Shown: positions 1 through 45,201 of the stretch, in pieces
Layout of the letters: each line of letters begins with the position of its first letter
How positions within the stretch are numbered: the stretch's first letter is position 1
NCBI GenBank assembly: GCA_030681525.1
Contig: JAUXSD010000247.1
Coordinates: 1-45,201, forward strand
Source: Solirubrobacteraceae bacterium
GTDB lineage: Bacteria > Actinomycetota > Thermoleophilia > Solirubrobacterales > Solirubrobacteraceae
Direction: 5' to 3'
Length of the DNA stretch: 45,201 nt
Position numbers and translations under genes: made by a program
Notes under the pieces: generated by a model
Database searches by the model: none
The model's input: the letters and a program-made list of their open reading frames with translations, nothing else
What the model was told of the DNA's origin: nothing

Positions 1-262
1 GCGGCGACAGGAGTGGCGTTCTGCGGCAACAAATCACTCTCGGTCCTCGTCCAGAAGGGCTGAGAACGCCTCAGATCGGATCGTCGGCGGCGCGCAGCTC
101 GTCGTCGGCGACTTATGCGACAGCCTCAGGCGAAAGCAGCAGTCCTATCCGTCGCGTCCCGAAGTGCCGTGACGTCGCGCCTGAATGCGTCGTTCTCGGC
201 GAGGGTGAGCGCGCACGCCCCCGATATCAGGACGGCATACCGCTGCCACCGCCAAACCGAAA
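1..262. other. Left edge, no clear gene; possible tail of an upstream CDS
   Basis: Frame 1 is open from the window edge to a TGA at 61-63 and would encode a 20-residue C-terminus with one Cys, so a plus-strand gene may end here, but nothing in it is recognisable. The rest up to 262 holds only a 62-codon minus-strand frame (126-314) that overlaps the next gene's 3' end, has no ribosome binding site and no family resemblance. I do not call it. Confidence 0.25.
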
Positions 263-739
263 TCAGTGGTCCGCCAAGGCCGCCGCGTCGATGAGCGACC
301 GGCCGCGACGACAAGTCACCCGCGCAAGCCCGTCGCCGAGACCCATATGGGTACAGCGAAAGCCGCGACTCCTCATCGGGCTATCCAGTGCGCAGAACGC
401 GGGGTAGCAGTCTTCCCCCGCGCGTGTCCGGCGGACGACCTGCTCCAACAACGCGGTGAAGGCACGGACGGTGGTAGCGCACGTGACGTGCTTCACGGCG
501 GCAAGGCTGCTGTAGCTGTAGCTCCCGCTCTCAATCCGGGTGCGGCAAGAGCGCCCACGGGCCGGCAAACCGGGTCCGCGTAGAACGGTGTCGTGACGGT
601 CGCGCACGACACGCACCACCTGCGCCTGTGTTGTCGTCGACGGCGACCCCTGTTCCTGCGCAGCACGCGGACCGTCCGAGCAGCCAGCCAGCAGCGCGCC
701 AGCCACGAGCATTCCTAGGATGGTCAGCCGCACGTGCAC
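263..739 (-). CDS. Putative secreted lipoprotein, function unknown
   Basis: 158 residues starting at GTG 739, with AAGG a few bases upstream. The N-terminus is a typical lipoprotein signal: a short basic start, a hydrophobic stretch at residues 5-18 and a lipobox Leu-Ala-Gly-Cys with the lipidated Cys at residue 20. The mature part begins with a Ser/Thr/Gln-rich linker and contains six further Cys residues spaced through the chain, suggesting disulfide-bonded structure outside the membrane. I do not recognise a domain. Codon third positions are less GC-biased than in the rest of the window, as in the ankyrin gene beside it. A GTG four residues in is an alternative start. Confidence 0.6.
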   Translation of the reverse strand: MHVRLTILGMLVAGALLAGCSDGPRAAQEQGSPSTTTQAQVVRVVRDRHDTVLRGPGLPARGRSCRTRIESGSYSYSSLAAVKHVTCATTVRAFTALLEQVVRRTRAGEDCYPAFCALDSPMRSRGFRCTHMGLGDGLARVTCRRGRSLIDAAALADH

Positions 740-887
740 AGCCTTGCAGGCGACATGTCACCTGGGTGTCCCAGAGCGATGAAGCACGACCGAACGTCCG
801 TAGCGGTCGAGGCCGCGCTGCTCCTTATAGGCGAAAGCGAAAGCCGGATCCTCGCGACCAGATCAAGAGGGATGCGAGGATCCCGGT

Positions 888-1322
888 GTGGGCGACGAGT
901 TGATGATTGCGGTTGAGCACGGGCACCTTGAGCAAGCGCGCTCGCTGTTGGAGGCTGGCGCTGACCCACGCGAAGACGATTGGGGTTTCTCGCTGATCGA
1001 CGAGGCGGTTGACAGGGAAGACGAGCAGATGGTTCGGTTGCTTGTGAGCTACGGCGCGCGGCTCGATGTGCAGGACGAGCAGGGCCGGACGCGGCTACAT
1101 CGCGTCGCGGGCGCGAACCGCACGCGCCTGCTGCTTCGGTTGGGATTGGATCCCAACGTCGCTGATCACGATGGTTGGACGCCGCTGCACTTCGCGGCGG
1201 CGTACGGCTCTCAGCAAGTGGCTGCGGCGCTGATCGAAGCCGGGGCGGATCCGACGGCTGCGACAAAGGCCGAAAAGAAGCCCGGCGACCTGGCCCGCGT
1301 CAACGGGCACGACTGGGACTAA
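888..1322 (+). CDS. Ankyrin-repeat protein
   Basis: 144 residues. The GTG start at 888 is chosen because GAGGA lies at 876-880, seven bases upstream. About four ankyrin repeats can be read: the helix-turn-helix pattern LLEAGADP near residue 21, LLVSYGARLD near 51, LLLRLGLDPN near 81, the consensus TPLHFAAAYG at 98-107 and LIEAGADP at 115. Ankyrin repeats bind proteins; no catalytic domain and no signal peptide are present, so a cytoplasmic adaptor is likely. It is a stand-alone gene. Its codon use (many TTG, GTT, GCT, GGT) is clearly looser than that of the surrounding genes, hinting at recent acquisition. The partner is unknown. Confidence 0.8.
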   Translation: MGDELMIAVEHGHLEQARSLLEAGADPREDDWGFSLIDEAVDREDEQMVRLLVSYGARLDVQDEQGRTRLHRVAGANRTRLLLRLGLDPNVADHDGWTPLHFAAAYGSQQVAAALIEAGADPTAATKAEKKPGDLARVNGHDWD

Positions 1323-1601
1323 TCCCCCCTGTCGCGGGCAGGCGCGGCTGCTGCAACGAGGCAAAAGCAGTAGCGCGGGCTGGCCATCATCGGCATTTTG
1401 CTAGCGATTCGAATGGACGACCCGGGCCGAGTGCGTCCGAAGGTGCAGCAGGAGACGAGTCGTCGGCATCGGGCTGACGGCCGACCCTTATTGCGCCGCG
1501 GCGCCGGCGCGCGAGCGGGAGCGCGCCCTTCTCTGATCTGGCAGGCGCCGCGGCGCGCTAGCGCAGGCAATGTCCACTTCGAGTTCGGAGGCACGTTTCC
1601 C
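1323..1601. other. Intergenic, 279 bp, with a repeated 12-bp palindrome
   Basis: No convincing gene. The frame open from 1398 into the ferritin-like gene is Arg-rich and lacks a ribosome binding site, so it is probably not translated. The palindrome GCGCCGCGGCGC occurs at 1493-1504 and again at 1545-1556. Because each copy is self-complementary, the copies can fold alone or pair with each other across a 40-base loop. A role in the leader of the downstream gene is possible but unproven. Confidence 0.4.
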
Positions 1602-2297
1602 GTGACCGACTCAGCACTGCGTGAGCTCGCAGACGATCCGTCTTCGCGCAAGCGCTTCTTCAAGATGCTCGGCGGGGCGGGCGCGGTCAGCGCCTTCTCG
1701 CTGGCGCTGGCCGCCTGCGGCGACGACGACAAGCCAGAGGCGGCTCCGGCTGCCGCCGCCACGTCCGACGACACCAAGTCCAACAATTCGGACCTGGAGA
1801 TCCTCAACTACGCGCTCACCCTCGAGTACCTCGAGGCCGAGTTCTACGACGGCGTGATCGCCAGCGGGATCGTCAAGGACCCCAAGGTCGTGTCGATCGC
1901 CAAGAAGTTCGGCTCGACCGAGCAGGAGCACGTCGACGCGCTCACCGCAACGATCAAGAAGCTCGGCGGCAACCCGGTCGCCAAGCCCAAGACGAACTTC
2001 GGGCCGACGCTCGACAAGGGCCTGAAGGCCGTGCTCGAGGCGGCGGCCGACGTCGAGAACCTCGGCGCCGCGGCGTACCTCGGCCAGGCGGGCAACATCA
2101 AGAACAAGGAAGTGCTCGCCGCCGCGCTGGCGATCCACTCCGTCGAGGCCCGTCACGCGGCCGCGCTGAACATCCTCGTCGGCCGCGGCTTCGGCAACGG
2201 CAACGGCGGCCTGAAGGGCGCCCTGCCCGACGGCGCCTTCGGCAAGCCGATGGACATGACTTCCGTCCTCGCGGCCGTCAAGCCGTTTCTGGCCTAA
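1602..2297 (+). CDS. Exported ferritin-like domain protein (lipoprotein)
   Basis: 231 residues. GTG 1602 is chosen over longer frames because GGAGG sits at 1587-1591, ten bases upstream. A basic, Tat-like N-terminus (SSRKRFF) leads into a hydrophobic segment ending in Leu-Ala-Ala-Cys, then an Asp-rich and Ala/Pro-rich linker. The body is a four-helix ferritin-like domain (Ferritin_2 type): helix 1 with LEYLEAEFY, helix 2 with EQEHVDAL, helix 3 with VENLGAAAYLG and helix 4 with VEARHAAALN, which supply the Glu and His ligands usual for a di-metal site. The role in this family is not settled (iron handling or oxidative stress outside the membrane). It pairs with a homologue 33 bases downstream. 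Confidence 0.85.
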   Translation: MTDSALRELADDPSSRKRFFKMLGGAGAVSAFSLALAACGDDDKPEAAPAAAATSDDTKSNNSDLEILNYALTLEYLEAEFYDGVIASGIVKDPKVVSIAKKFGSTEQEHVDALTATIKKLGGNPVAKPKTNFGPTLDKGLKAVLEAAADVENLGAAAYLGQAGNIKNKEVLAAALAIHSVEARHAAALNILVGRGFGNGNGGLKGALPDGAFGKPMDMTSVLAAVKPFLA

Positions 2298-2330
2298 CCG
2301 ACCACCACGATCACGAAAGCGAGACTGCAC

Positions 2331-2969
2331 ATGGCTCAATCGCGACTGGTGGCGCCCGAGCTGGCCGCCATCAAGGTCCACGGCATGACCCGGGAGTCGT
2401 TTCTCCTGCGCTCCACGCTGGCCGGCGCCGCCGCATTCGGCACGCTGTCGGCGACCGGCCTCATCACGAAGGCGCTGGCCGACGCCGGCAGCGGCGACGT
2501 CGACATCCTCAACTACGCGCTCACGCTCGAGTACCTCGAGACGGAGTTCTACGTCCAGGCCGCCAAGCAGGTCAAGGGGCTGTCCGGCTACGAGATGAAG
2601 CTCACGAAGGAGCTGCGCGACAACGAGGCCGAGCACGTCGACGCGCTCGCGGCGACGATCAAGAAGCTCGGCGGCAAGCCCGTCGCGGAGCCGATGTTCG
2701 ACTTCGGCGGCGCCTTCGGCAGCCGCGCGACGTACCTGAAGACCGCCAACACGCTCGAGGACACCGGCGTGAGCGCCTACAACGGCGCGGCGCCGATGAT
2801 CGCCTCGGCCGAGGTGCTCGGCGCCGCCGGCGGCATCGTGCAGGTCGAGGCGCGCCACGCGGCGATGATCCGCCTCGTGCGCAACAGGCCGCCGGCGCCC
2901 AGCGCGTTCGACAAGGCCAGCGAGATGCAAGCGGTGCTCGCCGCCGTCAAGCCGTTCATCGCGGCCTGA
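2331..2969 (+). CDS. Exported ferritin-like domain protein, second copy
   Basis: 212 residues, a homologue of the gene just upstream and surely in the same operon (33-base gap). The same helices are visible: LEYLETEFY, a second helix with EAEHVDAL followed by the shared KKLGGKPVAEP stretch, a third with the EDTGVSAYNG segment, and VEARHAAMIR. The start at ATG 2331 gives an N-terminal extension, then a hydrophobic segment (residues ~28-48) without a lipobox Cys. So this copy is probably secreted or anchored by an uncleaved signal, whereas the first is a lipoprotein. ATG 2385 (residue 19) is an alternative start. A heteromeric pair is plausible. Confidence 0.85.
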   Translation: MAQSRLVAPELAAIKVHGMTRESFLLRSTLAGAAAFGTLSATGLITKALADAGSGDVDILNYALTLEYLETEFYVQAAKQVKGLSGYEMKLTKELRDNEAEHVDALAATIKKLGGKPVAEPMFDFGGAFGSRATYLKTANTLEDTGVSAYNGAAPMIASAEVLGAAGGIVQVEARHAAMIRLVRNRPPAPSAFDKASEMQAVLAAVKPFIAA

Positions 2970-3008
2970 GCCTGCGGCTCGCGCCGGCGTTGAGCCCGCC
3001 CGCCGGGA

Positions 3009-3034
3009 GGGGGCCGTGCCGCGGCACGGCCCCC
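3009..3034. terminator. Perfect 12-bp hairpin between convergent genes
   Basis: GGGGGCCGTGCC at 3009-3020 and its exact reverse complement at 3023-3034 form a strong stem 39 bases after the ferritin-like stop and just before the end of the opposing gene. There is no U-tract, as usual in GC-rich actinobacteria. It could stop transcription from both sides. Confidence 0.65.
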
Positions 3035-3062
3035 ACGCGCCGATCAGGCAGCGGTCGAGGCG

Positions 3063-3293
3063 TCAGCGCGCCGCCTCGAGCCTGCTCAGCCGCTCGTCGA
3101 GCTCCGTGATGACCCGGTCGAGCTTGAGCTCGCGCTCCGACAATCCGCTGCCGCTGCCGCTGCCGCTGCCGCTGCCGCTGCCGCTGCCGCTGCCGCTGCC
3201 GCTGCCGCTGCCGCTGCCGCAGCCGGCGGCCACGACGCCTTCCGCCGTCGCGTCGCTCGGGGTGGGTGTGTCACATCCGCACTGACAAGCCAT
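3063..3293 (-). CDS. Small protein: Cys-rich head, Gly-Ser linker, C-terminal helix
   Basis: 76 residues in three parts. Residues 1-7 contain Cys-Gln-Cys-Gly-Cys, a likely metal-binding head, and one more Cys follows near residue 25. A run of about twelve Gly-Ser pairs comes next, encoded by a hexanucleotide repeat. The last 27 residues form an amphipathic, heptad-patterned helix rich in Leu, Glu and Arg that could dimerise. It starts 24 bases after the MerR-type regulator gene on the same strand, behind a purine-rich GAGAGAGAGG ribosome binding site, so it is the second gene of a metal-responsive operon. I do not know a named family. A metal chaperone or buffer is an inference from the Cys cluster and the neighbour. 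Confidence 0.7.
   Translation of the reverse strand: MACQCGCDTPTPSDATAEGVVAAGCGSGSGSGSGSGSGSGSGSGSGSGSGLSERELKLDRVITELDERLSRLEAAR
3145..3216 (-). repeat. Hexanucleotide microsatellite, 12 perfect copies
   Basis: Twelve uninterrupted copies of CCGCTG (plus strand), followed by one variant copy. On the coding strand they encode alternating Gly and Ser. Since the unit is six bases, copy-number change alters linker length without breaking the frame. Confidence 0.95.
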
Positions 3294-3317
3294 GCGACTA
3301 CCTCTCTCTCTGCCCGT

Positions 3318-3737
3318 CTAGGGCTCGGGAACATCGTCGAGACAGCCACAGAACGACCCGTGGCCGCAACAACCGGGATTTGGGAAGGCGGTCTTGCCCG
3401 CGGCATAGCTCGAGAGCTGATCGCGGAACGCCGCCAGCTCGCTGATGCGCGCGTCGATCTGCGCGATCTTGCGATCGAGCAGCCGCGCAAGCTCGGGAAC
3501 CGTCTCACCGCAGCCGCTCTCGGCCGCCACCAGAAGCCCACGGATCTCGTCGAGCGACAGGCCGAGCCGCTTGGCCTGCTTGATGAAGCGCAGCCGGCCC
3601 TCGTCCGCGTCGCTGTACAGGCGGTACCCCGCCTCCGTGCGCTCATGGGCAGCCACCAGGCCGATGCGGTCGTAGTAGCGGATCGTGCGGCTCGGAAGCC
3701 CGACGCGGTCGGCGATCTGCTTGACGGTGGCGGCCAC
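3318..3737 (-). CDS. MerR-family metal-responsive regulator (ZntR/CadR-like)
   Basis: 139 residues. The winged-helix N-terminus (IADRVGLPSRTIRYYDRIGL) and the long dimerisation helix after residue 80 are typical of MerR proteins that untwist promoters with long spacers. Cys76 begins the dimerisation helix region, and the C-terminal loop holds Cys123, Cys124, His126, Cys130 and Cys132. Among known family members this Cys plus CC-x-H-x(n)-C pattern resembles the Zn(II)/Cd(II)/Pb(II) sensors rather than CueR or SoxR. The GTG start at 3737 lies six bases after its -10 box, so the mRNA is probably leaderless. The gene lies upstream of a small Cys-rich protein and its operator overlaps its own promoter, implying autoregulation. 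No transporter gene is adjacent, which is unusual for the group. Confidence 0.88.
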   Translation of the reverse strand: MAATVKQIADRVGLPSRTIRYYDRIGLVAAHERTEAGYRLYSDADEGRLRFIKQAKRLGLSLDEIRGLLVAAESGCGETVPELARLLDRKIAQIDARISELAAFRDQLSSYAAGKTAFPNPGCCGHGSFCGCLDDVPEP

Positions 3738-3743
3738 CGATCA

Positions 3744-3775
3744 AGGATAAGCCTGACACCCGGGTGTCAGGTCAA
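3744..3775 (-). promoter_or_regulatory. MerR-type promoter/operator with 20-base spacer
   Basis: Read on the minus strand: -35 TTGACC (3775-3770), a 20-base spacer, then -10 TATCCT (3749-3744). A perfect 20-bp palindrome, CCTGACACCC plus its complement (3752-3771), fills the spacer. An over-long spacer filled by a palindrome is the hallmark of MerR-family control. The GTG start follows after six bases. Confidence 0.88.
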
Positions 3776-4070
3776 GCAGGTTTCCCGAACGGCCTTCGCC
3801 GGCGCATGAGCCGACGTCCCTTGACACGACGCTACGTGTCTGCGACACATACGACTGAGCGTTTGGGCCATGACGCTCCGGAGAGGGGGCGCGCGGCTTC
3901 GCGGCAACGCGGCGCGGGGCCGCGCGCAACCCCGGCCCTCTGCGTCATCGGATCGGACGGAGCGCAGAGCACCCGCGCGGTGATCCATGACAGCGGCCTG
4001 TATGTGACGCACGCACGTAGTACAGTCAGGCCCGCTGTCCCGAGCGGCCCCGACGAAAGGATCATCGACC
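3776..4070. other. 295-bp intergenic stretch with promoter-like elements
   Basis: No gene seen. TTGACA at 3821-3826 is a consensus -35, and GTGTC-TGC-GACAC (3836-3848) is an inverted repeat just after it, but a good -10 at normal spacing is not obvious. TACAGT at 4021-4026 fits a -10 that would serve the small membrane-peptide gene starting at 4071. Confidence 0.35.
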
Positions 4071-4172
4071 ATGTCTTCAGACAACAAGGGTGGCGGCCTC
4101 GCGCTGTCGGCCACGATCGTCGTCGCGCTGCTGCTGGCGCTGATCTTGCTGCCGCTGATCATCGCGACCTAG
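4071..4172 (+). CDS. 33-residue single-span membrane peptide
   Basis: A short frame starting at ATG 4071, with AAAGGA about eight bases upstream. The first nine residues are polar and end in three Gly residues. The remaining 24 are almost all Leu, Ile, Val and Ala with one Pro, so they form a single transmembrane helix running to the C-terminus. Good ribosome binding site, GC-rich third positions and a hairpin region right after the stop support it as a genuine small gene. Function unknown. Peptides of this build often modulate a membrane complex or envelope stress, but nothing here tells which. Confidence 0.6.
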   Translation: MSSDNKGGGLALSATIVVALLLALILLPLIIAT

Positions 4173-4217
4173 GAGGCTGTCGACACGCCCTCGGGCGGCG
4201 ATCGCGCCGGTGACGGA

Positions 4218-4258
4218 CCCCGCCCTCGGGCGGGGCCGTGCCGTGGCACGGTCCCGCC
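4218..4258 (+). terminator. Two overlapping, mutually exclusive hairpins
   Basis: CCCCGCCC/GGGCGGGG (4218-4235, 8-bp stem, 2-base gap) overlaps a 14-bp stem made by 4229-4242 and 4245-4258 with one G-U pair. Both cannot form together. It follows the small membrane peptide gene, so a terminator or attenuator is likely. The core GGCCGTGCC...GGCACGG is shared with the hairpin at 3009-3034. Confidence 0.5.
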
Positions 4259-4293
4259 TGCGTTGGGGGGCGCGCAAAACGCTGGGGGTTGAC

Positions 4294-4461
4294 TCAGCGC
4301 GTCGCGTTGCTGAGCGCGTTGGCGACCTTCTGCAACGCGCCGTTGATGCCGCGGACCTCAGACTCGATCGGCCGCGTCTGGTCGTCGATCGCATGAACGC
4401 CGACGCGGATGAGCGCGGCGGTCGAGGCGATCTTGTTCAGCGTCCCGGTGATCGTGACGGC
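4294..4461 (-). pseudogene. Remnant of a coiled-coil gene, 5' end missing
   Basis: On the minus strand a frame of about 56 codons ends in TGA at 4294-4296. It reads like real protein: alternating hydrophobic positions, GC-rich third bases, and segments such as LNKIASTAALIRVGVHAID and EVRGINGALQKVANAL. However, going upstream there is no ATG, GTG or TTG before an in-frame TAA near 4530, so no proper start exists. It therefore looks like the 3' end of a gene whose front was lost, or a gene with a frameshift upstream. I cannot name the family. Confidence 0.4.
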
Positions 4462-4492
4462 ACTACATACACCTAACCCGAACGTGTGTGAC

Positions 4493-4506
4493 GGTGACCG
4501 GTCACC
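4493..4506. promoter_or_regulatory. 14-bp perfect palindrome GGTGACCGGTCACC
   Basis: The palindrome lies 23 bases beyond the DedA stop codon and upstream of the gene remnant on the minus strand. It looks like an operator half-site pair rather than a terminator, since it has no loop. No adjacent regulator is obvious. Confidence 0.35.
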
Positions 4507-4528
4507 TCGCCGCGCAGATGACCGTTAT

Positions 4529-5296
4529 TCAGCTGGTCGCCGGCGCGTCGGCGCGCCGCTTGCGCAGCGCGGCGGCAACGAGCAGCGCGGCCCCTACGAC
4601 GATCGCGGCGACCATGACGATCCGCGTCACCGTCTCGCCGGCAGTCTCGAAGGAGTCGGCGAAGGCGTAGCCGACCAGCGTGAACGTCGTCGCCCAGATC
4701 AGCGTGCCCGCGGCGCTGTAGGGCAGCACGCGCCGCACGGCGATGCCCGACGCGCCGGCCACGAACGGCGTCAGCGCGCGTAGGACGCCGACGAAGCGGC
4801 CGAGCAGGATCGCCTTGCCGCCGTGGCGCTCGAAGAAGCGCTCGGTGCGCTCACGCTGGGCCGGGCCGATGCGCAGGCGCGGGCCGTGCGTGTCGAGAAA
4901 GCCGCGGCCGAGCCGGCGGCCGATGAAGAAGCTCAGCATGTCGCCGGCGAACGCCCCGCCCCAGACGAGCGCGATGAGCAGCGCCAGCGCGAGATCGCCG
5001 CGCGCGGCGACGACGCCGCCGACGACGACGGCGGTCTCACCCGGCACGACCAGGCCGATGAACGCTCCGGTCTCCAGCAACGCCAGCAGCGGGACGAAGA
5101 GGTAGGCCAGCGGGCCGATCGACTCCGACGCGTCCGACAGCGCCCCGGCGGCGTCGGGTACGGCGATCGCGCCGGTGACGAGCGCGCCGGCCAGCCCGAC
5201 GGTCGCGATCAGGGCGGCGGCGACCGCGGCGACGGTGGCGGCGCCCAGGTTGCTCGCGGCGCGCGCCGGGCGGGGGAGGGAGAGCGTCGACGCCAT
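4529..5296 (-). CDS. DedA-family (SNARE-associated) membrane protein
   Basis: 255 residues with five or six membrane segments. DedA hallmarks are present: an acidic GAFIGLVVPGE segment near residue 76-86, GGAFAGDMLSFFIGRRLGRG in the middle, and the re-entrant loop RFVGVLRALTPFVAGASG near 165-185 with the essential Arg residues. In this family these proteins act as lipid transporters or scramblases (undecaprenyl phosphate or phospholipid) and affect envelope and proton-motive-force homeostasis. The C-terminus is short and basic. The start at ATG 5296 gives a long Ala-rich N-terminal helix before the first conserved segment, so a later start is possible. It is a lone gene, 135 bases downstream of the oppositely placed end of the SDR fusion gene. 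Confidence 0.88.
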   Translation of the reverse strand: MASTLSLPRPARAASNLGAATVAAVAAALIATVGLAGALVTGAIAVPDAAGALSDASESIGPLAYLFVPLLALLETGAFIGLVVPGETAVVVGGVVAARGDLALALLIALVWGGAFAGDMLSFFIGRRLGRGFLDTHGPRLRIGPAQRERTERFFERHGGKAILLGRFVGVLRALTPFVAGASGIAVRRVLPYSAAGTLIWATTFTLVGYAFADSFETAGETVTRIVMVAAIVVGAALLVAAALRKRRADAPATS

Positions 5297-5431
5297 GTCC
5301 CACAGCCTGCCGCGCGGCGCCGGCCGCGGCCATGGGGCATGCCCGCCAACGGGGTGCGGCTAGCCGTACCTCCCGGCCGGGTTGGGCTCAGCGCGCGTCG
5401 CGCGAACCGGACCGGCCGTCAGGCGAGCGGG

Positions 5432-7423
5432 TCACCAGTGCACGCCCTTCATGATGTTCGCCATCGCGAGCTGCTCCATGCTCGCCCGCTCGGCGTCGGC
5501 CGGGGCCTTCTCGCCCTTGGACGCCGCGGAGTCCGGGAAGACGTTGTAGGCGACGTGGAGGATCTGGTCCATGACCTTCGGCGCCAGCGCGTGCAGGACC
5601 TCGCCGGCGGTGCCGAGGCGTGTGTTGATCTCCTTGGGCCGCGACCGCATCGCCTCGCAGATGAGATCGCCGGCCTCCTCGGGCGAGATCGTCGGGAAGT
5701 GGTCGTAGAGCTTTGTCGGCGCGATCATCGGCGTGCGCACGAGCTGCATGTGGATCGTCGAGAACGTGATCCCGTCGCCGATGACCTCCGACGCGACGAC
5801 GCGCGTCCACGAGTCCAGCGCGGCCTTCGAGGCCACGTAGGCGCTGAAGCGCGGCGGGTTGGTCTGCACGCCGATCGAGCTGACGTTGACGACGTGGCCG
5901 AAGCCACGCTCGCGCATGTGTGGCAGCAGCGCCATGATCATCTTGATCGCGCCGAAGTAGTTGAGCTGCATCGTGCGCTCGAAGTCGTGGAAGCGATCCT
6001 CGGAGAGCTTGACCGAGCGGCGGATCGAGCGGCCGGCGTTGTTGACGAGGAAGTCGACCGCGGGATGCTCGTCGAGGATCCGCGCGACGACGTCGTCGAT
6101 CGCGTCCATGTTCGACAGGTCCGCGCTGTAGACGTGGGCGGTGCCGCCCTTGGCCTCGATCTCCTCGCGCAGCGCCTCGAGCTTCTCCAGCCCGCGCGCG
6201 ACGAGCAGCGGGATCCCGCCGGACTCCGCGACCTTCAGCGCGGTCGCGCGGCCGATTCCGCTCGACGCGCCCGTGATGATGACCGTGCGCCCGTTGATGA
6301 CCTTGCGAAACGACCGGTCCTTGTAGAGGTCCGGGTCCAGCGTGCGCTCCCAGTAGTCCCACAGGCGGTCGGCGTACGTCCTCAGCTCGGGCACGACGAC
6401 GCCCGAGCCGGCCAGCGCGCGCTCGGTGTCGCGCGTGTCGAACTGCGGCCGGATCGCCATGTGCTCGAGCACCACCGGCGGGATCCCGAAGTCGGCGAGC
6501 ACCGTGTTGCGGATGTCGCGGACCTGCGGCAGCTTCATGAGCATCGAGACCGTGCCCTTGGGCAGCGCGTCGGTCAGGCGCTTGTCGACGCGGATCGCCA
6601 GCTGCGGCGCGTGCGCGGCCTTCGCGAAGGCGTTGAGCGACTCGCCGACGCGCATCGGCTTGGGGTTCGTGAGGTGGAAGGCCTGGCCGTCGAGGCCGGG
6701 CTGGTGGGCGATGTGGTCCAGCGCGGCGGCGACGAAGTCCACCGGGACGATGTTCGTGTAGCCGAGCTCCGGGCCGACGAGCGGCACCCACTCCGGCAGC
6801 GCGAAGCGCGCCTTCTGGATCGCCTTGAAGAAGTAGTACGGGCCGTCGATCTTGTCCATCTCGCCGGTCTGCGAATGGCCGACGACGATCGCGGGGCGGT
6901 ACACGCGCCACGGCACGGCCGACTGCTCGCGGACGAGCTTCTCGGACTCGAACTTCGTGCGGTGATAGGCCGACGTCAGGTTCTGGCCCTCGTCGAACAT
7001 GTCCTCGCGAAACAGGCCCTTGAAGTCGCCGGCGGCGGCGACCGAGGAGACGTGGTGCAGGCACGCGGCCTCCAGCGCGCCGGCCAGGTCGACGGCGTGG
7101 CGTGTGCCGACGACGTTCAGGCGCTCGTTGACCTCGGCGGGCGCGGTCATGTCGTAGATCGCGGCGAGGTGGACGAAGTGCTCGATCCGGCCGCGCAGCG
7201 CGGCGACCTCGTCGTCCGACAGGCCGAGGCGCGGCTCGGCGAGGTCGCCGACGACCGGCTTGACGCGGTCGGCGGCCTCGCCGCCCCAGCGCTCGATCAA
7301 GGCGTTGAGGCGCTCGCGCGACCCGGCGCGGACGAGCACGTGGATGTCGCCGTCGCGCTCGAGCAGCCGCTCGACGAGATGGCGGCCGATGAAGCCGGTC
7401 GCGCCCGTCACGAAATACGCCAT
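5432..7423 (-). CDS. Double-SDR fusion, fatty acyl-CoA reductase-like (AcrA1 type)
   Basis: 663 residues. ATG 7423 is preferred to ATG 7459 because AGAGGAGAG ends two bases before it. The N-terminal half is an extended SDR with the NAD(P) motif TGATGFIG (residues 6-13) and an YHRTK catalytic pair near residue 150, related to the male-sterility/fatty acyl-CoA reductase domain. The C-terminal half, from about residue 375, is a classical SDR with TGASSGIG, the NNAG motif and YVASK near 530. This arrangement and length match mycobacterial AcrA1 (Rv3391), which reduces fatty acyl-CoA to aldehyde or alcohol with NADPH. It could make fatty alcohols or wax-ester precursors. No wax synthase gene is in the window. 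Substrate is inferred from the family only. Confidence 0.8.
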   Translation of the reverse strand: MAYFVTGATGFIGRHLVERLLERDGDIHVLVRAGSRERLNALIERWGGEAADRVKPVVGDLAEPRLGLSDDEVAALRGRIEHFVHLAAIYDMTAPAEVNERLNVVGTRHAVDLAGALEAACLHHVSSVAAAGDFKGLFREDMFDEGQNLTSAYHRTKFESEKLVREQSAVPWRVYRPAIVVGHSQTGEMDKIDGPYYFFKAIQKARFALPEWVPLVGPELGYTNIVPVDFVAAALDHIAHQPGLDGQAFHLTNPKPMRVGESLNAFAKAAHAPQLAIRVDKRLTDALPKGTVSMLMKLPQVRDIRNTVLADFGIPPVVLEHMAIRPQFDTRDTERALAGSGVVVPELRTYADRLWDYWERTLDPDLYKDRSFRKVINGRTVIITGASSGIGRATALKVAESGGIPLLVARGLEKLEALREEIEAKGGTAHVYSADLSNMDAIDDVVARILDEHPAVDFLVNNAGRSIRRSVKLSEDRFHDFERTMQLNYFGAIKMIMALLPHMRERGFGHVVNVSSIGVQTNPPRFSAYVASKAALDSWTRVVASEVIGDGITFSTIHMQLVRTPMIAPTKLYDHFPTISPEEAGDLICEAMRSRPKEINTRLGTAGEVLHALAPKVMDQILHVAYNVFPDSAASKGEKAPADAERASMEQLAMANIMKGVHW

Positions 7424-7495
7424 TGCTCTCCTCTTCGGGTAGTGCCGCCTGACCGGCACAAGCCTACGGGCGCACGCGCACGGGCGCGCGCGGTG

Positions 7496-7762
7496 CTACC
7501 AGCCGCCGGGCGACTTGCCGAAGGAGTCCTCGTCGGCTTCCTTGCGCCGGTACTTGCGCTTCTCGAGCTGCCACTGCAGCAGCGACACGAGGAAGATGAA
7601 CAGCGGAAAGAAGACGATGAGGATGAAGCCGGCGTTCGTGACGACGCGGTCGTTCGTCTCGCCCCACCAGCCCTCGCCTCCGTCGTGGGCGAGCACGGGA
7701 GCCGCCGCGACGAGCACGGCGGTGATGGCGAGGACGGCGCTGATCGGCAGGCGGCGAAGCAC
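7496..7762 (-). CDS. Small exported membrane protein
   Basis: 88 residues from GTG 7762. A cleavable-looking signal peptide (residues 1-25, ending Val-Leu-Ala-His) is followed by a short outside segment rich in Gly, Trp and Glu, one transmembrane helix (about residues 43-64, with two Phe-Phe/Pro turns) and a basic then acidic cytoplasmic tail. No ribosome binding site is clear, but TAAACT eight bases upstream could be a -10 for a leaderless message. It lies 72 bases beyond the start of the SDR fusion, on the same strand and upstream of it, so the two may be cotranscribed. No known family recognised. Confidence 0.65.
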   Translation of the reverse strand: MLRRLPISAVLAITAVLVAAAPVLAHDGGEGWWGETNDRVVTNAGFILIVFFPLFIFLVSLLQWQLEKRKYRRKEADEDSFGKSPGGW

Positions 7763-7823
7763 GGGCAGGGAGTTTATTGAGGTCGCCGATGGATCGCGCT
7801 GCGGATCGGGTAGCTCATCTGCA

Positions 7824-8153
7824 ATGGAACGCTACGACGAGAACGATCCGGACTTCGCCACCCGCCAGGAGTGGGAGGCCGCCCGCGAGGCGGCCGCCAT
7901 CGGCGGCCGCAACCCCGACGTCGGCGGAGCCGACCCGTCGGAGCATGTCGACCCCGCGATGCAGCCGGTCTACGAAGCCGGCGGGGGCGAAGCCGACGGC
8001 TTCGAGCTGGCCGAGCGCGACCTCGTGCGCAACGCATCCCACGACGACGGCGGGGGCTTTCCCGAGCGCGACGCGTTCACCCCCGAGGTGGAGTCCGATC
8101 TGTCGCCGGCGGAGTACGGCGAGGCCGACGAGGAGGAGGGGCCGGACCGCTGA
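7824..8153 (+). CDS. Acidic conserved hypothetical protein
   Basis: 109 residues from ATG 7824, strongly acidic and mostly without predicted secondary structure. Ordered blocks such as NPDVGGADPSEHVDPAMQPV, ADGFELAERDLVRNASH and TPEVESDLSPAEYGEADE look like those of a conserved small protein of actinobacteria, as I recall it, but I can give no family name or function. It is divergent from the small exported protein gene, with 61 bases between the starts, and is followed directly by a hairpin. No signal peptide, so it is cytoplasmic. Confidence 0.65.
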   Translation: MERYDENDPDFATRQEWEAAREAAAIGGRNPDVGGADPSEHVDPAMQPVYEAGGGEADGFELAERDLVRNASHDDGGGFPERDAFTPEVESDLSPAEYGEADEEEGPDR

Positions 8154-8186
8154 GCGCCCCTGCCGCCGCGGCGGCAGCCGGCGCTC
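8152..8186 (+). terminator. Compound hairpin overlapping the stop codon
   Basis: Outer arms GAGCGCC (8152-8158) and GGCGCTC (8180-8186) enclose an inner TGCCGCC/GGCGGCA stem (8161-8176). It begins inside the TGA stop of the preceding gene. Intrinsic-terminator-like without a U-tract. Confidence 0.55.
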
Positions 8187-8335
8187 ATGGATCGCGCGCG
8201 CCCGCGCGCGCATGCTCCGACATCCCCATGCGCGGGTGTGGTCGCGCTGGCCGATTACCCACCCACCGGGATGTTGCGCAACGCCGTGGTCGCCGATGCT
8301 GACCGGGACGGGAGCCAACCCGATGCGATCAACCT

Positions 8336-8357
8336 GGGCGGACTGTGTCGTCCGCCC
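8336..8357 (+). terminator. 8-bp hairpin in front of the collagen-like gene
   Basis: GGGCGGAC (8336-8343), loop TGTGTC, GTCCGCCC (8350-8357). It lies 28 bases before the GTG start of the collagen-like gene. It may end upstream transcription or act in the leader of that gene. Confidence 0.4.
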
Positions 8358-8385
8358 GGCCGCGTCCCACCCATGAGGTCCGCAC

Positions 8386-10533
8386 GTGCATCCGAATACC
8401 GGCAGTCCGCGCCCTTGCTCGCTTCAGGGCCAGCTGCGCGCACACTCTTCGCAGTTCGCCTCGGCCGTCCGCGGGTTGCTCGCGTCCCGCCGCCAGCAGC
8501 TTCTGCTGCTGGTGCTGAGCGCCGCCACGGTGCTCGTGCCGGTCGCGCTGGCCGCCGCCGCGACCGTGTGCCCGCGCCCGCTTCCTCCCTGCGAGGACCA
8601 CGTCGCGGTGGCGGGGAGCGTGCGTGCCTACAGCAGCGCCGTGACGAGGCCGAAGTGCGCCCGCAAGGTGCCGACGTGCACGACCAAGAATTCGAAGAAG
8701 CGTACCGGCGCGGTTCGGGGCGTCGCCGGCAAGACGGGCGCAGCCGGTAAGACCGGCGCCAGGGGTAAGACCGGTGCGCAGGGCGGGCGCGGCGATGCGG
8801 GTGGCGCCGGCGCGACCGGAGCCACCGGAGCCACCGGAGCTGGAGCAACGGGTGCCACCGGCGCCACGGGCGCCACGGGCGCAGTGGGCGCCACGGCCGC
8901 GACCGGTGCGGCCGGAGCACAGGGTCTGCAGGGCGTCAGCGGCGCGACCGGCGCTGCCGGGGTCAAGGGCGCGACCGGCGCGACCGGTGCGGCGGGCGAC
9001 GCCGGGCCGACAGGCGCCGCGGGTCAGACCGGTTCGGCCGGCTCGGCCGGCTCGCAAGGTGACACCGGGTTGACCGGCGTCGCCGGGGTGGCTGGCGCGA
9101 AGGGCGAGACGGGCGACACAGGAGCCCCCGGCGAGGCCGGCGCCGCCGGCCCCCAGGGCGACAGCGGTGACGCGGGCGTCGCTGGCGCGGCCGGCGTCAA
9201 GGGCGACGCGGGCGTCGCTGGTGCGGCCGGCGTCACGGGCGACAGCGGTGACACCGGCGCTGCCGGTGCGACCGGCACGACCGGTGACATCGGTGACACC
9301 GGCGCTGCCGGTGCCACCGGAGCGGCGGGTGCTGAGGGCGATGTTGGTGCCACGGGTGCCGCGGGTGCTGAGGGCGATGTTGGTGCCGCGGGTGCTGAGG
9401 GCGATGTTGGTGCCACGGGTGCCGCCGGTGCCAAGGGCGACGTAGGTGACACCGGCGCCGTCGGGGCGACAGGTGCCGAGGGCGACACCGGGCTGACCGG
9501 TACGACCGGCGCCACCGGGGCCACGGGTGACGCGGGTGCCGCCGGTTCGACCGGCGCGACCGGACTCACGGGTGACAGCGGTGCCACGGGCACTGCCGGT
9601 GCCACGGGTGCCGCGGGCGCCAAGGGCGACATTGGTGAGACCGGCGCTGCGGGGGCCACGGGTGCCGAGGGCGGTGTTGGTGACACCGGCGCGGTCGGTG
9701 CCACGGGTGCCGTGGGCGACATCGGCGACACCGGCGCCGCGGGCGCCAAGGGCGAGATCGGCGACACCGGCGCGGTCGGTGCGACGGGCGCCGAGGGCGA
9801 CACCGGGCTGACCGGTACCACCGGCGCCGCCGGCGCCGCCGGTGACGTGGGCGCGACCGGTGCTGCCGGTGACGTGGGCGCGACCGGTGCTGCCGGCACC
9901 ACCGGCGATACCGGGCTGACCGGTCTGACGGGCGCGACCGGCGCCGCGGGCGAGGACGGCGCCGCCGGCTCGGACGGAGCAGCCGGACCCATGGGGCCCG
10001 CCGGGCCGACCGGTTCCAGCGGCCCGACCGGGTCCACCGGCGCCACCGGGTCCCGGGGCGAGACCGGAACGACCGGGGCCACGGGAGACACCGGCGCCGC
10101 CGGAGCAGACGGTGCCGGCGGAGCCGCCGAGTACGCCTACATCTACAACGACTCGGCCCAGACGGTGGCCATCGAGGCGGACGTCACCTTCAACAAGAAC
10201 GGGCCCATGACACCGGGCATCACGCATGCACCGGGCGCCGAGGCAATCGCGTTTACGACGGCCGGCACGTACAAGATCTCCTATTCGGTGTCGGGTGTCG
10301 AACCCAACCAGTTCGCGCTGTTTCGCAACGGCGCGCTGGTGGACGGTTCGGTCTACGGCTCCGGGGCCGGAACGCAGCAGAACAGCGGCCAGGTCATCTT
10401 CACCATCGGTGTCAACGACGTGGTCACGCTGAAGAACCACTCATCCGCCGCGGCGGTCGGGCTGCAGACGCTCGCCGGCGGCACACAGACCAACGCAAAT
10501 GCGTCACTCGCGATCGAAAGGCTCGGGCTATGA
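8386..10533 (+). CDS. Collagen-like surface protein with BclA-type C-terminal domain
   Basis: 715 residues from GTG 8386, with GAGG at 8375-8378. A hydrophobic segment at residues 38-59 exports or anchors the chain. A short Cys-containing stem (Cys62, 69, 91, 98) precedes about 157 Gly-X-Y triplets (residues ~108-580), dominated by GAT, GAA, GDT and GDV with very little Pro and one small interruption near 148-152. The last 135 residues match the trimerising, TNF/C1q-like BclA C-terminal domain, including the [15 protein letters not shown] and [13 protein letters not shown] segments. In Bacillus such proteins form glycosylated surface filaments, the Thr in the triplets carrying sugars. Here it should form a trimeric surface stalk. 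Its stop overlaps the next start (ATGA). Confidence 0.9.
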
Positions 10534-10922
10534 GCCCTGAGTTCACGGAAAGGCTCTCTCGAATGAAGCCTCAGAACAGCGCAGCGTCGGTTCCGACCTC
10601 CGGAAACCGTGACATCCGCAGGCGCCTCCGCGTCGGTCCGCCGCTGGCGGCGGCCCTCGTGGCGGCGGGGCTCGCGCTCGCCGCATGTGGTGGGAGCTCC
10701 GACGAGGCACCGACGATCCTCAACACCGAGAAGGTGGAGCGGGCGATCGAGCGCAGCAGCCTCGTGCAGCGCGGCAAGCGGGCCGACGTCAGCTGCCCGT
10801 CGGGCGTGCATCAGAAGAAGGGCCTGGAGTTCGCCTGCACCGCCGTCGTCAAGGACAACAGCACCCGGTTCGTCGTCAACCAGGTGGACGGTGCCGGCAA
10901 CGTGCATTACGAAGCGCGTTGA
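10530..10922 (+). CDS. DUF4333 lipoprotein
   Basis: 130 residues. ATG 10530 overlaps the collagen gene's TGA and has AAAGG eight bases upstream; ATG 10563, also behind AAAGG, is an equal candidate and would trim eleven residues. A basic stretch (RRRLR) leads into a hydrophobic segment ending in Leu-Ala-Ala-Cys, the lipobox, at about residue 53. The mature domain matches DUF4333: ADVSCPSGV...[15 protein letters not shown] and a final strand with Val-Asp-Gly-Ala-Gly-Asn-Val. Two Cys residues probably form a disulfide. Such domains are common in actinobacterial exported proteins, of unknown function. Translational coupling on both sides places it in an envelope operon. Confidence 0.8.
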
Positions 10923-11632
10923 TGCGGCCTCGACGCCTGGTCGTCGTCGTCGCTGCGGCGGCGATGGCCTGCGCCGCCGCCCCGGCCGGCGCGGTGGCGC
11001 AGGCCAAGCCGCGCCCGACGCAGGAGCTGGCCGTCCTGCTCGAGCCCCACCAGGTGCGGCCGACGCCACAGACGCGTTCGGAGCGCCCCGTCACGATCCC
11101 GGCGTGGGCCCCGATCACCGGCGGCGCGACCGTGCTCCCCGTCATCGGGCACGCCACGACGCGCGGCGGCGTCCGCTGGCTGCGGGTCATGCTGCCCGGC
11201 CGCCCGAACGGATCGACCGGGTGGATCGCGCAGCGGGCGACTCGGTCGACGACGACAAGCTGGCGGATCGCGATCAGGACGGCCGCGCGGCAGGTCCGCG
11301 TGTACCGCCGGGGACAGCTCGTGCGCACCGTCTCGGCGGTCGTCGGCAAGCCGTCGACGCCGACCCCCAACGGGCGGTTCTTCGTCGAGGAGAGCATCGC
11401 GATGCCGCGCGGCAGCGCGGGCGCGCCGTACGCGCTGGCGACCAGCGCGCGCTCCAACGTCCTGCAGAGATTCGAGGGCGGGCCGGGCCAGATCGCCCTG
11501 CACGGGGTGATGAACCTCGGCGGCGTGCCCGGCACCGCCGTGTCGCACGGCTGCGTGCGTCTCGCCAATTCGAACATCCGCTGGCTGGCCGCGCGCATCT
11601 CGCCGGGGGTGCCGGTCACGATCACGCGCTGA
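10922..11632 (+). CDS. L,D-transpeptidase (YkuD domain)
   Basis: 236 residues from ATG 10922, whose A overlaps the TGA of the DUF4333 gene. Residues 1-26 are a signal peptide. Residues ~56-105 resemble an SH3-like cell-wall-binding module ending in GSTGWI. The YkuD catalytic domain covers ~113-236 with His194 and the SHGCVRL motif at 208-214, Cys211 being the nucleophile. These enzymes make 3-3 cross-links in peptidoglycan or attach proteins to it. Being the third gene of the collagen/lipoprotein operon suggests that it may anchor or organise the collagen-like protein in the wall, which is an inference. Confidence 0.88.
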   Translation: MRPRRLVVVVAAAAMACAAAPAGAVAQAKPRPTQELAVLLEPHQVRPTPQTRSERPVTIPAWAPITGGATVLPVIGHATTRGGVRWLRVMLPGRPNGSTGWIAQRATRSTTTSWRIAIRTAARQVRVYRRGQLVRTVSAVVGKPSTPTPNGRFFVEESIAMPRGSAGAPYALATSARSNVLQRFEGGPGQIALHGVMNLGGVPGTAVSHGCVRLANSNIRWLAARISPGVPVTITR

Positions 11633-11649
11633 GCGGTCGCGGAGCGACC

Positions 11650-11655
11650 TATCCT
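11650..11655 (+). promoter_or_regulatory. -10 box TATCCT, six bases before ATG
   Basis: Same hexamer and same distance to the start codon as in the MerR gene at 3744-3749. It suggests a leaderless message for the ABC-F gene, although GGGGGA next to the ATG could also be read as a ribosome binding site. Confidence 0.4.
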
Positions 11656-11661
11656 GGGGGA

Positions 11662-13741
<2,080 letters not shown>

Positions 13742-13743
<2 letters not shown>

Positions 13744-13781
13744 ACGTTTTCGGGCGTGCGCCGGCTCTCCCGAGAACATTC
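13742..13781 (+). promoter_or_regulatory. 13-bp imperfect inverted repeat after the ABC-F gene
   Basis: GAACGTTTTCGGG (13742-13754) pairs with CCCGAGAACATTC (13769-13781) with one mismatch and one G-T pair, around a 14-base loop. It is notably A/T-richer than its surroundings. It may be a terminator, or an operator with AACGTT/GAACAT arms ahead of the membrane protein gene. Confidence 0.4.
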
Positions 13782-13817
13782 TCCCCAGCGACGCACCACC
13801 ATCTGGTAGAAGAGCGC

Positions 13818-14681
13818 ATGGCGCCCGAACGGGATGACCGCGTCTTCAAGCAGACCCGCGTGCTCGCGGCCTTCATCGTCCCGTTCCTGCTCGTCGCGTT
13901 CGTGCTGCTGTACTTCTTCCCCGGCTCCACGAAGGACTACTTCGCCTGGGAGATCCACCCCGACATCACGCCGCTGATCATGGGCGCGGGCTACATCGCG
14001 GGCGCCTACTTCTTCGCCCGCGTGTACATGGAGCGGCGCTTTCACCGCGTCCACGTCGGCTTCCTGCCGGTCACGGCGTTCACGATCTTCATGGCGATCG
14101 CATCGTTCGGGCACCTCGATCGCTTCATCCAGGAGAACGTCGCGTTCTGGATCTGGATGGGCCTCTACGTCACGACGCCGATCCTCGTGCCCCTGGCCTG
14201 GTGGGCCAACCGCAAGACCGACCCCGGCACACCCGAGCCGGGCGAGACGCGGTTGCCGCCCGGGGTCCGCAACCTGCTGATCGGCGCCGGCACCTTCCAG
14301 CTGCTCGTCGCGCTGTTCCTGCTGTTCTCGCCGTCGACGATGATCGACGCCTGGCCGTGGACGCTGACGCCGCTGACCGCGCAGACGCTCGGCGGATGGT
14401 TCGCGCTGCCGGGGATCACCGGGATCATGATGGGCCTCGACGGCCGCCCGAGCGCGATCCGGATCACCCTGCAGAGCCAGGCCATCGGCCTGGCGCTCAT
14501 CCTCCTCGCGGCCGCGCGCGACTGGGGCAGCTTCGACACCGACAACGCCCTGACGTACGTGTTCGTGTTCGGCCTCGGCGGGCTGCTCGCCGGGCTGCTC
14601 GCGCTCGAGCTGTACATGCGGCGGCTGTTGCCGGGATCGCCGGCCGCGTCGCCGCCGCCGGCCACGCCGGCCTCGCCGTAG
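13818..14681 (+). CDS. Polytopic membrane protein, unknown function
   Basis: 287 residues from ATG 13818 (AAGAG five bases upstream); a GTG at 13740 overlapping the previous stop would add 26 residues without hydrophobic character and is less likely. About seven to eight transmembrane segments are visible, two loops with charged or aromatic residues (STKDYFAWEIHPDITPLI near residue 40 and GHLDRFIQENVAFWIW near 100), and a Pro/Ala-rich C-terminal tail. No transporter or enzyme motif recognised. It follows the ABC-F gene but the inverted repeat between them argues for separate control. Confidence 0.7.
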   Translation: MAPERDDRVFKQTRVLAAFIVPFLLVAFVLLYFFPGSTKDYFAWEIHPDITPLIMGAGYIAGAYFFARVYMERRFHRVHVGFLPVTAFTIFMAIASFGHLDRFIQENVAFWIWMGLYVTTPILVPLAWWANRKTDPGTPEPGETRLPPGVRNLLIGAGTFQLLVALFLLFSPSTMIDAWPWTLTPLTAQTLGGWFALPGITGIMMGLDGRPSAIRITLQSQAIGLALILLAAARDWGSFDTDNALTYVFVFGLGGLLAGLLALELYMRRLLPGSPAASPPPATPASP

Positions 14682-14714
14682 CGTCGCCAGCGTCTTGCTT
14701 CGCAGAATCGGCGG

Positions 14715-14790
14715 CTTGCGCAAGAATCAGACGGCTTCTTGCGTCAGACGCAAGCAATCGTTGCACAGGCGCAAGCCAAGCCCCTTGGCG
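14715..14790 (+). promoter_or_regulatory. Cluster of CTTGC/GCAAG palindromes, probable Lrp operator array
   Basis: Four inverted repeats lie between the membrane protein gene and the arginine fusion gene: CTTGCGCAAG (14715-14724), CTTGCGTC-A-GACGCAAG (14738-14754), TTGC-N6-GCAA (14761-14774) and GCCAAG-CCC-CTTGGC (14776-14790). Centres of the first three are about 26 and 21 bases apart, i.e. roughly helical-turn multiples, as expected for a multimeric Lrp/AsnC protein that wraps DNA. The regulator gene lies at the end of the same operon. Confidence 0.6.
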
Positions 14791-14819
14791 TCGCGCGCCG
14801 CGCGTGCCACCGTGTAGTC

Positions 14820-16922
14820 ATGCCCGCAGAACTCACGTGGGGCCGGCGCCTGCTCATGTGCCCGCCCGCGCACTTCGACGTCTCGTACGCGATCAACCCG
14901 TGGATGGACCTCGCCGTCCCGGTCGATCGCGCGCGCGCCCAGCACCAGTGGGACGCGCTCGTCCAGACGCTCACCGAGGCCGGCGCGCAGGTCGAGGTCC
15001 TCGCCCCGCAGGCCGGCCTGCCCGACCTTGTCTTCACCGCCAACCTCGGCCTCGTCGACGGCGACACGTTCATCCCCGCGCGCATGCGCCACCCCGAGCG
15101 GCGCGCGGAGCCCGCCCTCGCCGAGCGCTGGTTCGCCCAGCACGGCTACGCCATCCGCCCCCTCGGCGACGACGTCGTGCAGGAGGGCGCCGGCGACGCG
15201 CTGCCCTTCGAGGGCACGCTGATCGGCGCCTACCGCACGCGTTCCTCGGCCTCCTCGTACGTCGACCTCGCGCGGATCGTCGACGCCCCGATCCTGCCGG
15301 TCGAGCTCGCCGACGATCGCTTCTACCACCTCGATATCGCGTTCTGCCCGCTCGACTCGCGCAGCGCGCTCGTCGCGTTCGACAAGTTCGACGAGGACAG
15401 CCGGCGGCTGCTGACCGCGCTTGTGCCCGACCCGATCGCGCTCACCCCCGAGGAGGTCGAGGCGTTCAGCGCCAACGCCGTCGTCGTCGGTCGCACGATC
15501 GTCATGGCGTCGTGCTCCCCGCGCCTGGCGGCGGAGCTGCGCACCCGCGGCTTCGATCCGGTCGTCGTCGACGTCTCGGAGTTCCTCAAGGCGGGCGGCG
15601 GGCCGCGCTGCCTGACGCTGGCCCTCGACGTGCGGCTCGCGGCGCAGGACACCGGCGCGCTGGCCGACCGCTACACGGCGCACAACTACCACCCGCTGGC
15701 CGTCACGATCACGCACGCCGAGGGCGTCTGGGTGCACGACGACCGCGGCCGGCGCCACCTCGACGCGCTGTCGGGCTACAGCGCGCTGAACTTCGGCCAC
15801 CGCCACCCGCGCCTCGTCGCCGCCGCGCACGAGCAGCTCGACCGCGTGACGCTGACGAGCCGCGCGTTCGCCAACGACCAGCTCGGGCCGTGGGCGCGCG
15901 ACCTCGCCGCGCTGACCGGCAAGGACCGGGTCCTGCCGATGAACACCGGGGCAGAGGCCGTCGAGACGGCGATCAAGACCGTGCGCAAGTGGGGCCACGA
16001 GGTCAAGGGCGTCGCGCCGGACCGCGGGACGATCATCGTCTGCGAGGGCAACTTCCACGGCCGCACGACGACGATCGTCTCCTTCTCCGACGACCCGCTC
16101 GCGCGCGCCGGCTTCGGCCCGTTCACGCCCGGCTTCGTCCGCGTGCCGTTCGGTGACGAGGCCGCGCTGGAGCACGCGCTGCGCGCACACGACGACGTCA
16201 TCGGCTTCCTCGTCGAGCCGATCCAGGGCGAGGCCGGCGTGGTCATCCCGCCCGACGGCTACCTGCCGGCGGCGCGGCGGCTGTGCAGCGAGCACGGCGT
16301 GCTGCTCGTCGCCGACGAGGTCCAGTCGGGGATGGGCCGCACGGGACGGACGCTGGCCTGTGAGCACGAGGGCGTCGTGCCCGACCTCTACGTGCTCGGC
16401 AAGGCGCTCGGCGGCGGCATCGTCGCGCTGTCGGCGATCGCGGGCGACGACGACGTGCTCGACGTCTTCACGCCTGGATGCCACGGCTCGACGTTCGGCG
16501 GCAACCCGCTCGCGTGCGCGGTCGGCCGCGCGGTGCTCGAGTTGCTGGCCACCGGCGAGCCGCAGGCCAACGCGGCGCGCATCGGCGCGCGCCTGCGCGC
16601 GGGACTGCAGGACGCGGCGCCGCCGGCGCTGGCCGCCATCCGCTCGCGCGGGCTGTGGTTCGGGCTCGACGTCCACGAGAGCCACGGCAGCGCCCGCGCG
16701 ATCTGCGAGCGGCTGCTGGAGGTCGGCGTGCTGGCCAAGGACACGCACGAGCAGACCGTCCGGCTCGCGCCGCCGCTGACGATCACCGCCGCCGAGGCCG
16801 ACTGGCTGCTCGAGCGCCTGCTCGGGGTGCTCGCCGATGCGCATGCCGACGCCGAGGCGGCGCACGCCGACCTGCGTTTCGCCGACACTGCAGTCGTTCC
16901 CACCCCGCCGCTCGCCGCATAG
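14820..16922 (+). CDS. Bifunctional fusion: arginine dihydrolase-like domain + ornithine aminotransferase
   Basis: 700 residues from ATG 14820. Residues 1-280 are a guanidino-modifying-enzyme domain: FTANLG at 72-77, Glu122/Asp126 in QEGAGDA, His170 in YHLDIAF and the nucleophile Cys264 in GGGPRCL. The FTAN motif is that of arginine dihydrolases (arginine to ornithine, CO2 and ammonia) rather than DDAH. Residues ~285-675 are a class III aminotransferase like RocD: GFHG-type phosphate loop, DEVQSG at 499-504 and the PLP lysine Lys528 in VLGKALGGG. Together they could take arginine to glutamate-5-semialdehyde. In M. tuberculosis the same parts are separate neighbours (Rv2323c, rocD1/rocD2) beside an AsnC-type gene; here they are one chain. 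Dihydrolase versus dimethylargininase activity is inferred, not shown. Confidence 0.88.
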   Translation: MPAELTWGRRLLMCPPAHFDVSYAINPWMDLAVPVDRARAQHQWDALVQTLTEAGAQVEVLAPQAGLPDLVFTANLGLVDGDTFIPARMRHPERRAEPALAERWFAQHGYAIRPLGDDVVQEGAGDALPFEGTLIGAYRTRSSASSYVDLARIVDAPILPVELADDRFYHLDIAFCPLDSRSALVAFDKFDEDSRRLLTALVPDPIALTPEEVEAFSANAVVVGRTIVMASCSPRLAAELRTRGFDPVVVDVSEFLKAGGGPRCLTLALDVRLAAQDTGALADRYTAHNYHPLAVTITHAEGVWVHDDRGRRHLDALSGYSALNFGHRHPRLVAAAHEQLDRVTLTSRAFANDQLGPWARDLAALTGKDRVLPMNTGAEAVETAIKTVRKWGHEVKGVAPDRGTIIVCEGNFHGRTTTIVSFSDDPLARAGFGPFTPGFVRVPFGDEAALEHALRAHDDVIGFLVEPIQGEAGVVIPPDGYLPAARRLCSEHGVLLVADEVQSGMGRTGRTLACEHEGVVPDLYVLGKALGGGIVALSAIAGDDDVLDVFTPGCHGSTFGGNPLACAVGRAVLELLATGEPQANAARIGARLRAGLQDAAPPALAAIRSRGLWFGLDVHESHGSARAICERLLEVGVLAKDTHEQTVRLAPPLTITAAEADWLLERLLGVLADAHADAEAAHADLRFADTAVVPTPPLAA

Positions 16923-17365
16923 CCGACCTCGACGACATCGACCGCCGCATCATCGCCGAGCTGCTACAGGACGGCAGGCGCAGCCTGGCCGAGCTGGGCG
17001 AGCGCGTGAACCTCTCCTCGCCGGCGGTCAAGCGGCGCGTCGACCGCCTGCGCGAACGCGGTGTCATCACCGGCTTCACGGCGCTCGTCGATCCCGCGGC
17101 GCTCGGCCAGCGCACCGAGGCGTTCGTCGAGATCTTCTGCGCCGCGAACATGAGCGCGATCGCGCTGCGCGAGACGCTGGCCGGCGAGCCGGAGATCGTC
17201 GGCGCCTACACCGTCACCGGCGACGCCGACGCGCTGATCCAGGTGCGCGCGACCGACGTCGAGCACCTCGAGGCGGCGATCGAGCGGATCCGGACGAACG
17301 AGGGCATCGCGCGCACGAAGACGATCATCGTGCTCAGCCGCCTGATCTCCCGCGGCGATCCCTAG
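16919..17365 (+). CDS. Lrp/AsnC-family regulator with apparent ATA start
   Basis: About 148 residues. The N-terminal helix-turn-helix (LDDIDRRIIAELLQDGRRS, then LSSPAVKRRVDRL) and the C-terminal RAM ligand-binding domain (from about residue 65, with the GAYTVTGDADALIQV strand) are complete and typical. No ATG, GTG or TTG exists in this frame in the needed place. The only sensible first codon is ATA at 16919, which overlaps the fusion gene's TAG (ATAG) just as ATGA overlaps do elsewhere in this window. Initiation at AUA by translational coupling, or a base error, are the options. Position and family imply arginine- or ornithine-dependent control of the upstream fusion gene. Confidence 0.8.
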   Translation: MADLDDIDRRIIAELLQDGRRSLAELGERVNLSSPAVKRRVDRLRERGVITGFTALVDPAALGQRTEAFVEIFCAANMSAIALRETLAGEPEIVGAYTVTGDADALIQVRATDVEHLEAAIERIRTNEGIARTKTIIVLSRLISRGDP

Positions 17366-17440
17366 CCCTGGACGCCGGGCCGCGGCGCAACAACGTCCGT
17401 CCGCCGGGGTTCACGTACAACGTCCCCCGGGCACAGCACA

Positions 17441-17842
17441 ATGATCGTAGTGAGCGTGCAGCTACACCAGTCGATGGACGCCGTCCCCGCCGCGGTGCCC
17501 GCGCTGCGCGGCGCGATCGCGGGATTTCTCGGTGAGGCGGGCGTGGGGGAGCCGGTCCTGACCTCGGCCAAGCTCGCCGTCTCGGAAGCGGTCACCAATG
17601 CGGTCATGCACGCCTACGTCGACGCGCCGCGGCCCGGCGCGGTCAGCGTCGATGCCCGGCTCGACGGCGACAGCCTGCTCGTCGAGGTCTCCGACGACGG
17701 CAGCGGCATGACGCCGCGGCTCGACAGCCCCGGCCTGGGCGTCGGGCTGCCGCTCATCGCCGGCAGCGCCGACACGCTGGACATCGACAACTCGCCGCGC
17801 GGGGGCACCGTGCTGCGGATGTCGTTTCTGCTCAGGCACTGA
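17441..17842 (+). CDS. HATPase anti-sigma factor / serine kinase (RsbW/SpoIIAB-like)
   Basis: 133 residues, one GHKL ATPase domain. N box EAVTNAVMHAY with Glu49 and Asn53, G1 box DDGSGM at 85-90 and G2 box GLGVGLPLI at 98-106 are intact, so ATP binding is expected. Proteins of this size and type phosphorylate an anti-anti-sigma (STAS) partner and sequester an alternative sigma factor. Neither a STAS protein nor a SigB-type sigma gene is next to it; the sigma gene in this window at 38.6 kb is of the primary-like group. ATG 17441 is taken as start. The gene follows the Lrp gene by 75 bases and is probably a separate unit. Confidence 0.85.
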   Translation: MIVVSVQLHQSMDAVPAAVPALRGAIAGFLGEAGVGEPVLTSAKLAVSEAVTNAVMHAYVDAPRPGAVSVDARLDGDSLLVEVSDDGSGMTPRLDSPGLGVGLPLIAGSADTLDIDNSPRGGTVLRMSFLLRH

Positions 17843-17876
17843 GCGCGCATCGGTCAACGGCCGCCGCCGAACCCGG

Positions 17877-17882
17877 TAGGTT
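17877..17882 (+). promoter_or_regulatory. -10 box TAGGTT, eight bases before ATG
   Basis: TANNNT hexamer just ahead of the LVIVD protein start, with no ribosome binding site between them. Suggests a leaderless message. Confidence 0.35.
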
Positions 17883-17890
17883 GCCGCGGC

Positions 17891-20041
17891 ATGCGCCGCC
17901 GTCTCGCCCTGCTCTCGTGCCTCGCGTCGCTCGCCGCGGCGGCCGGTGCGATCGGCGTGTCGGCCGCGGGCGCGCACCCCGGCGAGGCGCATACGCCCGG
18001 CGCGCTCGGCGGACACGGCCTGTTCGGCGGCCTCGCCGGCGGTGCACAGGCCGATGCCGCCGCGGCCGTCTCGCGCTTCGCCACCCCGCGCCAGGCGCCG
18101 ACGCCGGCCGGCCCCTGCACCGACGAGGCCGCGAAGGCGATGCCGGTCGGCGAGGGCCACAACCACTCCGATATCAAGCAGCACGAGTTCGCCTGCCGGA
18201 TGGAGCAGGTGGCGTTCGCGTCGCTCACGGCGCAGCTCAAGGACCGCCCGAACGTGATCCTCGGCGAGATGGACGTCAAGGCCGACATCGCCGCGGTGGC
18301 GATCACCTACCCGCAGGGCGGCGTGCTGTTCTTCGACGTCTCCGACCCGGCGAAGCCGATCTTCCTCTCGCGGTACAACGCCACGGAGTGCGACCAGCTG
18401 CTGGAGGACATCAACTGCGGCGCGTTCGTCGACCTCTCGGCCGACGGCAAGACGGCGTACCTGTCGATCCAGAAGCTCACGATGCTGCCGACGCTGCCGC
18501 TGAACCTCAACGCGCTCAACCAGAGCGGTCCGGGCGTCGACGTCATCGACCTCGCCAACCCGCGCCGGCCGGTGCGCACGATGTTCTATCCCATCCTCGG
18601 GCTCGGCGGGGTGCACACAGTGCGCTCGCACACGATCCCGAAGGGGCCGTCGAGCCGCGACCGGCCGCGGGCCGCCGGCGAGTACGTCATCTCCAACCAG
18701 AACGGCATCGGGATCGACATCGCGAAGGTCACGAAGGTGGCGGGCAAGCGGATCCTCACGACGGTCCGCCAGCTCGGCACGATCAACCTCGCCGCCACGA
18801 TCCAGAACAACGAGGTCCACGACACCTTCATCCAGAACGACCCGCTCGACGGCCGCACGTACCTCTATAACGCGGCCGGCTTCTCGACCGGCTTCAACGT
18901 CTACGACATGACCGATCCGTCGAAGATCAAGCAGGTCGCCGAGTGGGATCCGACGCCGGAGTGCGAGAACGACTGGTACGCGCACACGATCGACGTCACG
19001 CACAAGGACGGCCGCCGCTACGTGACGATGCCCGCCGAGATGCTGCTCATGATCGACCCGCAGTCGCCCAGCGGCCTGTCGGAGATGTCCGACGGCGACA
19101 AGCACCACGGTTGCGGGACGTTCGTCGGAAACGGCGACAAGCCGGGGCCGCTGTGGATCGTCGACGCGACGGACTTCTCGAAGCTCGGCCCGGCCAACGA
19201 CAAGAAGTCGCCCGAGCAGGCGCTGGCGACCGACGCCGCGCTGAAGAAGGCGTCGCTCGACGCGCTCGTCGCGACGTGGACGAACCCGGCCGGCCGCGCC
19301 GGCGGCTCGCTGACGTTCTCGCCGCACAACCAGCAGATCGTCGGCGACAGGATCTACCTGTCGCACTACCACGGCGGCGTCTACGTCCTCGATGCCTCCG
19401 CCGCGTTCGCCGGCAAGCGCGAGCGGCCGAAGGAGGTCGGCTTCATCGTCCCGCACGACGATCGCACCCGGCCGCTGCTCGGCCAGCCGACGCTGACCGG
19501 CCTGCTGGGACGCTTCTTCACCGACTTCCCGCTCGGGCGCCCGGAGGTCTGGGACATGGTCCACTACAAGGGCCACGTCCTGGCGTCGGACATGACCGGC
19601 GGCTTCTACTCGCTGAAGTACGACGACAGCCCGCTGCCGCTGTGCGCGGACCGCAAGCGCCCGGCGACGGTCTTGCACCGCAAGCGCTCGGCGATCAGCA
19701 CGAGGCGGATCGTCGTGCGCGGCACCGCCAGCGACCGTGGCTGCAAGGCCGACGCCAAGACCCGCGAGCGCGCAGGCGCGCTGCGCCGCGTCAGCGTGGC
19801 GGTCGCGCTGAAGTCCGGCACGCGCTGTCGCTATCTGAGCAAGACCGGCCGGCTGCGCGCGGCGCGCAGCTGCACGAAGCCGCTGTTCGTGACCGCGCGG
19901 GGCAAGAAGACGTGGCGCCTGGAGCTCAAGAATCGCTTCCGGCCGGGCACGTACGCCGTGAGCGTTCGCGCAACCGACTCGGCGGGTAACCGCGGGCCGA
20001 CGAAGACGGCGACGCTGCGCCTGCGCGCAGCAAACCGTTAG
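17891..20041 (+). CDS. Secreted LVIVD-repeat protein
   Basis: 716 residues. Residues 1-28 form a signal peptide ending near Ala-Gly-Ala-His. The body (residues ~115-580) has LVIVD-type repeats, each with a strand followed by a DP/NP turn: FFDVSDPAKP, VIDLANPRRP, VYDMTDPSKI and VLDASAAF, consistent with a beta-propeller. Several Cys, His and Asp residues are spread through loops (GHNHSDIKQHEFAC, HKDGRRY, SDGDKHHGCG), possibly for metal or disulfide. After a basic linker with paired Cys, the last ~100 residues look like an Ig/cadherin-like strand module (SVRATDSAGNRG). Such proteins are common and uncharacterised in actinobacteria, and located outside the membrane. It starts 48 bases after the anti-sigma gene. 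Confidence 0.75.
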   Translation: MRRRLALLSCLASLAAAAGAIGVSAAGAHPGEAHTPGALGGHGLFGGLAGGAQADAAAAVSRFATPRQAPTPAGPCTDEAAKAMPVGEGHNHSDIKQHEFACRMEQVAFASLTAQLKDRPNVILGEMDVKADIAAVAITYPQGGVLFFDVSDPAKPIFLSRYNATECDQLLEDINCGAFVDLSADGKTAYLSIQKLTMLPTLPLNLNALNQSGPGVDVIDLANPRRPVRTMFYPILGLGGVHTVRSHTIPKGPSSRDRPRAAGEYVISNQNGIGIDIAKVTKVAGKRILTTVRQLGTINLAATIQNNEVHDTFIQNDPLDGRTYLYNAAGFSTGFNVYDMTDPSKIKQVAEWDPTPECENDWYAHTIDVTHKDGRRYVTMPAEMLLMIDPQSPSGLSEMSDGDKHHGCGTFVGNGDKPGPLWIVDATDFSKLGPANDKKSPEQALATDAALKKASLDALVATWTNPAGRAGGSLTFSPHNQQIVGDRIYLSHYHGGVYVLDASAAFAGKRERPKEVGFIVPHDDRTRPLLGQPTLTGLLGRFFTDFPLGRPEVWDMVHYKGHVLASDMTGGFYSLKYDDSPLPLCADRKRPATVLHRKRSAISTRRIVVRGTASDRGCKADAKTRERAGALRRVSVAVALKSGTRCRYLSKTGRLRAARSCTKPLFVTARGKKTWRLELKNRFRPGTYAVSVRATDSAGNRGPTKTATLRLRAANR

Positions 20042-20090
20042 CAGAACCGCAACAACACACCGCGTTTCATCGCCTAGCTTTTCATCTTCG

Positions 20091-21855
20091 ATGCGCTTCG
20101 AGCGGACGCCGGGGCCTCACCCAGCGCCGTCCCGGCGACATCGGCTGGCGCTCACGCTGACGATCTTCGCCTTCGCCTGCGCCTTCGTCGTGCAGTCGCC
20201 CGGCTGGGCCCAGACGTCGTACATGGCGCTCTCCAAGGCCCTGTCGAGCGGAACCCCGCAAATCGACCGCTGGCACTGGGAGACGCACGACGACGCCTAC
20301 ACGAACGGCCACTACTACTCGGTCAAGCCGCCCGGCCTCGTGCTCGCGACGCTGCCGCTGTACCGCGCGCTCGACGCGGCGGGAGCCGAGCGCCTGGCCG
20401 CCGAGGCGCGCATCCGCGCGGAGTCCGGCGGTGGCGCGCCATGGGCGGCGCGGACGCTGCCCGTCGCGCAGTACGGCTACAGCAAGGCGCGCGCGATCGA
20501 GGCTCGCCGGGCGATCGCCGACGACGCGCCGATGACCTGGGCGCTGGGCCTGCTCGGCGTCGTCGTGCCGGCCGTGCTGCTGCTCCTGCTCGTCGCGCGC
20601 GTGGCGGAGCGCGTCGCGCCGGGGACGGGCGTCGCGACGGCGATCGCGCTCGGGACCGCAACGCTCGTGCTGCCGTTCTCGACGCTGTACTTCTCGCACA
20701 TCCTCAGCGCGCTGCTGGGCTTCGGCGTTCGCGCTCGTCTGGCGCGAGCGCGAGCGTGTGCGGTGGCGTGCCGGGTACCTCGCGCTGGCCGGGCTGCTCG
20801 CCGGCCTGGCCGTCGTCTGCGAGTACCCGCTGGCGATCACCGCCGGCATCGTCGGGCTCTATGCGCTCATGCCCCGCGCGCCCGGGCTCGTGCGCCGCGC
20901 GCTGGCCTACGGCGGCGGGCTCGCCGCCGGCGTCGCGCCGCTGCTGGCCTACCAGTGGTGGGCGTTCGGCTCGCCGCTGCACCTCGCCTACGACAACGCG
21001 ATCGCCACGCCGGGGCGCAGCGGCCACGCCGCGATCGGCCTCAACGAGAGCGGCTTCTTCGGCATCACGGTGCCGCGCCCGGAGGCGGCGCTCGAGCTGC
21101 TGTTCAGCGGGCGCGGCCTGCTGACGCTCGCGCCGGTGCTCGTGCTGGCGGTCGCCGGAGTGGTGGCGCTGCGCCGCGACGGCCGCCATCGCGCCGAGGC
21201 GACCGTGATCGCCGCGATCGCGCTCGCGCACTTCGTCTACAACGCCGGCTACTGGCTGCCGCTCGGCGGTGGCTCGCCCGGGCCGCGCTTCCTCATCCCG
21301 ATCCTGCCGTTCCTCGCGCTCGGGCTGGCGGTCGCGTGGCGGCGCTGGCCCGCGGTGACGCTCGCGCTGACCGCGATCTCCGCGACGACGATGGTGATCG
21401 CGACGATGACCCACCCGATGATCGGGGTCAACGACCCCGGCGTCTGGATCGACCGCATGCTCGAGGAGCGCGTCTTCCAGCACAGCGTCCTCGACCTGGC
21501 GGGCGTCGCGCACGGGCTCGTCGCGATCGCGCCCTTCGCGATCGCGATCGCGATCGCGCTGGCCCTCGGCGTGAGCTCGCTGGGCCGCGCCGAGCTGGCC
21601 CGCGGCGCGCGCTGGGCGCCGGCCGCGGTCGTGGCGTGGGCGCTGGCGGCGACGCTGCTGCCGCGCCGGGGGGCGCTGCCGTCCGACGGGGCGCTGACGC
21701 TCATCGCGGTGGCCGGCCTGGTCGCGCTGCTCGCGGTGGCGCTCGTCGCGCTGCCGCTGCGGCGCAGCCGCCCCGCGGTCTCAGCGCAGGACGAAGAGCA
21801 CGACCGCCCCGCGCCGCGTGCGCTCGAGGTCCAGGCCTCGCAGCGGGCGAGTTGA
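20091..21855 (+). pseudogene. GT-C-like membrane protein interrupted by a +1 frameshift
   Basis: The N-terminal part (from ATG 20091) and the C-terminal part (frame +1) are clearly one protein. The first frame reads a loop with GHYYSVKPPGLVLATLPLY and membrane helices up to HILSALLGF, then turns into Arg-rich nonsense. The other frame continues sensibly as FALVWRERERVRWRAGYLA from about 20728 to the stop at 21855. One extra G in the run at 20721-20727 explains it. The KPPG loop and about eleven helices suggest an integral-membrane glycosyltransferase of the GT-C/GT39 type using a polyprenyl-phosphate sugar. It is either a pseudogene or a sequence error. The last 75 bases overlap the convergent gene's end. 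Confidence 0.75.
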
Positions 21856-23448
21856 CGCGTCGCGCAGCGGGCTGCCCGGCGGCGTGCGCGCGAGGTGGAC
21901 CGTCACGCTGCGCACGCCGAGGCGCCGCAGGTGGGCGACCGAGCGGGCGTCGGGGAAGCTGCGCGTGGCCCGGATCGTCGCCTCGAAGCCGCGCGGCATG
22001 AAGCTGCCGCGCCCGTTGACGATGTCCGGGAAGCCGTCGGTCGACCACAGCACGTAGCGGCGGTTGTCGGGGGCCTCGGCGGGCAGGTGCAGCGCCGGCT
22101 GCGGGGCGGCGCGCTGGCCGGGCGGCGCGAGCGGCACGGTCGGATGCTGCGCCAGGCCCCAGCCCTCGGCGAGGATCGCCGCGCTCGCCAGCGCGACCGC
22201 CGCCGCGGCGGCGCGGGCCCCCCAACGCCCCCGAGCCCGGGCGACGAGCGCCTGGGCGCCGGCGGCGGCGAGCAGCGCGAGGCACAGCGTCGTCAGCGTG
22301 TGCAGGCGGCCGGGCACGCGGATCCCCTGCCAGCCGGGCAGGAACTCGTAGAGCCAGCGGTAGGGGTACAGCCACGAGGCGCCGTTGAGCTGAAAGCCCA
22401 GCGAGAGGACGGCGAAGGCGAGCACACCGACCGCCAGCGCGCGGCGCAGGCGCCGCGGCAGCCCCTCGCCGAGCCGCCATCCGGCGATCGCGAGCACGAG
22501 GATCGCGAGGCCGGGGAACAGGGTCATCTCCGGGACCGCCCCGAGCCCGTCGCGCAGCGGCGCGGTCGCGTCGCCCCACACGCGGCTCGAGCGGGCGGCG
22601 GCCAGGAACTCGTAGGGCGGCCCGGAGAAGGCGGCGACGTCGTCGATCGTGCGCTCCGCCTCGGGATGGTGGTCGAGGATGCGCAGGTAGGGCCGGGCGA
22701 GCAGGGCGGCGGCGAGCGCGAGGCAGGCCATCCCCGCTGCGGTCGCCGCGACCACGGGCCGCGGCGGCCGCGGGCGCCCGCGCCGCCACCACAGCACCGC
22801 GCCCGCGAGCGTTCCGGCGGCGGCCAGATAGGCCACCATCAGGCCGAGCGTGAAGCCGAGCGAGAACTGCCACGTCGCGACGAGCCAGCCGGCGAGGATC
22901 GTCCCGGGGCGGCCGTGCCGGTAGCCGCGCACGAGCAGAAACAGCGCCAGCGGGATGCCGCCGCTGGAGATCACGTGCATGTGGCCCTCCTGCTCCAGGC
23001 GCCATGGCGCGTAGGCGAACGCCAGCCCGGCTATCGCTGCGCCGGCGCGGCCCGCGCCGAGCTCGCGCGCGAGCAGCCAGGCGCCGGCGAAGCACAGTGC
23101 ATAGGCGAACAGAAACAGCACGTCGTAGCGGGCGACCGCGGCGCGCGTCCCCTCGCCGATCAATCCGGCGGGGGCGTAGCCGACGAGCGCGTCGGACACC
23201 GCGAGGCTGTCGCGCATCGGCCAGAACGTGTTGGCCTGAAAGAGCTCGGTCGGCTGATGGGCCAGCGCGTGGCCGTCCCACGCGATCTGCCACGCCTGCA
23301 CGAGCGGGTCGCCGAGGTCCTGCGCGATGTCACGACCCATGTGCAGCGGCAGCGGCCAGTGCATCGCGACCGCGAGCACCACCCCGAGCAGCGCCACGCC
23401 GAGCAGCTCCCGTCCCGACAGCCGCGGGCTCGCCGCGCGCTCCGTCAT
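21781..23448 (-). CDS. Polytopic membrane protein, GT-C glycosyltransferase-like
   Basis: 555 residues with about eleven transmembrane segments. The first outside loop carries an acidic pair, DLGDPLVQAWQIAW near residue 45, in the position of the catalytic Asp in GT-C glycosyltransferases. A later loop holds the conserved-looking FLPGWQGIRVPGR, and the C-terminal ~120 residues form a soluble domain with Cys-free mixed strands (ARSVAHLRRLGVRSVTVHL). That plan is common in uncharacterised bacterial membrane proteins that may transfer sugars to cell-surface lipids or proteins. It is convergent with, and overlaps by 75 bases, another GT-C-like gene, and follows the PilZ gene by 56 bases on the same strand. 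Confidence 0.7.
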   Translation of the reverse strand: MTERAASPRLSGRELLGVALLGVVLAVAMHWPLPLHMGRDIAQDLGDPLVQAWQIAWDGHALAHQPTELFQANTFWPMRDSLAVSDALVGYAPAGLIGEGTRAAVARYDVLFLFAYALCFAGAWLLARELGAGRAGAAIAGLAFAYAPWRLEQEGHMHVISSGGIPLALFLLVRGYRHGRPGTILAGWLVATWQFSLGFTLGLMVAYLAAAGTLAGAVLWWRRGRPRPPRPVVAATAAGMACLALAAALLARPYLRILDHHPEAERTIDDVAAFSGPPYEFLAAARSSRVWGDATAPLRDGLGAVPEMTLFPGLAILVLAIAGWRLGEGLPRRLRRALAVGVLAFAVLSLGFQLNGASWLYPYRWLYEFLPGWQGIRVPGRLHTLTTLCLALLAAAGAQALVARARGRWGARAAAAAVALASAAILAEGWGLAQHPTVPLAPPGQRAAPQPALHLPAEAPDNRRYVLWSTDGFPDIVNGRGSFMPRGFEATIRATRSFPDARSVAHLRRLGVRSVTVHLARTPPGSPLRDASTRPLRGLDLERTRRGAVVLFVLR

Positions 23449-23504
23449 GCCTGCATCATCACCGCCGCCCAGGCGGCACGGGGCGCTGCGTCAGACGGCG
23501 GGGC

Positions 23505-23819
23505 TCAGCGGGCGTTGATGGCGAGCGCGTGCAGCCGCCGGACCATCGGCTCCGGCAGGCGCTCGAAGCGCAGCGCGTAGACGTGCGGGTGCTCCTCGCA
23601 GATGACCCGCGCGCTGCCGCTGAGGCGCATGTCGAGGCCCGGCAGGTCGAACCCGATCGTCTCGTCGGCCATGAGCGGGCGCGGGCTGCGGATGCGCATG
23701 CCGCGCGGTCCGACGTCGAGCGTCTGGGCCGGGATCGGCGAGCCGATCTGGCGCCGGAGGGTGCAGGTCAGCGCGATCTGCGCGCGGGGTGCTCGGATCT
23801 CGATCGTGGCAACGGTCAT
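23505..23819 (-). CDS. PilZ-domain protein
   Basis: 104 residues. ATG 23819 is chosen because GAGG lies nine bases upstream; a longer frame from 23927 would add 36 residues without such support. The fold is a single PilZ-like barrel: a basic strand (LTCTLRRQIG), then DVGPRGMRI in the place of the D/N-x-S-x-x-G motif, and alternating strands up to YALRFERLPE. The motif Ser is Gly here and the RxxxR motif is imperfect, so c-di-GMP binding is uncertain. PilZ proteins act as c-di-GMP effectors or as non-binding adaptors. Cotranscription with the following GT-C-like gene suggests control of a surface polysaccharide. Confidence 0.72.
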   Translation of the reverse strand: MTVATIEIRAPRAQIALTCTLRRQIGSPIPAQTLDVGPRGMRIRSPRPLMADETIGFDLPGLDMRLSGSARVICEEHPHVYALRFERLPEPMVRRLHALAINAR

Positions 23820-23863
23820 CGACGGCGTCCTCGTTCTTTCATCGGCTGCGTCCGTACCGAGAG

Positions 23864-23873
23864 TGTCGACACA
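23864..23873. promoter_or_regulatory. Palindrome GTGTCGACAC between divergent genes
   Basis: A 10-bp perfect palindrome 45 bases upstream of the PilZ gene and 78 bases upstream of the BTAD-type gene. It is suitably placed to be an operator for either. Confidence 0.35.
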
Positions 23874-23938
23874 TTGTGACGAATCAGTGAGACGGAACGC
23901 CTTCACGCCACCATGTGTCCAATCCACGGGCCGCTGCG

Positions 23939-23944
23939 TACGAT
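23939..23944 (+). promoter_or_regulatory. -10 box TACGAT, six bases before ATG
   Basis: TANNNT hexamer at the leaderless distance from ATG 23951. No ribosome binding site is present. Confidence 0.45.
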
Positions 23945-23950
23945 CGATTC

Positions 23951-24403
23951 ATGGTGGTCACGGTCACGCTGCTGGGCGAGGTGGCGGCTCAGGCGGGCGG
24001 GCGACCGGTCCCCCTGCCGGCCCATCCACAGGGGTCGACGCTCTTGGCGTGGCTGGCGCTGCACCCCGGCGAGCACGATCGCGGCCCGCTCGCGACGCTG
24101 CTGTGGCCCGAGCTGCCGCGCGCGAACGCGCGCGCGGCGCTGCGCAGCGCGGTCTGGGCGGTGCGGCGGGCGCTCGGCCCGCACGAGACCGAGGTGCTCG
24201 ACGGCCGCACGACGGTCGGCCTGCGGTGCGCAACCGACCTGCAGGCCTTCGAGTCGTTCGTGGCGGCAGGGGCGACCGCGGACGCGCTGGCGCTCTGCCG
24301 CGGTCCCCTGCTCAGCGGCTTCGACGAGCACGACTGGGTCCTGAAGGCGCGCGCCGAGCATGCGGCGCGCGTCGCCGCGCTGCGAGACCCGGCTACCCGC
24401 TGA
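23951..24403 (+). CDS. Truncated SARP/BTAD-type transcriptional regulator
   Basis: 150 residues from ATG 23951. The first ~90 form the OmpR-like winged helix that opens SARP/AfsR-type regulators (TLLGEVAAQAGGRPVPLP at the start, then LLAWLALHPGEHDRGPLATLLWP and RAALRSAVWAVRRALG). The BTAD domain begins (LCRGPLLSGFDEHDWVLKARAEHAARVAAL) but stops after its first helices; family members continue for at least another 100 residues and often for 800 with ATPase or TPR parts. No continuation exists in another frame downstream. It is either a remnant or a minimal DNA-binding protein. An inverted repeat follows at once. Confidence 0.7.
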   Translation: MVVTVTLLGEVAAQAGGRPVPLPAHPQGSTLLAWLALHPGEHDRGPLATLLWPELPRANARAALRSAVWAVRRALGPHETEVLDGRTTVGLRCATDLQAFESFVAAGATADALALCRGPLLSGFDEHDWVLKARAEHAARVAALRDPATR

Positions 24404-24410
24404 GGGGTCG

Positions 24411-24435
24411 TTGCCCGCGAGATATCGCGGGTCAA
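24411..24435 (+). terminator. Hairpin CCCGCGA-GATA-TCGCGGG
   Basis: A perfect 7-bp stem (24414-24420 with 24425-24431) and four-base loop, flanked by TTG and CAA that extend the symmetry. It begins eight bases after the BTAD-type gene's stop. Terminator, or operator for the hydrolase gene downstream. Confidence 0.5.
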
Positions 24436-24550
24436 CGTCACACACCCTGGTGGCCGCCTCCCGCACCGGCGGTCCACCGCGCCGAGCGTGATCGCCTCCG
24501 GCCAGGTCGGCCCCGGGGCGGGGGAGACCCGGCTGCGAGAATCGCGCCTC

Positions 24551-25786
24551 GTGCCCGTCACGCTCACCACGCCCGGCCTGCGCCTCGTCGAGCACGAGCT
24601 CGCCGTCCCGCTCGACCACGCCCGCCCGGACGGCGAGCAGATCACCATCTTCGCCCGCGAGGTCGCCGACCTCGACGGGCTCGACCGGCCGGTTCTCCTC
24701 TTCCTGCAGGGCGGCCCGGGCCACGAGGCGGCACGCCCGACGCGCCATCCGAGCAGCCCCGGCTGGCTGGACCGGGCGCTGCGCGACTTCCGCGTGCTGC
24801 TGCTCGACCAGCGCGGCACCGGCCGCTCCACGCCGGTCGGCGCGCTCCCCGGTCGCCCGCCGGGCGAGCAGGCGGCGTACCTCACGCACTTCCGCGCCGA
24901 CGCGATCGTGCGCGACGCGGAGTGCCTGCGCGGCGCGCTCGGCGTCGAGCGCTGGAGCGTGCTCGGCCAGAGCTTCGGCGGCCTCTGCGTCGTCAGCTAC
25001 CTGTCGCTCGCGCCGGAGGGCCTGCGCGAGGCGTTCATCACCGGCGGCCTGCCGCCGCTGGGCCACCGCATCGACGAGGTCTACCGCGCGACGTATGCCC
25101 GCGCGCTGACCGCCTCGCGGCGCCACTTCGAGCGGTATCCCGGCGATCGCGAGCGCGTGCGCGCGCTGCACGAGCGCCTCGCCCGCGACGAGCTGCGCCT
25201 GCCCAGCGGCGACCGCCTCACGCCGCGCCGCCTGCGCCAGCTCGGCGCGATGCTCGGGATGAGCGCAGGGTCGGAGAAGCTGCACCACGTCCTCGAGCTG
25301 CCGCCCGACTCGCCGGCGTTCCGGCACGACGTCGAGGCGGCGACCGCGTTCGCGCGCAACCCGCTCTACGCGATCCTGCACGAGTCCTGCTGGGCCGACG
25401 GCGGCACGACCCGCTGGGCGGCGCAGCGCACGCTGCCCGCCGACTACGAGGCCGCGCCCGAGCTGTTCACGGGCGAGCACGTCTTCCCGTGGATGTTTGA
25501 GGACCTCGGCGCGCTCGCCCCCCTGCGCGCGGCGGCCGAGCGGCTTGCCGAGCACGACTGGCCGCGCCTCTACGACCCGGCCCAGCTCGCGGCCAACGAG
25601 GTGCCGGTGGCGGCGGCGATCTACGCCGAGGACATGTACGTCGAGCGCGCGTTCTCGGAGGAGACCGCGGCCGCGATCGGTGGCCTGCGGCCGTGGCTGA
25701 CGAACGAGCTGCACCACGACGGCGTGCGGGTCGAGGGCGAGCGCGTCCTGGGGCGGCTCATCGACATGGCGCGCGGGCGGGTGTAG
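24551..25786 (+). CDS. Proline iminopeptidase-like alpha/beta hydrolase (S33)
   Basis: 411 residues from GTG 24551; a GTG at 24488 would add 21 residues unlike the family's N-terminus. The alpha/beta-hydrolase core shows the oxyanion motif GGPG at 54-57, DQRGTGRST near 86-94 and the nucleophile elbow GQSFGG with Ser141. A helical cap covers roughly residues 190-320. The Asp and His of the triad should lie near the end (HDGVRVEGE). The enzyme releases N-terminal proline from peptides in the cytoplasm (EC 3.4.11.5). Length and motifs agree with the ~430-residue actinobacterial type. No operon partner. TGA-free spacing of 98 bases to the HtrA gene suggests separate transcription. Confidence 0.85.
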   Translation: MPVTLTTPGLRLVEHELAVPLDHARPDGEQITIFAREVADLDGLDRPVLLFLQGGPGHEAARPTRHPSSPGWLDRALRDFRVLLLDQRGTGRSTPVGALPGRPPGEQAAYLTHFRADAIVRDAECLRGALGVERWSVLGQSFGGLCVVSYLSLAPEGLREAFITGGLPPLGHRIDEVYRATYARALTASRRHFERYPGDRERVRALHERLARDELRLPSGDRLTPRRLRQLGAMLGMSAGSEKLHHVLELPPDSPAFRHDVEAATAFARNPLYAILHESCWADGGTTRWAAQRTLPADYEAAPELFTGEHVFPWMFEDLGALAPLRAAAERLAEHDWPRLYDPAQLAANEVPVAAAIYAEDMYVERAFSEETAAAIGGLRPWLTNELHHDGVRVEGERVLGRLIDMARGRV

Positions 25787-25884
25787 CCGCTCTTCGCAAA
25801 TTCTCAGGCTGCGCAGAGGAACCGCCGAGGTTGGCCGGGCAGGATCGCCGCAACGCGAACCCCCCGACCGCGGAGGAACCACCC

Positions 25885-27126
25885 ATGACGACCTCGCTGC
25901 TGCGTCCACCCGAACCCCGTGATCCATGGTCCTCCGGTCCGCAGCGCGCCGCGCCCCGCGGTTCCGGCGAAACCGAGGGCGGCGGCCGGCCGGGCGGCCC
26001 CAGTGCCCGCCCACCGCGCCGTGCCGCGCTCGCCGTGCTCCTCGTCCTCAGCGCGCTGCTCGGCGGGGGCGTCGGGGCGGGCATCGTGGCCGCGACCGAC
26101 ATCGGCGCCGACGCCGGCCGGACGACCACCGTCGTCGAGCCCGGCGCCGCCGCGTCGGCCGACGGGTCGGGCCGGCTCGACGCCGAGGCGCTGTACGCGG
26201 CCACGTCGGCCGGGGTCGTCGACATCGCCGCGAAGGGCGTGTCGTCCGCGAACGCGCAGCCGACGCCGTTCGGCGGAGCGCCCCAGCAGCCGCAGTCGAC
26301 CTCCACGGGGACGGGCTTCGTCATCGACGACGCCGGCCACATCGTCACGGCCTCGCACGTCGTCGACGATGCGGCGTCGATCACCGTCACGTTCGAGGAC
26401 GGCACGACGCGCACCGCGCGGCGGCTCGGCCAGGACGACGCGACCGACGTCGCGGTCCTGAAGATCGACCCGGCCGGTCTGACGCTGCGCCCCCTGAAGC
26501 TCGCGAGCTCGGCGTCGCTGGACGTCGGCGACGAGGTGGCGGCGATCGGCGCGCCGTTCGGCTACGGGCGCAGCATCAGCACGGGCATCGTGTCGGGCGT
26601 CGATCGCACGATCAAGGCGCCCAACGGCTTCACGGTCGCCCACGCCATCCAGACCGACGCCGCGCTGAACCCGGGCAACTCCGGCGGCCCGCTGCTCAAC
26701 GCCGCCGGCGAGGTCGTCGGGATCGCCGACCAGATCGCGACGGGCGGCAGCGAGCAGAACGCCGGCGTCGGCTTCGCGGTCCCGATCGACCTCGTCACGG
26801 CGTCGCTGCCGAAGCTCAAGGCGGGACAGAAGGTCAGCCACGCCTACCTCGGCGTGGCGACCTCCGGCGGCTCGGGCGCCACGCCCGGCGCGACGCTCGG
26901 CGCCCTGACGCCCGGCGGGCCGGCCGACGACGCGGGGCTGCGCGCCGGCGACCTGGTGACGAAGTTCGGCGACGCGAAGATCACGAACGCCAACGACCTC
27001 GTCGCGGCGATCGCCGATCACCAGCCGGGCGACACGGTGAAAGCCCTCGCCCGGCGCGGGTCGCAGACGGTCGAGCTGACCGTGACCCTCGGCACGCAGC
27101 CGGCACAGAGCGGCGCCGCCGGGTAG
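25885..27126 (+). CDS. HtrA/DegP-like membrane-anchored serine protease with PDZ domain
   Basis: 413 residues from ATG 25885, with GGAGGA eight bases upstream. A cytoplasmic Pro/Gly/Arg-rich tail (1-45) is followed by one membrane span (46-68) and an extracytoplasmic linker. The trypsin-like domain (~100-310) has His158 (ASHVV), Asp188 (ATDVAVL) and Ser266 in NPGNSGGPL. A PDZ domain covers ~318-402 (YLGVATSGGS...GLRAGDLV). It degrades or refolds misfolded proteins outside the membrane, as PepD/HtrA proteins do in mycobacteria. No two-component system or sigma factor is adjacent. The tail beyond the PDZ domain is short. Confidence 0.92.
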   Translation: MTTSLLRPPEPRDPWSSGPQRAAPRGSGETEGGGRPGGPSARPPRRAALAVLLVLSALLGGGVGAGIVAATDIGADAGRTTTVVEPGAAASADGSGRLDAEALYAATSAGVVDIAAKGVSSANAQPTPFGGAPQQPQSTSTGTGFVIDDAGHIVTASHVVDDAASITVTFEDGTTRTARRLGQDDATDVAVLKIDPAGLTLRPLKLASSASLDVGDEVAAIGAPFGYGRSISTGIVSGVDRTIKAPNGFTVAHAIQTDAALNPGNSGGPLLNAAGEVVGIADQIATGGSEQNAGVGFAVPIDLVTASLPKLKAGQKVSHAYLGVATSGGSGATPGATLGALTPGGPADDAGLRAGDLVTKFGDAKITNANDLVAAIADHQPGDTVKALARRGSQTVELTVTLGTQPAQSGAAG

Positions 27127-27341
27127 GCCGCCGGCGAGGGCTGACGCGCCCCCCGACCAGGATCCGCGCCGGCGGTCGTAGCGAGATCGCCTGACGTTCC
27201 GGTGTCCGGATCACGCGGGGTGCGTCGCCCTCTCGGCATGACCCTGCCCAACCGCGTCACCCCGTTCGGCGTGCTCGAAGCCGACGGCGGGCCACCGGCC
27301 CTGCCGTTCGCCCGCGCGCCCCGGCGTTCTATGGTCGGGCG
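27127..27341. other. 215-bp intergenic region
   Basis: Nothing recognisable apart from the -10 box at its right end. No ORF with coding character. Confidence 0.5.
27330..27335 (+). promoter_or_regulatory. -10 box TATGGT, six bases before ATG
   Basis: Good TANNNT hexamer at the leaderless distance from the P450 start codon, with no ribosome binding site between. Confidence 0.5.
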
Positions 27342-28550
27342 ATGGATGCCGCCCGGGCCAGGGCCGAGCAGTTCGCGATCGGCGCCGCCGTCACGGTGGA
27401 CGAACTCGCAGGCGATCCCCACCGCGTGCTCGCGCGCCTGCGGGCGCGCGAGCCGGTGTCGTGGCTGCCCGCGCTGGCGGGCTGGCTCGTCACCCGCCGC
27501 GACCTCGCGACGCAGGTCATGCGCGATCCGCAGGCGTTCACCGTCGACGACCCGCGCTTCTCCACCGGGCAGGTCGTCGGAGCGAGCATGCTCACGCGCG
27601 ACGGCGAGGAGCACCGCCGCCACCGCGCCCCGTTCGCCGAGCCGTTTCGCCGGGGCGCCGTGCACGCGCGGTTCGCGCGGCTCGTGGAGGCCGAGACCGA
27701 CCGGCTGATCGACGCGATCGCGCCGGCCGGCGAGGCCGAGCTGCGGCTCGACCTGGCGGGTCCGCTGGCCGTCGGCGTCGTCACGCGCGCGCTCGGCATC
27801 CAGGACGCGGACCCGGCGACCGTGCTCGGCTGGTACGAGCGGATCGTCGCCGCGGTGACCGACATCACCGCCGGCCGTCCGGCGGGTGCGGCGGGCCGGG
27901 AGGCCTACGCGGAACTCGCCGCCGCGATCGACCCCGCGCTGGACCGCGAGCCCGCGGCGTCGTTGCTCGCCGCGGCCGCGGGCCACGCCGGCGGTCTGGC
28001 GCGCGAGCGGATCATCTCCAACGCCGCGGTACTGCTGTTCGGCGGCATCGAGACGACCGAGGGCATGATCGCCAACGCCGTCTGGCACCTGCTCTCCCAT
28101 CCGGATCAGGTCGCGCTGGTCGGCGGCAGCCCGGACGCGCTGGCCAACGCGATCGAGGAGTCGCTGCGCCTGGAGCCGGCGGCGGCGATCGTCGACCGCT
28201 ACGCCACGGCGGACGTCGAGATCGGCGGCGCACCGGTCGCGCGCGGCGACCTCGTGCGGGTCTCGATCGCCGGCGCCAACCGCGACCCCGCGGAGTTCGC
28301 GCAGCCCGACCGCTTCGACGTGCTGCGCAGCAACGCCGACCGGCACCTCGCCTTCGCGCACGGGCCGCACGCCTGCATCGCGATGCACCTGGCCCGCCTC
28401 GAGGCCCGCACCGCCGTCGACCGGCTGCTGGCGCGCCTGCCGGACCTGCGCCTCGACCCGGCGCGACCGACCGCGCCGCGCGGCCTCGTGTTCCGCAAGC
28501 CGCCGGAGCTGCACGTCCAGTGGGACCGCGTCGCAATCGTCGCCGCATGA
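27342..28550 (+). CDS. Cytochrome P450
   Basis: 402 residues, the usual length of soluble bacterial P450s. The I-helix has GGIETTE, with Glu in place of the commoner Asp before the catalytic Thr; the K-helix has ESLR (ExxR), and the heme loop is FAHGPHACIAMHLAR, with the Cys as the axial ligand. The C-helix segment (HRRHRAPFAEPFR) is also typical. It needs a ferredoxin and reductase, which are not encoded nearby, so electron partners come from elsewhere. The substrate cannot be told from the sequence; no biosynthetic cluster surrounds it. Start ATG 27342 fits a leaderless message. Confidence 0.9.
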   Translation: MDAARARAEQFAIGAAVTVDELAGDPHRVLARLRAREPVSWLPALAGWLVTRRDLATQVMRDPQAFTVDDPRFSTGQVVGASMLTRDGEEHRRHRAPFAEPFRRGAVHARFARLVEAETDRLIDAIAPAGEAELRLDLAGPLAVGVVTRALGIQDADPATVLGWYERIVAAVTDITAGRPAGAAGREAYAELAAAIDPALDREPAASLLAAAAGHAGGLARERIISNAAVLLFGGIETTEGMIANAVWHLLSHPDQVALVGGSPDALANAIEESLRLEPAAAIVDRYATADVEIGGAPVARGDLVRVSIAGANRDPAEFAQPDRFDVLRSNADRHLAFAHGPHACIAMHLARLEARTAVDRLLARLPDLRLDPARPTAPRGLVFRKPPELHVQWDRVAIVAA

Positions 28551-28584
28551 CGAGGACCGCGGCGCCCGATCCGTCCGCGGAAGG

Positions 28585-28614
28585 CGGGAGCCCGGCCGAG
28601 CGGCCGGGCTCCCG
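28585..28614. terminator. 13-bp perfect hairpin between convergent genes
   Basis: CGGGAGCCCGGCC (28585-28597), loop GAGC, and the exact complement (28602-28614). It lies between the P450 (+) and the PepSY-like gene (-), so it probably serves both. Confidence 0.75.
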
Positions 28615-28642
28615 GTTCGCGCATCGACCGTAGGACAGGCGA

Positions 28643-29488
28643 CTACGGGCGCGTGAACTCCTCGACGGCGGTCGCCTCGAACTGCGAGTTGACAAGCACG
28701 ACGACCTCGGTGCCGTCGGACTCGCGCACGTGCGCGTGGTAGGCCGCGCCGTGGCCGCCCCGCTCGGTGCGCAGCACGGTCCCGCCCGGCACCTTCTCGA
28801 GCGCGGCGGCCTTGACCTTCGCCGCCGTGTCGCCGGTCAGGGCGGACTGAGCGCCGCGCGTGCCACCCGGCCCGCCGTGGTGACCCGGTCCGCCACGGCC
28901 GCCGGCCGGGCGCGTCTGCACCGACGTCGCCTCGAACTGCGAGTTGACGAGGACGACGACCTCGGTGCCGTTGGAGCGGCGCACGTGGGCGTGGTACGAC
29001 GCGCCGTCCGGCCCGCCCCGCTCGCTGCGCAGGACCGTGGCGCCGGGCACCTTCTCGAGCGCGGCGGCCTTGACCTTCGCCGCCGCCGTGCCGGTCAGCG
29101 CCTCGTGGCGCGGGCCGCCGGAGCCGCGGCCGCCGGGGCCACCGCGTCGGCCGGCCGGGCGGGCCTGCGTCGCCGTCGCCTCGAACTGCGCGTCGACGAG
29201 CACGACGACCTCGGTCCCGTCGGACTTGCGCACGTGGGCGTGGTACTTCGTGGCGTACGGCCCGCCCTCCTCGACGCGCAGCACGGTGGCGCCGGGCACC
29301 TTCTCGAGCGCGGCGGCCTTGACCCTGTCGGCGATATCGCCGGTCAGCGCGGTGTCCTGGGCGCGCTGCGCCGACGGGGACGACGACGAGCTGCCGTTCG
29401 TGGCCGCGCCGGCGAGCGCGGCGCCGCCGGCGGCGAACGCCGAGACCGTGGCGATCGCCGTGAGCGTCTTTCTTGAGGGCGTGAGCAT
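28643..29488 (-). CDS. Exported protein with three tandem PepSY-like repeats
   Basis: 281 residues. ATG 29488 is fixed by a perfect AGGAGG nine bases upstream. Residues 1-30 are a signal peptide (ending GAALAGAAT). Three homologous repeats of about 60 residues follow, each with ALTGDxAxKVKAAALEKVPG, then TVLR-E-GG, a YHAHVR strand and TEVVVLVxxQFEAT, separated by Gly/Arg/Pro-rich linkers. This is the PepSY-like alpha-beta unit, which in known proteins inhibits peptidases or binds peptides. The high identity between repeats, at both DNA and protein level, points to recent internal duplication. It is divergent from the MoaD-like gene. Function beyond a periplasmic or wall-associated role is not evident. 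Confidence 0.8.
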   Translation of the reverse strand: MLTPSRKTLTAIATVSAFAAGGAALAGAATNGSSSSSPSAQRAQDTALTGDIADRVKAAALEKVPGATVLRVEEGGPYATKYHAHVRKSDGTEVVVLVDAQFEATATQARPAGRRGGPGGRGSGGPRHEALTGTAAAKVKAAALEKVPGATVLRSERGGPDGASYHAHVRRSNGTEVVVLVNSQFEATSVQTRPAGGRGGPGHHGGPGGTRGAQSALTGDTAAKVKAAALEKVPGGTVLRTERGGHGAAYHAHVRESDGTEVVVLVNSQFEATAVEEFTRP

Positions 29489-29562
29489 GCGGGGGTTCCT
29501 CCTGTCGGTGTTCTGGCTTGGCGGGAGGATCGGCCGCAAAGCTGGGAGATCGGGCGGGTGAC

Positions 29563-29579
29563 GCTGAGCGTTCGCTGAG
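29563..29579. promoter_or_regulatory. Direct repeat GCTGAG-N5-GCTGAG
   Basis: Two copies 11 bases apart, i.e. on the same helix face, between the divergent PepSY-like and MoaD-like genes. Such spacing is typical of OmpR-family response regulator sites, which often control PepSY genes. TAGCGT at 29622-29627 could be the -10 of the rightward genes. Confidence 0.35.
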
Positions 29580-29671
29580 AGCCGCGACGGACACCTGCAT
29601 CGCGCGACGCGGTCGTCGGGTAGCGTCCGGTGCAGCACGGCTCGCGGCAGGCCGCGGGAAGGAGAAGCTCG

Positions 29672-29917
29672 GTGCAGGTTCGGGTTCGTCTGGGTGCAGG
29701 GCTGGCGCGGCTGTCCGCGGCGCCGCTGCTCACCGTGGAGCTCGCCGACGGCGCGACGGTCGGCGAGCTGTTCGAGCGCCTGCGCGACCTCGACCCCGGG
29801 CTCGGCCCGGCGCTGCGCTCCGCCCTGCCGGTGGTGGCCGGCGAGCACGTGCCCCGCGACCGGCGGCTGGCCGACCGAGATCAGGTCGCCCTGCTGCTGC
29901 CGGTCTCAGGAGGCTGA
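29672..29917 (+). CDS. MoaD/ThiS-like ubiquitin-fold protein ending in Gly-Gly
   Basis: 81 residues from GTG 29672, with AAGGAG seven bases upstream. It has the beta-grasp pattern of a small sulfur carrier: two N-terminal strands (VQVRVRLGAGL, LLTVELADGATVGEL), a helix (LFERLRDL), a VAGEHV turn, DRDQVALLLPV and the C-terminal Ser-Gly-Gly. The terminal Gly-Gly is where E1-like enzymes (MoeB/ThiF) adenylate and thiocarboxylate such proteins. No MoaE, MoeB or ThiG gene is nearby. Instead it is followed after 28 bases by an acetamidase/formamidase gene, so its sulfur or its conjugation may serve that enzyme. This link is inference. Confidence 0.82.
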   Translation: MQVRVRLGAGLARLSAAPLLTVELADGATVGELFERLRDLDPGLGPALRSALPVVAGEHVPRDRRLADRDQVALLLPVSGG

Positions 29918-29945
29918 AACCCGAAACCGCGCACGAGGAGACGAC

Positions 29946-31379
29946 ATGGCGACCCAACCGAAGACCCGGACGGAGGCGAAGCGGACCGTCTTCGTCGACA
30001 CCTTCACCGACGGCCTGCTCGGCCCCGACGTGCCGATGCTCGGGCCGGTGCGCGACGGCGGCCACATCGTCTGGAACTCCACTCCGGGCTGCTGGGGCCC
30101 GATGATCACGCCGGCGATCCGCGGCGGCCATGAGGTCTGCCAGCCCGTCGCCGTCGAGGGCGCCGCGGTCGGCGACGCGATCGCGATCCGCATCAAGGAC
30201 ATCTCGGTGGCCTCGATCGCGACGTCGTCGGGCAACGACCAGCCGATGGAGGGCCGCTTCAACGGCGATCCGTACTGCGCCGCGATCTGCCCGGGCTGCG
30301 GCGCGGAGTGGCCCAGGACGCGGGTCGAGGGCATCGGCCCGACCGCGATCCGCTGCGCCGAATGCGGCGCGGACTGCGCGCCGTTCACCTTCACCAACGG
30401 CTACACGATCGCCTTCGACGAGCAGCGCCGGGTCGGCGTGACGCTGCCGGCCGAGCGGGCGGAGGAGCTCGCGCGCGACGCGGCCGCCGCCGCCGCGCTG
30501 CCGGACAACTCGACGCAGAACCCGATCCTCACGTTCGCGCCGCACGACCTCGTCGCGCTGGCGACGCGGCTGCGGCCGTTCCTCGGGCAGATCGGGACGT
30601 CGCCGTCGGCGACGATCCCCGACTCGCACAACGCCGGGGACTTCGGCGCGTTTCTCGTCGGCGCGCCGCACCGCTACGCGATGGACGCCCAGGACCTCCA
30701 GCGCCACAAGACCGACGGCCACCTCGACATCGACGCCGCCCGCGCCGGCGCGATCGTCGTCTGCCCGGTCAAGGTGCCCGGCGGTGGCGTCTACGTGGGC
30801 GACATGCACGCGCTGCAGGGCGACGGCGAGATCGCCGGCCATACCGCCGACGTGGCCGGCACCGTGACGATGCAGGTCGAGGTCGTCAAGGGCCTGGGCA
30901 TCGACGGCCCGGTGCTGTTTCCGGTGATCGAGGACCTGCCGTTCCTCGCGCGCCCGCTCAGCGAGGACGAGCGCACGCGCGCGCTGGCGCTGGCCCGCCG
31001 CTACGGCATGTCCGGCCTCGAGGAGTCGCTGCCGATCTCCGTCGTCGGCACCGGGCCGGACCTCAACTCGGCCACCGACAACGGACTGGCGCGGGCCGCG
31101 GAGCTGCTCGACATGACCGTGCCGGAGGTCGCCAACCGGGCGACGATCTCGGGCGCGATCGAGATCGGGCGCCACCCGGGCGTCGTCCAGGTGACGTTCC
31201 GCGCACCGGTCGACCGGCTCGCGGCGTGCGGCCTGCTGGACTACGCGGTCGAGCAGTACGGCGAGGTGCCGAGCACGGCGAACGACGGTCCGCGGCGCGA
31301 CGCGGGCGCGGCGGCAACGGACGGCGCCACGCTGCCGACGGCGGACGGCACCGACGGCGCCATCCCCCAGGGGGCCTGA
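29946..31379 (+). CDS. Acetamidase/formamidase family protein with zinc-ribbon insert
   Basis: 477 residues from ATG 29946, with GAGGAG just upstream. FmdA/AmdA-family features: an early Asp/Gly-rich strand, VEGAAVGDAIAIRIKDI (~70-86), the central DMHALQGDGEIAGHTADVAG segment that holds metal and active-site residues, and a C-terminal helical part. Unlike typical formamidases, residues 115-140 carry two Cys-x2-Cys pairs (Cys115/118 and 137/140, with Cys144 near), a zinc-ribbon insertion. The tail after residue 440 is low-complexity. The family hydrolyses small amides to the acid and ammonia. It is cotranscribed with the MoaD-like gene. The natural amide is unknown. Confidence 0.82.
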   Translation: MATQPKTRTEAKRTVFVDTFTDGLLGPDVPMLGPVRDGGHIVWNSTPGCWGPMITPAIRGGHEVCQPVAVEGAAVGDAIAIRIKDISVASIATSSGNDQPMEGRFNGDPYCAAICPGCGAEWPRTRVEGIGPTAIRCAECGADCAPFTFTNGYTIAFDEQRRVGVTLPAERAEELARDAAAAAALPDNSTQNPILTFAPHDLVALATRLRPFLGQIGTSPSATIPDSHNAGDFGAFLVGAPHRYAMDAQDLQRHKTDGHLDIDAARAGAIVVCPVKVPGGGVYVGDMHALQGDGEIAGHTADVAGTVTMQVEVVKGLGIDGPVLFPVIEDLPFLARPLSEDERTRALALARRYGMSGLEESLPISVVGTGPDLNSATDNGLARAAELLDMTVPEVANRATISGAIEIGRHPGVVQVTFRAPVDRLAACGLLDYAVEQYGEVPSTANDGPRRDAGAAATDGATLPTADGTDGAIPQGA

Positions 31380-31401
31380 GGCCGGCGTCCCAGACGGTCC
31401 T

Positions 31402-31462
31402 GGCGCGCCGGGTGCGGAGACCGCACCCTGCGCGCCACGACCGTGGCGGCCGAGGCCACGGT
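31402..31462. terminator. Two strong hairpins in series between convergent genes
   Basis: Hairpin 1: GGCGCGC-C-GGGTGCGG (31402-31417), loop AGA, complement to 31436 with a single C/T mismatch. Hairpin 2: ACCGTGGC (31440-31447), 7-base loop, GCCACGGT (31455-31462). They lie between the formamidase (+) and a zinc-ribbon gene (-) and probably terminate both. Confidence 0.7.
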
Positions 31463-31494
31463 TCGACCGGCCCGCGCCGGCGACGCCCGCGGCG

Positions 31495-31803
31495 TCAGGG
31501 GCGCGCCGCGCGCACGCGCGGGATCATGCGGATCTCCACACGCGCCGGCCGCGCGGGCAGCGCGAGCGAGAGGAAGTCGCGCAGCGGCGCGGCGTGGCGG
31601 CAGAACGGGCAGTCGAGCTCCTGCGAGAACTTCACGGCGCGCCCGCCCAGCGAGACCGGCGCGTCGCAGCACGGGCACGCCAGCGTCGCCGGGCCCAGCC
31701 GCCAGGGGCGCGCGGCGTGGCGCTCCTCCTGCCAGTCCGCGCGGGCGGTGATCGGCTGCGCCCGCACGGGGTCCGAGCCGTCGATGCCGGGCTGAAACGC
31801 CAT
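31495..31803 (-). CDS. Small zinc-ribbon protein
   Basis: 102 residues from ATG 31803. Two Cys-x2-Cys knuckles, CPCC near residue 43-46 and CPFC near 65-68, are about 20 residues apart and form a zinc ribbon; the intervening strand reads APVSLGGRAVKFSQELD. The N-terminal 40 residues are polar and the C-terminal 30 basic. It could bind nucleic acid or a partner protein. TAGACT six bases upstream points to a leaderless message. It is convergent with the formamidase gene, which has its own zinc ribbon. No named family recognised. Confidence 0.65.
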   Translation of the reverse strand: MAFQPGIDGSDPVRAQPITARADWQEERHAARPWRLGPATLACPCCDAPVSLGGRAVKFSQELDCPFCRHAAPLRDFLSLALPARPARVEIRMIPRVRAARP

Positions 31804-31809
31804 CCCGTA

Positions 31810-31815
31810 AGTCTA
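31810..31815 (-). promoter_or_regulatory. -10 box TAGACT, six bases before ATG
   Basis: Read on the minus strand upstream of the zinc-ribbon gene. Leaderless spacing; no ribosome binding site. Confidence 0.5.
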
Positions 31816-31900
31816 GGCATCGCGAGGCCTCGCGGCCGCGTGATCCCGCATCGCCCGGCCGTGGGTAGGCCGTTGCCCGCGCGGGTAGCCCAGCGCGTTC

Positions 31901-32260
31901 ATGCCCGCTCGCACCCAATTCGCCCTGCTCGTCTGCGGGCTGCTCGCGGTCGGCTCGATCGCGGTCGGCCTGCACCTCGTCATCGTCCGCGGCTGCGAGG
32001 TCGGTGACAACTGCGCCGGCGCCGACGTCGCCTGGGTCATCGGCCTGCCGCTGATCGGGCTCGGCATCGCGGTGCTGGCCGGCGTGGCGTACGGCTGGCC
32101 GCGGTCGCCCGGCTTCACCGCCCAGGCGGCCTGCACGGTCTGGGCGTGCGCGGTGCTGATCGCCGCCGGCGGGATCGGCGGCGCGGCCAGCGTCACCGGG
32201 ATCCTGCTCGGCATGCTCGCGATCGCCATGGGCGCGCTCAGCGTGTGGGTACCGCGCTGA
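31901..32260 (+). CDS. Small membrane protein, four predicted helices
   Basis: 119 residues from ATG 31901. Hydrophobic segments at about 8-27, 43-64, 74-93 and 96-115 leave only short loops; the first loop has two Cys residues (RGCEVGDNC) that could form a disulfide outside. No transporter or enzyme motif. It is divergent from the zinc-ribbon gene and lies 52 bases before the deiminase-like gene, possibly cotranscribed. Function unknown. Confidence 0.6.
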   Translation: MPARTQFALLVCGLLAVGSIAVGLHLVIVRGCEVGDNCAGADVAWVIGLPLIGLGIAVLAGVAYGWPRSPGFTAQAACTVWACAVLIAAGGIGGAASVTGILLGMLAIAMGALSVWVPR

Positions 32261-32298
32261 CCGCCCTGCGGTGATCGCTGGACCTCGCCGAACGGAGC

Positions 32299-32304
32299 TA
32301 GGAT
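32299..32304 (+). promoter_or_regulatory. -10 box TAGGAT, eight bases before ATG
   Basis: TANNNT hexamer ahead of the deiminase-like gene. AGGA within it could instead be a weak ribosome binding site. Confidence 0.35.
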
Positions 32305-32312
32305 CGCAACCG

Positions 32313-33656
32313 ATGGCCGACGACCCGCCGCCACTGCGTCCGCGCCACCACCCGCCGGTCGCCGGCGAGATCCACCGCCGGGACGCCGACCTGCCCGACG
32401 ACGTGCGCCGCGCCCGGCTGCGCACGGCCGCCGTCGCGGCCTCGATCGCCGGCACGCGGCCGTCGGCGCCATCGCTCGTGGCCAGCGGCCAGGGCGCGAT
32501 CGCCCGGCTGCTGCTCACGATCCCGAGCTACGCGGTCGAGGGCGGCGCGCGCAACCCGTACGGCGTCGTCTACCGCGACCTCCTCGCCAAGCTGCCGGCG
32601 GACACCGAGCTCGTGATCCTCACCCACGACGGCGTCGCCGACGAGGTGCGCGGCTGGCTCGCCGGCGCGGGACGGACGACCGCGGGACGCGACACCGTCG
32701 TCGCGACCGACGACTTCCTGGGCTTCTCGGTCTGGGCGGAGGATCCCTACGTGGTGATCTCCCACGACGCCGCCGGGCAGCCGGGCGGATCGCACGCGTT
32801 CGTCGAGCCGGCGGCGTTCCCGCGCTACGGCGACGCGCTCGTCGCCGACCAGGTCACGGGCGCCGCGGGGATCGACCTCTTCCAGGCGCCGCTGCACCTG
32901 CAGGGCGGCAACGTCCTCATCGGCGACGACTTCTTCTTCATCGGCATCGACTACCCGCTGCTGACGTTCGCCGAGGGGATCCTGACCGCGCCGGCGCCGG
33001 CCGGTGAGGACGCGCTCGTGCGCGAGGTCTACCGCCGCTACCTCGACGCCGAGCGCACCTTCGTCCCGGTCGGCACGACGCTGCCGGTGCCGGCCGCCGA
33101 GCGGCGCGAGTTTCGCCTGCAGGGCGCCACCTGGGTCGAGGATCTCTACGGCGGCAACGCGCCCGGCACACGCCAGCCGATCTTCCACATCGACATGTTC
33201 GTGAGCCTGGCCGGCCGCGGCGACGACGGCCGCGCACGCGTGCTCGTCGGCGATCCGCGCGAGGCGGCGCGCCTGACGAACGAGCCGCTGCAGCCGCACG
33301 CGATGGCGCCGGTGTTCGACGACATCGCCCGGGACCTCGCGCGCCGCGGCTTCGCGGTCACCCGCACGCCGCTGCCGCTCGTGTACTCCGACGATCCCGA
33401 CGCGCGCGTGCGCTCGTGGTACTTCGCGACCTCCAACAACGTCCTCGTCCACGCGCCGCAGGGGGCCCGGCCGACGGTCTACCTCCCGACGTACGCGCAC
33501 GGGCCGTTCGCCGGCGCGCTTGCCGCGACCGACCGCCGCAACGCGGAGATCTGGGCGGGCCTGGGCTACGACGTCGTCGCGCTGGAGGACTTCCATCCGT
33601 TCGCGATCAACCTCGGCGCCGCGCACTGCATCAAGAAGTACCTGGCGCGCGGCTGA
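32313..33656 (+). CDS. Agmatine deiminase / peptidylarginine deiminase-like enzyme
   Basis: 447 residues from ATG 32313. It belongs to the guanidino-modifying superfamily: WAEDP at 141-145 (guanidinium-binding Asp), LQGGNVLIGD at 196-205, the catalytic His292 in FHIDMF and a nucleophile Cys439 in AAHCI close to the C-terminus. In agmatine deiminases the Cys motif is GGGIHCIT; here the preceding glycines are missing (NLGAAHC) and the chain ends eight residues later, so it resembles the PAD-like subgroup and its substrate is open. Deimination would yield a citrulline or carbamoyl product and ammonia. It is the second superfamily member in this window, after the fusion at 14.8 kb, but is not linked to it. 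Confidence 0.75.
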   Translation: MADDPPPLRPRHHPPVAGEIHRRDADLPDDVRRARLRTAAVAASIAGTRPSAPSLVASGQGAIARLLLTIPSYAVEGGARNPYGVVYRDLLAKLPADTELVILTHDGVADEVRGWLAGAGRTTAGRDTVVATDDFLGFSVWAEDPYVVISHDAAGQPGGSHAFVEPAAFPRYGDALVADQVTGAAGIDLFQAPLHLQGGNVLIGDDFFFIGIDYPLLTFAEGILTAPAPAGEDALVREVYRRYLDAERTFVPVGTTLPVPAAERREFRLQGATWVEDLYGGNAPGTRQPIFHIDMFVSLAGRGDDGRARVLVGDPREAARLTNEPLQPHAMAPVFDDIARDLARRGFAVTRTPLPLVYSDDPDARVRSWYFATSNNVLVHAPQGARPTVYLPTYAHGPFAGALAATDRRNAEIWAGLGYDVVALEDFHPFAINLGAAHCIKKYLARG

Positions 33657-33733
33657 GCGCCGCCGGTCGCGTGCGCCCCTCAGCGCATGGGTAGCGCTCG
33701 CCTGAACGACCACCCGACCGAAACGGAGCACCG

Positions 33734-34030
33734 ATGTCCCCGATCGAGCAGATCATCACGATCGACCCCGACGAGATCCGCGGCTGGGCGGAGGAGCGCG
33801 ACGCCAAGCCCATGAAGAAGCGCGGCACGGGCCACAGCGGGATGGACCCGGCGGTCCTCGACCTGGCGTTCCCCGGCCAGGACGACCCGTCGCTCGAGCC
33901 GCTCGGGTGGGAGGACTGGTTCAGCGAGCTCGACGAGCAGCGCCTCGCGGCGGTCCTCTGGGGCGAGGGCGCCGAGAGCACGATCAAGGTCATGCGCCGC
34001 GACCGGGTCGTGATGACCGAGCGCAGGTGA
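33734..34030 (+). CDS. Conserved hypothetical protein
   Basis: 98 residues from ATG 33734, behind GGAG. Residues ~10-30 (ITIDPDEIRGWAEERDAKP) and ~58-70 (GWEDWFSELDEQ) resemble, from memory, a small actinobacterial family with a HDEIRRWAEERGG start and a WDEFFEKFDE later on. It is a soluble, mixed alpha-beta protein without a signal. Convergent with the epimerase gene, the two stop codons being three bases apart. Function unknown. Confidence 0.65.
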   Translation: MSPIEQIITIDPDEIRGWAEERDAKPMKKRGTGHSGMDPAVLDLAFPGQDDPSLEPLGWEDWFSELDEQRLAAVLWGEGAESTIKVMRRDRVVMTERR

Positions 34031-34033
34031 GCG

Positions 34034-35089
34034 TCAGCCGCGCGAGCGGGCGCCGACGCCCGTGAGGAACTCGCGCACCCGCAGCGGGCCGGCGTTGCCG
34101 GCCTCCAGCGGTGCGGTGTCCAGGCCGTCGCCGCGGCGCATCGCGTCGATGAGCTCCAGCAGCGCCTCGCCGGCGGTTCGCGTCGGGGTCCAGCCGAGCT
34201 CCTCGCGCGCCCGCGTCGTGTCCATCAGCGGCACGCCGAGCGCGAGATCCAGCCAGCCCGGCGGGGTCGGCTGCAGGCGCAGCTTCCAGGAGGCATCGAC
34301 GACCGCGCGCAGCACGCGCGGCGCCACCGGGACGGGCCGGGCCTCGAGCAGGCGTGCCAGCTCGGGCGGGTCGAGCACGGGCTCGGCGGCGATGTTGAAC
34401 GCGCCGCGCACGTCGCGGGTCAGCGCCAGGTGATAGGCCGCGCCGACGTCGAAGGAGTGCACGGCCTGGAAGCGCAGCCGCTCCATCGCCGGCACGATCG
34501 GAATGAGCCGGCGGCGCAGCAGCGGGGTCGGCAGCAGCGGTCCGGCGAACAGCCGCCGGATGCCGGAGGCGGCCTCGCCCTTGAAGATGAGCCCCGGCCG
34601 CAGGCGCACGACGCGGATGTCCGGGTGGGCGGCCTCGAAGCCGTCGAGGATCGCCTCGACGTCGGACTTGTCGCGCGAGTAGAAGGACGTCGGGATGCCG
34701 CCGGTCGGCCAGCTCTCGTCGACCGCGCGGTCCTTCGGCCCGGGCGAATACGCGCCGACCGACGACGCGTAGACGATCGTGCCGACGCCTGCCGCCGCCG
34801 CCGCCTCGAACACGCGCCGCGAGCCGTCGACGTTGACGCTGCGGGTCGTCGCGCGGTCACGCGAGGGCTGGATCAGCCAGGCGAGGTGGACGATGGCGTC
34901 GGCGCCGCGAAACGCCGCCGCGAGGTCATCGGTGACGACGTCCGCACAGACCCAGGTCGTGCGCGGGAACGAGAGCTGCGGGCGGCGGCGGGCGATGCCG
35001 ACGATCTCGTCGATCGCCGGGTCCTCGGCGAGCGCGCGCAGCACGCTCGTGCCGACGTTGCCGGTGGCGCCGAGGACCGCGACGCGCAT
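34034..35089 (-). CDS. NAD-dependent epimerase/dehydratase (extended SDR)
   Basis: 351 residues from ATG 35089. Rossmann motif GATGNVG at 8-14, YASSVGAYSPG near 107 and a YSRDK catalytic pair (Tyr, Lys four residues later) near 142 are typical of extended SDRs. The C-terminal half contains the substrate lobe with FQAVHSFDVGAAY and FNIAAEP. Most relatives act on nucleotide sugars; this divergent type is also found in atypical roles, so the substrate is not assignable. No sugar operon surrounds it. Confidence 0.82.
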   Translation of the reverse strand: MRVAVLGATGNVGTSVLRALAEDPAIDEIVGIARRRPQLSFPRTTWVCADVVTDDLAAAFRGADAIVHLAWLIQPSRDRATTRSVNVDGSRRVFEAAAAAGVGTIVYASSVGAYSPGPKDRAVDESWPTGGIPTSFYSRDKSDVEAILDGFEAAHPDIRVVRLRPGLIFKGEAASGIRRLFAGPLLPTPLLRRRLIPIVPAMERLRFQAVHSFDVGAAYHLALTRDVRGAFNIAAEPVLDPPELARLLEARPVPVAPRVLRAVVDASWKLRLQPTPPGWLDLALGVPLMDTTRAREELGWTPTRTAGEALLELIDAMRRGDGLDTAPLEAGNAGPLRVREFLTGVGARSRG

Positions 35090-35256
35090 CAGCGCGCGTC
35101 CTGACGGTCGGCGGGTGCAAGGCGGGTTGTCACGACATGGGCGCTACCCGCGGGCCGCGCCCCGCCAACGCCGGATCGCCGCTGCACAGCAATAGGGGGG
35201 GATGCCGCGACAGGCGCTGGGTAACAGATCGGACAGCCCAACCCACCACCGAGGAG

Positions 35257-35334
35257 GTGCTGCTGACGAGCAGCAGGCCGACCGGCCACGTCACCGGCAC
35301 CCCGGACAAGGACGACGACATCGCGCATGGCTGA
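35257..35334 (+). pseudogene. Possible N-terminal fragment of a conserved small protein
   Basis: A frame ending at TGA 35334 contains SSRPTGHVTGTPDKDDDIAHG. As I recall, the RPTGHVTGTPDK segment is the N-terminus of a conserved ~90-residue actinobacterial protein, here cut off after about 25 residues. GAGGAGGTG directly upstream could serve initiation at GTG 35257 or CTG 35263. The stop overlaps the ATG of the next gene (35327), so it might also work as a leader peptide for it. Low certainty. Confidence 0.3.
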
Positions 35335-35545
35335 CGAGGACACGAACAAGCAGGCCCCGCCGCACGACAGCGAGGCGAGCGAGCCGCTGGGGCCGATGAC
35401 CCCCGACGACGAGACGGAGCTCGGCGACACGCCCGAGGCCCACGACGAGATCACGCCGCACGACCTGCCGCTCGATCACCCCGGCCGCGACGAGGCCGAA
35501 CGCCAGGCCGGCAGCGGCGAGGGCACCGTCCGCGGAAACACCTGA
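35327..35545 (+). CDS. Small acidic disordered protein
   Basis: 72 residues from ATG 35327, with 20 Asp/Glu and five His, many Pro and no hydrophobic core. Blocks such as GPMTPDDETELGDTPEAHDEITPHDLPLDHPGRDEAER look like a conserved but disordered actinobacterial protein. It may be a stress or spore-type small protein or bind metals through His/Asp; nothing decides. It overlaps the end of the fragment upstream by eight bases. Confidence 0.55.
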   Translation: MADEDTNKQAPPHDSEASEPLGPMTPDDETELGDTPEAHDEITPHDLPLDHPGRDEAERQAGSGEGTVRGNT

Positions 35546-35584
35546 GAGCGCCCTGCCGGCGCGCCGTGATGCGCGGCGCGCTGG

Positions 35585-35590
35585 CAGACT
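35585..35590 (+). promoter_or_regulatory. -10-like box CAGACT, seven bases before ATG
   Basis: The same hexamer occurs six bases before the GT2 gene (39455-39460). Leaderless-type spacing to the CHAD gene start. Confidence 0.4.
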
Positions 35591-35597
35591 GGGCGCT

Positions 35598-37145
35598 ATG
35601 GACGGCCAGCAGACGCAGCTGCAGCTGCCTGACGGCATCGACGCCGCGGGCGCGGCCGATCGGCTGGCCGCGCACGTCGCGGTCGTCACGCACCGCGCGC
35701 ACCGCGCCGACCGCACGTTCTGGGACACGTTCGACGGCCGCCTGCACGCGGCCGGCCTCGTCCTCGTCGACAACGGCAGCCGCTTCGCGCTGGTCGACGG
35801 CGCCACGTACGCCGAGCAGGCCGCCGCCGACCACGCGCGCGGGCTGCGCCGGCTCGCTGCGGTCGACCTGCCCGCCGGACCGCTGCGCGAGCGCCTGGAG
35901 CCGCTCGTCGAGATGCGCGTCCTCACGCCGGTCGTGCGCGTCCGCAGCCGGCTGCTGCCGATCAACGTGCTCGACGAGCTCGGCAAGGTCGTCGTGCGCC
36001 TGCAGGCCGAGGAGCCGACGGTCGTCGCGGGCGGCGACGCCAAGATCGCATTGCGCCCCCGCCTGAACGTCGTCGGCGTGCGGGGCTACGACACCGAGTA
36101 CGAACGGGTGCTCGCGCGGCTGACCGGCGACCTCGACCTGCAACCGGTCACCGAGCTGCTGCACGACGAGGCCGTCGCGGCGATCGGCGCGACGCCCGGC
36201 GGGACGTCCTCCAAGCTGCGCGTGACCCTGCTGCCCGACACGCGGGCCGACGCCGCCGCCGTGACGATCCTGCGCCGGCTGCTGGAGATCATCGAGGTCA
36301 ACCTGCCCGGCACGCTCGCCGGCCTCGACAGCGAGTACCTGCACGACCTGCGCGTCGCGGTGCGCCGCTCGCGGGCGCTGCAGCGCGAGCTGCGCGGCGT
36401 CTTCGCGCCCGAGCCGCTGCGGGTGTTCCGCGACGGCTTTCGCGAGCTGCAGGTCCTGACCGGGCCGACGCGCGACCTCGACGTCCAGTTGCTGGAGTTC
36501 GCGGACCTCGCCGCGACGCTCCCACCCGACGCCGCGCCGGACGTGGCGCCGCTGCGCGAGCTGCTCGAGCTGCGCCTGGCCGCCGAGCGGGCGAAGATGG
36601 TGCGCGACCTCGAGTCCGAGCGCACGCGCGCGCTGCTCGACAACTGGCGCGTCTTCCTCGACGTGCTCGTCGCCGCGCCGGAGGAGGACCGGCCCGACGC
36701 GGCGCGGCCGGTCGCCGACGTGGCGGGCGAGCGGATCGCCACGGTCTACGGGCGGATGGTGAAGATGGGCCGCGCGATCGAGCCCGACAGCCCGCACGAG
36801 GCGCTGCACGACCTGCGCAAGAAGGGCAAGGAGCTGCGCTACCTGCTCGAGTTCTTCGCCTCGCTGTATCCGCCGGAGGTCGTCAAGCCGATGGTCGCGA
36901 CGCTGAAGGCGCTGCAGGACGTGCTCGGCCGCTTCCAGGATCGCGAGGTGCAGGCCGACGCGCTGCGGGCGCTCGGAGACGAGATCGCGGCGCTGGACGG
37001 CGGGGCCGCGGCGCTCATGGCGATGGGCGTGCTGGTCCAGCGCCTCGGCGAGGAGCAGGCGCAGGCCCGCGAGCAGTTCGCCGAGCGCTTCGCGCAGTTC
37101 GCCGCCAAGCCGCAGCGCAAGCTCGTGACGAAGACCTTCGGGTGA
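35598..37145 (+). CDS. CYTH-like/CHAD-domain protein (polyphosphate binding)
   Basis: 515 residues from ATG 35598. The first ~240 residues are a degenerate CYTH-like region without the ExExK motif, so it is probably not catalytic. The CHAD domain (~250-510) is helical, with the conserved His/Arg/Lys faces LHDLRVAVRRSRAL near residue 250 and LHDLRKKGKELRYLLEFF near 395, which bind polyphosphate in known CHAD proteins (phosins). Its stop overlaps the ParA gene start (GTGA), so the two are made together. It should sit on cytoplasmic polyphosphate granules. Confidence 0.88.
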   Translation: MDGQQTQLQLPDGIDAAGAADRLAAHVAVVTHRAHRADRTFWDTFDGRLHAAGLVLVDNGSRFALVDGATYAEQAAADHARGLRRLAAVDLPAGPLRERLEPLVEMRVLTPVVRVRSRLLPINVLDELGKVVVRLQAEEPTVVAGGDAKIALRPRLNVVGVRGYDTEYERVLARLTGDLDLQPVTELLHDEAVAAIGATPGGTSSKLRVTLLPDTRADAAAVTILRRLLEIIEVNLPGTLAGLDSEYLHDLRVAVRRSRALQRELRGVFAPEPLRVFRDGFRELQVLTGPTRDLDVQLLEFADLAATLPPDAAPDVAPLRELLELRLAAERAKMVRDLESERTRALLDNWRVFLDVLVAAPEEDRPDAARPVADVAGERIATVYGRMVKMGRAIEPDSPHEALHDLRKKGKELRYLLEFFASLYPPEVVKPMVATLKALQDVLGRFQDREVQADALRALGDEIAALDGGAAALMAMGVLVQRLGEEQAQAREQFAERFAQFAAKPQRKLVTKTFG

Positions 37146-37897
37146 CCATGGCCACCACCGTCGCGCTCTACAACATCAAGGGAGGCGTCGGCAAGACCTC
37201 GGCTGCGGTGAACCTCGCGTGGGCCGCCGCCGACGAGGGCGCGCGCGTGCTGCTGTGGGACCTCGACCCGCAGGGCGCGGCCAGCTACCTGCTGCGCATC
37301 CGGCCGAAGGTGCGCGGCGGCGGCGCCAAGCTCGTGCGCGGCAAGAGCGATCCGGCCGCGCTGCTGAAGGGCTCCGACCACCCGCGCCTGGACCTGCTGC
37401 CGGCCGACTTCTCCTACCGCAACCTGGACCTCGCGCTCGACGCGACGAAGCGCCCGACGCAGGGCCTGGCCCGGGTCCTCGCGCCGCTCGCCGGCGACTA
37501 CGACTACGTCTTCCTCGACTGCGCGCCGGCGATCTCGCTGGCCTCCGAGAGCGTCTTCGCCGCGGCCGACGTGCTGCTCGTGCCGCTCATCCCGACGCCG
37601 CTGTCGCTGCGCACCTACGACCAGCTGCGCGGCTTCGTCAGCACCGAGGTGGCCAAGCCGCGGCCGCGGATCCTCGCGTTTCTCTCGATGACCGACGGGC
37701 GCAAGGCCCTGCATCGCAGCGTCGCCGAGGAGCTGGCCGGCGACGCCGGCGTGCTCGCCTCGGCGATCCCGGCGGCGAGCGATGTCGAGCGGATGGGCTT
37801 GCAGCGCCGCGCGCTGGCGCAGTTCGCCCCCCACGGCCGCGCGGCGCGCGCATACGGCGCGCTGTGGACGGAGCTGCGCGGCCGGCTGGCCGACTAG
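37142..37897 (+). CDS. ParA-family ATPase
   Basis: 251 residues from GTG 37142, overlapping the CHAD gene stop; ATG 37148 is an alternative two codons later. The deviant Walker A motif KGGVGKTS at residues 14-21, Walker A' WDLDPQG near 39 and Walker B YVFLDCAP near 122 are complete. The protein has no helix-turn-helix and no ParB gene follows, so it is not an ordinary chromosome-partition ParA; orphan ParA proteins position cargos such as carboxysomes or granules on the nucleoid. Coupling to a CHAD protein suggests the cargo is polyphosphate granules. That is inference. Confidence 0.88.
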   Translation: MTMATTVALYNIKGGVGKTSAAVNLAWAAADEGARVLLWDLDPQGAASYLLRIRPKVRGGGAKLVRGKSDPAALLKGSDHPRLDLLPADFSYRNLDLALDATKRPTQGLARVLAPLAGDYDYVFLDCAPAISLASESVFAAADVLLVPLIPTPLSLRTYDQLRGFVSTEVAKPRPRILAFLSMTDGRKALHRSVAEELAGDAGVLASAIPAASDVERMGLQRRALAQFAPHGRAARAYGALWTELRGRLAD

Positions 37898-38507
37898 GAC
37901 GGCGGCAGCGCCTGCGCGAGCAGCCGCCGGATCGCGGCACGGCCCTGCGCGAACGCCGCCGGGTCGCGGCTGATGCGGTAGCGGTGGTTGGCGGCGGTCA
38001 GCAGCGCGTGCAGCTCGAAGGCGAGCTGGGCGGGATCGGCGCCGTCGGGGAGCGCGTCGCGCAGCGCCCGCTCGAGCGCGCCGATCTGGCGCTCGATGGC
38101 GGTGGCGAGCGCGTCGTGCACCGGTCCCTCGCGGTTGGCGAACTCCATCCCCGCGGTGAGGAAGGGGCAGCCGCCGGGGAAGACCTCGCGCTCGTAGTAG
38201 GAGATCCAACGCTCGAGCAACGGCTCGATGCCGTCGTCGCCCGGTGCGAGGACGTGCTCCTCGAAGATCGTCCAGGCGCAGTCGATCGTCGCGAGCTGGA
38301 GGTCCTGCTTCGATGTGAAGTACGCGTACAGGCCGCTCTTGCTCATCCCCATCGCGCGGCGAGGCGACCGATCGAGACCTGTTCGAGACCATCGATCGAG
38401 GCCAGCTCGCCCGCGCGCCGGAGGATCTGGCCGCGCAGGCGCGGGCCGCGGACGCGCGGCAGCCGCAGCTGGGGCAGAGGCGGGATCTGTGGTTCGCCGA
38501 CCACGCG
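37894..38507 (-). pseudogene. TetR-family regulator split by a frameshift in its DNA-binding domain
   Basis: From GTG 38507 (minus) the frame reads a good TetR N-terminus: GPRLRGQILRRAGELASIDG then EQVSIGRLAA, and stops at TGA just after. The next frame continues exactly as the recognition helix and body of the same protein: MGMSKSGLYAYFTSKQDL, then FPGGCPFLTAGMEF and a TetR C-terminal core, to TAG at 37894. One missing base near 38353-38356 (between GCG and ATGGGG) accounts for it. Restored, it would be ~203 residues of normal length. It is divergent from the sigma factor gene with an operator-like palindrome between. Either a recent pseudogene or a sequence error. Confidence 0.8.
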
Positions 38508-38546
38508 CCCAGCGTATTCCCAGAGGCAACGAAGCGCTAATGATTT

Positions 38547-38562
38547 GCACGAACGGTCGTGC
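38547..38562. promoter_or_regulatory. TetR-type operator GCACGA-ACGG-TCGTGC
   Basis: A perfect inverted repeat 40 bases upstream of the TetR gene start and directly abutting a -10-like TAACGT (38563-38568) of the sigma gene. The ACGA/TCGT core is common in TetR-family operators. It could let the regulator control both itself and the sigma gene. Confidence 0.6.
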
Positions 38563-38568
38563 TAACGT
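38563..38568 (+). promoter_or_regulatory. -10 box TAACGT, eight bases before GTG
   Basis: TANNNT hexamer upstream of the sigma factor GTG at 38577, touching the palindrome at 38547-38562. No ribosome binding site in between. Confidence 0.4.
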
Positions 38569-38576
38569 CGGGTTCG

Positions 38577-39431
38577 GTGAAGGGAGGCCAACAGCCGCTC
38601 GGCCAGGGCGCGACCGATGCGCTCGACCTGTTTCTGCGCGACATCCGCGGGATCCGGCTGCTGCGGCCCGACGAGGAGATCATGCTCGCGCATCGCATCG
38701 CTCGTGGCGACCTGCGGGCGAAGGAGCGCATGGTGGAGGCCAACCTGCGCCTCGTCGTCTCGATCGCCAAGCGCTACCGCGGGCAGGGGCTGCCGTTCCT
38801 CGACCTCATCCAGGAGGGCACGCTCGGGCTGATCCGCGCCGTCGAGAAGTTCGATCCTGCGAAGGGCTTTCGCTTCTCGACCTACGCCACGTGGTGGATC
38901 CGCCAGGCCATCGCCCGCGCGCTCGCCGACAAGGCGCGCACGATCCGGATCCCGGTCAACCTCAACGAGCAGCTGAAGGCCGTCCAGGCCGCCGAGCGGT
39001 ACCTGTCCGGCGCGCTCGGGCGCGATCCGACGGTCGAGGAGATCGCCACGGAGGCGCGCCTGCCGACGCCGCACGTCATGGCGCTGCGCGCCTGGGCCCA
39101 GGCGCCGGTGTCGCTCGAGCAGCCCGTCGGCGACGACGGCGGCTCGGTGCTCGGCGAGTTCATCGCCGACGACCACACCCCGTCGGCGTTCGAGGCCGCT
39201 TCGGCCGGTTTCTACGTCGACGCCGTGCGCCGCATGCTCGACACGCTCAACGAGCGCGAGCGGCGCGTGCTCGAGTTGCGCTACGGCCTGTGCGGCGAGG
39301 AGCCCTGCACGGCGACCGAGGTGTCGCGCCGCTTCAACGTCTCGCGCGAGCGCATCCGCCAGATCGAGTCGCGCTCGCTGTCAAAGCTCGAGCGGCTGGC
39401 GGCGGACGACACGCTGCGCGAGCTGCTGTAG
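38577..39431 (+). CDS. Sigma-70 family RNA polymerase sigma factor, primary-like (group 2)
   Basis: 284 residues from GTG 38577; GTG 38559 would add six. Regions 1.2 to 4.2 are present: [16 protein letters not shown] and [27 protein letters not shown] (1.2-2.1), the -10 reading part [19 protein letters not shown] (2.3-2.4), region 3 with [12 protein letters not shown], and the -35 reading helix [19 protein letters not shown] (4.2). Region 1.1 is absent, so it is a non-essential RpoD paralogue rather than the housekeeping factor. Regulated possibly by the divergent TetR gene through the shared operator. The carotenoid genes nearby may belong to its regulon, which is speculative. Confidence 0.9.
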
Positions 39432-39454
39432 CGGCGCACGGTCCGCGCGAGCGG

Positions 39455-39460
39455 CAGACT
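39455..39460 (+). promoter_or_regulatory. -10-like box CAGACT, six bases before ATC start
   Basis: Same hexamer and nearly the same distance as in front of the CHAD gene. It positions transcription start on the ATC at 39467, in frame with the GT2 protein. Confidence 0.45.
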
Positions 39461-39466
39461 GCGGCG

Positions 39467-40600
39467 ATCGCCGCTTTCCGCCAGACCCGCCGGCGCGCGT
39501 TCCTCGCCGCGCAGTCCGCCGCCGCCGCGGTCCTCTCCGCCCGCTTCGCCCGCGGCCGCCGGCGCCGTGCGCCGCTGGCCGGCGGTGCCCCCGCGCCGGC
39601 GGAGCCGGTCTCGATCGTCATCCCCGCGCGTGACGAGGCGGCGCGGCTCGGTCCGTGCCTGGAGGGGCTGCGGGACGTCGCGGCCGAGGTCCTCGTCGTC
39701 GACGACCGGTCGACCGACGGAACCGCCGAGCTCGCCCGCGCCCACGGCGCCCGGATTATCGAGGGGGCCGAGCTGCCGGCCGGCTGGATCGGCAAGTCGT
39801 GGGCGATGCAGCAGGGCCTGGAGGCGGCGACGGGCGACTGGGTGATCTTCCTCGACGCCGACACGCGGCCGCGGCCAGGGCTGGTCGCGGCGCTCGTCGA
39901 GGCGGCCGGCCCGTACGACCTGCTCAGCGCCGCCCCGCGCTTCGTCTGCGAGAGCGCCGCCGAGCGGATGCTGCATCCGGCGATGGCGGCGACGCTGCCC
40001 TACCGGCTCGGTCCGCTTGACATCGAGGGCTGGCAGCCCAGCCCGCGGCGCGCGCTGGCCAACGGGCAGTGCGTCGTCGTCCGCCGCGAGCCGTTTCTCG
40101 CGTCCGGCGGCTGGGAGCGGGTGGCCGGCAACCTCTCCGAGGACGTCGCGCTGGCCCGCTCGCTGCGAGCGGACGGCGCCCGGGTCGGCTTCGCCGACGC
40201 CGCCGACCTGCTCGAGGTGCGCATGTACGCCTCCGCGCGCGAGACCTGGACGGGCTGGGGGCGCTCGCTGATGGGGTCGGGCGCGACGCCTCCGCTGCAG
40301 CAGGCCGGCGACGTCGCGCTGCTGTGGCTGACGCTGGCCCTGCCCCTGCCGCGCCTCGCCAGCCGGCGCGGGACGCCGCTGGACGCGCTCCTCGTAGCCG
40401 TCCGGCTGGCGATCCACGTCGCTCTGGCGCGCGGGTACGCCAAGCCGCGCGGCCTGCCGTACGCGCTCGCGCCGCTCGCCGACCTGCCGGTCACGGCGTG
40501 GCTGACGTGGAGCGCGCTGCGCCCGTCGCGGCGCTGGCGCGGACGGACCTACCACGCGGCGGCGGCGCGGGGGGCCGGCGCAGCCGCGGCGGGCTCGTAG
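39467..40600 (+). CDS. Family 2 glycosyltransferase, carotenoid-cluster type, apparent ATC start
   Basis: About 377 residues. The GT2 domain starts with [20 protein letters not shown], has [20 protein letters not shown] (DxD) and [13 protein letters not shown], followed by two C-terminal membrane segments (~285-345). The plan resembles glycosyltransferases that decorate carotenoids (CruC/CrtQ types). The frame has no ATG, GTG or TTG between the sigma gene and residue ~113. The sequence upstream of the GT domain ([20 protein letters not shown]) looks coding, so ATC 39467, six bases after a -10 box, is the best start; CTG 39575 is the alternative. It probably glycosylates the hydroxyl made by the CruF-type hydratase. 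Confidence 0.75.
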
Positions 40601-40619
40601 CCGCGGCGCGCGACGGGCG

Positions 40620-40625
40620 CATACT
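40620..40625 (+). promoter_or_regulatory. -10-like box CATACT, six bases before ATG
   Basis: Leaderless-type spacing to the CrtA-like gene at 40632. No ribosome binding site. Confidence 0.4.
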
Positions 40626-40631
40626 GGACCG

Positions 40632-41336
40632 ATGCTCGCCTCGTTTCACCTCATCCGCTACCCGCGCGCCACCGCGCCGCAGGGCATGTCGCGGATGGGC
40701 CTGGACCGGCCGCTGCTGCGCGCGACCGCCGGGCTGCGGTTCTGGAAGCTGCTGGGCACCGGCCGCGGCGAGACGATGACCCTGTCGGCCGACCTGCGCC
40801 GCTGGGCGCTGTTCGCCGTCTGGGAGCAGGAGGGCGCGCTCGACGCCTTCCTGGCGCGGTCGGCGGTCGTCGCCGGTTGGTACGGGCGCGGCGCGGAGGT
40901 GTACGACGTGCGCCTGACGCCGTTGCGCGTACGCGGCGCGTGGAGCGGCGACGCGCTGTTCGCGGGCGCGGGCGCGGTCGTGCCGCCCGGGCCCGGCGAC
41001 CCGGTCGCGATCCTCACCCGGGCGTCGGTCCGCCCGTCCAAGCTCGTCGCGTTCTCGCGTGCGATCGCGGCGCCGGCCGCCGACCTGCACGACCGGCCCG
41101 GGCTGCTGGCGTCGGTCGGCATCGGGGAGTGGCCGGTGGCGCGGCAGGCCACGTTCTCGCTGTGGGAGTCGCTCGCCGCCGTGCAGGACTACGCCTACGG
41201 CCGACCCGACCACCGCGACGTCGTGCGGCGCACCCGCGCCGAGCGCTGGTACTCGGAGGAGCTCTTCGCCCGCTTCGCGCCGTACGGGAGCAGCGGGACG
41301 TGGGGCGGGGTGGACCCGCTGCATTCGCTTCGATGA
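40632..41336 (+). CDS. CrtA-like (spheroidene monooxygenase family) protein
   Basis: 234 residues from ATG 40632. The chain matches the spheroidene monooxygenase family as found in actinobacteria: FHLIRYPR at the start, [31 protein letters not shown] (~36-66), a middle VRGAWSG and [13 protein letters not shown], and the C-terminal block [41 protein letters not shown]. The fold is a dimeric alpha-beta barrel repeated twice. CrtA adds keto groups at C2 of acyclic carotenoids. Its position in an acyclic carotenoid cluster, 31 bases after the GT2 gene, supports the assignment; activity is untested. Confidence 0.75.
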
Positions 41337-41610
41337 CGTCGTGGCGCGTCGGCTTGAGCGCCGGCGACGGCGGCTTCGAGGGCGGGGGCGTCGTCTCCGC
41401 ACGTGTCTGCCTCGCGCGGCGCAGGCGGTCGTGGCGCATGTGGTCCGGGAGCACGGCGAGTTGGTGTTCGCTACGAACACCTCCGCGCCACGCTCGCCCG
41501 ATCGCACGCTGACCCGGCCCGCACGCCGACACCCAGGAAGACCCACACCCCTCACAGCTGCAGTTCAGCCGCGCGATCGCGACGCCCACCGAGCGCGAAG
41601 CGCACTCCGC
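41337..41610. other. 274-bp region between convergent carotenoid genes
   Basis: No gene, hairpin or repeat that I would defend. Several frames are open but Arg/Pro-rich and lack starts with binding sites. Confidence 0.5.
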
Positions 41611-43026
41611 TCAAGCGGCGCCGATCTGCGCCGCCACCGTCGCGCCGCTGAGCAGCACGAGCGGCAGGCCGCCGCCGGGATGTGTCGTGCCGCCGACGCG
41701 CCACAGCCCGCGCACCCCGCGCACCGCGTTGGGCGGGCGGCGCAGCGTGCCGAGCCGGCCGTGCGGTGCGATCCCGTAGATCGCGCCGCCGACGGCGCCG
41801 GTCTCGCGCTCGAGGTCGGCCGGGGTGCGCCGCAGCGCGAACGCCACCGCGTCGTTGCGCAGACCGAGGCGAGCGACGACGTGGGCCGCGTAGCGCTCGC
41901 CCTCGCGATCCCAGTCGACGCCGCCGCTCGGCGCGTTGACGAGCACGAAGAGGTTCTCCCCGTCCGCCGGCGCCTCGCCGGGGTCGCTGACCCACGAGGC
42001 GGCGAGGTAGAGCGTCGGGTCGCGCACGGGGCGCCGCGCGACGAAGACGTCCTCCCACTCGGGGTCGGTGACGCCGGGAAAGCGGATTTCGTGGTGCACA
42101 CGGGCCGGATCGCGGCCGCGCAGCGCGAGCATGAGCGCGAAGCCCGACAGCGAGCGCTCGCGCGAGGAGGGGGCGTCGCCGTTGAACACGACCGCATCGG
42201 CGGCGAACACCCCCGCGCTCGTTCGCACGCCGCTCACCCGGCCGCGGGCGCCGCCCGCGCCCCATGCGGTCGTCGTCGCGCCGCCGGCCAGCGTCACGGC
42301 CTCGGCGCGCACACCGCAGCGCAGCTCGCCGCCCGCCTCGCGCAGCGCGGCGACCAGCGCCTCCACGATGGCGTAGATCCCGCCGCGCACGTGCCAGGCG
42401 CCGAACGCATGCTCGACGTAGCCGGCGACCGCCAGCGCGGCGGGCGCGCGGCGCGGGTCGGCGCCCGCGTAGGTGGCGAAGCGCTCGACGACGAGCCGCA
42501 GGCGCGGATCGCGGATCGTCGCGCGGGCCAGGCTGCGCAGCGTGTGCCAGGGGCGCACCGCCAGCAGGGCGCGCGGGTCCGGCGGCGGCTCGCTCGCGCC
42601 GTTCCGCGGCGGCCAGGGCGGCGGCCCGGTCAGCACCGGCTGCGATGCGCGCCACATCGCCGCGCAGATCCGCATGAAGCGCGCCCAGTCCGCGCCCGCC
42701 CCCGCCGACCAGTCCTCCAGCACGGCGACCGAGCGCGGCAGATCGGCCGACAGCTCGACGCTCGTCCCGTCGGCGAAGCGATAGCGCGTCACGGGCTCGA
42801 CGCGGACGAGCTGCACCGTGTCGCCGAGCAGGTCGCGCACGAGCCAGGGCATCGTCAGCAGCGACGGCCCGGCGTCGAAGCGAAAGCCGTCGCGCTGCAC
42901 CCGGGCGCACTTGCCGCCGGGCGCCGGTCCCTGCTCGACGACCGTCACCGCGTGGCCGGCGCGGGCGAGCCGCACCGCGCAGGCCAGCCCGCCGACGCCG
43001 GCTCCGGCGACTACGACGCGGCTCAT
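41611..43026 (-). CDS. CrtI/CrtD-family carotenoid desaturase
   Basis: 471 residues from ATG 43026. N-terminal FAD motif VAGAGVGGLACAVRLARAGH with ...EQGPAPGGKC and FDAGPSLLTMP, and C-terminal flavin-binding GGTTHPGGGLPLVLLSG are those of the phytoene desaturase family. As a second crtI-like gene in the same operon, following cruF, it is most likely a C3,4 desaturase (CrtD) acting on the hydrated end group rather than the phytoene desaturase. Its start overlaps the stop of the cruF gene by four bases (ATGA). It is last in the operon and convergent with the CrtA-like gene. Confidence 0.85.
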   Translation of the reverse strand: MSRVVVAGAGVGGLACAVRLARAGHAVTVVEQGPAPGGKCARVQRDGFRFDAGPSLLTMPWLVRDLLGDTVQLVRVEPVTRYRFADGTSVELSADLPRSVAVLEDWSAGAGADWARFMRICAAMWRASQPVLTGPPPWPPRNGASEPPPDPRALLAVRPWHTLRSLARATIRDPRLRLVVERFATYAGADPRRAPAALAVAGYVEHAFGAWHVRGGIYAIVEALVAALREAGGELRCGVRAEAVTLAGGATTTAWGAGGARGRVSGVRTSAGVFAADAVVFNGDAPSSRERSLSGFALMLALRGRDPARVHHEIRFPGVTDPEWEDVFVARRPVRDPTLYLAASWVSDPGEAPADGENLFVLVNAPSGGVDWDREGERYAAHVVARLGLRNDAVAFALRRTPADLERETGAVGGAIYGIAPHGRLGTLRRPPNAVRGVRGLWRVGGTTHPGGGLPLVLLSGATVAAQIGAA

Positions 43027-43784
43027 CGGGCTGCGGGGCGCCGTCGCAGGCGCGCGAGCAGCGCCGGGACCGCGAACGCCCCCATCGTCACGCCGCCGGC
43101 CAGCGCGACCCGCGGGCGGCGCCAGATCACGAGGTTCGCGAACAGCTCGCCGGCCCACGTCCAGGCGTACAGCGCGAGCGCCCCGTCGCCGTCGGCGGCG
43201 GGATCGTCGTCGCCGTCGAGCAGCGCCCAGACGGCGAAGACGCCGGCGCCGGTCACGAGCCAGCCCGCGAAGTTCGTCGCCGGGATGCCCTCGTAGCGAC
43301 CACCGCCCGGCCAGGACCAGTAGCCCTCGCGCGCCATCCGCGGATCGAGGAACACGTCCCACGCGGTGAGCGCGCCGGCGGCCAGCGCGACGCGCAGCGG
43401 CCGGCGCCGCGAGATCAGCCCGGCGGCGACCCACGCCGGGCGCGCCATCATCGCCCACGCCGCCGCCGCCGCGAGCGGCACGCCGCGCACGCGCGGGCCG
43501 AGCTGGCCGGAGTACGTGTAGTGCCCGAACGGCCGCCCGGTGGCGACGCCCGCGAGCTCGGCCGCGAAGCCGAGCCCGCCCGCGCTGCCGACGAGCCCCA
43601 GCCCCCGCCGCGGTCCGCGCGCCGCCGCGGCCTCGGTCGCCGAGGCGCAGAGCATGAGCCCGACGATCGCGCGGGTGGCCGGGACCCGGCGCGCCACGGG
43701 GACGAACGCGTAGGCGACCTGCGCGCCGGCCAGCGCGCCGAGCAGCCCCCGCGACGCGCGCGTCAGCGGCCGCGCCGGCGTCAT
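43023..43784 (-). CDS. cruF: CruF-type carotenoid 1,2-hydratase
   Basis: 253 residues, about seven membrane segments. The family (carotenoid biosynthesis protein, Caroten_synth) is recognised by FGHYTYSGQLGPRVRGVPLA (~85-104) and WDVFLDPRMAREGYWSWPGGGRYEGIPATNF (~145-175) with its Asp and Arg residues. CruF adds water to the psi end of lycopene or gamma-carotene, giving a 1-hydroxy carotenoid. Start ATG 43784 overlaps the crtB stop; its own stop overlaps the next start. The Asp-rich stretch (DGDDDPAADGD) in a loop near 195 is an oddity. Confidence 0.85.
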   Translation of the reverse strand: MTPARPLTRASRGLLGALAGAQVAYAFVPVARRVPATRAIVGLMLCASATEAAAARGPRRGLGLVGSAGGLGFAAELAGVATGRPFGHYTYSGQLGPRVRGVPLAAAAAWAMMARPAWVAAGLISRRRPLRVALAAGALTAWDVFLDPRMAREGYWSWPGGGRYEGIPATNFAGWLVTGAGVFAVWALLDGDDDPAADGDGALALYAWTWAGELFANLVIWRRPRVALAGGVTMGAFAVPALLARLRRRPAAR

Positions 43785-44575
43785 CGGCCGATCGTCGCGA
43801 CGAGCAGCTTGCGCCGCCGCGGCACGACCGCGCGTCCCGGTCGGGCGCCGTAGCCCTCGCGCTCGATCTGTCGCAGGATCTCGCGGTACATCGCCGCCGC
43901 CGCGGCGATCGCCCGCTGGCCGCTGGCGAGCAGCTCGATGCCCGCGCATCCCTGATCGTAGAGCGCGTCGGCGCGCGCGATCTGGTCGCGCAGGAGCGCT
44001 TCGCGGCGGCCCGGCTCCAGCGAGCCGCCGAGGCGCTCCAGGGTCGAGCGCGCGATGTACACGCGCCCGGCGCCGAGGTCCTCGTCGATGTCGCGCAGGA
44101 TGTTCGTGCGCTGCATCGCCATGCCCAGCGCGGCGGCCGCGGGCTCGGCGCGCCGGGGGTCGTGCATGCCGAGCACGTGCGCCATGACGACGCCGACGGT
44201 ACCGGCGACGCGGTAGCAGTAGCGGTCGAGCTCGGATTCGTCGAGGATCGGCCGGCCGTCGAGGTCGTCGCGCATCCCGGCGCAGAACGCGGCGAACTCG
44301 CGGCGCGGCAGCGGGTGGCGCTGCGCGAGCGCGTCGAGCACGCGCACCTCGCGCCCGCCGGCCGGCTCGCCTGCCGCCCACGCCTCGACCGCGGCCAGGC
44401 GCCCGGCCGCGTCCGGCTCGCCGAGGTCGACGGCGTCGTCGAGCGTGCGGAACACGAGGTACAGCAGATAGACGTCGTCGCGGATGTGCCGGGGCAGCAG
44501 CCGGCAGGCGAGCGCGAAGGTCCGCGCGACCCGCCGCGTCGTCGCCTTCGCCGCCACCAGGTCGGCGTCACGCAT
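43781..44575 (-). CDS. crtB: Phytoene synthase
   Basis: 264 residues from ATG 44575. Both Asp-rich motifs of squalene/phytoene synthases are present: RTLDDAVD near 43-50 (DxxxD) and RTNILRDIDEDLGAGRVYI near 155-173 (DxxED). Tyr and Arg residues lining the diphosphate site (ARTFALACRLLP at 17-28) are conserved. It joins two geranylgeranyl diphosphates to phytoene at the membrane. The length is somewhat short for the family, the C-terminus ending soon after the last helix. It overlaps crtI by eight bases and the cruF gene by four. Confidence 0.9.
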   Translation of the reverse strand: MRDADLVAAKATTRRVARTFALACRLLPRHIRDDVYLLYLVFRTLDDAVDLGEPDAAGRLAAVEAWAAGEPAGGREVRVLDALAQRHPLPRREFAAFCAGMRDDLDGRPILDESELDRYCYRVAGTVGVVMAHVLGMHDPRRAEPAAAALGMAMQRTNILRDIDEDLGAGRVYIARSTLERLGGSLEPGRREALLRDQIARADALYDQGCAGIELLASGQRAIAAAAAMYREILRQIEREGYGARPGRAVVPRRRKLLVATIGR

Positions 44576-45201
44576 GGGCGGTCGGCCTCCACACCGCAGG
44601 CAGGTCGGCGGCCATGAGCGCCGTGGTGATCTCGGCCCCGAGCAGCACGCCGGGGATCCCGGCCCCGGGGTGCGTGCCGCCGCCGACGTAGTACAGGCCG
44701 CGCAGCGAGCGGTCGCGGTTGGGCTGGCGCAGGGCGGCGGACTGCTGCAGCGTCGGTTCGACGGCGAACGCGTTGCCGTCGGCCGCGCCGAGCTCACGCT
44801 GGAAGTCCAGCGGCGTCATGCGATGTTCGACGCGCACGCTGGCGCCCAGCCCGGTGAGGCCGAACGTGGTCTCGAGGTCGGCGACGAGCGCGTCGCGCAT
44901 CCCGTCGGCGATGCGCTCCCAATCGATCCCGGCGCGCAGGTTGGGCACGGGCAGCAGGACCGCGATCGAGTCCGCGCCGTCCGGCGCCATGCCCGGCTCG
45001 GTCCGCGTCGGCGCGTGGACGTAGGACGACAGCGTCGACGGCAGCCGCCCGTCGCGGGTGACGTCGCGGATGAAGCGCCGGTAGTCGCGGCCGACGAGCA
45101 GCGTGTGGTGCAGCAGCCCGTCGAAGCGGCGGTCGCAGCCGAGGTACAGCAGCAGGCACGACATCGTCGGGGTCATCCGCCGCAGCGGCCGGCGGCGGCC
45201 G
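44568..45201 (-). CDS. crtI: Phytoene desaturase, C-terminal part, cut by the window edge
   Basis: The visible ~211 residues run through the edge without a start. Features: MSCLLLYLGCDRRFDGLLHHTLLVGRDYRRF, typical of CrtI after the substrate domain, then an LLPVPNLRAG segment, and the flavin-binding end GLYYVGGGTHPGAGIPGVLLGAEI. CrtI takes phytoene to lycopene with FAD. It is first in the visible operon and overlaps crtB by eight bases. An internal ATG at 45176 is not the true start since the frame and the family continue beyond it (PLRRM...). Confidence 0.9.
   Translation of the reverse strand, partial: GRRRPLRRMTPTMSCLLLYLGCDRRFDGLLHHTLLVGRDYRRFIRDVTRDGRLPSTLSSYVHAPTRTEPGMAPDGADSIAVLLPVPNLRAGIDWERIADGMRDALVADLETTFGLTGLGASVRVEHRMTPLDFQRELGAADGNAFAVEPTLQQSAALRQPNRDRSLRGLYYVGGGTHPGAGIPGVLLGAEITTALMAADLPAVWRPTAHA

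What the first reader, a model, noticed from the sequence alone, without database searches (positions are those of the whole stretch)
35598..37897. Overlapping CHAD and ParA genes: candidate polyphosphate-granule positioning system
CHAD proteins bind polyphosphate granules; orphan ParA ATPases distribute cargos along the nucleoid (as McdA does for carboxysomes). Here the two are translationally coupled, with no ParB. The CHAD protein, with its degenerate CYTH-like half, could be the granule-side adaptor that stimulates the ParA ATPase.
Basis: partly seen in the sequence, partly recalled or inferred. Interest (0 to 1): 0.75.

Follow-up and report, generated by a model that had tools for sequence, protein, structure and literature searches.

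The report
ParA partner of polyphosphate-granule CHAD protein
Next to a gene for a protein that very probably coats the phosphate-storage granules of bacteria sits a gene for a ParA-type cargo-moving ATPase; the two stay side by side in distant phyla, often with polyphosphate-making or -cleaving enzymes, so they are a good candidate for the unknown machinery that places and shares out these granules.

Summary
In detail: a TTM(CYTH-fold)–CHAD gene (35598–37145) is followed on the same strand by a ParA gene (ATG 37148, or GTG 37142 with a 4-nt overlap; stop 37897). No ParB gene adjoins; ParA–ParB lies on another contig. The pairing is not chance. I found 63 distinct ParAs with a homologous CHAD gene directly upstream, in Actinomycetota, Chloroflexota, Pseudomonadota and a Deferrisomatales-containing phylum, mostly with start/stop overlaps and among differing neighbours. 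CHAD and ParA divergence correlate (r = 0.86). Elsewhere the pair sits in operons with PPK1, CYTH, NUDIX and SixA-like genes (19/35 linked loci against 3/31 related unlinked ParAs), and beside pstB-phoU-phoB in Paracoccus. All six residues shown by mutation to bind polyphosphate in Chlorobium CHAD are invariant (34/34). The N-half has the TTM fold but lacks ExExK. The ParA subfamily has intact ATPase motifs and a distinctive basic segment. Best reading: a ParA-type positioning/partition system whose cargo is the polyphosphate granule. Cargo link: strong by inference. Nucleoid binding, ATPase stimulation and granule placement: untested. One expected feature, a basic disordered adaptor N-terminus, is not met. 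ppk–parA–CHAD linkage was noted in Acidithiobacillus but never read this way.

The parts
35327..35545 (+). 72-aa very acidic ORF upstream of the CHAD gene; possible first gene of the operon (tentative)
   Evidence: Similar ORF before CHAD in two congeneric loci L096 and L098; no Pfam match
35598..37145 (+). TTM-CHAD protein, 515 aa: putative polyphosphate-granule adaptor
   Evidence: Pfam CHAD E 2e-53; AlphaFold pLDDT 93.7; CtCHAD 6qv7 Z 35.9, rmsd 1.9 over 312 residues
35598..36197 (+). N-terminal TTM/CYTH-fold half (residues 1-200) without the ExExK metal/catalytic motif: pseudo-enzyme-like
   Evidence: Z 14.1 to 2gfg over 171 residues, 13.7 AtTTM3, 11 Vtc4; ExExK in 0 of 34 homologues; not found by Pfam CYTH
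36267..36968 (+). CHAD domain; polyP-contact residues H249, R252, R256, R292, R414, Y415 (= H253, R256, R260, R296, R418, Y419 of CtCHAD)
   Evidence: All six invariant in 34 sequences; mutational data in PMC6537752; numbering offset
37142..37145 (+). 4-nt start/stop overlap GTGA (alternative ParA start ATG at 37148)
   Evidence: Sequence; -4 overlap in 24 of 37 linked pairs
37148..37897 (+). Orphan ParA-family ATPase, 249 aa
   Evidence: Pfam AAA_31; invariant K11/K16 of KGGVGKT, D38, D40, D124; Soj/ParA fold Z 30
37295..37345 (+). Basic segment of ParA, residues 50-66 (RIRPKVRGGGAKLVRGK); residues 55-67 have pLDDT below 50 in the model
   Evidence: Mean net charge +5.5 in 46 CHAD-linked, +4.8 in 12 sister ParAs, -1.8 in 6 outgroup ParAs

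Best explanation
The pair is a ParA-type cargo-positioning (partition) system whose cargo is the polyphosphate granule. The CHAD domain binds the granule's polyphosphate (strongly inferred from invariant contact residues). The ParA dimerises on ATP, binds the nucleoid and is locally released by the granule-bound TTM-CHAD protein, so granules are spaced along the nucleoid and shared out at division (inferred by analogy; no step shown). The dead TTM half may be the ParA docking or polyP-sensing module, and the ParA's basic segment may contact the TTM-CHAD protein or polyP itself (speculation).
For: Conserved adjacency: 63 distinct linked ParAs in several phyla, amid differing neighbours, mostly coupled start/stop. 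Co-divergence r = 0.86, 0 of 2000 permutations as high (shared descent contributes). polyP operons: PPK1-CHAD-ParA-CYTH and related layouts in L085, L086, L099, L143; CYTH or SixA directly after ParA in many more; 19/35 linked versus 3/31 unlinked, Fisher p = 2e-4. CHAD-ParA-CYTH-NUDIX near pstB-phoU-phoB in Paracoccus. Invariant polyP-contact residues. Complete ATPase motifs and Soj-like fold. The genome holds its own ParAB and a PPK1. CHAD proteins sit on polyP granules in vivo (Tumlirsch & Jendrossek 2017, cited in PMC9239181).
Against: Known ParA partners use a positively charged, disordered N-terminus (PMC10241942); here it is slightly acidic and folded. Nucleoid binding of this ParA was not testable. 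A related Pseudomonadota clade of these ParAs has no CHAD next door. In the window itself no polyP enzyme adjoins. No binding, ATPase or imaging data exist. Known granule spacing in P. aeruginosa uses AlgP, not a ParA (PMC9239181).
Confidence: 0.55

Rival explanations
1. The ParA-like ATPase regulates or localises polyP metabolism rather than moving granules: with the TTM-CHAD protein it tethers or tunes PPK1/CYTH enzymes, as the ParA-like BcsQ or FleN act on cellulose secretion or flagellar gene control.
For: PPK1, CYTH, NUDIX and SixA genes in the same operons; ParA/MinD relatives with regulatory roles exist (BcsQ, FleN structures).
Against: Closest folds and motifs are DNA-segregation ParAs (Soj Z 30, BcsQ and FleN about 24-25); in many lineages the pair stands without enzymes, so the constant partner is the granule-binding protein.
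Confidence: 0.22
2. PolyP itself is the ParA ligand: the basic segment of the ParA binds polyP, which competes with nucleoid DNA; the CHAD protein only structures the granule.
For: Clade-specific basic segment (+5.5 against -1.8), shared by sister ParAs that lack an adjacent CHAD gene; missing N-terminal activator tail on CHAD.
Against: Does not explain the strict CHAD adjacency and co-divergence; no binding data.
Confidence: 0.12
3. The CHAD protein is an active CYTH adenylate cyclase or triphosphatase in a signalling unit (as proposed for Acidithiobacillus), and ParA is an incidental neighbour.
For: ppk-parA-CYTH/CHAD cluster read as cAMP/polyP signalling in Acidithiobacillus (PMC6416229).
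Against: ExExK absent in 34 of 34 homologues of this pair; ParA adjacency in several phyla.
Confidence: 0.05
4. A remnant or mobile plasmid/chromosome partition locus with a chance CHAD neighbour.
For: ParA fold; a weak RHH/ParG-like ORF upstream in Paracoccus plasmid copies.
Against: No ParB beside it; separate ParAB in the genome; linked ParAs far from chromosomal ParAs (branch 1.59, 100/100); conserved with CHAD, not with ParB or replication genes.
Confidence: 0.03

Closest known systems
McdA-McdB carboxysome positioning system
   Same: ParA-type ATPase encoded beside a protein that (here by inference) binds an intracellular body; no ParB or parS
   Different: Different cargo; adaptor is a TTM-CHAD protein without a basic disordered N-terminus and, from its folds, not McdB-like; ParA closer to Soj than to McdA in fold (Z 30 against 25)
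ParA(Soj)-ParB chromosome segregation
   Same: Closest fold and motifs (Z 30 to Soj/ParA; KGGVGKT)
   Different: No ParB next door; basic segment at residues 50-66; separate clade
CtCHAD, Chlorobium tepidum polyP-binding CHAD protein (Q8KE09; 6qv7, 6qva)
   Same: Same layout (about 200-residue N-half, then CHAD plus C-terminal helix); 34% identity over 312 residues; identical polyP-contact residues
   Different: Whether a ParA gene adjoins it could not be checked here
ppk-parA-CHAD cluster of Acidithiobacillus (PMC10892726, PMC6416229)
   Same: ParA, CHAD and PPK1 genes adjacent
   Different: Reported for one genus, interpreted as copper/cAMP-related context, ParA left unexplained
AlgP granule spacing in Pseudomonas aeruginosa (PMC9239181)
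   Same: Places polyP granules on the nucleoid
   Different: Histone-H1-like DNA binder, no ATPase

Membership tests
ParA/MinD ATPase family | Deviant Walker A (KGGxGK[T/S]) with signature lysine, Walker A' and B aspartates | tested here: met
   K11, K16, T17, D38, D40, D124 invariant in 35 sequences
ParA/MinD ATPase family | ParA fold | tested here: met
   Z 30.5 to 8ray, 30.4 to Soj 2bej, rmsd 2.2-2.5 over 233-240 residues; model pLDDT 84
ParA (nucleoid-binding) subgroup | Nonspecific DNA binding through basic residues of the dimer | not testable with these tools
   Reference paper on Soj arginines not held
ParABS partition system | Adjacent parB | tested here: not met
   Neighbours are CHAD and a TetR-family gene; ParB lies at C170 beside another ParA
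McdAB-type organelle positioning | Adjacent gene for a cargo-binding adaptor, conserved with the ATPase | tested here: met
   63 distinct linked pairs; cargo binding inferred from six invariant residues
McdAB-type organelle positioning | Adaptor has a charged disordered N-terminus that contacts the ATPase | tested here: not met
   Net charge of first 20 residues about -1; folded in the model
McdAB-type organelle positioning | Cargo misplaced without the ATPase | not testable with these tools
   Needs imaging of a deletion strain
CHAD polyP-binding proteins (phosins) | CHAD fold with the polyP-contact residues | tested here: met
   Z 35.9 to CtCHAD; H249, R252, R256, R292, R414, Y415 invariant in 34 of 34
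CYTH/TTM enzymes | TTM fold | tested here: met
   Z 14.1 to 2gfg, 13.7 to AtTTM3
CYTH/TTM enzymes | ExExK motif | tested here: not met
   0 of 34 in the first 60 residues; a few rows lack the extreme N-terminus

The most novel reading that the evidence does not exclude
A dedicated, widespread ParA-type machine positions and partitions polyphosphate granules, using a dead-TTM-CHAD protein as granule adaptor and a ParA subfamily with its own basic polyanion-binding segment. It would be the first energy-driven positioning system known for polyP granules, with a way of contacting ParA unlike the usual basic N-terminal tail.
Probability: 0.45. Interest if true: 0.85.

Novelty: new variant of a known kind. 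Interest (0 to 1): 0.72.

Why it matters
How polyphosphate granules are placed and inherited is open. A 2025 review lists only DNA-binding proteins (AlgP) for polyP and says it remains to be seen whether ATP is spent (PMC13052382). If right, this names the missing ATPase and its adaptor in several phyla, adds a phase-separated polymer to the cargoes of ParA ATPases, and gives a specific, quickly testable gene pair in tractable bacteria such as Paracoccus.

Tried and rejected
Chance neighbour: rejected by the cross-phylum pairing. ParB or plasmid partition locus: no ParB adjacent, distant clade. Pfam CYTH in the N-half: no hit; only the structure shows it. Basic N-terminal activator tail on CHAD: looked for, absent; the C-terminal 20 residues are mildly basic in most but not all members. 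A single CHAD-linked ParA clade: in the careful tree the linked label needs 8 changes (5 forced), strongly clustered (0 of 500 shuffles as low); when Pseudomonadota ParAs are added, the deep forks are weakly supported, so whether CHAD linkage was gained once is unsettled. Independent neighbour check in new loci: only 2 of the new loci show a CYTH or SixA neighbour; the Chloroflexota ones do not, so polyP-enzyme operons are common but not universal. PPK1 alone is not significant (4/35 versus 0/31, p = 0.12). Whether sister-clade Pseudomonadota carry a TTM-CHAD gene elsewhere was not tested.

Full report
WHAT IS THERE. The window is contig C237 of a 4.56-Mb genome. Its nearest relatives are an Actinomycetota MAG and an uncultured Solirubrobacteraceae MAG (ParA 88% and 80% identical). 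A 515-aa CHAD ORF (35598-37145) is followed by a ParA ORF on the same strand. The ParA may start at GTG 37142, overlapping the CHAD stop by 4 nt, or at ATG 37148, which aligns with the starts of relatives. The next gene (complement of 37894-38550) is a TetR-type regulator. A 72-aa acidic ORF (35327-35545) lies upstream and is seen at the same place in two congeneric loci.

CONSERVATION OF THE PAIR. Among 201 relatives, 30 genomes carry a ParA orthologue (57% identity or more), then a gap down to 33% for other ParAs. In 27 of the 30 a CHAD gene homologous to the window's lies directly upstream. Two exceptions are cut by contig ends (L018; and L039, whose genome has the CHAD gene ending 15 nt before the end of another contig). 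The third (G115) has the CHAD gene on another contig. Short-frame CHADs of the same score class in G103 and G109 match only from the CHAD domain onward, and those genomes are not among the ParA hits. A draw of 396 genomes of the phylum gave 21 further ParAs at E 1e-35 or better, 10 of them CHAD-linked. Of 247 genomes in the phylum of the Deferrisomatales locus, 11 had the ParA and 9 of these were linked. Chloroflexota: 9 ParAs, 7 linked. Pseudomonadota: 59 of 398 genomes have a ParA of this type, but most of those examined are not CHAD-linked. In all, 63 distinct linked ParAs. In 24 of 37 measured pairs the genes overlap by exactly 4 nt. Flanking genes differ between genera while the pair stays. 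Distances within CHAD and within ParA correlate at r = 0.86, with none of 2000 permutations as high; shared descent contributes to this.

LINK TO POLYPHOSPHATE. (1) The profile of the CHAD family matches the Chlorobium tepidum CHAD structure over 312 residues at E 1e-93, C-terminal helix included, and the AlphaFold model superposes at Z 35.9. The residues whose mutation lowers polyP binding in CtCHAD (His253, Arg256, Arg260, Arg296, Arg418/Tyr419; PMC6537752) correspond to H249, R252, R256, R292, R414 and Y415; each is invariant in 34 of 34 homologues. (2) In other lineages the pair stands in operons with polyP enzymes: PPK1 directly before CHAD (L085, L086, L143; L099 by local search), CYTH, NUDIX and SixA-like genes directly after ParA. 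Within 5.5 kb, 19 of 35 linked loci have at least one such gene, against 3 of 31 related unlinked ParAs (p = 2e-4; CYTH alone 12 versus 0, p = 2e-4; PPK1 4 versus 0, p = 0.12). Loci are partly related, so these p-values are optimistic. (3) In Paracoccus marcusii CP157 the order is pstB-phoU-phoB ... CHAD-ParA-CYTH-NUDIX, and P. aestuarii and P. liaowanqingii share CHAD-ParA-CYTH-NUDIX. The window's own genome has a PPK1 on another contig.

THE TWO PROTEINS. The first 200 residues of the CHAD protein adopt the TTM/CYTH fold (Z 14.1 to 2gfg, 13.7 to AtTTM3, about 11 to Vtc4), but none of 34 homologues has ExExK, so it is probably not an active enzyme. The ParA has all ATPase motifs and a Soj-like fold (Z 30). 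Its subfamily has a basic stretch at residues 50-66 (mean charge +5.5; +4.8 in the Pseudomonadota sister ParAs; -1.8 in outgroup ParAs), modelled with low confidence. This is a testable hallmark. The CHAD protein lacks the charged, disordered N-terminus by which ParA partners usually act (PMC10241942), so the contact, if any, must be made otherwise.

MECHANISM. Most likely (0.55): granule positioning or partition by a ParA gradient on the nucleoid, with the TTM-CHAD protein as adaptor. Shown: gene pairing, polyP-enzyme context, conserved residues and predicted folds. Inferred: granule binding of this very protein, nucleoid binding, ATPase stimulation, granule movement. Rivals: regulation or localisation of polyP enzymes (0.22), polyP as direct ParA ligand (0.12), cyclase/triphosphatase signalling unit (0.05), plasmid-partition remnant (0.03).

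COMPARISON AND NOVELTY. It may work like McdAB but is not filed as a member: the N-terminal-tail feature was tested and not met, and the adaptor has other folds. No held paper joins CHAD with McdA. Papers on Acidithiobacillus mention a conserved folD-ppk-parA-CHAD group (PMC10892726; PMC6416229) without proposing granule positioning. The 2025 review of bacterial organelle positioning lists no ATPase for polyP granules. The library holds open-licence papers only, so an unseen report is possible. Hence: new variant of a known kind, with an earlier one-genus sighting of the gene cluster.

Noticed in passing
L222-L236, L247-L253 (Pseudomonadota); FastTree group of 22: A sister group of ParAs with the same basic segment but no CHAD gene next door, fixed in housekeeping surroundings (pseudouridine synthase, RnfH, cysteine synthase). 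Either they use a CHAD protein encoded elsewhere or another cargo.
   Followed up: partly
L139 (Marinobacter nauticus VT8 plasmid pMAQU02, record 12568-23299): A related ParA (40% identity) without CHAD lies near phbB (polyhydroxybutyrate synthesis; two genes between), hinting at another storage granule as cargo.
   Followed up: no
L137 3270-3464, L161 3290-3475, L254 5225-5563: Small ribbon-helix-helix/ParG-like ORFs (62-113 aa, below Pfam cut-offs) just upstream of CHAD-ParA in Paracoccus and one other locus; possible autoregulator or ParA partner.
   Followed up: partly
L141 (Sphingomonas parapaucimobilis plasmid): Another orphan ParA overlaps aat (leucyl/phenylalanyl-tRNA-protein transferase) by 4 nt.
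   Followed up: no
L094, L103: CHAD partners of only 390 aa that keep just the second half of the TTM domain yet remain next to ParA, arguing that a whole TTM barrel is not needed.
   Followed up: no
window 8725-10103: Long array of 9-nt-multiple repeats (collagen-like Gly-X-Y pattern).
   Followed up: no
window 28671-29350: Tandem repeat of 249-nt units, 2.7 copies, 82% alike.
   Followed up: no

Follow-up and report, generated by a model that had tools for sequence, protein, structure and literature searches.

How does translation begin in a gene whose reading frame offers no usual start codon where its coding region appears to open? A family-2 glycosyltransferase gene raises this question in a G+C-rich Solirubrobacteraceae bacterium (GenBank assembly GCA_030681525.1; 352 contigs, 5.35% contamination). 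The stretch analyzed here, which we call the window, comprises 45,201 nucleotides of one contig (JAUXSD010000247.1). The original prediction was that the gene starts at an ATC codon placed exactly at a leaderless promoter. A leaderless AUC start at position 39467 is the best-supported reading of this locus, to which we assign a probability of roughly 0.6. The following features of the window bear on it.

38559 to 39431, + strand: RpoD-like sigma factor gene with an intact 3' end.
39290 to 39292, + strand: in-frame GTG within the sigma gene, 59 codons upstream of the ATC, a rival canonical start.
39455 to 39460, + strand: CAGACT, the proposed -10 box of a leaderless promoter.
39467 to 39469, + strand: proposed AUC start codon, in frame, the sole codon nearby that is one base off ATG.
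39467 to 40600, + strand: CruG-like family-2 glycosyltransferase gene as read from ATC 39467 (377 codons, stop TAG).
40632 to 41336, + strand: CrtA-like gene with its own box, CATACT (40620 to 40625), N6 and ATG.

We examined where coding in this frame begins. The frame extends uninterrupted from 38201 to its stop at 40600, and the ATC at 39467 lies within it, as predicted. The accompanying claim that no usual start occurs until about residue 113 holds downstream, where the next in-frame candidate is ATG 39806 (residue 114 counted from the ATC), but it passes over the upstream GTG at 39290; ATG, GTG and TTG are absent from the frame between 39293 and 39805. From the sigma stop codon (39429 to 39431) to a CTG at 39575, the sole codon one base from ATG is ATC 39467, which follows the sigma stop after 35 bases without overlap. 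The suggestion that the N-terminal region looks coding is borne out twice. Third-position G+C of the glycosyltransferase frame, measured in 120-base windows, rises from 0.55 (start 39350) to 0.93 (start 39440), and upstream of about 39410 the codon bias sits in the sigma frame instead. In addition, relatives align to the N-terminal segment from about residue 7 to 10 onward. Codon bias and homology together thus place the start near 39460 to 39500, where ATC 39467 is the only near-cognate codon. We rejected a frameshift at the 5' end as a simple remedy; ATG, GTG and TTG are absent from 39322 to 39566 in every frame of the + strand, and the sigma factor has a C-terminus like that found in the majority of 19 further sigma genes.

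The encoded protein matches Pfam Glycos_transf_2 (PF00535) at 83.1 bits, against a gathering cutoff of 23.3, over residues 61 to 166 of a 389-residue query. Its best-scoring specific families are the 2'-O-glycosyltransferase CruG (NCBIfam NF045692, 272.7 bits) and HpnB (TIGR03469, 119 bits), both below their cutoffs of 600 (curated) and 379.25. The gene adjoins the CrtA-like gene (NF045923, 155 bits, under the cutoff of 300) and genes that we take to be CrtI- and CruF-like. Matches to the glycosyltransferase at E ≤ 1e-40 occur in 20 of 146 family genomes, the window's own included, with more distant actinobacterial matches besides. We compared the 5' ends of 23 orthologous loci with that of the window. 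In 18 of them at least one usual start, and often several, lies 9 to 26 codons before a conserved R[LF]xRG motif, which the ATC of the window precedes by 25 codons. Among the exceptions, L137 has a TTG 28 codons and a GTG 3 codons ahead of the motif, and four loci of one genus (L144, L147, L148 and L149) have no usual start within 50 codons of it except a GTG 3 to 4 codons ahead. At the stop of the preceding gene, these four show CTAG, CTGA or TTAG. The ortholog closest by identity (71%, in G157) is preceded by GAGACT-N6-GTG and the best-scoring one (68%, in G153) by GATCAT-N7-GTG. Four loci from four genomes (L137, L138, L140 and L141) share the stretch TTGGCTGACC upstream of the glycosyltransferase; it is partly palindromic in some and is perhaps an operator or promoter.

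Leaderless genes of Mycobacterium tuberculosis have a -10 box shortly upstream of the start codon. We measured the spacing of such boxes in the genome of the window. In 364.7 kb of it, TANNNT stands before ATG 16 times at a spacing of six bases and 17 times at seven, against 1.7 expected at each. CANNNT precedes ATG codons resembling a coding onset at these spacings 16 times, against 3.0 for control spacings. The exact hexamer CAGACT, whose first base is C, not T, occurs 21 times in 365 kb and has an ATG six or seven bases on in 5 cases (about 0.2 expected per spacing). The box type found in G157, GANNNT, is enriched before GTG (8 versus 3.3) but not before ATG (6 versus 4.3). Leaderless starts are thus common in this genome, and CAGACT is among the boxes that they use. 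By comparison, GGAGG is hardly enriched before ATG in a 365-kb sample, with 39 occurrences against 34.7 expected, and 136 against 111 for looser motifs. We rejected a Shine-Dalgarno start for the glycosyltransferase, no such motif being seen before its ATC. No -35-like element was seen by eye upstream of the CAGACT box.

The proposed promoter was likened in the original prediction to that of a CHAD gene in the window.

35585 to 35600, + strand: CHAD gene box CAGACT (35585 to 35590), N7 and ATG 35598.

The distance of six bases from CAGACT to ATC 39467 is as described, and the box is the one used by the CHAD gene; the spacing, said to be identical as well, is seven bases there and six at the glycosyltransferase. 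This slip and the overlooked upstream GTG weaken the wording of the prediction and leave its core standing. Among 200,000 random 22-codon stretches from sampled contigs of the same genome, 1,224 (0.6%) contain an ATH codon six or seven bases behind a [T/C]ANNNT box. The glycosyltransferase has a candidate -10 box at the distance that is enriched before ATG and GTG in the sampled part of this genome, and its first codon would be ATC instead of AUG or GUG. It would therefore work like a leaderless gene, as a variant and not as a standard member of the class.

General use of ATC starts is unsupported in this genome. Boxes are not enriched before onset-like ATC codons in the 364.7-kb sample (CANNNT, 4 versus 4.0 for the control; TANNNT, 3 versus 1.3), so an ATC start is no general habit. 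TANNNT-N6-ATC occurs four times in 764.7 kb; in three of these a usual start is the very next codon, and the remaining case is purH. We also searched for start-less onsets, defined by the absence of a usual start from 30 codons before to 25 codons after and by a position behind a [T/C]ANNNT box at spacings of 3 to 10 bases. The codon is ATC in two of the 36 such onsets in 764.7 kb, both at a spacing of six, and these two are the glycosyltransferase and purH. The same search at spacings of 3 to 10 found no start-less ATC in 400 kb of G001, a genome of the same genus (47 hits), nor in 400 kb of G014 (13 hits).

The strongest case for AUC starts is the purine-synthesis gene purH, for which we collected the 5' ends.

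L331 to L337, L342, L346, L357, L396, L403, L410, L421, L425, L426, L429 and L430: purH 5' ends with the box-N6/7-ATC arrangement.

In the genome of the window, purH reads TATCCT-N6-ATC, and the 64 codons that follow are free of usual starts. All seven genomes of the genus carry TATNCT-N6/7-ATC at this place. Across the family, we examined 69 of 134 genomes with a match, leaving out a second copy in G008 and locus L348, whose match starts within the gene. TANNNT-N6/7-ATC was present in 18 of the 69, from seven genera, comprising the seven genomes of the genus and G009, G012, G019, G031, G033, G068, G079, G081, G082, G083 and G122. The others divide into 28 with an ATG or GTG 6 to 8 bases behind a TANNNT box and 23 with neither. 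The layout was absent from 23 purH loci of three sister families (L451, which begins inside the gene, was left out). In five of the seven genomes of the genus (G000, the window's own, with G001, G002, G003 and G005), the next in-frame usual codon comes 34 to 77 codons after the ATC; G003 and G005 have an in-frame GTG 31 to 33 codons upstream. Another usual codon lies near the ATC in 13 of the 18 loci, mostly a GTG 3 to 5 codons before the sequence RALLSV, so a leadered start is possible in those; one of the 13 is G006, in which the sole ATG ahead overlaps the box itself. In the aligned DNA of the five genomes, 403 of 904 positions (45%) differ in the 100 bases upstream of the ATC. From the ATC to the sequence RRALLS, by comparison, 30, 40 and 57 of 210 positions (14, 19 and 27%) differ at codon positions 1, 2 and 3, respectively. 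Judged by these alignments, coding-like conservation begins at the ATC.

ATH codons also appear at likely starts of a few other genes. The first of the two listed here bears on the companion claim of a second non-canonical start in the window.

16919 to 17365, + strand: Lrp/AsnC regulator read from ATA 16919, likely the ATA case of the original prediction; it has no box and overlaps the preceding stop.
L170, 8616 to 9110, - strand: STAS-domain gene with a conserved ATC (also L224 and L230).

The Lrp/AsnC claim gains some support. Orthologs in G001 and G003 (L194 and L195) lack a nearby usual start and do have an ATA, behind CATCCT-N7 as read by eye, but it lies three codons further in than the one proposed in the window; at the codon of this more internal ATA, 15 of 27 loci outside the genus have ATG. 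In the STAS gene, ATC occupies one position in three loci of two genomes (one in G000 and two in G002). This ATC comes after a stretch resembling GGAGG or GAGG and lacks a usual start ahead of it; a paralog in G000 has GTG there. A conserved ATH codon at a homologous start, with no usual start, is found for purH and this STAS gene. For glmM, ATC was seen in one of 30 loci (G014, L311, position 7176; ATC TCC CGG AAG), and in the other 29 a usual start lies no more than two codons from that place; G014 is a single-contig genome. A survey of coding onsets flagged 10 of 634 ORFs in the genome of the window, 12 of 331 in G001 and 8 of 348 in G014, but several of these seem spurious, being long open frames or having an ATG slightly beyond the limits, so the figures are not counts of non-canonical starts. 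In a preliminary pass, 8 of 332 ORFs were flagged, four of which lack a Pfam match and one of which has its domain far inside.

Taken together, these comparisons suggest that AUC is probably a real, if rare, leaderless start in this lineage. We also consider it reasonably probable that the lineage translates leaderless mRNAs beginning with 5'-AUC (perhaps also 5'-AUA) and keeps them by selection, with purH as the conserved case in seven genera and the glycosyltransferase as a recent, independent one. Position 39467 is best read as the second AUC case beside purH, a link made by analogy. The box, its spacing and the purH parallel lend the original prediction partial support; for the glycosyltransferase itself, we infer the leaderless start from these.

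The surroundings of the gene supply the alternative that survives best. A block at 35354 to 39434 is syntenic with the same-genus genome G005 at 81% identity. The DNA similarity breaks off at 39434, shortly after the sigma stop, and carotenoid genes follow directly 3' of the sigma gene. The carotenoid cluster looks inserted or swapped at this synteny break (39431 to 39467 of the window). None of the 23 relatives' loci has this sigma gene running into the glycosyltransferase, although L146 contains a sigma gene of 29% identity pointing away, and no second genome with this junction or ATC site was found among the genomes searched. The glycosyltransferase is 65 to 71% identical to those of three of the four matching g19 genomes (52% to that of G154, a partial match) and 60% identical to that of G006, which belongs to the same genus and has an ATG in a different context. 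The closer relationship to the three g19 genomes suggests transfer or replacement. With its 5' end at a synteny break, the gene could have lost its original start. Under this alternative, the original start disappeared in the rearrangement that brought the carotenoid cluster behind the sigma gene, proper translation of the glycosyltransferase has ceased, and the CrtA-like gene uses its own leaderless ATG. The end of similarity at 39434, the singular gene order and the CATACT-N6-ATG of the CrtA-like gene would all fit, and passages of one report describe an ATG-to-ATC start change after an insertion in Neisseria, with unclear effect (PMC10210955). On the other hand, the protein is undecayed, with two singleton deviations at otherwise invariant columns compared to zero to three in 20 orthologs (L145, L149 and L150, incomplete or more distant, were left out of this count), and chance alone would put a box at the right distance from the only near-cognate codon in about 0.6% of cases. 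We regard the loss of a functional start as unlikely.

Alternatively, the true codon at 39467 could be a usual one, the assembled base being an error or a strain variant. The fragmentation and contamination of the assembly and the rarity of ATC starts elsewhere in this genome are consistent with such an error. However, in each of the seven genomes of the genus purH shows this layout with its ATC, and such a codon can thus be explained without assuming an error. The conservation of this arrangement at an unrelated gene indicates that the ATC at 39467 is probably real and not a sequencing slip, and we consider a wrong base improbable.

Two further possibilities appear very unlikely. Translation could be coupled to the end of the sigma gene and begin at a different non-standard codon in the interval 39431 to 39500. 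A precedent might be seen in L144, L147, L148 and L149 (the last two alike, the upstream gene being common to all four), where a usual start is missing from the expected position and the frame runs over the preceding stop, but the GTG shortly before R[LF]xRG may serve in those loci; the window has no such GTG, and it has the 35-base gap instead of an overlap. Translation from GTG 39290, the nearest usual in-frame codon upstream in an open frame, would add 59 codons in which third-position G+C is about 0.5 and codon bias belongs to the sigma frame, would share 142 bases with the sigma gene, and would begin 84 codons before the conserved motif, far outside the 9 to 26 seen in the 18 orthologous loci.

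Returning to a leaderless AUC start as the preferred reading, we propose the following mechanism. The carotenoid cluster would have come to lie directly behind the sigma gene, giving the present layout. RNA polymerase would recognize the CAGACT box and begin transcription at the A of ATC 39467, yielding a message with a 5'-AUC end at which the ribosome would start, most likely with the ordinary fMet initiator tRNA and with tolerance of a third-base C:C mismatch between the AUC codon and the CAU anticodon. As a check for altered translation machinery, which we rejected, a search of this genome gave 38 tRNA matches, and ARAGORN, run on 31 loci (30 tRNA loci and L155, with seven of the 38 left out), returned three CAT anticodons and one GAT, with no odd anticodon noticed among them. 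An AUC start would be expected to be weak, which may keep glycosyltransferase expression low.

If this reading is correct, it would run counter to the notion that leaderless messages must open with AUG (or GUG). Leaderless mRNAs appear to require AUG according to passages of one study (PMC5622118). In M. tuberculosis, the relevant passages report that ATC is not enriched at Ribo-RET starts and also that AUC, AUU and AUA serve as starts in rare instances (PMC9094748). Our literature search, mainly of freely accessible texts, met no description of a bacterial leaderless AUC start, and the pairing of "leaderless mRNA" with "AUC start codon" returned no paper. The conserved purH AUC and the pigment-gene case would show that the ribosome can accept 5'-AUC and would offer two reporters for asking how. 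There may be consequences for annotation as well, since automatic pipelines may truncate or mis-start such genes. The glycosyltransferase could be cut at ATG 39806, which would cost it 113 residues, among them the first part of its glycosyltransferase domain.

Three known systems invite comparison. The natural start of infC, which encodes IF3, is AUU, also an ATH codon; it lowers expression, and infC regulates itself through that codon. By contrast, the four infC loci read in this genus (of six) probably start with GTG or ATG. In an E. coli-type in vitro system, IF3 disfavors weak third-base pairs, although the AUC/CAU pair does not figure in the relevant passages of that report (PMC10158994). 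For the ribosomal protein L12ae gene of the archaeon Staphylothermus marinus, an ATC start was inferred from alignment where no valid start exists, much as for the glycosyltransferase; that case differs in being one gene in one archaeal genome, and the passage describing it is silent on a leaderless box or conservation (PMC2678158). Actinobacterial leaderless AUG and GUG genes, those of M. tuberculosis for instance, share with the proposed glycosyltransferase start a -10 box a short way upstream and the absence of a Shine-Dalgarno motif. In M. tuberculosis, leaderless transcripts were picked by a 5' RUG, according to the passages concerned (PMC9094748), whereas the glycosyltransferase message would begin with AUC.
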